Part shown: in pieces, positions 1 to 34,435 of the stretch
How positions within the stretch are numbered: the first letter of the stretch is position 1
How the letters are laid out: each line of letters starts with the position of its first letter
Virus record (IMG/VR): IMGVR_UViG_3300037670_000030
Span: 1-34,435 of that record
Length of the DNA stretch: 34,435 nucleotides
From: a virus
Strand: one strand, 5' to 3'
Notes under the pieces: model-generated
What the model saw: only the letters and a program-made list of their open reading frames with translations
Databases searched by the model: none
Told to the model about the DNA's origin: nothing
Translations under genes and position numbers: made by a program

Positions 1-1179
1 TTAACGGTCTTTCTTTGGTTTCACGGCTGCTTTGACCACGGGAACAGAGTGGTCGTACAGCTGCCGCATGGCCTCGGTCACGTGGCCGCCGGACGCCTTG
101 TCATCGCTGTCGGTGATGCCTCGATGTTTCAGGCCGTGAAGCGCGAAGCGGCTCTCCCTGTCGATGATCCCCTCGGCCATGGCGCGTCGGATCAACCGCT
201 GCCAGGCGCTGTCCAGGGCGGACTTGCTCAGGGGTGTTCCCGACTCTGTGACGATCAGGCGCCGCTGTTCTGGGTTGATCGGCGTGGGGCGGCCATGTGC
301 GTCCATCCGCTCTTGCCTGTACGCCTGCAGCCACCTGACGGCGTCGCGCAGTTCCTTCGTCCACTTCGTGACGTTGTCGCGAGAACCCTTGCGGCGATTG
401 CTCCGGATGCCTTCACGTAGCAGGTTGGCGTCGGTGAGCGTGTCCACCTCGATGCCGCGCAGTCGCACCGCATACGCCAGCACCATGACGGCAGGCAGAT
501 AGGGCGGGCAGCTGCCGGCAGTGTGGGCCTTGAGCGCGGCGCACGCGCGGGCATAGCGCAGCACGGCCTCAAACGAATCATGGTCAGGCATGCGCGCATC
601 GCGCTTCTCGCGGACCTTGCGGATGCCGTCAGCGGGGTTGGCAGCACAATGGCCGTGACGGATGCCCCATGCGAACAGCCGCCGCAGGTAGCTGGCCACG
701 CGATTGGCCGCTGCCGGCGTCGGGGTGATCGCCGGCAGCTTGCCAATGGCTGGTCGACCTGTGGCCATCGTCTCGACAACGCGCTGCAGCACCGGTACCG
801 ACAGATGCTCCACGCGCTGCTGGCCAAGCCTGCGGCCGTCGCGCAGTAGATAGCCGCAGGCTTTCGCGGCGCAGTAGTCGTACCCCTGCTGCGATTTAGC
901 AGAGAGGTCGAGGTACTCGCTCGCCTTCTTGAAGATCTCCGTCAGATGATCGAGCGAGCCGCGCACGCTGCCACCGCCGCGGCCTTCCATGATGGCGTGA
1001 AGGTCCGACAGCCTGGCCTTTCCGTTGGCCACCGTGGTCTTGATCCGACCGACACCCTCGGGATGGGGATCCAGCACATACCAACGCCCATCCTCCCAAT
1101 ACAGGCCGCGCGGCAGCGATCCCTGGTCGATGTGACCAGGGATCTCCGGGTTGAACTTCCTTTTCCTACCGCGTGTCAT
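1..1179 (-). CDS. int: Tyrosine recombinase (phage integrase)
   Basis: Site-specific recombinase expected to integrate and excise the phage. Counting from the ATG at 1179 it has 392 residues. The C-terminal catalytic domain shows Arg241 in RLRGIE, a candidate Lys264, His348 in HGLKHRG, His366 and the nucleophile Tyr375 in LYDHS. The second catalytic Arg of the usual HxxR box is Lys351 here, with Arg353 two residues on. The N-terminal part looks like an arm-binding plus core-binding region. The start overlaps the stop of the upstream excisionase-like gene as TGATG, so translation is probably coupled; a TTG one codon earlier (1182) is possible. The stop codon is the first three bases of the window, so the attachment site should lie just to the left. 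Family call is firm; phage-specific site is unknown. Confidence 0.95.
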   Translation of the reverse strand: MTRGRKRKFNPEIPGHIDQGSLPRGLYWEDGRWYVLDPHPEGVGRIKTTVANGKARLSDLHAIMEGRGGGSVRGSLDHLTEIFKKASEYLDLSAKSQQGYDYCAAKACGYLLRDGRRLGQQRVEHLSVPVLQRVVETMATGRPAIGKLPAITPTPAAANRVASYLRRLFAWGIRHGHCAANPADGIRKVREKRDARMPDHDSFEAVLRYARACAALKAHTAGSCPPYLPAVMVLAYAVRLRGIEVDTLTDANLLREGIRSNRRKGSRDNVTKWTKELRDAVRWLQAYRQERMDAHGRPTPINPEQRRLIVTESGTPLSKSALDSAWQRLIRRAMAEGIIDRESRFALHGLKHRGITDSDDKASGGHVTEAMRQLYDHSVPVVKAAVKPKKDR

Positions 1180-1403
1180 CAAACCAGGTCCAGCAGTGTC
1201 ATTTCGGGGGCCTTTGCCGATGCTGCTGGCAGGCCCAGGGCGACGTTGACCGCATCGGTAGTGGTCCAGATGCGGCCGCGACGGTCGTACTTATACAGAA
1301 TCCCTTGATCCCCCGCCCACCGCTCAACCGTTGCCGGTGTGGGGGGCGGGCCGTCAGGGGCGCAGATCCGTTGTAGATCGGTGAAGTGCAGGATCTGCGC
1401 CAC
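1179..1403 (-). CDS. Putative excisionase-like small DNA-binding protein
   Basis: A 74-residue protein directly upstream of and translationally coupled to the integrase (TGATG overlap). The centre has a short winged-helix look: TVERW, then GILYKYDRRGRIW, then TTDAVNVALGL, comparable in layout to small excisionase or DUF4224-type proteins. I infer recombination directionality or integrase regulation from size and position; no motif is diagnostic. The start is GTG at 1403, preceded by AGGGG inside the end of the next gene upstream, two bases away. An ATG start is not available in this frame at the proper distance. Confidence 0.6.
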   Translation of the reverse strand: MAQILHFTDLQRICAPDGPPPTPATVERWAGDQGILYKYDRRGRIWTTTDAVNVALGLPAASAKAPEMTLLDLV

Positions 1404-1405
1404 AG

Positions 1406-1678
1406 CTATCCCCTCGATCCAGCGAACAGCGGAATCTGCACAACGTTGTTCGGCAGCGCCTCATCCGCAACGACGGCAACGGGATGCAGGCTGTGCTGCT
1501 TGTGCCAACTGGCCCACGCCAGATCGAACGACGGATGCTTCGTCGTTCGGCTGCAACGGCATTCGATGAAGTGGCCACCACGCGCCTCGATCCGCCGACA
1601 GTCGAAGATGTACCTGGCAGGGTGACCATTGGGGCACGCCGGCAGCGGGCGCGGAGGATCCTTCTGCTGCTGAGTCAT
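1406..1678 (-). CDS. Small zinc-ribbon protein, Lar-like
   Basis: A 90-residue protein with CPNGH near residue 15, a Cys in FDCRR, ECRCS near the middle, and a downstream AWASWHKQH segment. This pattern (two cysteine knuckles followed by an A-x-x-x-W-N/H stretch) resembles the restriction alleviation (Lar) family and related phage zinc ribbons. The knuckles are not canonical CxxC, so zinc binding is likely but function is uncertain. The ATG at 1678 overlaps the TGA of the gene upstream (ATGA), placing it inside the early operon. A role against host restriction is an inference from resemblance only. Confidence 0.6.
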   Translation of the reverse strand: MTQQQKDPPRPLPACPNGHPARYIFDCRRIEARGGHFIECRCSRTTKHPSFDLAWASWHKQHSLHPVAVVADEALPNNVVQIPLFAGSRG

Positions 1679-2190
1679 GCGACTCCCTCTCGACAGGTGC
1701 AGGTACTCATCCCCATCTCCCGAGTTGTATGTAACGCCGCCTGGAAGGCTGGGTGGCCCTGAGCCGCACGCACCCCACGCGCCTGGTGCAGCAACATGCC
1801 CAGCGTAACGCCCGGCGTCGAAACGCCGTTGAGGGCGAGATCCAGCTCGGCAACCTGGTGATCGATCTGCGACGCGTCGGTCCAGTAGCCGTCCTTGAGG
1901 GAGGTGAAGGTTGAGCCGTCCGTGGCCAAGAGGGGCCTGAGGCCAAAGTGGCGGGCGCTGCGGATGACCTCGCGCACGAGCTCAACGCCAGCCGCGTCGA
2001 ACGCTTCCTGCGGAAAGGGATGATTACCCAGCAGGGCGACGGACGATTCCGCGCCTTCGCACTGAATCGAGCAGCGGATCTCGTAGCCGTCGTCGTCCGT
2101 GCTGCCATGGCGGACCAGCGCCATGACACCGTCCACGATCAGCACCTTCGCCCAGCGTCGGGGCTTCGTGTGGGAAGCAGAGTTACCCAT
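1675..2190 (-). CDS. Hypothetical early phage protein
   Basis: A 171-residue soluble protein with no family I recognise. It has an N-terminal basic start (SHTKPRRWAKVLIVDGVMALV), an acidic middle and a Cys-containing tail (STCTCREG). No signal peptide or membrane helix is visible. The start ATG at 2190 has a very strong ribosome site, GGGAGGTGG, and lies within the last codons of the small gene at 2183-2359. That start region is one copy of a 19-base cassette repeated at 2659-2677. The stop overlaps the next start as ATGA, so expression is coupled on both sides. Confidence 0.75.
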   Translation of the reverse strand: MGNSASHTKPRRWAKVLIVDGVMALVRHGSTDDDGYEIRCSIQCEGAESSVALLGNHPFPQEAFDAAGVELVREVIRSARHFGLRPLLATDGSTFTSLKDGYWTDASQIDHQVAELDLALNGVSTPGVTLGMLLHQARGVRAAQGHPAFQAALHTTREMGMSTCTCREGVA

Positions 2191-2359
2191 GGGCCACCTC
2201 CCGGCGCACGGCCATGGGGCTGCGACGGCGGATCAGCTGCGGGATCTGTCCCACGGCCATTCCGCTGTGGCGCTGGCGGGCCGGGCGGGAGATCCACAGT
2301 TTGTGTAGGGCCGCGCCGCCGGCGGCGGGTGCAAAGCAGAGAAGGATCAGCTCAAGCAT
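2183..2359 (-). CDS. Small 58-residue protein with hydrophobic start
   Basis: A short gene that fills the gap between 2190 and 2352. It reads 58 codons from ATG 2359, preceded by GGGGGTGG, to TAA 2183. The protein starts MLELILLCFAPAAGGAAL, a short hydrophobic stretch, and continues as a strongly basic tail (RRRSPMAVRRE). It ends in EVAHG, the same last five residues as the gene ending at 2659. In both cases these codons are the ribosome site of the next gene. Overlaps of 8 bases at each end argue that it is translated. Function unknown; it could be a small membrane-associated peptide. Confidence 0.6.
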   Translation of the reverse strand: MLELILLCFAPAAGGAALHKLWISRPARQRHSGMAVGQIPQLIRRRSPMAVRREVAHG

Positions 2360-2666
2360 TGTCCACCCCCTGCCGGCGAGCGCCGGCCAGCGCCAAGCCC
2401 TGTTTGATGCTCATCAGGTTGGTCCCGAGGAGATCCGCAGCCCGCTTCGCGTAGTCGTAGGAGTTGGCCAGGTAGAGATAGCCGTGACGCTGCAGCCGGT
2501 CGCCCGACAGCTGGACGTCGTCCAGATCCCTGACGTGCTGCAGACCCAACTTCGCAGCGATGGCATGGCCGTTCCGCGTCTTGCCACTGGCCATGGGACC
2601 GTAGAGGACACGGGAAACCGCCCGTGCGCCCCGCTGCTGGCCGCGAACGATGTTGGGCTTACCCAT
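2352..2666 (-). CDS. Small P-loop NTPase-like protein
   Basis: A 104-residue protein with a clean Walker A motif, GPMASGKT, at about residues 24-31, followed by DLDDVQL, where a Walker B-like acidic pair would fall. That is too short for a full AAA or helicase fold, so it may be a minimal nucleotide-binding protein, a kinase-like fragment or a loader. The start chosen is ATG 2666 (MGKPNIV), which has AGGAGGTGG 5 bases upstream and overlaps the preceding stop by 8 bases. Longer in-frame extensions upstream are low-complexity and antisense-like. It lies downstream of the primase, so a replication role is possible but unproven. Confidence 0.7.
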   Translation of the reverse strand: MGKPNIVRGQQRGARAVSRVLYGPMASGKTRNGHAIAAKLGLQHVRDLDDVQLSGDRLQRHGYLYLANSYDYAKRAADLLGTNLMSIKQGLALAGARRQGVDNA

Positions 2667-3084
2667 GGGCCACCTCCTGGGCGGCAGCGACCACAGCGCT
2701 ATGGCTCGCCTTTGCGCTCGGCAGCATGTTGGCCACCTCGAACGGGAAAGGCAGGCGGTCAGCCAGGGCGGCCAGTTCGGCGGAGATCCAGTCGCCATCG
2801 ATGGCAAAGGCCTCGCTGCCCCCGGTCAGAACCCAGCCGGCCGCGCTGCCCCGGCGCCGCTCGAACACCCGTTGGGCGGTTTTGTGGCCACCCATATCCA
2901 ACTGGGCGGTGACGATCACCTGGTTGCGGGAGATGTGCATCGTCAGGGTCGCGCTGCAGCCCTTGGCGGGGGTGGCGGCAAATCCACACAGTCCGTCACC
3001 CGTGATAGCCTTCGCCCCTGGTCCGGTGCCGGAAGCCTCCGTATTTGCCCTGGTGTGGTCGGTCTTGCTGATCATGTCGTGCAT
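2659..3084 (-). CDS. Hypothetical early phage protein
   Basis: A 141-residue protein of unknown family. A beta-rich central part (CSATLTMHISRNQVIVTAQL, then GWVLTGGSEAFAIDGDWI) follows a polar N-terminus and precedes a helical Ala-rich tail ending in EVAHG. No membrane segment. The start MHDMISK has the site AGGAGAGAACC directly before the ATG. This belongs to an 18-base start cassette found twice more at 6394-6411 and 6492-6509. Its last codons form the ribosome site for the P-loop gene. A nucleic-acid-related role is only a guess from the operon. Confidence 0.75.
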   Translation of the reverse strand: MHDMISKTDHTRANTEASGTGPGAKAITGDGLCGFAATPAKGCSATLTMHISRNQVIVTAQLDMGGHKTAQRVFERRRGSAAGWVLTGGSEAFAIDGDWISAELAALADRLPFPFEVANMLPSAKASHSAVVAAAQEVAHG

Positions 3085-3160
3085 GGTTCTCTCCTGAACT
3101 TCGTTGGTGGATGGCCTTGGGGTTAGAGGTGGTGCTCTGCCCGCCGGGCCGCTTTTGCGC

Positions 3161-3643
3161 TTACTTCTGGAACACCCAGCATCGAACCGCGATGCCCTTT
3201 CCTCCTTTCTCGCGTACGCGACTGTTCACTGTGTAATTCGGTGCAATGAGTCGAGGGCAGCGCGCCAGCGCCCGGGTCAGTGATGCCCCCGGCGGCAATG
3301 GCCGGCCCAGCTTCTGGGCGACGTCCCTGACCTCGGGCAGACTCACTGCCAGGCGATCAGCCGTATGCGAGTGGTCGTGCAGCATCCCGGTTGCGATGGC
3401 TTCCTCGACCACGATCCAGAACGACGCAACGGTGGCACTGGCCATGCCGGACTTGTCCGGGGGCAGCACAGGAACCGGCAGGCCGAGCGCGTTGGACAGA
3501 AGCGCCGCCTGGTCAAACAACGCATCCCGCTCTTCCTGGGTGCGAGCCGCATACAGGGCCACGACCGCGTTGAGGCGAACGGCGTGCAGCCGAGCCACAT
3601 CAGGCTCGATGGCGAAGACGATGGGGGTATTGGTAGTGGACAT
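3161..3643 (-). CDS. Hypothetical protein sharing the primase C-terminal domain
   Basis: A 160-residue protein. Its last 60 or so residues (from about LPEVRDVAQ) match the end of the neighbouring primase: both contain PN-x-TVNS, a spacer, then AVRCWVFQK at the extreme C-terminus. The N-terminal 95 residues are helical and unrelated. The start chosen is ATG 3643, because GGAG stands 5 bases upstream. An in-frame ATG at 3661 overlaps the primase stop (ATGA) and would add six residues. The shared tail suggests that this protein and the primase dock on the same partner or on one another, or that it arose by duplication. Molecular function unknown. Confidence 0.7.
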   Translation of the reverse strand: MSTTNTPIVFAIEPDVARLHAVRLNAVVALYAARTQEERDALFDQAALLSNALGLPVPVLPPDKSGMASATVASFWIVVEEAIATGMLHDHSHTADRLAVSLPEVRDVAQKLGRPLPPGASLTRALARCPRLIAPNYTVNSRVREKGGKGIAVRCWVFQK

Positions 3644-3657
3644 CCGATCTCCGTTGG

Positions 3658-6351
3658 TCATTTCTGGAACACCCAGCACCGAACGGCTACGCCCGCTCCG
3701 GCCGTGTTGGTCTTGATGCAGCTGTTGACCGTGAGATTCGGGTCCACCAGCTTGTAGCGCCGCGAATCACGCAGATACGTGCGCAGCAACTTGAGGTCTG
3801 GCACGGGCTGGCTGTGGTATGCCGCTTTGGCCAGGAAGTCGTTGAGGTTGATAGCGATGTGCTGCGGATTCCGAGAGTGGTTGAGGACCGGGCGTTCCCC
3901 GTTGCCGGTGCTTTCCAGGTACTCGTAGGTTTCCCAGAACTCGTTGACCAGGGGATGGTCCGCACTGATCGCCGACTGGCGCTCCAACGCCATATCCACC
4001 AGCTTCTGCCGGGTTTCCTCGACCATCGCCTTGGGGATGTCCACCACCAGGCGCAGGCCGTCGAGCAGCGCCAGCATCTGGGAGTGGTTCTTGATCAGGC
4101 GCTCCATGCGCAGATCCTTGTTCTCACGCAGCTTGGCCTCGTAGAAGCGCACGCGCTCGCCGAACTTTTCCAGCACCTGGGCTTCGGCGCGCACGGCCTT
4201 GATGAGGAAGTAGCTCAGGTCCTCGACCTGCAGCGCGTTGAGGTTGTCGGCCGCTTGGCGGCTCTCTGTGGTGGCGTTGGGCTTGCGGAAGTGCAGCTTG
4301 ACGATACGGGTCATGATCGCCTCGCTGGCATCGACGGCCGCGTTCTGGCTGATGACGATCGTTCCCCGGAAAGGCGGCTCGTATGTCTCGTTGCCGCCGT
4401 TGCGCACACCACGGGTGGCCAGCGTGCCGCCGCCGTAGTAGTCCTTCAATTCGTCCCATTCAAACGACCTGGAATGCGCCTTGTCGGGGGTGTCGCGGTC
4501 GGCCTCCAGCAGCACCACCGGCATGCCCGAGGTCTGGCCCATGGCGCGGGCGCGGCCGGCCTTAGACGACTTGGCCGGGTCAAAGCCCTCGTAATCGCTG
4601 CGGGCCAGCAGCTTCCACAGGAAGGTCAGCAGGGTGGTCTTGCCTGCACCGGCCTCACCGGTGGCCTCCAAGAACGGGAAGGACTTGTGCGTGCTGCGGA
4701 TCTGGTTGGCGAATAGCGAGCCGAACCAGAACACCAGCGCGACCATGCCGTTGGTGCCAAAGCAGGTCCACAGCCACTGCAGCCATTCCGTGCGGTAGCT
4801 TTCATGGTCGCGCTGAATGTCCATGCGGATGGAGCGCTGGGTGGTCTTGATGCGCAGCTTCTTGAAGTCGAAGTAGTCCTCGGCGTTGGCCTGGGCAATC
4901 TCGCCGTGGCGCACGGCCAGGTCGCCGAAGATGTAGGCCTGGTGATCGGGCGTGTAGCCCACGAAATCGACCGTGTGGACCTCTTTGATGTTGTCCAGCT
5001 GGATCTTCATGATCTGCAGCAGCTGGCCGGCGGTGCCATCGAAGATGGCGCCACGCGCAATGTGGCCGAGGCGGTCGCGGAATGACGGAGCGTTGAGCGC
5101 CTGCGACGACGTGAACGTGCCGGTGGCTGCTGCGCCGTCGTGAGGGAACTCCACGCGGAAGTAGTACCAGGCGTCGTCGGTGACTTCGTTGCGCTGGTAG
5201 TACAGCGCCTTGGGAAAGCAGTTGGCGATCTCGCGGACGTTGCAGCAGCCGCGACGGATCTTCTCCACCGTTTCTTCGTCCAGGTCTTCTTCGACGTCTT
5301 CCTTGCGGGTGCCCTGCTCGCGGCACAGCTTGTCGAACCGCGCCGGGTCGAACTCAAACCAGTACAGCCGGTTGCGGTGGTCCAGATGGAACTGCGTGCG
5401 CTTCTCGCGCTCGTAGATGATCAGGCCCTTTTCCATGGCGGTCTTGGCCAGTAGCAGCGCGCCATTGTGTAGTGCCAGGTCAATGTCCGCCTGCCAGACG
5501 TCATCGCCTTCCTCTGCCGCTTGGGCGCGCAGGTGCAGGTCATTCCAGTCGGTCTTCTTGTCGCCTGGCTGCTCAATCTGCGCCGCTTTGCAGATGAAGC
5601 CCAGCTTCTCGGCGCGGCGCACATGCTTGACGGTGTAGGCGCGAGCGCTCGGTTCGTTGTCCAGGCCCCACACCAGGGTGGGCAGGTCGTTGGTCCGAGC
5701 GTCGCGCAGTTCCTTGAGCGACAGCTCAGGGTAGGCATTGCTGGACATAGCCGCGACGGCGCAGACACCGCGCTGCAGCAGCGCGATGGCGTCGAAGATG
5801 CCCTCCACAATCCACACCTGGCGCGCGGTACGCAGCAGATCCTTCGCGCCCGCGCTCCACCACACCCCGGCATAGCTCTCGCCGGGGGCAAAGCGCGCCT
5901 TCATCTTGCCGAAGCGGTGTGGGCGATCAATCAGCCGCTCCCACCAGCCGCCTTTGACCAGGGGGAATCGGACAGTGGCGGTGCCTTCGCGCTTGACCCG
6001 GTCGTAGTAGCTCTCCTGCGTGTACAGGCCTTTCAGCGGCTTGGTGTTGAAGCCGCGGCCGGTGGCAAGATAGGCATCGGCGGCTGCGTTCGGCGCTTCT
6101 GTCGTCTGCGGGTTGGCCTTGGAATAGTCATCGAACAGGTCGTCGTACAGGTCGCGCACGCGCACTTCCTGTCCACACTTGGCCTGCCGGCCGCAGCGCA
6201 GCACCCAAGGCGTTTGGTAGCTGGTGTACAGCTCCTTCTTGCCGCAATGCGGGCACTTGCCGCCGCGCATGTAGGGCGTGCCATTGCGGTGTTTGAGGCC
6301 GTAGTCGCGCTCGATGCGCGACAGAACCTGCTGGCGGATCTCTTCCTGCAT
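3658..6351 (-). CDS. Primase/helicase replication protein (P4 alpha-like)
   Basis: An 897-residue multidomain replication protein. The N-terminal zinc ribbon has Cys33, Cys36, Cys53 and Cys59. A TOPRIM-like region follows, with Glu183 in VWIVEGIFDAIA and Asp231 in WGLDNEPSA. The central helicase part carries Walker A EAGAGKTT near residue 565 and a Walker B-like VVLLEADRD near 617. The C-terminus is a 60-residue domain ending AVRCWVFQK that recurs in the next gene. This architecture fits primase-helicases that start phage or plasmid replication at an origin, as P4 alpha does, rather than the rolling-circle A protein of P2. The ATG at 6351 overlaps the stop of a 13-codon leader peptide by context only and has a poor ribosome site, so translation may depend on that leader. 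Confidence 0.92.
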   Translation of the reverse strand: MQEEIRQQVLSRIERDYGLKHRNGTPYMRGGKCPHCGKKELYTSYQTPWVLRCGRQAKCGQEVRVRDLYDDLFDDYSKANPQTTEAPNAAADAYLATGRGFNTKPLKGLYTQESYYDRVKREGTATVRFPLVKGGWWERLIDRPHRFGKMKARFAPGESYAGVWWSAGAKDLLRTARQVWIVEGIFDAIALLQRGVCAVAAMSSNAYPELSLKELRDARTNDLPTLVWGLDNEPSARAYTVKHVRRAEKLGFICKAAQIEQPGDKKTDWNDLHLRAQAAEEGDDVWQADIDLALHNGALLLAKTAMEKGLIIYEREKRTQFHLDHRNRLYWFEFDPARFDKLCREQGTRKEDVEEDLDEETVEKIRRGCCNVREIANCFPKALYYQRNEVTDDAWYYFRVEFPHDGAAATGTFTSSQALNAPSFRDRLGHIARGAIFDGTAGQLLQIMKIQLDNIKEVHTVDFVGYTPDHQAYIFGDLAVRHGEIAQANAEDYFDFKKLRIKTTQRSIRMDIQRDHESYRTEWLQWLWTCFGTNGMVALVFWFGSLFANQIRSTHKSFPFLEATGEAGAGKTTLLTFLWKLLARSDYEGFDPAKSSKAGRARAMGQTSGMPVVLLEADRDTPDKAHSRSFEWDELKDYYGGGTLATRGVRNGGNETYEPPFRGTIVISQNAAVDASEAIMTRIVKLHFRKPNATTESRQAADNLNALQVEDLSYFLIKAVRAEAQVLEKFGERVRFYEAKLRENKDLRMERLIKNHSQMLALLDGLRLVVDIPKAMVEETRQKLVDMALERQSAISADHPLVNEFWETYEYLESTGNGERPVLNHSRNPQHIAINLNDFLAKAAYHSQPVPDLKLLRTYLRDSRRYKLVDPNLTVNSCIKTNTAGAGVAVRCWVFQK

Positions 6352-6357
6352 GCCGGA

Positions 6358-6399
6358 TCAGCCCTGTCGAGCCGCAGCAGCGGCGTGGTGGTGGTGCAT
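6358..6399 (-). CDS. Leader peptide before the primase
   Basis: A 13-codon frame reading MHHHH followed by an Ala run and RQG, with TGA at 6358, six bases ahead of the primase ATG. It has a much better ribosome site (AGGAGAGAACC) than the primase itself. The whole start cassette is duplicated 98 bases upstream. I infer a translational coupling or His-codon-dependent leader; expression is not proven by sequence. Confidence 0.4.
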   Translation of the reverse strand: MHHHHAAAAARQG

Positions 6400-6446
6400 G
6401 GTTCTCTCCTGGCATCCCCGGCGGCGGTGGTGCGCCGCTGGGGATG
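6394..6446 (-). repeat. Hairpin plus start cassette, copy A
   Basis: The first of two tandem units. An inverted repeat (arms 6413-6426 and 6433-6446, one mismatch in the RNA) is followed on the minus strand by AGGAGAGAACC and ATGCACCAC. The 18 bases at 6394-6411 are identical to 6492-6509 and to 3079-3096. Confidence 0.75.
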
Positions 6447-6461
6447 TGTGGTGCGGTCGGT

Positions 6462-6497
6462 CTAGAAGAAGCGGGTCGGCGGTGCGAGGTGGTGCAT
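6462..6497 (-). CDS. Upstream leader peptide
   Basis: An 11-codon frame reading MHHLAPPTRFF with TAG at 6462. It has the same ribosome site and the same first three codons as the leader at 6358-6399. It follows the hairpin at 6517-6540 and precedes the hairpin of copy A. Likely a duplicated leader; function inferred only. Confidence 0.35.
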   Translation of the reverse strand: MHHLAPPTRFF

Positions 6498-6546
6498 GGT
6501 TCTCTCCTGCCAGCCCACGGCAGCGGTGGTGCGCTGCCGTAGGCCG
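6492..6546 (-). repeat. Hairpin plus start cassette, copy B
   Basis: Second unit. The stem CACGGCAGCG/CGCTGCCGT is at about 6517-6525 and 6532-6540, with three more pairs beyond one mismatch. It lies immediately after the gene ending at 6553 and before the 11-codon leader. The stem arms differ from copy A in several places while pairing is kept, which suggests selection for structure. Confidence 0.7.
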
Positions 6547-6552
6547 TGTGTC

Positions 6553-6834
6553 TTACTCGTCTGCTGGCTTGGACCGGGAGAGGATCCCGCGCAGGTCGTC
6601 GGAGATGTACTCGGCAACGGCGGACGTGTGGTCAGCCGTGATGCCCAACACCTTGGCCGCCTCTGCCGGCAATGCCGCGATCAACTCCACCGCGTAGGCG
6701 ATGCGCCACAGTCGGTCGTAGTCTTCTCCGCTGACGACCTGGCTGTACTTGCTCCTGGCGTTCAAGCCCTTGGGTAGCGGCGTACCGGAGTTACTGGCAG
6801 GAGGGGGCAGTGAGCCGGGATTGTTCTTGTCCAT
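6553..6834 (-). CDS. Hypothetical early phage protein
   Basis: A 93-residue protein, unknown family. A Pro/Ser-rich N-terminus (PGSLPPPASNSGTPLPKGLNARSKYSQVVSG) precedes a helical half (YDRLWRIAYAVELIAALPAEAAKVLGI). The start MDKNNPG at 6834 overlaps the upstream stop as TGATG. A longer reading from 6876 would run back into the preceding gene and is rejected. It is the last gene before the two leader cassettes and the primase. Confidence 0.7.
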   Translation of the reverse strand: MDKNNPGSLPPPASNSGTPLPKGLNARSKYSQVVSGEDYDRLWRIAYAVELIAALPAEAAKVLGITADHTSAVAEYISDDLRGILSRSKPADE

Positions 6835-7124
6835 CAGTTCGCTCCGTTCGGAGTGCTGCCGCCGTTGCGGAGCCACGTGAGGAATCGCTGCGCTTCACCG
6901 TCAGCCAGCAGGTACACCATCGAGCCGCACTGCAGGCTGTAGATCGCCGCAGAACGGATGGTGTCGCTGGTTTGCGCCGAAACGGTCAGCGGCGCACCGC
7001 TGGCGAGGTGTACCAAGGCGAGATACAGCATGTCCCTCTGGTCGAACGAGCAGCGCAGGACGATGCCGGGCACCGACGTATCCAGCTCGATTACCGGGCG
7101 AAGGGAGGGAGTAACGGCGTCCAT
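6834..7124 (-). CDS. Hypothetical early phage protein
   Basis: A 96-residue protein with a compact alpha/beta look: IVLRCSFDQRDMLYLALVHLASGAPLTV, then a C-terminal ADGEAQRFLTWL helix. No membrane helix or known motif. Both ends overlap neighbours as TGATG, so it forms a tightly coupled trio with the genes on each side. Function unknown; early-operon location suggests an accessory replication or host-takeover role. Confidence 0.7.
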   Translation of the reverse strand: MDAVTPSLRPVIELDTSVPGIVLRCSFDQRDMLYLALVHLASGAPLTVSAQTSDTIRSAAIYSLQCGSMVYLLADGEAQRFLTWLRNGGSTPNGAN

Positions 7125-7363
7125 CAGTGCGCCCCCTGCTGGCCATCAGCGTCGCCGCTGCGTGCCCTCTGCTGGGCGGTGTAGGCCGCCAGGACGTCAT
7201 CGAGGGTGATGGACAGCGCAGGCTTGCCGGTGGCTTCCAAGCGCACGATCAGCGCCTGGTAGTCGGCATGGGGCCATTCAAGGGTGTCGGCGATGAAGCC
7301 GAAAACGAGCGACATCTGACGCGCGGTGCTGGTGCCGGGCGTGGAAGGGGCGTCATGCGCCAT
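7124..7363 (-). CDS. Hypothetical small early protein
   Basis: A 79-residue protein, start MAHDAPSTPGT at ATG 7363, with AGGAGA seven bases upstream. A helical core (MSLVFGFIADTLEWPHADYQALIVRLEATG) is followed by SITLDDVLAAYTAQQRA. The frame stays open upstream for another 108 codons through the structured leader to 7687. The ribosome site and the structured nature of that stretch favour the short form. It is the first gene after the leader, the position occupied in P4 by genes under immunity-RNA control. Function unknown. Confidence 0.65.
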   Translation of the reverse strand: MAHDAPSTPGTSTARQMSLVFGFIADTLEWPHADYQALIVRLEATGKPALSITLDDVLAAYTAQQRARSGDADGQQGAH

Positions 7364-7394
7364 GGAGACGTCTCCTGACTTGAGAATGAAATCT

Positions 7395-7610
7395 CGGGGA
7401 GACGTTTCTACGCGCCGCACCGAGGGTGTCGGGAGGTTAGAAACCGGAGTCAGACCGGCGGGCAGTTTTTCCCTTGCGGGTATTGCATGGCTGCCGCCCT
7501 CCCGACGCAGGAAAGCGTCGGCGCACTCGAATTGCAGGCGCAAAAAAACCGCGATGCTGTCGGGCGCGGGAACCGCTGACTTGGAGTTTCTAATCTCCGT
7601 GCCGCGAACT
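7395..7610 (-). ncRNA. Structured leader, candidate P4-like immunity RNA region
   Basis: The gene-free stretch 7364-7753 holds structured sequence. Read on the minus strand there are three related sites. Site 1 (7583-7598) is GGAGATTAGAAACTCC. Site 2 (7431-7449) is its near complement, with GGTTTCTAACCTCC. Site 3 (7398-7412) contains TAGAAAC again. Sites 1 and 2 can form 12 Watson-Crick pairs with one mismatch. Between them lie a T7 run after a 5-bp stem (7542-7548) and a perfect 7-bp hairpin (7502-7521). P4 is known to control its replication operon by an RNA (CI) whose seqB pairs with flanking seqA and seqC; the order here is the same. The function is inferred. From 7611 to 7753 I see only a short stem (GTCGGC/GCCGAC) and no clear promoter. 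Confidence 0.45.
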
Positions 7611-7753
7611 CTGCTCTCCCTCCCCGGAGAAGTCAAGGGGAAATGACGGGAAGTGTGGGAAGTTTTTTCAGTTGCTAGAACGTTCATGCGCAGCAGTCCA
7701 TCACCGTCGGCAGTGCCGACAGACCAGCGGTAGGGAAAGGGTGGTGAGAAGCG

Positions 7754-8131
7754 TTAGGGCGCAGCAGCTTGGGATGGTCGCGCGTCGCCGGCGCCCCCGG
7801 TATCGACCCTGGCGCCTTCGACCACTGCGATTGCATCCAGCATGTCCAGCTGCCTGTTGCCGTGTTCCATCTTCCATTGCATCTGCAGCAGCGCCCTGGT
7901 GTAGCCCGGCGTCGGTGGCAGTTCGCATGCCGGCGCATCAGGAATCCCGCTGGGGCTTGCGATGCTGGTCAGCTCGGAAATGCCTGCGTAGGTCGCTCCG
8001 CACAGTGGGTTCTGGCACACCCACACATCTGAACGCAGATGGCGGTGTTGCAGTCGGCTGGTGCGCTTGAGCAACGGCGTATCGCAGGCTTCGCAGGAGA
8101 ACGTTGCGCGGCTGCTGGTCGGAGCGCTCAT
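7754..8131 (-). CDS. ogr: Ogr/Delta-family late transcription activator
   Basis: A 125-residue protein with the zinc-binding pattern of the P2 Ogr/P4 Delta family: Cys13-x2-Cys16, a basic stretch, then Cys39-x4-Cys44 in VCQNPLCGATY. SELTSIASPSGIP follows, the same order as in Ogr. Family members are usually about 70-80 residues; the extra C-terminal 50 (MQWKMEHGNRQLDMLDAI onward) look like a helical extension of unknown role. It should bind dyads upstream of late promoters and recruit RNA polymerase. The start ATG 8131 overlaps the cox-like stop (ATGA). In P2 ogr follows D; here it is the second gene of the early operon, so late activation is tied to early transcription. Confidence 0.88.
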   Translation of the reverse strand: MSAPTSSRATFSCEACDTPLLKRTSRLQHRHLRSDVWVCQNPLCGATYAGISELTSIASPSGIPDAPACELPPTPGYTRALLQMQWKMEHGNRQLDMLDAIAVVEGARVDTGGAGDARPSQAAAP

Positions 8132-8439
8132 TTCCGCTTCTTGCTGCCCGCCTTGGCGGCACCGGCTTTGCCCGACGTGGCACCCCGTGTGGGTTTCTGT
8201 CGGGAATTGGCGGGTTTTGTGCAAGAATCCGGATCGCGCTTGATGCCGAGCGCAATGGCTGCTTGGTGAGACTTGCCGAAGTTGCCCTTGCCGACGCCGC
8301 GAAGTGCATCGTTGACCGCGTGACGGTCCAGGCCGTTCTGCCTCGCGAACTCGACAACAGTGATGCCGTTGTCGCGAAGGAACTGCCGGGCTTCCTCTGG
8401 CGTGCGCAGCTTCGTTACACCAATCCGTTGTGCCGCCAT
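8128..8439 (-). CDS. Cox/Cro-like early DNA-binding regulator
   Basis: A 103-residue basic protein with a helix-turn-helix in the first 65 residues: EEARQFLRDNGITVVEFARQNGLDRHAVNDALRG, then GKSHQAAIALGIK. A Lys/Ser/Gly-rich tail follows. It is the first gene of the leftward operon and is divergent from the repressor gene, where P2 has cox. I infer that it counteracts the repressor and may assist excision. ATG 8439 is preceded by AGGGG. The predicted promoter overlaps the palindromic operator between the two genes. Confidence 0.8.
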   Translation of the reverse strand: MAAQRIGVTKLRTPEEARQFLRDNGITVVEFARQNGLDRHAVNDALRGVGKGNFGKSHQAAIALGIKRDPDSCTKPANSRQKPTRGATSGKAGAAKAGSKKRK

Positions 8440-8475
8440 TCCGTTTCCCCTGTGTAAAAGCTGAATGTTGTGTTA

Positions 8476-8516
8476 GTGAAACATCTTTCACCAATGTTGG
8501 TGAAAGATCATTCACC
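8476..8516. promoter_or_regulatory. Repressor operator array
   Basis: Four half-sites of GTGAAA/TTTCAC type alternate in orientation at 8476-8481, 8486-8491, 8500-8505 and 8511-8516. The middle pair is the core of a perfect 26-base palindrome, 8483-8508 (12-base arms ATCTTTCACCAA, 2-base centre). It covers the -10 region of the early promoter, so repressor binding would block it. Confidence 0.8.
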
Positions 8517-8522
8517 TGTCAA
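8494..8522 (-). promoter_or_regulatory. Early promoter for cox-ogr-replication operon
   Basis: On the minus strand, TTGACA (8522-8517), a 17-base spacer and CAACAT (8499-8494), with a start expected near 8487. It is consensus-like at -35. A weaker plus-strand candidate for the repressor is TTGTGT (8468-8473) with CAATGT (8492-8497). Confidence 0.65.
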
Positions 8523-8534
8523 GGAGATTTGAGC

Positions 8535-8972
8535 GTGAGTGTGGGCGACCGGCTGAAGGAAGAAAGGAATCGACTGCGCCTGAGTCAGGAGGCCATGGGC
8601 ATGGCCTGTGGCGTGACGAAGCGCACGCAGATCCACTACGAAAAGGATGAGGTCGGAGCGAGCGCCGCTTACTTGGCACTGGCCCATGATTTGGGCATAG
8701 ATGTTGCATATGTATTGGTCGGGAAGCGCGAACGGCTCGCTCCCTCTGACGTTGATCTGCTCGATGCCTGGCGCGCTGCGCCAGCGCCCGCCCGTGCTGC
8801 TGCGATGACGGCTTTGACCAGCAGTGTTTCCCACGCCAGTACCCTGGGGGCGGCCCCACGTACGCAGTTCAACGACACCACCATCGGCCAGCAGTTCAGC
8901 GGCGATGTGGATCTGCGCAACCAAAAGGTCGTTGTCAAGCCTGCGAAAGGATCAAACAAGACCGCACGCTGA
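8535..8972 (+). CDS. Phage repressor, HTH_XRE family
   Basis: A 145-residue repressor. The N-terminal HTH (residues 4-63) reads RLKEERNRLRLSQEAMGMACGV, then KRTQIHYEKDEVGASAAYLALAHDLGIDVAYVLVG, typical of XRE regulators. No LexA-like protease residues are seen, so control by RecA cleavage is unlikely. The C-terminus ends in a beta-like segment QFNDTTIGQQFSGDV (residues 111-125) that recurs in the next gene product. The start is GTG 8535 with AAGGAG eight bases upstream; reading further up would cross the operator. It faces the cox-like gene and should maintain lysogeny by binding the TTTCACC half-sites. Confidence 0.88.
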   Translation: MSVGDRLKEERNRLRLSQEAMGMACGVTKRTQIHYEKDEVGASAAYLALAHDLGIDVAYVLVGKRERLAPSDVDLLDAWRAAPAPARAAAMTALTSSVSHASTLGAAPRTQFNDTTIGQQFSGDVDLRNQKVVVKPAKGSNKTAR

Positions 8973-9050
8973 GGCTCACCCCGCTGTCTATTCAGGCCGC
9001 TAACTCGCGCGCATGGCGCCGGTGCGGCGCGGAATAGGGTGTGACGGACT

Positions 9051-9440
9051 ATGCGGTGTAGCGGTAGAAGCAACAACGTGGATGCACCTGGGACGTGCGG
9101 CTGTGGCGGCAAGACCGTGTTCAACGGTGCGACCATCGGCCAGGTGTTCACAGGGGATGTGAAGGTGTCTTGCCCGCTAGCAGGAGACGAAGGGATGCGG
9201 GCACTTCACGACAGAGCAACTCCAAGGTCGAAGGGAGACCCACTATCGGCGGCACTGCTGGCGGTGGGCATCTACCAGGCGATAGGCGTGCTTCAGGCAT
9301 GCGGAGTGGGTCAGGCCGCCGAATCATGGCATCCCCCATTCTTTGTTCTCGCTATCGCGCTGGTGCGCTTCATGGCGAGACCTTGGATGGCGAAAGCCGT
9401 TCGACGCGTCGTTGGATATTGGATTGAAAACCGTAGATAG
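9051..9440 (+). CDS. Two-helix membrane protein with repressor-like motif
   Basis: A 129-residue protein of unknown family. The N-terminus has a Cys/Gly stretch (TCGCGG) and then VFNGATIGQVFTGDV (residues 23-37), ten of fifteen positions identical to the repressor tail. Two hydrophobic segments follow, about residues 65-84 (LSAALLAVGIYQAIGVL) and 97-108 (FFVLAIALVRFM), then a basic tail. It lies 78 bases after the repressor on the same strand and is presumably expressed in the lysogen. Superinfection immunity, repressor sequestration or a membrane effector are all possible. The ATG 9051 has a weak ribosome site, so the start is uncertain. Confidence 0.6.
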   Translation: MRCSGRSNNVDAPGTCGCGGKTVFNGATIGQVFTGDVKVSCPLAGDEGMRALHDRATPRSKGDPLSAALLAVGIYQAIGVLQACGVGQAAESWHPPFFVLAIALVRFMARPWMAKAVRRVVGYWIENRR

Positions 9441-9449
9441 GAGTTGGAA

Positions 9450-10055
9450 ATGAAGGAGCTGTTATTGATTCTGGCGCTGGCTGGGTTGGCCGGATGCTCC
9501 ATTGCGGATGGTACCCAAGGTTCTACCGTATCGACCGGCGCAGCTAAGGAAGATCGCAGTACCACCCCGGATAAGGAGTCGATATCGAATCTGCACCGGA
9601 ACATCGTTGCGGTCGATCTCCAAGAATTTGCTACGCCGTCCCGTATCGTTGTCACACTAAAAGGCGTCGGGTGGAGCGAATCGGACATTCTGTATGGATT
9701 CGCTGTCGACGCGACGTCCGTGCTGAAGAAGATGGGCAAAAAGAAGCTAATCCCAGCGGGCCAAGGGGTCACCTTCATTCTCCGCGTTGACACGGAATTC
9801 GGTGGACAGACACAACCCAAGAATGTTGTTCACATCGCCGTGAGCCAGCCGGTTGTTCAGACCGTGACAACCGGTGCCGACATAAGCGCAGAATCCCTGC
9901 TTAACTCCGCAACGACTGAGTTTAATGGCCGGATGGGGCGTGAACTGACGCAGAGGTTCTGTTCTGACGACAAGTACCAGGGAGCGTCAGGTGTATTTCG
10001 GACAGTGGAGTTCTGTCAATCCGCGCTAGGCAATCAGGACACCCCCTCTTCCTGA
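9450..10055 (+). CDS. Putative lipoprotein, lysogenic accessory gene
   Basis: A 201-residue protein with a lipoprotein signal: MKELLLILALAGLAGC, with lipidated Cys at residue 16, then a Ser/Thr-rich linker. The mature domain is beta-rich (RIVVTLKGVGW, VTFILRVDTEFGG, VVHIAVSQPVVQTV), with two Cys near the end (RFCSDDKY, EFCQSALG). Membrane placement is inferred from the signal. TAGGAG stands directly upstream of ATG 9450 and overlaps the preceding stop. Base composition is visibly less GC-rich than the tail genes, suggesting recent acquisition. Its 3' end overlaps the D gene on the other strand by 22 bases. Role may be host surface modification or exclusion; not recognised. Confidence 0.7.
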   Translation: MKELLLILALAGLAGCSIADGTQGSTVSTGAAKEDRSTTPDKESISNLHRNIVAVDLQEFATPSRIVVTLKGVGWSESDILYGFAVDATSVLKKMGKKKLIPAGQGVTFILRVDTEFGGQTQPKNVVHIAVSQPVVQTVTTGADISAESLLNSATTEFNGRMGRELTQRFCSDDKYQGASGVFRTVEFCQSALGNQDTPSS

Positions 10056-11074
10056 TCGGCAGCGTCCGTAGTGCCTTTGCTGCTGGTTTCCAGTACCAGC
10101 GAGGTGGTAAAGCCGCCGTTGCCGGTGATGCTGTGGGTGGTTTCGGCGATCAACCAGGTGCGACCGTCGATCTCGGCCTTGAACCCGGACACGTCGATCC
10201 GTTGCTCCGGGTACAGATCCGCTCGCCCCAAGGCGAGCGAGTAATCCATCTTGGCCGAGCCGCGCTGCACGCGCTTCCACTCAGCGTCTGCATGCTCCCG
10301 CGCTGTCTTCTCGCTGTCGTAGGTTTCGCGCAGGTTCTTGGCGTTGGTCGACGTGCCCACCAGCACCGACTTGCGGCGGGCGCCCTTCTTGTCGTTCCAG
10401 TACGCGCGCACCCCGCTGTAGGTATCGCGCTCCGCTTCGCTGAAACGGTGGCTGTCGCCATCGGCGCGGGTGATCGATGCGTGGGGCAGCTCGATGCCGG
10501 CGGGCGTGGTGCCGCTGTCGATGGGGGAGAACACCAGGTTGCCGGCCTTGACCGTGGCCACCGCGTCGAAGCGCGATCCCAGCCGCGTCAGCAGCGCCAC
10601 GTCGCTCTCGTTGGACTGGTCCAGGTGGTCCAGTGCCAGGCTGGCCAAGGCGGGCGCCACGCGCGCGCGCAGGCTATGCTCGCCGGCAATGGCGCCGATC
10701 ACCGCGCCCACCGTGGTGTCGTGCCAGCTGCGATCCCGCCGTGTCCGCATCGTCTTGGTCAGCTCGGCGCTGCGGGCGCGGATGGTGATGACGTCGGGCG
10801 GGCCGCTGTGCTCGACCTCATCGACCACGAAGGTGCCTTTGTCGATCAGGCCGGCATCGCGCCAGCCCAGCGCCACGGTGAGCGTGACGCCCTTGCGCGG
10901 CAGCGCCATGCGGCCGTCATGGTCGTGGATCCGCAGATCCAGCTGGTCGGCCTCGCCGCTGCGGCATTCCTTGAGGGTCAGCTCGATCAGGCGCGGGGCG
11001 ATGCGGTCGGTCAGATCCTTGCCGTCCAGGGTGACGCGCCAGGCGGGGACCGGGTAGCCGGTGCGGCCGTTCAT
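10034..11074 (-). CDS. D: Tail protein D (baseplate/tube late control)
   Basis: A 346-residue homologue of P2 gpD, a tail protein related to the T4 gp27/VgrG hub. Visible family features include the N-terminal PAWRVTLDGKDLTDRIAPRLIELTLKE, DQLDLRIHDHDGRMALPRKG, the VDEVEHSGPPDVITIRARSAE block and the C-terminal RADLYPEQRIDVSGFK, with ITGNGGFTTSLVLE. It is the last gene of the tail operon. The ATG at 11074 overlaps the U stop (ATGA). The gene runs tail-to-tail into the lipoprotein gene with a 22-base overlap, so no terminator is visible between the two. Confidence 0.93.
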   Translation of the reverse strand: MNGRTGYPVPAWRVTLDGKDLTDRIAPRLIELTLKECRSGEADQLDLRIHDHDGRMALPRKGVTLTVALGWRDAGLIDKGTFVVDEVEHSGPPDVITIRARSAELTKTMRTRRDRSWHDTTVGAVIGAIAGEHSLRARVAPALASLALDHLDQSNESDVALLTRLGSRFDAVATVKAGNLVFSPIDSGTTPAGIELPHASITRADGDSHRFSEAERDTYSGVRAYWNDKKGARRKSVLVGTSTNAKNLRETYDSEKTAREHADAEWKRVQRGSAKMDYSLALGRADLYPEQRIDVSGFKAEIDGRTWLIAETTHSITGNGGFTTSLVLETSSKGTTDAADQEEGVS

Positions 11075-11472
11075 GCCTGGTCCTCCGCCATCGCCTCATC
11101 CGGCACCCGGTCGAGGCTGAGCTGGAACTCGACCTTGCGCGGCGTGCCATCGGGGAAGAAGACGCTGTGGGTCTGCTTGAGGCTGGTGATGGCGTATGCC
11201 CCCAGCACGGTGCCGTCGCCGGCGACCAGCGCCCACGGCTGGCCGGTGTCGGCCATCTCCTGCAGGGTGGCCAGCGACGAATACTGGCCGGTCAGCGGCG
11301 GCGCGATCAGGCCGCTCAGTTGCACGGTGTCCTCGCCGGGGCCGACGAACTGCGACGCAGCGCGTGCGCCCACCCGCTCGGAGCGGGCGTGGCGCCATGA
11401 CAGGTCGCGGGTCAGCTGCTCGTAGGCGCCGTCCCGCAGGGAGAACACAAAGGTTCCAAGGCACATCATCAT
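11071..11472 (-). CDS. U: Tail protein U
   Basis: A 133-residue homologue of P2 gpU, a tail terminator/assembly protein. It shows the family signature LGTFVFSLRDGAYEQL, RVGARAASQFVGPGEDTVQLSG, and SVFFPDGTPRKVEFQLSLDRV near the end. Three consecutive ATG codons (11472, 11469, 11466) make the exact start ambiguous; the first is used here. It sits six bases after the tape measure gene. Confidence 0.93.
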   Translation of the reverse strand: MMMCLGTFVFSLRDGAYEQLTRDLSWRHARSERVGARAASQFVGPGEDTVQLSGLIAPPLTGQYSSLATLQEMADTGQPWALVAGDGTVLGAYAITSLKQTHSVFFPDGTPRKVEFQLSLDRVPDEAMAEDQA

Positions 11473-11478
11473 CGGTGG

Positions 11479-14340
11479 TTACTCCCTATCGCCCAGCGCG
11501 GAACGCGCGCGGGCCTGTTGCTCTCGCTGCAGCGCCTGGAATTCGGCGCGGACCAGCCGGGCGATATCGCCCGCGTCCTGGCCGGGCTGCGTGTGGATGT
11601 GGATCTCGATGTTCCCGAAGGGGGCCGCAGGAGCGCTCTGGCTGGCCGACACGGGCGGACGGGTGTCAACGGCACCGACTGGCCCGGCAAGGGCCGCCAG
11701 CGCCGCGCCAGCGCCCACCTGTTGGATGCGGCGGGTGATGCCCTGCAGCGCCGCCAGCGGGCCGTTCTGGCCGGCCTGCAGGCCGTTGGCCAAGCCCTGC
11801 ATGGTGAAGCCGCCCAGCTCGGCGAACACGCGGGAGGGGCTGTGGATCCCGAGCATGCCCTTGAACTGATCGATCACCCCCCGGCCCACCCCGGACACGG
11901 CCGAGGTCGCGGCGGAGATCTTCGACCGGATGCCGTTGACCAGGCCCATGACCATGTCCACGCCGGCATGCATCATCCGCGCCGGCCAGCTGGCCAGCAG
12001 GGTGTTGATGCCGGTCCACATGCTCTGCAGGCCCTGGGTGATGCGCTGACCGTTGCCGGTGAACAGGCCGACGATCACAGACCATGCGCCACCCAGGTAT
12101 TGCGCCAGGCCGCCGACTACGCGCATGACCACCGCCTGCATGGTGGTGGCGGCGGTGACCAGCCAGCCGATGGCCTTGACCGCCATGCGCAGCTGTAGCG
12201 TCAGGGCGGTCCCGAGGAACTGGCCAAAGGTGCGGCCGGCGCTGGTGGCGCCTTCCAACTGTTCGGTGGTGGCCTCAAACGGGGCGAACAGCTGTTTAAC
12301 CCACTCCCACACCTTGCCGATGGCACCGGCCACCTGGTCCCACAGCGGCACCAGTGGCGCCAGCGCGGTGCGCAGCTCGGCCAGCACGGGCGCAAACGCG
12401 TCCTGCAGCCCTTGCCAGACGCCGATCATGAAGGCCTTGATCGGTCCCCAGTACTTCCACACCACCGCCGCCACGACAGCGACAGCCGCGGCGATGGCCA
12501 GCAACGGCCAGCTGATGCCACCCAGCACCACCATCAGGGCGCGGCCGACGTTGAGCAGCGTGGGCAGCACCTGCGCGGCCAGCGTGCCGAAGCGCGCGAT
12601 CAGCGCGCCGATACCGCCACCGCCGGACAGCAGGGCCACCGCGCCGCTGATCTGGCCCAGCGCCATCGATGCCAGCCCGCCAACGGTCAGCAGGCCACCC
12701 AGCACGGTCACCAGTGCGGCGCCGGCGACGGCACTGACTGTCAAGGCGCGGGCAAGTGGCGCGTTGTTCCGGGTCCAGTCCACGACCCGCTTTAGCAACG
12801 CGCCAACAGCCTCGGACGTTGCCTTGATGTCCGGCAGCAGCGTGCGGCCGAACGTAGCGGCCATCACGAGCGCGGTGTTCTTGGCCAGTTGCATGGCATT
12901 GGCCGATGTTGCAACTCGTGAAAGATATTCCTGTTCCATGGAACCGGCATATCTCTGCGCATCGGCGACCTTGTTGAAGTTGTCCTTCAATAGATCAAGG
13001 TTGGTCAGCAGCGGTGCAATGGCACCGATGGATTCGCGGCCGAACAGGGAGGTCATGGTAGCTGCCTGCGATGCCGCCGGCAGCTTCTTCAACCGCTCCA
13101 GTACATCGAGGATGGCGCCGCCGGCGTCCTTCTGCATGGCCTGGGCCATCTGCGTGGCGCTGAGGCCCAGCTGGTCAAACGCGGCAAGCTGGCGCTTGGT
13201 GGCGGCTTCGCCCGAGGACAGGGTGAGCAGCATGTTCTTGATGCCGGTGGCCGACACTTCCGACTCGATACCCACGCCGGCCACGGTGGCACCCAGGGCG
13301 GCAAGCGGGCCGCTTTGCAGGCCGGCCACTTCGCCCAGGGCACCGATACGGTTCACCACGTCGCTGATCTTCTGGACGTTTGCCGGACCGGTATTGCCCA
13401 GGTAGTTGATCTTGTCGGCCAAGGTGACCACCTCGGCCTGGCCCATGCGGAAGGCGGTGCGCCAGGTGGCCATGGTCTGACCCGCGTCCTCGGCCGTGGT
13501 ATCGAAGGCCACGCCCAGCTTGGTGGCGTCCTCTGCGAATTGCAGCAGCTCCTTGCGCGGGATGGATGCTTGACCGGCAGCTGCAACGATTTTTGCAATC
13601 TCGGCCGGAAGCATGGGCAGCCGCATGGAGAGGTCTTCGATATCACGGCCCATCAGTGCGAACTGCTGTGGGGTGTCGAAATCCACCACCTTGCGCACAT
13701 CCGCCATTGCCGACTCAAACCCGACCGCCTCGCCCACCGGCAGGACGGCCGCGTCGAGCGCCCTGCGGCCACCGAAGGCCATGCCTGCGCCGAGAGCCGT
13801 GGCTTTCAGGCCCGCGTTCTGCAGCGCCTGGGAGCGCTTCTGGGCGGCATTGAGCGCGGTCAGCCGCTTCTGCTGCTGCTCGATGGCCTCGTTGGCCCGG
13901 ACGATGTCCGTGCGCAGGCGTCTCTCATGGGTGCCCAGCTGGCTGGTGCTGATGCCGGCATCGGCCAGCCGGGTGCGCAGTGCCTGCAGGCGCTCGGCGT
14001 TGCGGCTCACTTCGTACTTCATCCGCCCGGCGGTGCGGGTGGCGGCGGCGAACTTCTGCGCCAGCTCTTCGCTGGGCTGTTCGGCTGCGCGCATCTCCGC
14101 CGCCAGCTGCCGAACCTTGGCGCGCTGGTCCTTCAACGCCGCCGTCGATGCCTTGGACTTGTCCGCCAGCTCGCGGAATGCGGACACGTCGCGCTGCTGT
14201 GCGTTCAGGCCTCGCAGTGCCTCGCGCTGGGTGCGCAGCGAGGCGGTCAGGGCTTGGCTGCCACCCAGGACGCGGCGCATCGGCCCGGTGGCCCTGTCAA
14301 TCGCGTCCAGCAGGACGCGCAGCCGCATGTTCTCGCTCAT
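11479..14340 (-). CDS. T: Tail tape measure protein T
   Basis: A 953-residue tape measure that sets tail length and is probably ejected through the tail. The N-terminal 170 residues are coiled-coil (LRTQREALRGLNAQQRD, KRLTALNAAQKRSQALQNAG). A TP901-type core follows (FESAMADVRKVVDFDTPQQFALMGRDIEDLSMRLP). Next come hydrophobic segments at about 530-630 (ALTVSAVAGAALVTVLGGLLTVGG and LAIAAAVAVVAAVVW). The C-terminus is Gln/Ala-rich with FGNIEIHIHTQPGQDAGDIARLV. The length is within the range of P2-like phages. The start is ATG 14340 with GGAG upstream. Confidence 0.93.
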   Translation of the reverse strand: MSENMRLRVLLDAIDRATGPMRRVLGGSQALTASLRTQREALRGLNAQQRDVSAFRELADKSKASTAALKDQRAKVRQLAAEMRAAEQPSEELAQKFAAATRTAGRMKYEVSRNAERLQALRTRLADAGISTSQLGTHERRLRTDIVRANEAIEQQQKRLTALNAAQKRSQALQNAGLKATALGAGMAFGGRRALDAAVLPVGEAVGFESAMADVRKVVDFDTPQQFALMGRDIEDLSMRLPMLPAEIAKIVAAAGQASIPRKELLQFAEDATKLGVAFDTTAEDAGQTMATWRTAFRMGQAEVVTLADKINYLGNTGPANVQKISDVVNRIGALGEVAGLQSGPLAALGATVAGVGIESEVSATGIKNMLLTLSSGEAATKRQLAAFDQLGLSATQMAQAMQKDAGGAILDVLERLKKLPAASQAATMTSLFGRESIGAIAPLLTNLDLLKDNFNKVADAQRYAGSMEQEYLSRVATSANAMQLAKNTALVMAATFGRTLLPDIKATSEAVGALLKRVVDWTRNNAPLARALTVSAVAGAALVTVLGGLLTVGGLASMALGQISGAVALLSGGGGIGALIARFGTLAAQVLPTLLNVGRALMVVLGGISWPLLAIAAAVAVVAAVVWKYWGPIKAFMIGVWQGLQDAFAPVLAELRTALAPLVPLWDQVAGAIGKVWEWVKQLFAPFEATTEQLEGATSAGRTFGQFLGTALTLQLRMAVKAIGWLVTAATTMQAVVMRVVGGLAQYLGGAWSVIVGLFTGNGQRITQGLQSMWTGINTLLASWPARMMHAGVDMVMGLVNGIRSKISAATSAVSGVGRGVIDQFKGMLGIHSPSRVFAELGGFTMQGLANGLQAGQNGPLAALQGITRRIQQVGAGAALAALAGPVGAVDTRPPVSASQSAPAAPFGNIEIHIHTQPGQDAGDIARLVRAEFQALQREQQARARSALGDRE

Positions 14341-14372
14341 CTACCTGGTCTCCGTATGTGAAAACGGCGCCC

Positions 14373-14489
14373 TCAATCCGGGGCGCCGCTGCGTTTCCGG
14401 GCGCGTTCGCGCCACTCCATCAGTTCCTCGACCGACCACCGGTCCATTTCCGAGGGTGGCCAGTGGAAGATGGTGGCCACGTCGGCCAT
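14373..14489 (-). CDS. Tail assembly protein E' frame
   Basis: A 38-codon frame starting MADVATIFHWPPSEMDRWSV and ending TGA 14373. It corresponds to P2 E', normally made as an extension of E by a -1 frameshift rather than alone. The IFHWPPSEMD and LMEWRERARKRS blocks are typical of this family. It begins 9 bases after the E stop, in the -1 frame relative to E. Independent initiation at ATG 14489 cannot be excluded. Confidence 0.85.
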   Translation of the reverse strand: MADVATIFHWPPSEMDRWSVEELMEWRERARKRSGAPD

Positions 14490-14830
14490 GGCATCCTCTA
14501 CGCGGTCGGGTAGCCCTGGGCAGTCGCCTGTTCCCGCGTCATGAAAAAAGCGGCCGTCTCCATGCCGAACTGCAGCAGATCGGCCGGATCCAGCGCGGCG
14601 ACGTCGCCGCTGGTCAACGTCGGGCTGGTGATGCGCGGCAGCAGCGTGGCCAGCGCACTGACATCCATGTTGATGACCTCCACCAGCTTGAGGCCGCGCA
14701 GCTCACCGGCACCGGGGCGGCGGACCTCCACGGAGGTGATCTGCGAGTCGCCGCGCTGCAGCGGCTCTTCCAGGGTAATGGTGGCCTTGCGTGCGGCCTT
14801 CTGGGCATTGGGGATGGTGGTGGCGCTCAT
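14373..14830 (-). CDS. E-E' fusion by programmed -1 frameshift
   Basis: If ribosomes slip -1 on TTTTTTC at 14549-14543, the first 96 residues of E join 18 linker residues (HDAGTGDCPG...) and the 38 residues of E', giving a 152-residue tail assembly chaperone. No stop interrupts the -1 frame between the slip site and TGA 14373. P2 is known to use an equivalent frameshift in E. The layout just before the tape measure gene is conserved in tailed phages. Confidence 0.8.
14498..14830 (-). CDS. E: Tail assembly chaperone E
   Basis: A 110-residue homologue of P2 gpE. The N-terminus has TITLEEPLQRGDSQITSVEVRRPGAGELRGLKL, then MDVSALATLLPRIT and SGDVAALDPADLLQFG, typical of Mu gp41/P2 E-type tail chaperones. 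The slippery run lies in the AAFF codons near residue 95. The start is ATG 14830 with AAGGAGAG upstream. E is expected to bind the tape measure protein during tail assembly and to be absent from the virion. Confidence 0.92.
   Translation of the reverse strand: MSATTIPNAQKAARKATITLEEPLQRGDSQITSVEVRRPGAGELRGLKLVEVINMDVSALATLLPRITSPTLTSGDVAALDPADLLQFGMETAAFFMTREQATAQGYPTA
14543..14549 (-). promoter_or_regulatory. -1 frameshift slippery heptamer TTTTTTC
   Basis: In the E frame it reads T TTT TTC within GCT TTT TTC ATG, a valid X-XXY-YYZ site. It lies 42 bases upstream of the E stop. The -1 frame leads into E'. Confidence 0.85.
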
Positions 14831-14859
14831 GAATCTCTCCTTCGGGGATGCAGGGGGAA

Positions 14860-14885
14860 GCGAGCGGGCGCGTGGCGCCCGTCGC
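14860..14885 (-). other. Hairpin between FII and E
   Basis: On the minus strand, 7-bp stem CGGGCGC/GCGCCCG with CAC loop, extended by four more pairs across a mismatch. It lies after the FII stop and before the E ribosome site. There is no T run, so an RNA-stability or attenuation element is more likely than a terminator. Confidence 0.55.
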
Positions 14886-14899
14886 GGGGTGTGGTGGGG

Positions 14900-15409
14900 T
14901 TACGCGCCGATGGCGTTGCGCAGGGCCATCAGGCGGTCGATGCCGCCGACGTTCTCGACCATGTTCACCAGGTCCAGTTCGATCAGGACCTCACCGTTCC
15001 AGGTCAGCTTGTAGTAGCTGCAGGCGGTGGTGACGGTGAACTCGGTGTCCGAGCCGGCCTCGCCATCGCCGAATTCCAGCCCTTCGTGGCGGCCGCGGAT
15101 GACCACCTCGACCGCGTCGACCTGGCCGTTGTCGTCGCGCTGGTAGCCGCCGGCAAAGCGGATCTGCACGCCGTCGTGGCTGGTCTCGGCGTACTGGCGC
15201 AGGATCGGGCGCATCAGGCCGCCGTAGACCACCTTGATCTGGATCTCATCCTGGCCGAGGTCGATCTTCACCGGGCCGCTCATGCCGCCGCCACGGTAGG
15301 CCTCCATGATGCGTTTCAGCTCGGGCAGCGTGATGGTCTTGGCCTCGCCGAGGAAGCTCTCGCCGGCGGTGAACGTGTTGAAGCCTTTCAGTTTGCGGGG
15401 CAGGCCCAT
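14900..15409 (-). CDS. FII: Major tail tube protein FII
   Basis: A 169-residue tail tube subunit, homologous to P2 gpFII. It begins MGLPRKLKGFNTFTAGESFLGEAKTITLPELKRIMEAYRGGGMSGPV, the classical FII start. It contains RQYAETSHDGVQIRFAGGYQRDDNG and ends with a strand-rich half (TACSYYKLTWNGEVLIELDLVNMV). It polymerises inside the sheath. Hairpins flank the gene on both sides (15435-15455 and 14860-14885), which may isolate or stabilise its abundant message. Confidence 0.95.
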   Translation of the reverse strand: MGLPRKLKGFNTFTAGESFLGEAKTITLPELKRIMEAYRGGGMSGPVKIDLGQDEIQIKVVYGGLMRPILRQYAETSHDGVQIRFAGGYQRDDNGQVDAVEVVIRGRHEGLEFGDGEAGSDTEFTVTTACSYYKLTWNGEVLIELDLVNMVENVGGIDRLMALRNAIGA

Positions 15410-15434
15410 GGGGTTTTCTCCGATGCGGAGCCAA

Positions 15435-15455
15435 GGCGGTCAGCAACTGACCGCC
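15435..15455 (-). other. Perfect hairpin between FI and FII
   Basis: A 9-bp perfect stem, GGCGGTCAG/CTGACCGCC, with a 3-base loop, after the FI stop and upstream of the FII start. No T run follows on the minus strand, so it is probably an mRNA stabiliser or weak attenuator. Confidence 0.6.
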
Positions 15456-15470
15456 GCAGGCAGGGTGGGA

Positions 15471-16634
15471 TCAGTTGGCGATGGCCGAGGCGAAGCCGGC
15501 CAAGTACTTGTCGGTGATGCGCTGACGCAGCTGCAGGTTTTCCAGCGGCGGGACCGGGGTGAAGTCGTAGTCGATGACCAGGCCGCCCGAGGCCAGCGTG
15601 GTCTGCGTGTTGGCGTCCGGGTCGTACCAGGCCTTGGCGTCGATCAGGTAGCCGCTGCCTTTCAGCTCGCGGAACTTGGCGTTGATGCTCTCGATGATGT
15701 CCTTGATCAGCGAGGCGTGCATCGGCTTGTCGACGTAGATGGCCATCGCATCGGCGATGGTGTCGGCCAGGATCTGTGCGGTACGCGTGGCGGTCTCGAA
15801 AGCGAACAGCACATCGTCGCTGCAGGTACGCGAACCCCAGAAACGGTAGCCGTTCATCTGGATCAGGGTGGTGACGTCGCCGGCATTGAGCACGCCGGCA
15901 TCGCTGGCCGGATCCTGCAGGTCGAAGTAGACGTCGCGCGAGATGCCGGTGACGCCGTTGACCGCGACGTTGGACAGGTTCTTGTGCCAACCCTGTTCCT
16001 TGTCGATCAAGGCGCGCAGGCCCAAGGCGCGGGCGACGGCGTAGGCCATGCCGATCTGGCCGGTGGTGCTGTCCAGCGCGGTGAAGTCCGGCCAGATGAT
16101 CATCAGCTCGCGCGCGCCGAACTGCTCGCGGTACGCGGTGGCCTCGGTGACCGTCTTGGCGGTGCCGGCGCTGATGTAGGCCATCGCGCGCAGGCGCTTG
16201 GCGACCACGGCCAATTCGGCGGCTACCACCTGGGTGTCCAGGCCGGGCGCGCCAATGATGCGCGGCTTCACCCCCAGCTGCGCCTCTGCGGCCAGCAGCG
16301 CCTGCAGGCCCGAGTACTCGCCGTTGGTCTTGCTGCCGATCACGGCGATGGACTGCTCGCCGTCGTTGTCTTCCTCTTTGACGCGCACGACCACCATCAC
16401 CGGCTTGGTCTGATCAGCGATGGCTTCCAGCGACGCTTTGAGCGTGCCGGTTGCGCCGGCCTTGGTGATGGCGCCGTCGATGTCGGTGACCAGCACCGGC
16501 TTGTTCAGCGGGAACAGCGCCGCGTCTGCGGCATCGCCAGTGGCCACCAGGCCGATCACAGCGGTGGCGACGGTGCGGATGGGACGGACGCCGGTATTCA
16601 CTTCGATGACGCGGACGCCGTGATGGTAGTCCAT
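15471..16634 (-). CDS. FI: Tail sheath protein FI
   Basis: A 387-residue contractile sheath subunit homologous to P2 gpFI. The start MDYHHGVRVIEVNTGVRPIRTVATAVIGLVATG is characteristic. The middle has AYISAGTAKTVTEATAYREQFGARELMIIWPDF, and the C-terminal part has NGYRFWGSRTCSDD and AWYDPDANTQTTLASGGLVIDYDFTPVPPLENLQL. These are the conserved sheath blocks for subunit contacts and tube docking. It follows W by 13 bases; unlike P2, no separate late promoter is visible before it. Confidence 0.95.
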   Translation of the reverse strand: MDYHHGVRVIEVNTGVRPIRTVATAVIGLVATGDAADAALFPLNKPVLVTDIDGAITKAGATGTLKASLEAIADQTKPVMVVVRVKEEDNDGEQSIAVIGSKTNGEYSGLQALLAAEAQLGVKPRIIGAPGLDTQVVAAELAVVAKRLRAMAYISAGTAKTVTEATAYREQFGARELMIIWPDFTALDSTTGQIGMAYAVARALGLRALIDKEQGWHKNLSNVAVNGVTGISRDVYFDLQDPASDAGVLNAGDVTTLIQMNGYRFWGSRTCSDDVLFAFETATRTAQILADTIADAMAIYVDKPMHASLIKDIIESINAKFRELKGSGYLIDAKAWYDPDANTQTTLASGGLVIDYDFTPVPPLENLQLRQRITDKYLAGFASAIAN

Positions 16635-16647
16635 GGGATTTCTCCAG

Positions 16648-17001
16648 TTAGCGGAAGCGGAGGGGGATGGTCAGGCGGGTGTAGCCACTGCCCTGGGTGA
16701 CGTCGGTCCGGGTGCCCTCCACGTCCAGGACAAACGCGCCGGGGGCATCCCCCTGCGAGATGGAGAGCTTGCTGATGCGGATTCGCGGTTCCCAGCGCAT
16801 CAGCGCGGTGGCCACCGCGCCATAGAGCAGCGTCCGCGTCTGGCCGGTGAACGGCTGATCGATCAGCTCGGGCATGAGCGAGCCGTAGTCGCGGCGCATC
16901 ACGCGGGTGTTGAGCGGGGTCGTCAGCACGTCGTTGATGGACTGCGCCAGGTGCACGGCGCCTTCGATGGCCCGACCGGTGGTGGCGGACATGCCACGCA
17001 T
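16648..17001 (-). CDS. W: Baseplate wedge protein W (gp25-like)
   Basis: A 117-residue baseplate protein of the T4 gp25/P2 gpW family. The signature includes LAQSINDVLTTPLNTRVMRRDYGSLMPELIDQPF, then WEPRIRISKLSI. It is known to initiate sheath assembly at the baseplate. The start overlaps the upstream stop as TGATG. In P2 W directly follows V; here a 139-residue gene of unknown function lies between them. Confidence 0.92.
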   Translation of the reverse strand: MRGMSATTGRAIEGAVHLAQSINDVLTTPLNTRVMRRDYGSLMPELIDQPFTGQTRTLLYGAVATALMRWEPRIRISKLSISQGDAPGAFVLDVEGTRTDVTQGSGYTRLTIPLRFR

Positions 17002-17420
17002 CAGAGGTCGTCCGGCAGCGACGGCGGCGGCACCGGCATCGGAATGCTCAGGTCGCAGCCGTCGAAGTGGGCCGCCCGAGCCTGCAGAGTTGCGGAGAGC
17101 TGCGCGATGGCCGCTGCCAGCGCGGCTAGCTGCGCGGCATAGGTGGTGTAGGGCTTCACGTAGGGCGTCAGGAACGCGGTGATGAAGTCCTTGATCCAGG
17201 TGACGATCTTGGACGGGTCGGCGCCTGGCGCAGTGAGCAGGGCCAGGATCGGCGCCAGAAGCGCCATCTGCTGGTTGATGGCGGCCAGGGACGCGTTGAG
17301 CGAGCCGAGCGCGTCCTCGGTGAAGGCCTGCAGCTCCGCACAGGTCTGCACGGCACCAGCACGGCGCTCAAGCTCGTTGAAGAACTCGGCGTTGATGAGG
17401 GCAGAGCCTTGGGGAAGCAT
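17001..17420 (-). CDS. Hypothetical helical protein between V and W
   Basis: A 139-residue protein, unknown family. It is mostly helical and rich in Ala/Leu/Gln (LNASLAAINQQMALLAPILALLTAPG, YAAQLAALAAAIAQLSATLQARAAHF), with a Pro-rich end (SIPMPVPPPSLPDDL). The hydrophobic repeat could be a coiled-coil or an amphipathic helix bundle. It is co-transcribed with V and W, so a baseplate-assembly or virion role is probable. Neither P2 V-W spacing nor any domain I know explains it. Confidence 0.7.
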   Translation of the reverse strand: MLPQGSALINAEFFNELERRAGAVQTCAELQAFTEDALGSLNASLAAINQQMALLAPILALLTAPGADPSKIVTWIKDFITAFLTPYVKPYTTYAAQLAALAAAIAQLSATLQARAAHFDGCDLSIPMPVPPPSLPDDL

Positions 17421-17428
17421 GAGCGGCC

Positions 17429-17950
17429 TCAGTAGATGTTGGTGATGACGCCGTCCGAGACCATTACGGTCTGGCCGGTAGCCGTGGTGAACGATCCGCT
17501 GGCGCCGGTTCCTGCGGAGACGTTGCCCGCTGCTGCGACGCTGCCGGTTGTCTCGATGCCGCCCGTGGCGATGACGGCCACCTTGCTGCCTTCCGGCAGC
17601 TTGATCTCGTAGCGGTGCAGGGTCTCGTTGTAGGAGAGCGTGCCGCCGTCGCCGTGCTGCACGATGTGCAGGTCCGCCTTATGGGCAGGCGCTGGGTATG
17701 CCTCAGAGTTGAGGCCGAGCAGGGCCACGGCGTTGGCGGTGTCGCCCTCGGGCGAAAGCAGAATCACCTGCTCGCCCTTGCTGGGCGCGGACCACGTGCG
17801 AGTGGTGCCGGCGCGCAGGGAGATCCACGGAATCCAGTTCGTAGTCAGTTCGCCGGAGGTAACGCGGCATCGCTCCGCGTCAACGTCAACTGCCGAAACG
17901 GTGCCGTTTCGGATCAGGTTGGAGATGAGGCGGGCGAGGTCGAGAGCCAT
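17429..17950 (-). CDS. V: Baseplate spike protein V
   Basis: A 173-residue homologue of P2 gpV, the membrane-piercing spike. It has an OB-like N-terminal domain (LISNLIRNGTVSAVDVDAERCRVTSGELTTNWIPWISLRAGTTRTWSAPSKGEQVILLSPEGD) and a repetitive beta-helix C-terminus (GGIETTGSVAAAGNVSAGTG). It ends TVMVSDGVITNIY and lacks the terminal HxH iron-binding tip seen in P2. It starts exactly 47 bases after a late activator site, with no leader needed. Confidence 0.93.
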   Translation of the reverse strand: MALDLARLISNLIRNGTVSAVDVDAERCRVTSGELTTNWIPWISLRAGTTRTWSAPSKGEQVILLSPEGDTANAVALLGLNSEAYPAPAHKADLHIVQHGDGGTLSYNETLHRYEIKLPEGSKVAVIATGGIETTGSVAAAGNVSAGTGASGSFTTATGQTVMVSDGVITNIY

Positions 17951-17956
17951 GGCCCC

Positions 17957-18015
17957 ATGCTGCTCGTGCGCGCGGGAGGACGCACGGCAGCTGGGGTGTA
18001 TGAGCGGGAATTACA
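17957..18015 (-). promoter_or_regulatory. Late promoter for V operon
   Basis: A perfect dyad TGTA-N11-TACA at 18015-17997 overlaps the stop of the Tfa-like gene. The -10-like CAGCAT is at 17962-17957. The dyad ends 47 bases before the V ATG, placing the predicted transcript start at the ATG itself. Confidence 0.75.
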
Positions 18016-18229
18016 GCGCAGCAGTGCGCGGTCGTGCAGCGGCAACGATCACCCAGCCACTGCCATTCCATCGGGGACAGCCGCTTGCTGGCACCGTGGC
18101 TGGTGGCGGCGTCTCGATGGCGCCGGCCGGTAGTAGCCAGCGACCTGGCTGCATCGGTGATTCATCGGCCTGCGTCGTTCCGATCAGCAGGCCGGCGGTG
18201 TCCACAAGATAGACGGTCTTGGTGGCCAT
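18011..18229 (-). CDS. Tail fibre assembly (Tfa)-like small protein
   Basis: A 72-residue protein: KTVYLVDTAGLLIGTTQADESP, then PAGAIETPPPATVP and PRWNGSGWVIVAA. This is the layout of the N-terminal part of tail fibre assembly chaperones (DUF4376/Tfa type), but it lacks their C-terminal half. Located directly after the fibre gene (2-base gap), it may help fold or attach the fibre. Family call is moderate. Confidence 0.6.
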   Translation of the reverse strand: MATKTVYLVDTAGLLIGTTQADESPMQPGRWLLPAGAIETPPPATVPASGCPRWNGSGWVIVAAARPRTAAL

Positions 18230-18231
18230 GG

Positions 18232-19683
18232 TCAGTATTTGATGCATGCCAGCAGGGCCACGTTCTTGGGCCGGGTTTCGCTGCCACCGGAAACGCTGGT
18301 CACGAAGTCGTGACTGTGTCTGCCATCGGTGGAGGTTTGCCACGCATAGTTGTCGTAGTCGATACCTCCGCTGGCACCGGCATTCCGGTTACCTGGGCGA
18401 TGAGGACTCATGCCATAGGGCGCAGCCGAGGTGTACTTGTTGCCCTCGCCGAAGGAGGAATCATGCGCATGGTCGCCGGCATCGCCGGTGCGGCCTGCGT
18501 GGTTGTGCGCTGCGAGCTGGTCGCCCTGGTTGCTGCCGATTGGACGCCCCGGATCCTGACCACGTCCATCGTCCAGGAAGCGAGGGAACATGCCGCGCAA
18601 GTCGGGCAGGAAGAACGCTCCTACGCCCGGTGACTGTCCGGCGGGGGTGTAGATGTCACCGATGGCCGCGTAGAGCTGCGGGTAGGCATCCCGGGCCACC
18701 TGTGCGCCGTTGGCCCTGAGCCAGCCTGTGGGCGCATTGGGACCGGCGAAGGTTGCCACCATGCCTGCAGGCGCCATCTGTCGCGCTTCGTCGCGGCTGA
18801 ATACACCAAGATTGGCGCGTGCCGCTGACTTGTCGGGCACGTCGTCCAGGTTGGCCGAGCGCTCCAGCGCGTGCGGCATGCTGCCGGCTGGCTCATTCTG
18901 GACTGCAATCAGGCGGGTTCCCTCCGGGTAGTCTTTGCCCAGCTGCAGTCGGGTAAGCAGATCTTCGTCGGGATTCCACTCGTCGGCACCAGTACCACGA
19001 CCGATGCGTATGCCATTGATGTACACCGCCAAGCCGGTGGTGGTGGTGATGCTCAGATCCACCGTGCGCTGACTGGCCACCAGCGTCTGCCGTTCTTCGA
19101 TGGTGTTCACCACGACCTGAATTCCATCCGCGCTTTGCCAGTCGGCATCGCCATCGGCGTTACTCTGCTTGGTCCACACCTGTCCGGTGGTACCTCCCGG
19201 GGCAACTTGGCCTGCGTCGATGGTGTTGAGCACCCACGCGCGCGAGGCCACGATGATGTTCGGGTCCAGCGTGATCTGCACATTGCCGGCATTGGCCACC
19301 GCGAAGGCGACGCGATAGATGCCGTCGCCGATGGCGCCCTCTGTGGCCAGCGGCTGGTAGACCTCTGGCGTATTGGCGATAGCGAACACGTCGTTGTCGC
19401 CGTCGACCACGGCGATCTCGCGGATGACGAAGCCGCCAGCGGTTGCCGGCAGAATGCCCTCGGCGTAGTAGATCAGCGGGTTCTCTGGATCCTGGTACAC
19501 CCGGTTGATGGGTGTACGGAAGCGTTCGCGCACCAGGCCGGTGTCACCCTCCTGCGGATCCACCGGGTTGCCGTTGCCATCCCCGAAGGCCATCTGAGCC
19601 ACGATCAGGGAGGCGCCCCCCAGGCGGGCGGCGTTGAGTTTCATCAGGCCCTTGCGGGTGTGGATGGTCCGATAGTTGGCCAT
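18232..19683 (-). CDS. Tail fibre protein H-like, collar domain at C-terminus
   Basis: A 483-residue tail fibre. The N-terminal 150 residues (MANYRTIHTRKGLMKLNAARLGG, then FRTPINRVYQDPENPLIYYAEGILP) match the P2 gpH-type baseplate anchor. A linker and a phage tail collar domain follow (PTGWLRANGAQVARDAYPQLYAAIG, then FFLPDLRGMFPRFLDDGRGQD). The tip is His/Gly-rich and ends RPKNVALLACIKY. It should bind a host receptor. ATG 19683 has GAGGGG upstream; the 11-base gap to the gene before it fits an operon. Confidence 0.88.
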   Translation of the reverse strand: MANYRTIHTRKGLMKLNAARLGGASLIVAQMAFGDGNGNPVDPQEGDTGLVRERFRTPINRVYQDPENPLIYYAEGILPATAGGFVIREIAVVDGDNDVFAIANTPEVYQPLATEGAIGDGIYRVAFAVANAGNVQITLDPNIIVASRAWVLNTIDAGQVAPGGTTGQVWTKQSNADGDADWQSADGIQVVVNTIEERQTLVASQRTVDLSITTTTGLAVYINGIRIGRGTGADEWNPDEDLLTRLQLGKDYPEGTRLIAVQNEPAGSMPHALERSANLDDVPDKSAARANLGVFSRDEARQMAPAGMVATFAGPNAPTGWLRANGAQVARDAYPQLYAAIGDIYTPAGQSPGVGAFFLPDLRGMFPRFLDDGRGQDPGRPIGSNQGDQLAAHNHAGRTGDAGDHAHDSSFGEGNKYTSAAPYGMSPHRPGNRNAGASGGIDYDNYAWQTSTDGRHSHDFVTSVSGGSETRPKNVALLACIKY

Positions 19684-19694
19684 GGCACGTCCCC

Positions 19695-20459
19695 TCAGCG
19701 CACGACGATGCCGCGATGGATCAGACGGCGCTGGAGCACTCCGTAGAGGCTTTCCAGACGCTCGGCGTCCAGGCTGGTATCCATGCACCCAAACATAGCC
19801 GCAGTGACGTCCACGGGCGTGTAGGTGGCGTTGCCGGAGAAGTACGCATTACCGAGGGCGATCCGATTCACCGACCCTTTCACGCGCGGATTGGCCAGCG
19901 GCGCCGTTACGACAGTGGATCCGGTCATGCGAGTGATAACGCGTTGTCCGTTGAGACTGACCAGCACCAGGATCCAATCGCCGTCCCGCAGGCCGGCCGG
20001 GATCGCGCCGTTGTCGGAGACCGGCAAGCTGTTGGGGTTTGCGCCGTAGGTGGCGATGCGCACTTCGCCGGCCGGATTGTTGGCCAATGCGAAGCCGCCG
20101 GCGGACAGCGGCGGCGAGATATTGCCCACCACGATGCTGTTCTTGCCGGTGGTATTGCGCCACTTGAACGCGACCCAGAACGTCATGGCATCCGGTTCAA
20201 GGATGTTGGTGACCAAGGCTTCGCCCAAGGCTTTCACTGTGACGCTGTTGTCGGCCCAAGTGTGGGTTTCTGCCTGAGCAGTCAGAGTGGAATCGCCAGA
20301 GATCGTTGCCAGCGAGACCTGGTCGGGGCCGAAGATCCAATCGCCGATGGCGCCAGCGATCAGGCTGGGCTCGTACGGGAACGCCGGCACTGCATCGACC
20401 ACGGGGGCGCCGGGAATGGTGATACCCAGGGGAGCTACGGGAAAGAGGACGCGGGCCAT
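19695..20459 (-). CDS. Lectin-like (LamG-fold) tail protein, putative
   Basis: A 254-residue protein. The beta-strand-rich body (MTFWVAFKWRNTTGKNSIVVGN, GEVRIATYG, GDWILVLVSLNGQRVITRMTGSTVV) and the end AMFGCMDTSLDAERLESLYGVLQRRL resemble concanavalin-like or LamG domains that decorate phage tails. I cannot name a family with certainty. It lies between the SGNH protein and the fibre and is co-transcribed with both. A sugar-binding role at the tail tip is inferred. Confidence 0.6.
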   Translation of the reverse strand: MARVLFPVAPLGITIPGAPVVDAVPAFPYEPSLIAGAIGDWIFGPDQVSLATISGDSTLTAQAETHTWADNSVTVKALGEALVTNILEPDAMTFWVAFKWRNTTGKNSIVVGNISPPLSAGGFALANNPAGEVRIATYGANPNSLPVSDNGAIPAGLRDGDWILVLVSLNGQRVITRMTGSTVVTAPLANPRVKGSVNRIALGNAYFSGNATYTPVDVTAAMFGCMDTSLDAERLESLYGVLQRRLIHRGIVVR

Positions 20460-20460
20460 A

Positions 20461-22590
20461 TCAGATCTCGAAGTTGGCGATGATGGGTTGAGCGAGGAAG
20501 CGGAACTCGGCCGGTCCGGCGTGATTGATGTTGCCGGCGGCGGCGAAGGATTCAGGAGCAACGCCCATGTAGCCGAGCTGTTCCTCATCGAAGAAGGGCG
20601 CGGTGGGCGAGAACGCAGCGCCGGTGGCCACGGCCACGGCATAAAGGGTTTCGTTGGTGTAGCGCCAGGCGGGCAGACTGCCGAAGCCGCCGTAACTGCT
20701 GGGACGAGGGACGCCGAGGATCTGAACCGTGGCGCCCAGCGACTGGAAGGTGCGCACAAGCTCGGTCATGTTGGTCACCGTGGCGCCATTGCCCAGCTCG
20801 TTCATGCCGAAGGCAAGGTTGACCAGCACTGGCTTGCTGGACTGTGCGACCGAATCCACCACGTACTGCAGGCGCGTTGGGTTCAGGCCGTTGGGACGAC
20901 CTGCATTCTCCCCGGTACCGCTGGTGGTTCCGCCGATGCCGTAGTTGAGGTACTCCACCTGTACACCGTAGGTGTGTTCCAGAAACGCCTTCAGCTGCCG
21001 ATTCCAGCCCAGGTCGCTGTGGATGGCACCGCCGCCGTCGCCGAAATCCAATGCAGGGATAGCGGCATAGGTATCGGCCGGCATCTGGATGAAGAACGAC
21101 TTCAGGTCACGGGCCGCAGTGTTCGGGGCGTTGTGCGGTGCGAAGCCACCCATGGCGGTGATCGAATCGCCGTATCCAACCAGCGTGATATCGCGCCGCT
21201 GTGCCAAGGCTGCGCGAATCGGCGCCAGTGCCTTGCGGTTGTGCTCACGCAGCGCGCTCATGTCGCGGCCGCGCTTGGTGATGCCCTGCCAGCGGGTCTT
21301 GCTGTACAGGCGCACCGTCTGGCCATAGCAGAACGCGGAGAACAGGGCGATCTTGCCAGTGGGTACAGAAGGCAGATACTCCTGCGGGTCAATGTTGCGT
21401 GCAGTTCCCCGAACGATCGACAGTGCACCGGTGATGGCATCGGCCACCACCAGGTCATAGCGCTGTGGAAGGCCCTTATAGGTGAGGGAGATCTCCCGCG
21501 TGCCACTGCCGACGACACCACGCAGCTTGCCGCCGGTATACCAGACATGGAAGTCGGCGCCTTCCGCCAACGGCGCGTCGTTGTGTCGGCAGGCCACATC
21601 GCTGATGAATCGGTAGGGCAGAGGTGCATTGTCGTTGACGTACCAGCGCTGTTCGCCGTTGGCCTTGAGGGTATAGGCGACGTTGTTGACCGGCACCGGG
21701 GCCGGTGGGGCCATGTCGAGAACACCGCTGATCGGGATGGACCCGGACGCGGTGCGCAGCGCGCCGCGCACAATGATGTGGGTACCGTCGATGGTGGCGG
21801 TCGCATCCGCATACGTGAGCGGATACTCTCCTTCGCCCAGAGTTCGCCCATCGACAATCAGTGCGCCTAGCGCGGGCTTGTAGCCCACGGCAATCTGCGT
21901 TACGCCATTGCTATCGGAAACGCCCAGCATGGGCACGATATCGCCGATCTCGGCCTGATGCAGATCTGCCAGGTGTTCGCCCGCGCGGATATCGGTCAGC
22001 ACCGTTCGACCGCGGTTGATGAGGTCGCCCGACGCCGGGTCATACTGCAACGGGATCTGGACTTCACCGGACTTGCTGGTGATGCCTACCAGCGGAACCA
22101 TTGGCGATTCCACCAGGTACAGCGATTCAACCAGCGGCTCACGCTCGGCCTTGGTAGGCAGCTGCTGCTTGATCGGCACCAGGTCCGTCCGATTGGCCTT
22201 TGCTGCCAATGTGTCCGGGCGCATCCACTCAAGCCCCGCCTCACGCTGGATGTACAGGCCACCGTTGGGAACGATCTGGTTGCCTGGCTTCACCGGGTCC
22301 ACATGTGAACCCGGATCGGTCTCCACGGGGATCTCGACCATCGCACCGAGCGGGCGGACAGTGGCCGCGACCGCCTCTGCCCAGGTCGCATAGCCAACGC
22401 GATCTGCGCCCTGCAGGGACTCCAGCAGTTGCACGCGCTCGGGAAGATCGGTCAGGCCATGCACGGCCCTGGCGAAAGTTGGCACCGGACCGCCCTCGGT
22501 TTCCACCGTCTCAGTTGCCGGTCCATGCACGATGAAATGGGCAATATCGCTGTCCTTGATGAACTGATCGACCTTGTTGCTGACGCTCAC
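20461..22590 (-). CDS. Tail protein with SGNH/GDSL hydrolase domain
   Basis: A 709-residue virion protein. The N-terminus (VSNKVDQFIKDSDIAHFIVHGP, then GGPVPTFARAVHGL) looks like a tail attachment region. The middle has several beta repeats. The C-terminal 250 residues form an SGNH esterase: block I GYGDSIT near residue 470, block II GIGG near 550, block III AFGMNELGN near 590, and block V INHAGPAEF near 693 (His). Such domains often de-acetylate surface sugars. A tailspike that modifies capsule or LPS is the likely role. It follows gene I by 3 bases. Confidence 0.82.
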   Translation of the reverse strand: MSVSNKVDQFIKDSDIAHFIVHGPATETVETEGGPVPTFARAVHGLTDLPERVQLLESLQGADRVGYATWAEAVAATVRPLGAMVEIPVETDPGSHVDPVKPGNQIVPNGGLYIQREAGLEWMRPDTLAAKANRTDLVPIKQQLPTKAEREPLVESLYLVESPMVPLVGITSKSGEVQIPLQYDPASGDLINRGRTVLTDIRAGEHLADLHQAEIGDIVPMLGVSDSNGVTQIAVGYKPALGALIVDGRTLGEGEYPLTYADATATIDGTHIIVRGALRTASGSIPISGVLDMAPPAPVPVNNVAYTLKANGEQRWYVNDNAPLPYRFISDVACRHNDAPLAEGADFHVWYTGGKLRGVVGSGTREISLTYKGLPQRYDLVVADAITGALSIVRGTARNIDPQEYLPSVPTGKIALFSAFCYGQTVRLYSKTRWQGITKRGRDMSALREHNRKALAPIRAALAQRRDITLVGYGDSITAMGGFAPHNAPNTAARDLKSFFIQMPADTYAAIPALDFGDGGGAIHSDLGWNRQLKAFLEHTYGVQVEYLNYGIGGTTSGTGENAGRPNGLNPTRLQYVVDSVAQSSKPVLVNLAFGMNELGNGATVTNMTELVRTFQSLGATVQILGVPRPSSYGGFGSLPAWRYTNETLYAVAVATGAAFSPTAPFFDEEQLGYMGVAPESFAAAGNINHAGPAEFRFLAQPIIANFEI

Positions 22591-22593
22591 GGC

Positions 22594-23241
22594 TTATTCC
22601 TTGGCCCTGTCGGGCATCGTGAAGTTGAGATGGGTGTGAAGCCGGTCCACGGAGTTGGCGACCTCCTGTTCGCCTTCCTCCAATGCAACCAACAGCAGCG
22701 AAATGTCCTGAAACCTCGCCTGCACCTGTCGATCTGTGCCAACTGAGGTCAGCCCACCGATGAACGGGTTGGCGTAGCTGCTCAGGCCTGGCACCAGCTC
22801 GGTCATGTGCGAGCGCAGGTTCTTGTTGTCTTCAATCGCCTGTAGGAGCCGTTGCAGATCCTTCTCTTGGAAAGGCGTGGAGACCGCGTTGACCAGGGCG
22901 CGGAACGTGTATGGAGCGCCCTGCGGCGTGCGCTGGTGCCATTCCTCGATCTCGACGGGTACGCCGATGGCATCGATCGCATCGAGTAGAGCGCCCACCG
23001 TGCCCTTGCGGCGATGGATCGTCAGAGATTGCTGCACCGTCCGCCGACGAACATAGGTCGGCCAATCGCTGCCCCAGGTGTCTACGCTGAACCACCACGC
23101 CAACCAGGGCAGCATGTCCTCTGGTGTGCGCATCGGATCCAGAGTGGACGCGAAGGGCACGGGGACTTCCGACAGACGGGTGGTGGCCTTTGCAACGGCC
23201 ACCTCCTGCGGAGTGGCATTCGGTGGCAGCAGGCTAGACAT
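22594..23241 (-). CDS. I: Tail protein I
   Basis: A 215-residue P2 gpI-type baseplate protein. The conserved start MSSLLPPNATPQEVAVAKATTRLSEVPVP precedes LPWLAWWFSVDTWGSDWPTYVRRRTVQQSLTIHRRKGTVGAL, the hallmark block of this family. It links the baseplate and fibres. It overlaps J by 8 bases. The C-terminal half (YANPFIGGLTSVGTDRQVQARF) is an acquired-looking region specific to this phage type. Confidence 0.93.
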   Translation of the reverse strand: MSSLLPPNATPQEVAVAKATTRLSEVPVPFASTLDPMRTPEDMLPWLAWWFSVDTWGSDWPTYVRRRTVQQSLTIHRRKGTVGALLDAIDAIGVPVEIEEWHQRTPQGAPYTFRALVNAVSTPFQEKDLQRLLQAIEDNKNLRSHMTELVPGLSSYANPFIGGLTSVGTDRQVQARFQDISLLLVALEEGEQEVANSVDRLHTHLNFTMPDRAKE

Positions 23242-24127
23242 CGCTCACCGTGCGGGTGGTGATGCGGATTCCGGTGCAGCGGCTGGCCGCGCCCACACCC
23301 ACCGCGATGTTCTCCGCAGGGCTGACCAAGGTGACGTCGACCACGCCTTCCTGATGCAGGGCACGATCCAAGGCGGAGCGGCTGACCAGGCGAGCCATTC
23401 GTGAATTCTTCTCGGCATACGTCGCCACCTCCTCGCGCGCAGCCTGCAGCACCACGGCGGGGTCTGGGCCGGGGTAGATATCGAGCACGGCCTCGATCTC
23501 GTATTCGATGACCGCTGCGCTCAGGACGGTTACAAAGTCGGTGAGTGGCCGCACGTCGATGTGGTTGACCGCAGTGGCGACGTTGGCAAGCAGGTCATCA
23601 GGGGCGGTACCGTCCCCCTCGCGGGAGAGGACGTAGACCGTCACATGCCCAGGCTGTGGGCTGTCGGCTGAGGCGTCCAACACCCGTGGATCTGCGGCCA
23701 GTGCGTGCGAGATGTACGCGCCGGCAGGGCCAGCGACAGAGAAGCCCTCCGGCGCCATTTGGATCCGGCGCCGGAATTCCGCATCTGACTCCATCACAGC
23801 CGGCGTTCCGAGCAACGGGTTGGCCTCAGTCACAACGCGCCGCTCGACGCCGAAGAACGCGCCAAGGTGATCGAGCATGGAATCTTCTGCGTATGCCAGC
23901 AGCACGGATTTGATGCCTTCGTTCACGCGCTGGCGCAGCAGCATCTCGCGATACGCGCCTACCTCGGCCAGCTTGTAGACCGGATCGGACTCGACCACAG
24001 CGCTGTAGGACGGATCCTGTGCGCGGTACATGTCCAGCCACTGGCCGAGCAGAACCTCGTAGTCGATCACTTCGACCGCGCTCGGAGCGGGCAGGCGGGA
24101 CAGGTCGACGGCAGAGAAAGTAGGCAT
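23234..24127 (-). CDS. J: Baseplate protein J
   Basis: A 297-residue baseplate wedge protein of the P2 gpJ/Mu gp47 family. Conserved blocks include MPTFSAVDLSRLPAPSAVEVIDYE, AYREMLLRQRVNEGIKSVLLAYAEDSMLDHLGAFFGVER and DPRVLDASADSPQPGHVTVYVLS. It is the first gene of the J-I-fibre operon. The start ATG has no Shine-Dalgarno sequence and falls exactly where the late promoter predicts transcription to begin. Confidence 0.93.
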   Translation of the reverse strand: MPTFSAVDLSRLPAPSAVEVIDYEVLLGQWLDMYRAQDPSYSAVVESDPVYKLAEVGAYREMLLRQRVNEGIKSVLLAYAEDSMLDHLGAFFGVERRVVTEANPLLGTPAVMESDAEFRRRIQMAPEGFSVAGPAGAYISHALAADPRVLDASADSPQPGHVTVYVLSREGDGTAPDDLLANVATAVNHIDVRPLTDFVTVLSAAVIEYEIEAVLDIYPGPDPAVVLQAAREEVATYAEKNSRMARLVSRSALDRALHQEGVVDVTLVSPAENIAVGVGAASRCTGIRITTRTVSDV

Positions 24128-24133
24128 GCCGTC

Positions 24134-24192
24134 ATATTCGCCAGCCTCGCGCGTGCGCGATAGAAGCGGGCGATGTACCGGTGTTCTCTACA
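24134..24192 (-). promoter_or_regulatory. Late promoter for J operon
   Basis: A TGTA-N11-TACA dyad at 24192-24174 overlaps the stop of S. The -10 hexamer GAATAT is at 24139-24134. The dyad ends 47 bases before the J ATG. Confidence 0.78.
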
Positions 24193-24640
24193 ACCCGGAC
24201 AGATGATTGAGCAGTGTGTCGATCACCCGCTGCTTGTCGCCATCGGCGAAACCCAGCAGCTCGCGGCGCTCGTAGCGCACGCGCGGACCACCGCGTCGCA
24301 CCTGGTCGACCAAGCCTTCCTGGTGGACGCGGGCAATGGCGGCGGCGCGGCGGATGAAGAACACTGAGGCTTCGTTGGCGTTCCCGCGTGCCTTGAGGTG
24401 CTTGGACTGTCGGAGGCGGGCGAACATCTTGCGGCGGCGGATCCGACCACCCTTCTGCCGCTTCTGGTTCTTGCGGCGGGCGTACTGGCTCCCGTCCGGG
24501 GCGCGCTGCTGCCCGATGCGCTCACTCTGGGCGCGCTGCAGATCCTGGGCGATGCGCCGAGCGAGCCGAGCGCGGCCGGAAGGCTCAAGCCGCTGCAGCA
24601 GCGGCCCGATCCAGCTTTCCAGTGAGGTCAGCTCATCCAC
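24188..24640 (-). CDS. S: Tail completion protein S
   Basis: A 150-residue homologue of P2 gpS. It has RLARRIAQDLQRAQSERIGQQRAPDGSQYARRKNQ, a basic RRRKMFARL region and the end GFADGDKQRVIDTLLNHLSGL. It helps finish tails for joining to heads. It overlaps R by 13 bases. Confidence 0.9.
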   Translation of the reverse strand: MDELTSLESWIGPLLQRLEPSGRARLARRIAQDLQRAQSERIGQQRAPDGSQYARRKNQKRQKGGRIRRRKMFARLRQSKHLKARGNANEASVFFIRRAAAIARVHQEGLVDQVRRGGPRVRYERRELLGFADGDKQRVIDTLLNHLSGL

Positions 24641-25041
24641 GTCGGCAGCGGCTCATCGACGGCGGAAGGGATCTCATTGCCCTGGTCGTCCGGGGCGACG
24701 ACCACGTTCTCGGTGAGCGGCAGTTTGATGTCCAGGTCGACCTTGTCGTCGGCCAAGATGTCCACCTCGAAGCGGATCTGTTCCTGCAGGCTTGGGCCAG
24801 CCAGCAGCGGGGACTGGTTCACCCTCACCCAATCCAGCAGTGCCAGCCACAGCCGGTTGGGGTCGCCGGCATAGTCGGTGATGATCAGGTTCATCGTGTA
24901 GCGCCACTCAAACGAGCGGGATTGCACGCAGGTGCACACGATGCTGCCGTTGTCGATGAAGGCGAGCAGGCGATCCTTGTCGGTGGCCAGCTCGGGGACT
25001 GCCGCCTCAATCGCAGCGCGCAGGGAGGCCGGCTTCTTCAT
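24628..25041 (-). CDS. R: Tail completion protein R
   Basis: A 137-residue homologue of P2 gpR: KKPASLRAAIEAAVPELATDKDRLLAFIDNG, FEWRYTMNLIITDYAGDPNRLWLALLDWVRVNQ. It acts late in tail completion. ATG 25041 overlaps the spanin stop (ATGA). Confidence 0.9.
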   Translation of the reverse strand: MKKPASLRAAIEAAVPELATDKDRLLAFIDNGSIVCTCVQSRSFEWRYTMNLIITDYAGDPNRLWLALLDWVRVNQSPLLAGPSLQEQIRFEVDILADDKVDLDIKLPLTENVVVAPDDQGNEIPSAVDEPLPTWMS

Positions 25042-25616
25042 GGCTCGACCTGCACCGCGCAGCCAGCGGCGACGGCCTGCCGGCGCGTGCTGGTCAGTTC
25101 GTCCTGGAGCCAGCCGATCCAGGCGTCGGCGTGGTCGGCGTCCTCAACAGTCGCTGCCGCGTCCGCTGCCCGAAGGTCGGCGGCTGCATCTTCGCCTCCG
25201 GCAAGGGCTGCAGCTGCACCGGGGTCGGATCCGGTCGCAGCACCACACTGCCACCACGGCTGCAGCTGCACGTCGCCACGACGCAGAGCAGCAGTAAGGT
25301 CATCACGGGCTTGTTTCGCATCATCCACCTTCTTGTCGTAGCGGCCATCGTTGTCGTTGCGGTCGTGGGCCAACGCCAGAGCCGCTGCGCGGGCCTTTGC
25401 GGCCGTCTCGGCGGTGGCCTTGGCCAACCCATCCAGCACGGCGGCATGGGCTTTCAGCGCGGCCTGGTGCGCTTCCTGTTCGGTGTTGTACTTGCCCTCC
25501 CACTTGGCAGCGCCTTGGCCATGCCAGAACCACGCCCAGCCGATCACCAGGGCCAGCGCAGCAGCCCAGCGGACCGTGATCAGGTACGGGCGGATCGGAT
25601 CGATGCTCAGGCCCAT
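25038..25616 (-). CDS. Inner-membrane spanin (Rz/LysB-like)
   Basis: A 192-residue protein with one N-terminal membrane helix (about residues 12-31, LITVRWAAALALVIGWAWFW) followed by a long periplasmic helix with charged repeats (EQEAHQAALKAHAAVLDGLAKATAETAAKARA). It is the expected shape of an Rz-type i-spanin that disrupts the outer membrane at lysis. A second reading frame inside it encodes the outer-membrane partner. ATG 25616 overlaps the endolysin stop (TGATG); a GTG one codon earlier is possible. Confidence 0.8.
   Translation of the reverse strand: MGLSIDPIRPYLITVRWAAALALVIGWAWFWHGQGAAKWEGKYNTEQEAHQAALKAHAAVLDGLAKATAETAAKARAAALALAHDRNDNDGRYDKKVDDAKQARDDLTAALRRGDVQLQPWWQCGAATGSDPGAAAALAGGEDAAADLRAADAAATVEDADHADAWIGWLQDELTSTRRQAVAAGCAVQVEP
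25094..25321 (-). CDS. Embedded outer-membrane spanin (Rz1/LysC-like)
   Basis: A 75-residue lipoprotein encoded entirely inside the i-spanin gene in another frame. It starts MRNKPVMTLLLLCVVATCSCS, a signal with a lipid-attachment Cys near residue 18. A Pro-rich mature part follows (LRPDPTPVQLQPLPEAK), typical of Rz1. AAGG precedes the ATG by six bases. The nested layout is as in lambda Rz/Rz1 and P2 lysB/lysC. Confidence 0.75.
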   Translation of the reverse strand: MRNKPVMTLLLLCVVATCSCSRGGSVVLRPDPTPVQLQPLPEAKMQPPTFGQRTRQRLLRTPTTPTPGSAGSRTN

Positions 25617-26287
25617 CACGCCGCTCCCAGCAGCGCCAGAGCGCGGTTGGTGCGGGCGATCCGGTCTTCCAGACCCTCGGGCTTGGCCTTGGAGCGCGGG
25701 TTGCCCAGGTTGATGGCACGGCTCAGGGCCAGCACGTCGCCGGCATCGGCCCAGCGGTTGAGGCCGTTGTCTTTCCAGTAGGCCGCAGCGGCACGCGCAC
25801 CGTTGACCGGATCCAGCAGCAGATCCGGGTTCTGCAGCAGCGGCAGGCCCAGCAGGACGCCCATGCGAGCGTAGCCGTCCTTGAGGGTGTTCTGGATCGG
25901 GCCGCGACCACGGTAGCGCCAGCCGTCGCCACTGGCGTCGTTGCCGTTGCCGCCGCGCCCGGCGTAGACGAAGTTGGCCAGCTTCTGCGGGTTGTTCAGG
26001 AAGCCCTTGGCGTGGGCCAGCTCTTCCGGCTCGATCTTGCGGTTGCCGTTGAGGTCGAAGCGACGGAACACCGCCACCACGCGCTCGGCGGTGCTGTAGC
26101 TGAGGTTTTCCTCGACACGGGTCAGGCTGACGCTTTCATGGCCGAGCTGGGCGAGGAAGTAGGCGACCTGGCGGCGCGTGGTGATGCCGAACTCGGCCAT
26201 GGCGGCGTTGAGCGGCTGGGTCCAGCGCTGCACGCGCGCCGTTGGCATCTGCATGGCGCGCGCGAGGATGTCATCGGTCAGGATCAC
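25616..26287 (-). CDS. Endolysin, glycoside hydrolase family 19
   Basis: A 223-residue muralytic enzyme. It contains the GH19 block VAYFLAQLGHESVSLTRVEENLSYS (candidate catalytic Glu51 and Glu59/60), then SGDGWRYRGRGPIQNT and PDLLLDPVNGARAAAAYWK, all typical of phage GH19 endolysins. Residues 78-89 form an EF-hand-like loop, D-x-N-x-N-x-x-I-x-x-x-E, where related enzymes have a plain helix. No signal peptide, so holin-dependent release is expected. The start is GTG 26287, overlapping the holin stop as GTGA. Confidence 0.9.
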   Translation of the reverse strand: MILTDDILARAMQMPTARVQRWTQPLNAAMAEFGITTRRQVAYFLAQLGHESVSLTRVEENLSYSTAERVVAVFRRFDLNGNRKIEPEELAHAKGFLNNPQKLANFVYAGRGGNGNDASGDGWRYRGRGPIQNTLKDGYARMGVLLGLPLLQNPDLLLDPVNGARAAAAYWKDNGLNRWADAGDVLALSRAINLGNPRSKAKPEGLEDRIARTNRALALLGAA

Positions 26288-26562
26288 GGATCGGTCCTCA
26301 GAATGCGGGCGACGTTGCCCTTGGACTGGAATGTCAGCAGCAACACCACCAGCAGCAGGCCCAGCTGCCAGGGGCTGACGTGTGCGCGGGGGCCGTACAG
26401 CAGGATCTGCAGTGCCTGCCCACCGGTGGAGGCGATCAGCACCCACGCCACCAGGGAGGCCCCTGGCCGGTGCGTAGCACCCGTGTGGGCGCGGTAGGTG
26501 ATCAGGCGCACGCAGATGGCCAAGCTGGCCACCAGGGCGAGGAAGGTCGTGATCTCAGCCAT
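26284..26562 (-). CDS. Three-helix holin-like membrane protein
   Basis: A 92-residue protein with three membrane segments: FLALVASLAICVRLI near residues 6-21, GASLVAWVLIASTGGQALQILLYG in the middle, and WQLGLLLVVLLLTFQ near the end. It resembles the three-TM phage holins of P2-like phages. ATG 26562 has GGAGAT upstream and overlaps the previous gene by 8 bases. One of the two membrane proteins here may be the holin and the other an antiholin. Confidence 0.75.
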   Translation of the reverse strand: MAEITTFLALVASLAICVRLITYRAHTGATHRPGASLVAWVLIASTGGQALQILLYGPRAHVSPWQLGLLLVVLLLTFQSKGNVARILRTDP

Positions 26563-26908
26563 TTCGATCTCCGCGGCGGAAGGATTTGAAGTCGATGCTC
26601 CCGCTGCCCTCGATCAGCCGCAGGGTGATCGTCACCACGCAGGCGGCCAGCAGGAAGGCCGCCAGCCCGGCCGACTCCAGGCCAAAGCGGCGCATGACGT
26701 CGGTGGCGCCCATGTAGCCGGGCACGACACTCACGGCCAGGTAGAACAGCCGCTTCCAGAGCAGCAGATCCTTGGCCGACACCACGAACAGGGTGGCGCC
26801 GGCGAAGGCGCCGATCAGTGCGTCGGGGTTGACGCCCGGCAGCAGCGAGGCCAGCCCGACGCTGGTGGCCAGCGCGAAGAGGGTGCCGGTGGAGGTTGGT
26901 TCGGTCAT
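26555..26908 (-). CDS. Putative holin, second membrane protein
   Basis: A 117-residue protein with three or four hydrophobic helices: TLFALATSVGLASLLPG, ALIGAFAGATLFVVSAKD, LFYLAVSVVPGYMGA and LAAFLLAACVVTITLRLI. A charged C-terminus follows (DFKSFRRGDRNG). It begins at ATG 26908, two bases after X. Position matches P2 Y (holin). Which of the pair forms the lysis pore cannot be read from sequence. Confidence 0.75.
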   Translation of the reverse strand: MTEPTSTGTLFALATSVGLASLLPGVNPDALIGAFAGATLFVVSAKDLLLWKRLFYLAVSVVPGYMGATDVMRRFGLESAGLAAFLLAACVVTITLRLIEGSGSIDFKSFRRGDRNG

Positions 26909-26910
26909 CG

Positions 26911-27120
26911 TCAGTCCCAGAGCTGGACCAGCGGGCGCGTGGCGGCGGCTGGGGTGGTGGTGTCGGGCAGCACCACAGAGGTGCCTTGGGGCAGGATCGG
27001 GCCGAGCGCGGCCAGACCGGGGTTGAGCGCCAGCGCCTGCTCCACGCACGCGGCAGTGGTGCCCAGGTAGCGGTAGCAGATGGCGTCCAGGGTGTCGCCT
27101 TGGGCAGCGATGACCAGCAT
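26911..27120 (-). CDS. X: Tail protein X
   Basis: A 69-residue LysM-like tail protein homologous to P2 gpX: IAAQGDTLDAICYRYLGTTAACVEQALALNPGLAALG, PQGTSVVLPD. In P2-like tails it contributes to the baseplate/spike region. TGATG overlap with L. Confidence 0.92.
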   Translation of the reverse strand: MLVIAAQGDTLDAICYRYLGTTAACVEQALALNPGLAALGPILPQGTSVVLPDTTTPAAATRPLVQLWD

Positions 27121-27584
27121 CAGATGAGGTCCACCGTGGTGCGGGGCAGGCCCTGCAGATCCCGCATGGCCCAGCGGTGATCGCGGCGAATCTCGCCGAT
27201 GGACGGGGTCAGGTCGTCGGCGCGCTGGTTGGCGCTGTCGGTGGCGTCGTAGGAGCGGTAGCGCTCGGTCAGCTCGGCGGCGGCATAGGTGGCCACCGCA
27301 CGGCGGTACAGCAGCACCAGGCGCGAGACACCGGAAATCGCATCGGCAGGCACATCGGCCAGCGATTCGTGGCCCTCGTCCATTTGGCGCTGTGCCCACG
27401 CGGCGAGCGCGGTGTTCACCGTGGTCACAGCGTTGATCAGGCTGCTGCGCAGGCGCGCCTCGGTGACCGTGCCCGTGATCCTCATGTCCTCTCGCACCTG
27501 CGACGGCGAGATGGACGGCCACCAGCTGCCCGACGTGATGTCGTCGCTGGGTGCGTTCTTGCCGGGGGCGATGAATGCAGACAT
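27120..27584 (-). CDS. L: Head completion protein L
   Basis: A 154-residue homologue of P2 gpL that stabilises filled heads and joins the neck. It has ITSGSWWPSISPSQVREDMRITGTVTEARLRSSLINAVTTVNTALAAW, VSRLVLLYRRAVATYAAAELTERYRSYDAT, and the end RWAMRDLQGLPRTTVDLI. A 100-base gap with a large hairpin separates it from M, which is otherwise unusual in this tightly packed operon. Confidence 0.92.
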   Translation of the reverse strand: MSAFIAPGKNAPSDDITSGSWWPSISPSQVREDMRITGTVTEARLRSSLINAVTTVNTALAAWAQRQMDEGHESLADVPADAISGVSRLVLLYRRAVATYAAAELTERYRSYDATDSANQRADDLTPSIGEIRRDHRWAMRDLQGLPRTTVDLI

Positions 27585-27600
27585 AAGGCCTCGAAATAGT

Positions 27601-27664
27601 CGCCGGTGGTCGGGGCGTCACCACAACGGGAGAGAGGTCGTTGTGGATCAGCCCCGAGCCGGCG
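27601..27664 (-). other. Three-tier hairpin between M and L
   Basis: In plus-strand coordinates, arms 27601-27606, 27611-27616 and 27621-27628 pair with 27659-27664, 27651-27656 and 27639-27646. All 20 pairs are perfect, with two internal loops and a 10-base apical loop. No T run follows. In the minus-strand RNA the internal loop UGAU/UGAC could form tandem G-A pairs. Confidence 0.8.
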
Positions 27665-27684
27665 GGGGTTGCGGGGACGCTCGG

Positions 27685-28509
27685 TTAGCTCTGCCCGGTG
27701 GCACCGTCATCTGCCGGCGGGGTGCCAGCACTGTCGGTACCGGTGTCCGGCGCGGGGCCGGTACCGGTTTCGCCGTTGCCGTCCGCTGCATTGCTCTGCG
27801 GGGCTTCGACGGTGGGCGGAGCGTGTTTCTTCAGGAGGCGGGCCGCGCGCTCCAGGTCTTTCTTCCCACCGCACGCTGTGTCCAACTCCAGGGCGCGGTT
27901 GAGGTTGGCCACGCACTTGACCAGCTGGTCAAGGGGCGGCGGGTTGTCATCGACGTCGTCGGCGCGGATCACGCTGCGGCCGGCGGCCAGGTAGAGTTTG
28001 GCGCGGACCTGGTCGGGCATGTCCTGCTCGGCGGTCAGCGCGGTGGTGGATTCCAGCACCGCCGCATCGAAGTCGGCACCTGCAACCTGGGCCCGCAGGG
28101 CAGCATCGGCCACTTCCTCTGCGATCAGGCAGCCGGTGGTGCGGGCGAAGCGGTCGGGCATGGCCAGGTTGTGGCGCAGAGCATAGGCGGCCAGTGGCAG
28201 CGCCCCAGCGAAGTCACCGGCATCGATGTGCCAGAGCATCAGGGTGGCAACAACCTCATCGTCGCCGCCGGCATCGGCCTGCAGCACGCCCTGAAGGTAC
28301 GGGGCGTAGTCGTCCAGGATCTCGGCCTTGAACTTGCCCTTGGCCTCGCCGGACTGGATCTGCTTGAGGCGCAGGCGATGGTCCTGCAGCTTCATCATGT
28401 GCAGCTCGTACTCGGACGCGTTGTCCACCGGCGCCGAACCCTGGCGCCGGGCCGATTCCTCAGCCGCGCGAACGCGGCTGAGGTGCATCTTGGCGGGACT
28501 GGCGGCCAT
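27685..28509 (-). CDS. M: Terminase small subunit M
   Basis: A 274-residue homologue of P2 gpM. The N-terminal half has the family pattern (SPAKMHLSRVRAAEESARRQG, MMKLQDHRLRLKQIQSGEAKGKFKAEILDDYAPYLQGVLQA, DDEVVATLMLWHIDAGDFAGALPLAAYALRHNLAMPDRF). The C-terminus adds a low-complexity Asp/Gly/Thr-rich tail not needed for the family. It pairs with P to cut cos DNA and start packaging. It follows N by 4 bases. Confidence 0.93.
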   Translation of the reverse strand: MAASPAKMHLSRVRAAEESARRQGSAPVDNASEYELHMMKLQDHRLRLKQIQSGEAKGKFKAEILDDYAPYLQGVLQADAGGDDEVVATLMLWHIDAGDFAGALPLAAYALRHNLAMPDRFARTTGCLIAEEVADAALRAQVAGADFDAAVLESTTALTAEQDMPDQVRAKLYLAAGRSVIRADDVDDNPPPLDQLVKCVANLNRALELDTACGGKKDLERAARLLKKHAPPTVEAPQSNAADGNGETGTGPAPDTGTDSAGTPPADDGATGQS

Positions 28510-28513
28510 GGGA

Positions 28514-29530
28514 TCAGGCTTCCTTGATCTCGATGTTCTCGACGACGCAGCCGAAGCCGTAGTCCTCGACCACGTAGGCGTCGTTGGACGACTCGAAGTT
28601 CTCGATGCGGTTCTTCTTCGGGTTCTCCACGACGTGGCGGCGGCGGCCGCCTTCCTGCCAGTAGATCGACAGGTTGGACAGCGAGGTGATCAGCAGAGTG
28701 CCGTCCGGGATGTACGGCACCTCTGCCACCTGCAGGCCGCCCAGGCGGCGCTGGGACAGGATGACGTCGGTGGCCAGCTTCTCGGTGGACGGCTGTTCAG
28801 CGTTGACCAGCGGGAAATACTTGTCGTGCAGCAGGCCACGGCCGACCACAGCGACCAGCCCCGGATCCTTGCGGTGCCACGGGTCGATCAAGTTGCTCAC
28901 CGCGTCGAAGACCAGCGCATCCAGGTTCTTGTAGTCGCCGCCAGCGCCGACCACCACCTTGCCCGATCCATCGACCACTTCGTTCAGGACGCGGGAAGCG
29001 GCGTTGCTGCGGTACTGCTGCAGCCAGCCGATATTGACGTCTTCCAGATTCGGGTGAGCGGTGCGGTCGGTGGTTGCAGCCGCGCTGGTGCCATGGAAGC
29101 CGATCATCAGGCGGTCCAGTGCCTGACGCTTGACGATGGCATCGCGCAGCTTGGCCTGGAAGTCGGGGAACTTCGCCCAGGCGTCAAGCAGCGCGTAGCG
29201 GATCGCGGTGTCGAAATCGGTCTGCTTGCACTCGTAGGTCTGGCTGTCCAGGCCGGAGACGTCGCGCGGGGAACGCTCGCCGTTTCCGGTGGTGTCGGTG
29301 CGGCCGGCGATGGTGCTGGAAACACCGATGCCAACCTTCTGACCCTTGAGTTCGTTGACGCCGATGATGTTGATTCGACCGAGGAAGTCGCTGGACTCCT
29401 GCATACGGGTTTCCAGCGTCTGCTGGATGGTCGGATCGACGTTGAACACCTGGCCGGCGTCGGCGACGCCATTGAGGGAAGCGATCTTGCTCAGGTACGC
29501 CGTGTACAGCAGGCGAGTTTCATTACGCAT
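28514..29530 (-). CDS. N: Major capsid protein N
   Basis: A 338-residue capsid precursor homologous to P2 gpN. Its start is MRNETRLLYTAYLSKIASLNGV. Further blocks are QQTLETRMQESSDFLGRINIIGVNELKGQKVGIG, DRLMIGFHGTSAAATTDR and GWLQQYRSN, with EVPYIPDGTLLITSLSNLSIYWQEGGRRRHVVENPKKNRIENFESSNDAYVVEDY at the end. P2 N is trimmed at its N-terminus by the O protease and the same can be expected here. Confidence 0.95.
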   Translation of the reverse strand: MRNETRLLYTAYLSKIASLNGVADAGQVFNVDPTIQQTLETRMQESSDFLGRINIIGVNELKGQKVGIGVSSTIAGRTDTTGNGERSPRDVSGLDSQTYECKQTDFDTAIRYALLDAWAKFPDFQAKLRDAIVKRQALDRLMIGFHGTSAAATTDRTAHPNLEDVNIGWLQQYRSNAASRVLNEVVDGSGKVVVGAGGDYKNLDALVFDAVSNLIDPWHRKDPGLVAVVGRGLLHDKYFPLVNAEQPSTEKLATDVILSQRRLGGLQVAEVPYIPDGTLLITSLSNLSIYWQEGGRRRHVVENPKKNRIENFESSNDAYVVEDYGFGCVVENIEIKEA

Positions 29531-29584
29531 GGATGATCTCCGAAAAGCGGGGATGTGGGCGGTGTGCGGTGGCGCTGCGGCGGG

Positions 29585-30466
29585 TCAGCAGTCGGTGACC
29601 GTGGATTTGTCGGACGGGCCGTTGACGACGGGGCGGAAGGCCTGCGTGGTCGAAGCGGTGCTCGACAGCTTCTGCTCCAGCGCCTTGAACTCGGCACGGC
29701 TTGCGTCCAGCTCCTTGCGCAGCGCGGCGAACTCCGTGGCATTGGCCTTGATCCCGTCAGCGATGCTGGTCAGCACCTCGGCGAAGCCCGCGAAGGCCTG
29801 AGCATCGGCACTGCCTTCCGGGGCCGGCGGCGTGACCGGTGCCGGCGGCGGGGTCGTCTTGCCGGTGAAGCGATCGATCAGGCCCGCGAGTCCCGAGAGC
29901 AACTTGCTGGTGGCATCGCCGGGGTCTGCGCTGACCTCTTCCAGCTCGATGCTGGACTCGCGCGCGGCGGTGAACAGGTTCTCCGCGTTGAGCTTGCGGT
30001 CATCGAACAGCTTGGCCTCGGGGTGCTTAGCCGCGAAGGACAGCTTTTCGGTGCCCAGGCTGGCCGGGCTGTCGGTGACGGCCAGGCCGACCAGATAGGC
30101 GCCGCCGGTCTTGGCGAAGTTGGGCGACACTTCGATGCTGGTGTAGATCTTCTGCTTGTCGTTGTTGACCATGCTCACCAGGGCATCGGTCGGTTCCAGC
30201 TGAGCGAACAGCGCCAGCTTCTTCTTGCCATCAATGTCGACCTCTTCGGCCTTCACCGCCACCACATCGCCGTAGGCCTTGAACGGGCTGTCCGGCAGGA
30301 TGCCGCGAATGTGTTCCAGGTTGATGCGCGCACCATACAGCGACGGGTTGTAGCTGCCGGCCATCTGCTGGATCCAGCCACGCTCAATCACACGGCCATC
30401 GGTGGTGTCGCCTTCCACGGCGACGCGGAAGAATTTGCTGCGGTACTTCTTCTTGGGATCCGACAT
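29585..30466 (-). CDS. O: Capsid scaffold/protease O
   Basis: A 293-residue scaffold with built-in protease. The protease part has FFRVAVEGDTTDGRVI, INLEHIRGILPD and YTSIEVSPNFAKTGGAYLVGLAVTDSPASLGTE. Counting from MSDPKKK, the catalytic triad known for P2 O aligns to Asp23, His52 and Ser110. A Pro-rich linker precedes a C-terminal coiled-coil scaffold (ATEFAALRKELDASRAEFKALEQKL). The start is ATG 30466 with AGAGGA upstream; an in-frame ATG at 30520 is less well supported. Confidence 0.93.
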   Translation of the reverse strand: MSDPKKKYRSKFFRVAVEGDTTDGRVIERGWIQQMAGSYNPSLYGARINLEHIRGILPDSPFKAYGDVVAVKAEEVDIDGKKKLALFAQLEPTDALVSMVNNDKQKIYTSIEVSPNFAKTGGAYLVGLAVTDSPASLGTEKLSFAAKHPEAKLFDDRKLNAENLFTAARESSIELEEVSADPGDATSKLLSGLAGLIDRFTGKTTPPPAPVTPPAPEGSADAQAFAGFAEVLTSIADGIKANATEFAALRKELDASRAEFKALEQKLSSTASTTQAFRPVVNGPSDKSTVTDC

Positions 30467-30518
30467 GGTGTCCTCTGCTGATTTTGGCCGTGTGCGCGGA
30501 TCGCGCTTCAACAGGTCC

Positions 30519-30617
30519 ATGGTCGGCAGAGCGACAAACAGCAGCAACGCAACCGAGTTGTAAAACTCGGTGCTACGTCATTGATTTCTGTATGAATCGG
30601 TCGTCGGACGCGACCCT
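30519..30617. promoter_or_regulatory. Divergent late promoters for P and O
   Basis: The dyad TGTA-N11-TACG (30559-30577) ends 47 bases before the P GTG. The P -10 is GACCCT at 30612-30617. Read in the other direction, the same dyad gives a -10 GACCAT at 30524-30519 and a start near 30512, leaving O a 46-base leader with its own ribosome site. A perfect 8-4-8 palindrome (30552-30571) overlaps the left half of the dyad. Confidence 0.7.
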
Positions 30618-30623
30618 AGTGCG

Positions 30624-32393
30624 GTGAACGACGTCGCCGCCCAACTCCAAACCGACAGCCGCAGACAGGCCAAATTCCTGTACTGGATGGGCTGGCGTGT
30701 CACCGAGATCGCAGAGGCGACCGGCGAGAAAGAGAAAACCATACACAGCTGGAAGGCGCGTGACGAGTGGGACCGCGCCGACAACGTCGAACGTATCGGT
30801 GGCGCGCTTGAACAGCGCCTGGTGCAGCTGATCCTCAAAGACGGCAAGACCGGCGGCGACTTCAAGGAAATCGATCTCCTGCACCGCCAGCTGGAACGAC
30901 AGGCGCGGATCCAGCGCTACCAGGGCGGCGGCACAGAGACCGATCTGAATCCGGCTGTGGCCAATCGCAATGCCGGCACGAAGAAGAAGGAACGCCGGAA
31001 TGAGTTCAGTGAGGCAGAGGTCGAGCAGCTGACCACCGCGTTTGTCGATGGCTGCTTTGACTACCAGCTGGACTGGTACAAGGCCAGCAACCTACGCACC
31101 CGCGCCATCCTCAAGTCGCGCCAGATCGGCGCCACCTACTACTTCGCCCGCGAGGCACTGATCGATGCGATCAAGACGGGCCGTAACCAGATCTTCCTGA
31201 GCGCGTCCAAGGCGCAGGCGTTCCTGTTCCGTGGGTACATGCAAGCCTTCGTGCGCGAGACGCTGGACAAGGATCTCAAGGGCGGCGACAGCATCGTGCT
31301 GGCCAACGGCGCCGAGCTGTTCTTCCTGGGCACCAACGCCCGCACCGCGCAGGGCTACCACGGCAACTTCTACTTCGATGAGTTCTTCTGGACGCATGGG
31401 TTCGATGAGCTGAACAAGGTGGCCAGCGGCATGGCCATGCACAAGAAGTGGCGCAAGACCTATTTCAGCACGCCGTCCACGATGGCCCATCAGGCGTACA
31501 GCTTCTGGACCGGCGAGCGCCGCAACCGGGGCAAGCCGGCCGATAAGCGCATCAAGATCGACACCTCGCACGATGCATTGGCGGGCGGTCACCTTGGGCA
31601 GGACAAGCTGTGGCGGCAGATTGTGACCATCCTCGACGCCGAGCGGCGCGGCTGCGATCTGTTCGACATCGATGAGCTGCGCGAGGAATACAGCGCGGAC
31701 GCCTTCGAGAACCTGCTGATGTGCGGGTTCGTGGATGACAGCGCGAGTGTGTTCCCCCTGAGCCTGCTGCAGACATGCGGCGTCGACAGCTACGTCGATT
31801 GGGCGGGCGACTATCGCCCCTTCGCCCAGCGGCCCTATGGCGACCGACCGGTGTGGGTGGGTTACGACCCGGCAGAGACGGGCGACAGCGCCGGCTTGGT
31901 CGTGGTGGCGCCGCCAAGCGAGCAGGGCGGCAAGTTCCGCGTGCTGGAACGCTTCCAGTTCAAGGGCAATGACTTCGCCGCTCAGGCCGAGATCATCCGC
32001 AAGATCACCCAGCGATATTGGGTCACCTATATCGGCATCGATACGACCGGCATGGGCACCGGCGTGGCCCAGATCGTGAAAACCTTCTTCCCCAACCTGG
32101 TCACTTTCAGCTACTCGCCCGAGGTGAAGGCCAAGCTGGTGTTGAAGGCCTACGACGTGATCAGCAATGGCCGGTTGGAATACGACGCCGGCATGCTCGA
32201 CCTGACGCGCTCGATCATGGCCATCAAGAAGACCCTGACCAAGAGTCAGCGGCAGGTCACCTATACCGCAGGGCGGAGCGAAGAGACGGGCCACGCCGAT
32301 CTGGCGTGGGCGCTGTTCCATGCCCTGCAAAACGAACCGCTTGAACGCCCGCATACCTCGGCGCGGCGCAGCCGATTGGAGATCAACGTATGA
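30624..32393 (+). CDS. P: Terminase large subunit P (ATPase/nuclease)
   Basis: A 589-residue packaging motor. The N-terminus has a small HTH-like region (MGWRVTEIAEATGEKEKTIHSWKARDEW). The ATPase part has the variant Walker A KSRQIGATYYFAREAL and Walker B GNFYFDEFFW. The C-terminal nuclease fold shows WVGYDPAETGDSAGLVVV, IGIDTTGMGTGV and GHADLAWALFHAL. The start is GTG 30624; no Shine-Dalgarno sequence precedes it, in line with a predicted leaderless transcript. It is divergent from O and overlaps Q by ATGA. Confidence 0.95.
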   Translation: MNDVAAQLQTDSRRQAKFLYWMGWRVTEIAEATGEKEKTIHSWKARDEWDRADNVERIGGALEQRLVQLILKDGKTGGDFKEIDLLHRQLERQARIQRYQGGGTETDLNPAVANRNAGTKKKERRNEFSEAEVEQLTTAFVDGCFDYQLDWYKASNLRTRAILKSRQIGATYYFAREALIDAIKTGRNQIFLSASKAQAFLFRGYMQAFVRETLDKDLKGGDSIVLANGAELFFLGTNARTAQGYHGNFYFDEFFWTHGFDELNKVASGMAMHKKWRKTYFSTPSTMAHQAYSFWTGERRNRGKPADKRIKIDTSHDALAGGHLGQDKLWRQIVTILDAERRGCDLFDIDELREEYSADAFENLLMCGFVDDSASVFPLSLLQTCGVDSYVDWAGDYRPFAQRPYGDRPVWVGYDPAETGDSAGLVVVAPPSEQGGKFRVLERFQFKGNDFAAQAEIIRKITQRYWVTYIGIDTTGMGTGVAQIVKTFFPNLVTFSYSPEVKAKLVLKAYDVISNGRLEYDAGMLDLTRSIMAIKKTLTKSQRQVTYTAGRSEETGHADLAWALFHALQNEPLERPHTSARRSRLEINV

Positions 32394-33394
32394 ACGACGT
32401 CGCCGCACCTGCGGCCCCCGCCCGCACGGTCAGCTTCACCTTCGGGGATCCGGTACCGGTGCTGGAATCGGGTGGCATACTCGACTACGTCCACTGCTGG
32501 CAAAACGGCCGCTACTACGAGCCGCCGGTGTCTCTGGACGGCCTGTCGCGGGCGACTCGCGCCAACGTGTACCTGGGATCCGGCCTGCGGTTCAAGACCA
32601 ACATGCTGGTCCGTACCTTCAAGCCGAACAAGATCCTTTCCCGCGAGGCGTTTGAGCAGTTCGCCATGGACTGGGTGCATTTCGGCATGGGGTATCTGGA
32701 GCGCCGCAATTCGGTGATCGGCAGTGCGATGGCGCTGGTGCCGGCACTGGCCAAGTACATGCGGCGCGGTATCGAGCCGGGCACCTTCTACCAGGTCCGC
32801 GGCTGGAAGGATGAGCATGAGTTTGAGCCGGGCAGCGTGTTCCAGCTGCGAGAAGCCGACGTCAACCAGGAGATCTACGGCCTGCCGGAGTGGATGCCCT
32901 CGCTGCAGTCGGCCCTGCTGAACGAGTCGGCCACGCTGTTCCGCCGCAAGTACTACAACAACGGTTCGCATGCCGGCTTCATCCTCTACCTGACCGACGA
33001 GCAGATGGCCGAGGCGGATGTGGATGCGTTGCAGGAGTCGCTGAAGAGTACCCGTGGCGTGGGCAACTTCCGCAACCTGTTCCTGTACTCGCCTGGCGGG
33101 AAGAAAGATGGCCTGCAGCTGATCCCGGTCAGCGAGGTCGCCGCCAAGGATGAATTCACCGGCATCAAGAGCGTCACCCGCGATGACGTCCTGGCATCGC
33201 TGCGGATCCCGCCCCAGCTGCTGGGGGTGGTGCCGCAGAACGCCGGCGGCTTTGGGTCCATCCGCGACGCCTACACGGTGTGGGGCGAAACGGAACTGGC
33301 TGCCCTGCAAACCCGCATGCTGCGGGTGAACGAGTGGCTCGGCCAGGAGGTTATCGCGTTCGATCCTTTCGATCCGAAGCTTCCGCAAGTCTGA
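32390..33394 (+). CDS. Q: Portal protein Q
   Basis: A 334-residue portal of the P2 Q/PBSX family. It has RANVYLGSGLRFKTNMLVRTFKPNKILSREAFEQFAMDW, GMGYLERRNS, GLPEWMPSLQSALLNESATLFRRKYYNNGSHAGFILYLTD, and SLRIPPQLLGVVPQNAGGFGSIRDAYTVW. Its first 16 bases after the initial base (TGAACGACGTCGCCGC) are identical to those of P. It ends 19 bases before a convergent accessory gene. Confidence 0.95.
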   Translation: MNDVAAPAAPARTVSFTFGDPVPVLESGGILDYVHCWQNGRYYEPPVSLDGLSRATRANVYLGSGLRFKTNMLVRTFKPNKILSREAFEQFAMDWVHFGMGYLERRNSVIGSAMALVPALAKYMRRGIEPGTFYQVRGWKDEHEFEPGSVFQLREADVNQEIYGLPEWMPSLQSALLNESATLFRRKYYNNGSHAGFILYLTDEQMAEADVDALQESLKSTRGVGNFRNLFLYSPGGKKDGLQLIPVSEVAAKDEFTGIKSVTRDDVLASLRIPPQLLGVVPQNAGGFGSIRDAYTVWGETELAALQTRMLRVNEWLGQEVIAFDPFDPKLPQV

Positions 33395-33413
33395 CGGGGC
33401 GGGCTTGGATAGT

Positions 33414-34085
33414 TCAGGTCTTGGCCTGAGTGGCGATGGCGTCGAGTAGCGCACGGCCACGCTTGCCGACATCACCTGCCAGCTGATCCAGCTGGTCGTA
33501 CATTTCTCTAGACGCAGGAGGGCTGCTTGGGACCGTTTCCATCAGCCTTGTGGGGTTCTGTGCTACGACCTCAACAGCATGGAGAGCCTTGTTGAAGGCT
33601 CGCTGAGAATCGCTTGCAGCCGCCATCGCCTCTTGGACTTTGCTGGACGCATAGACGTTCACCAGCAGCTCCATGCGCGACTTCTGGACCTTCGACTTGT
33701 CGGCCCCTTCAAGCAGTGCGTCCAGATACTGCTGGTAGGTCAGAAGACCCCTGGCCAGCCGCAGCCCAAGTATCCCGTAGTTTTCCAGACCACCGGTCCA
33801 GTGGCCGGCAAGCACATAGAGTTCCTCAAGCCTTTCCCTTGTTAGCCGCTGGCTCTCTCGCTGCAGATCGTGTTCCTGCTGCAGCTTTAGGCGACGGTCG
33901 CTGCTTTGGTTGTTCAGGATTGCCAGCGCCAAGGCCACGCCACCGGTCAGAACCGCGCCCAACGCAACACCAAGCAGCGGCCCATATGTCTGGATCCAGG
34001 TCGCTTCTGTCTTGGCTGCGCCCTCGACGGTAGCGCGCACGACGACGCTGGCCAGCACCATGCATCCGTCAAACCACTCTGACAT
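33414..34085 (-). CDS. Membrane/coiled-coil accessory protein
   Basis: A 223-residue protein of unknown family. One membrane helix (about residues 34-57, YGPLLGVALGAVLTGGVALALAIL) is followed by a charged coiled-coil (DRRLKLQQEHDLQRESQRLTRERLEELYVL) and a helical domain. The start is ATG 34085 because GGAGAG lies just upstream; an ATG at 34097 has no such site. It is transcribed against Q, in the region where P2 carries exclusion genes such as tin and old. A superinfection-exclusion or defence role is therefore a reasonable guess, nothing more. Confidence 0.65.
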   Translation of the reverse strand: MSEWFDGCMVLASVVVRATVEGAAKTEATWIQTYGPLLGVALGAVLTGGVALALAILNNQSSDRRLKLQQEHDLQRESQRLTRERLEELYVLAGHWTGGLENYGILGLRLARGLLTYQQYLDALLEGADKSKVQKSRMELLVNVYASSKVQEAMAAASDSQRAFNKALHAVEVVAQNPTRLMETVPSSPPASREMYDQLDQLAGDVGKRGRALLDAIATQAKT

Positions 34086-34435
34086 TTCACTCTCCATGTT
34101 CAAGTCGGGATGCCCGAACCAGCTGGCACGCGTGCTGCGAGCACCAAAGTACAGAGGATAGCTCCAGGGCACGGGGCACCGCACCGGCTTCAACGGCAGT
34201 ACCCGAACGCGAAGCCAACGAGGCCGCCCACCTGGGCGGCCTTTTTTGTGCCCGCCGCACGCGCGAAGCCCGGCCATTTGGTCGGGTGCAAGGTCGCAAA
34301 GATACGGTCGCAGTCAAGGTTCCGAAGTGCAAGCAGCACGTGCTTGTCCGCCTGGGCGCGCGCGTGCGAGCGACGCCGCTCGGAGGCATCCACGGTCCCA
34401 CGGCTCGGCTGCGACGGCGCTGCCGGGGCGCAGGG
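34086..34435. other. Right-end stretch without a supported gene
   Basis: It contains a strong plus-strand terminator hairpin (34221-34247). A 67-codon minus frame (34190-34393) is open but runs through that hairpin and has no supporting context. No tRNA, att repeat or P2-like cos sequence could be recognised, although cos would be expected near the Q end. Confidence 0.5.
34221..34247 (+). terminator. Rho-independent terminator
   Basis: A 9-bp GC-rich stem AGGCCGCCC/GGGCGGCCT with ACCT loop, running into a T tract on the plus strand. It would stop transcripts coming from P-Q or from the phage left of it; the reverse strand has no T tract. Confidence 0.8.

What the first reader, a model, noticed from the sequence alone, without database searches (positions are those of the whole stretch)
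17957..30624. Late operons share one promoter geometry that predicts leaderless P, J and V mRNAs
TGTA-N11-TACA dyads lie at 17997-18015, 24174-24192 and 30559-30577 (the last ends TACG). Each ends exactly 47 bases before the first base of a start codon (V ATG, J ATG, P GTG). Hexamers CAGCAT, GAATAT and GACCCT fall at -12 to -7 from that base, all with A at position 2 and T at position 6. The dyad centre is then at -56, close to the -55 known for P2 Ogr sites. P and J lack a Shine-Dalgarno sequence; V has at best a GGGG very close to its ATG. Transcription should therefore begin at the start codon itself. The P dyad also fits O in reverse, with a 46-base leader and a normal ribosome site.
Basis: partly seen in the sequence, partly recalled or inferred. 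Interest (0 to 1): 0.82.

Follow-up and report, generated by a model that had tools for sequence, protein, structure and literature searches.

The report
Leaderless late messages in P2-like phages
In this P2-like phage the late promoters sit so close to three structural and packaging genes that their messenger RNAs should begin exactly at the start codon, with no ribosome-binding leader; relatives show this is a long-conserved rule for two of the genes (P and V).

Summary
All three dyads are at the stated positions, each ends 47 bases before the start codon, and a nAnnnT hexamer lies at -12 to -7. In 20 related phage genomes plus the window, Smp131 and Dobby, dyad-plus-hexamer sites at this exact spacing number 86, against 3-10 when the hexamer is shifted by 1-6 bases. 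Nearly all lie upstream of P, O, J, V or FI. P and V start at 47/48 in every case; O and FI start about 75-105 bases after the dyad in nearly all. Phage P2 calibrates the geometry: its annotated transcript starts put nAnnnT at -12/-7 for P, O and F, and its V transcript starts on the V ATG itself. P, V and J have no ribosome site above background; O does. The V arrangement extends to enterics, Salinicola and sphingomonads (60 of 77); the P arrangement appears in Vibrio-type phages with an unrelated dyad (22 of 33). One correction: the J spacing is not general. It is 47 only in the window's own lineage; Smp131-type relatives have about 68. Leaderless V is implicit in the P2 record; leaderless P and J and the family-wide rule appear unreported in the library searched. 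No 5' end was mapped here.

The parts
17997..18015 (-). TGTA-N11-TACA dyad, predicted Ogr-type activator site of the V promoter
17957..17962 (-). -10-like hexamer CAGCAT of the V promoter (nAnnnT)
17429..17950 (-). V, baseplate assembly protein; predicted transcript start at the A of its ATG (17950), leaderless
   Evidence: Pfam Phage_base_V; spacing 47-49 in 39 of 40 non-redundant relatives
24174..24192 (-). dyad of the J promoter
24134..24139 (-). -10-like hexamer GAATAT of the J promoter
23234..24127 (-). J, baseplate wedge protein; predicted transcript start at its ATG (24127), leaderless in this lineage
   Evidence: Pfam Baseplate_J; 47 in the window and close relatives, 64-70 in Smp131-type phages
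30559..30577 (.). shared dyad of the divergent P (+) and O (-) promoters
30612..30617 (+). -10-like hexamer GACCCT of the P promoter
30624..32393 (+). P, terminase large subunit; GTG start at the predicted +1, leaderless
   Evidence: Pfam Terminase_6N/6C/5; spacing 47-48 in 37 of 38 non-redundant relatives
30519..30524 (-). -10-like hexamer GACCAT of the O promoter, same distance from the dyad
29585..30466 (-). O, capsid scaffold/protease; predicted 46-base leader with SD-like GAGGA: the leadered contrast from the same dyad
   Evidence: Pfam Phage_GPO; SD energy
7754..8131 (-). Ogr/Delta-like zinc-finger activator, CX2CX22CX4C motif, the probable protein that binds the dyads
   Evidence: Pfam Ogr_Delta E 6.7e-5 (below its gathering score); PHROG 603 E 6.8e-18; motif

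Best explanation
The four late operons of this P2-like phage use Ogr-type promoters. An activator dimer binds the TGTA-N11-TACA dyad centred near -56 and recruits host RNA polymerase to a degenerate -10 hexamer (nAnnnT) that begins 35 bases after the dyad end, so transcription starts 7 bases after the hexamer. For P, V and, in this lineage, J that base is the first base of the start codon (in many relatives one or two bases before it), so the mRNA has no leader and no Shine-Dalgarno sequence and must be translated by 5'-end (70S-type) initiation. O uses the same dyad the other way round and has an ordinary leader. Shown here by sequence: the dyads, the fixed hexamer spacing, the fixed start-codon distance across relatives, and the lack of a ribosome site. 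Taken from the P2 record: the start-site positions. Inferred: binding by Ogr, the actual start base in this phage, and leaderless translation.
For: Unbiased scan of 20 phage genomes plus window, Smp131 and Dobby: 86 dyad+hexamer sites at the exact spacing against 3-10 at shifts of 1-6 bases; P 47/48 (20 of 20), V 47/48 (20 of 20), O mostly 77-104, FI 76-84 (two O and four FI calls picked an earlier in-frame codon). Non-redundant sets: P 37 of 38, V 39 of 40. Over 134 promoters of P, V, O and J the hexamer A is 95% and T 95% conserved. P2 record: V transcript start 10308 = first base of V; hexamers at -12..-7 of the other starts are P TAGCCT, O GAAACT, F GAAAAT, and V has CAATCT one base further out. 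Anti-SD energy of P and V starts is no stronger than random and far weaker than O (P vs O p 1.6e-6, V vs O p 6e-13). Mismatch counts between relatives show codon bias downstream of the start and none upstream for P and V. V in named bacterial genomes and reference phages: nAnnnT 6-7 bases before the ATG in 60 of 77, 0-4 at other gaps. Vibrio/K139-type P: TAnnnT exactly 6 bases before ATG in 22 of 33 with a different upstream dyad.
Against: No RNA data for this phage. P starts with GTG here and in 12 of 37 non-redundant sequences; from general knowledge leaderless GUG is translated poorly in E. coli, so P may be weakly made or need another aid. P codon bias is weak over codons 2-7. J spacing is 64-70 in Smp131-type relatives, and P2 itself has a 23-base leader with an SD on P, so leaderlessness is not obligatory for P or J. 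Relatives are not independent, so counts overstate significance. V and J could also be read on longer read-through messages.
Confidence: 0.83

Rival explanations
1. The messages carry short leaders of a few bases because polymerase starts one to four bases upstream of the predicted base; translation is then leaderless-like but not strictly leaderless.
For: Spacing varies from 47 to 49 among relatives, and P2 starts vary by 1-2 bases relative to the dyad (centres at -56 to -57; about -55 for P by my own count).
Against: The hexamer moves with the dyad, and in P2 the annotated V start is the ATG itself.
Confidence: 0.12
2. V and J are translated mainly from read-through transcripts of the upstream operon, and the promoter next to the start codon adds little.
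For: All late operons from O to D run in one direction, so read-through is possible; the V and J regions lack an SD either way.
Against: A full dyad and hexamer at fixed distance is kept upstream of V in the genomes scanned, and P is divergent with no late operon behind it.
Confidence: 0.06
3. The start codons are mis-assigned and translation begins at downstream in-frame codons with a real leader.
For: Next in-frame codons exist (P ATG at +110 and J GTG at +104 from the dyad end).
Against: Codon-position bias is present upstream of those codons; the P Terminase_5 match begins at residue 11, upstream of the next ATG; no upstream alternative exists.
Confidence: 0.04
4. The equal 47-base spacings are coincidence.
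For: Only three operons in the window itself.
Against: 86 sites against 3-10 with shifted spacing, and 76 of 78 non-redundant P and V starts at 47-49.
Confidence: 0.01

Closest known systems
Phage P2 late promoters (Pp, Po, Pv, Pf) activated by Ogr
   Same: Dyad centred near -55 to -57, weak nAnnnT -10, divergent P/O pair sharing one dyad; the V transcript starts on the V ATG
   Different: Dyad core is TTGT..ACAA-like rather than TGTA-N11-TACA; P2 P has a 23-base leader with an SD; P2 groups V W J I H G in one operon, whereas here J and V head separate operons
Stenotrophomonas phage Smp131 late promoters (PMC3931495)
   Same: Same operon split P/Q, O.., J.., V..; the paper predicts four Ogr-type sites
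   Different: The passages read give no spacing and no leaderless prediction; at the printed coordinates on NC_023588 there is no such dyad, and the sites lie at 4641-4659, 10877-10895 and 14862-14880; its J site is 68 bases before J
Leaderless mRNAs with a -10 element next to the ORF (Deinococcus-Thermus, PMC12340547; mycobacteria, PMC4633059)
   Same: -10 element adjacent to the start codon and leaderless expression
   Different: Those are host genes; here each promoter has a distant activator dyad and belongs to one regulated phage regulon
Ralstonia phages RSY1 and RSA1 late promoters (PMC5694545)
   Same: Four Ogr-type dyads, reported around -50 to -90 from the initiation codons
   Different: No link to transcript start or leaderless translation was drawn in the passages read

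Membership tests
P2-type Ogr-dependent late promoter | Inverted repeat centred about -55 from the start site | tested here: met
   Centre at -56 from the predicted start at P, J, V and O; P2 annotated starts give -56/-57 for O, V and F
P2-type Ogr-dependent late promoter | Ogr/Delta-like CX2CX22CX4C protein in the same genome | tested here: met
   7754-8131
P2-type Ogr-dependent late promoter | Heads the operons of P, O, V and other late structural genes | tested here: met
P2-type Ogr-dependent late promoter | Binding and activation by the Ogr protein | not testable with these tools
   needs DNA binding and transcription assays
Leaderless mRNA | 5' end at or within about 5 bases of the start codon | not testable with these tools
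   predicted only; annotated for P2 V
Leaderless mRNA | No Shine-Dalgarno above background | tested here: met
   for P, V and J; O is the leadered control
Leaderless mRNA | -10 hexamer 6-7 bases before the start codon | tested here: met
   3 of 18 non-redundant; the other 15 at 64-70

The most novel reading that the evidence does not exclude
Leaderless initiation of the terminase (P) and baseplate (V) operons is an old, selected property of the whole P2-like family. It survives replacement of the activator dyad (Vibrio-type and sphingomonad-type dyads) and serves as translational control, so that these proteins are made by ribosomes competent for 5'-end initiation late in infection.
Probability: 0.35. 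Interest if true: 0.75.

Novelty: new variant of a known kind. Interest (0 to 1): 0.55.

Why it matters
It turns a textbook promoter family into a base-exact rule: find the dyad, count 47, and the start codon of P or V is there. That corrects start codons and mistaken ribosome sites in published phage annotations, gives a ready set of regulated leaderless messages outside the few known cases, and raises a testable question: why a large phage family keeps its terminase and baseplate operons leaderless while scaffold and sheath operons from the same activator have leaders.

Tried and rejected
A collection-wide pattern scan of viral contigs gave mostly chance matches at this specificity and was not used as evidence. 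An inverted repeat seen around the J start in Smp131-type phages was tested by folding against shuffles and was no stronger than in V, so it is not claimed. The exact dyad at 7009-7027 and the dyad plus hexamer at 19007-19025 were checked and judged chance. A genome-contig scan with window J alone found no relative; an alignment did. Coincidence and mis-assigned starts were considered and rejected on the comparative data. Library searches found no paper reporting leaderless late messages in P2-like phages, but most subscription papers, including the classic P2 late-promoter papers, are not held.

Full report
What the window is. It is an IMG/VR virus record of 34,435 bases with a P2-like gene set: terminase P, portal Q, scaffold O, baseplate V, W and J, tail sheath, and an Ogr-like zinc-finger protein. 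The gene order matches phage Smp131, in which J and V head separate operons.

The observation. The three dyads, the 47-base distances and the hexamers are exactly as described. O, read from the same dyad as P in the other direction, has a hexamer GACCAT at the same distance and a 46-base leader with an SD-like GAGGA. None of P, J or V has an in-frame start codon upstream of the stated one.

Calibration. The P2 record carries transcription start sites. Aligned on them, the P, O and F promoters have TAGCCT, GAAACT and GAAAAT at -12 to -7, all with A at position 2 and T at position 6. P2 V has CAATCT one base further out, and its annotated start is base 10308, the first base of the V ATG.

Relatives. 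An unbiased scan of 20 related phage genomes plus the window, Smp131 and Dobby for dyads of at least 7/8 matches with A at +36 and T at +40 gave 86 sites. Shifting the A/T requirement by 1-6 bases gave 3-10. Almost all 86 lie upstream of P, O, J, V or FI. Start codons lie at 47 or 48 for P (20 of 20) and V (20 of 20), at 77-104 for O in all but two cases and at 76-84 for FI; the two early O positions (54, 61) and the GTG at 41 seen for four FI genes have in-frame alternatives at 88-90 and 77. Non-redundant sets agree: P 37 of 38, V 39 of 40. J is the exception: 47 in the window and its closest relatives (3 non-redundant), 64-70 in 15 others, which implies leaders of about 17-23 bases without a ribosome site.

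Ribosome sites. Pairing of the 20 upstream bases with the 16S tail is no better than random for P, V and J and clearly stronger for O. Published annotations show the consequence: in Burkholderia phages the listed ribosome sites include GGTAGccttgctgcATG for KS5 P and AACATGGAggcATG for KS14 V, which contain the -10 hexamers, and GGGTACAcataggcgggcGTG for KS14 P, which contains the dyad end (PMC3091744). The annotated KS14 and Smp131 P starts lie 36 bases too early by this rule.

Start codons. Mismatches between relatives follow codon position downstream of the predicted start and not upstream, for P and V. In P the first six codons show this only weakly.

Reach. In 77 non-redundant V genes from named bacterial genomes and reference phages (enterics, Salinicola, Stenotrophomonas, sphingomonads and others), nAnnnT lies 6 or 7 bases before the ATG in 60 and at other gaps in 0-4; exceptions include V genes inside an operon with a clear SD. 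In Vibrio/K139-type phages 22 of 33 P genes have TAnnnT exactly 6 bases before the ATG, downstream of an AATTCGGAT-type dyad. Burkholderia and Acidovorax phages have P and V at 47-49. Enteric SEN8, Klebsiella, Yersinia and ENT90 P genes look leaderless by eye, whereas P2 and a close relative keep the hexamer TAGCCT but have about 20 extra bases with an SD. So P has changed between the two states at least once.

Mechanism. Most likely an Ogr dimer on the dyad recruits polymerase to a poor -10, and start-site choice is fixed by that distance; where the start codon coincides with +1 the message is leaderless. Promoter geometry and lack of SD are shown; activator identity, exact 5' ends and 70S initiation are inferred.

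Status. Late promoters of this kind and leaderless mRNAs are both known. Leaderless P and J, and conservation of leaderless P and V across the family, were not found in the papers searched, with the caveat that the classic P2 papers are not in that library. Relatives are related by descent, so counts are not independent trials.

Noticed in passing
offset +12 to +15 after each dyad end (O strand: window 30544-30547): A conserved TTGC/TGT/TGC element lies at about -35 to -32 of these promoters (O: T 97%, T 97%, G 100%; V: T 92%, G 90%), a possible -35-like contact.
   Followed up: partly
L096 (Smp131, NC_023588): The published late-promoter coordinates (PMC3931495) do not hold the conserved dyads; the PJ' and PV' coordinates fall on the first codons of J and V. 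The V frame from the predicted ATG appears shifted relative to the annotated V, unlike in a close relative (L157).
   Followed up: partly
L096, L105, L110, L113, L115 upstream of J: J promoters with a 17-23 base leader often show an inverted repeat across the predicted start site; not stronger as a group than in V promoters.
   Followed up: partly
L375-L454 (Vibrio-type phages), upstream of P: P promoters keep TATGAT six bases before the ATG but use an AATTCGGAT-N-ATCCGAATT dyad, suggesting an activator swap under a conserved leaderless start.
   Followed up: partly
L546, L549, L551, L553, L595 upstream of V: Sphingomonad V promoters have a GCATTTG-N-CAAATGC-type dyad instead of TGTA-N11-TACA.
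   Followed up: no
window 7009-7027: An exact TGTA-N11-TACA dyad without hexamer or start codon, inside a coding region; judged chance.
   Followed up: yes
window 19007-19025: A 7/8 dyad with a matching hexamer (CACCGT) but no ORF behind it; judged chance.
   Followed up: yes
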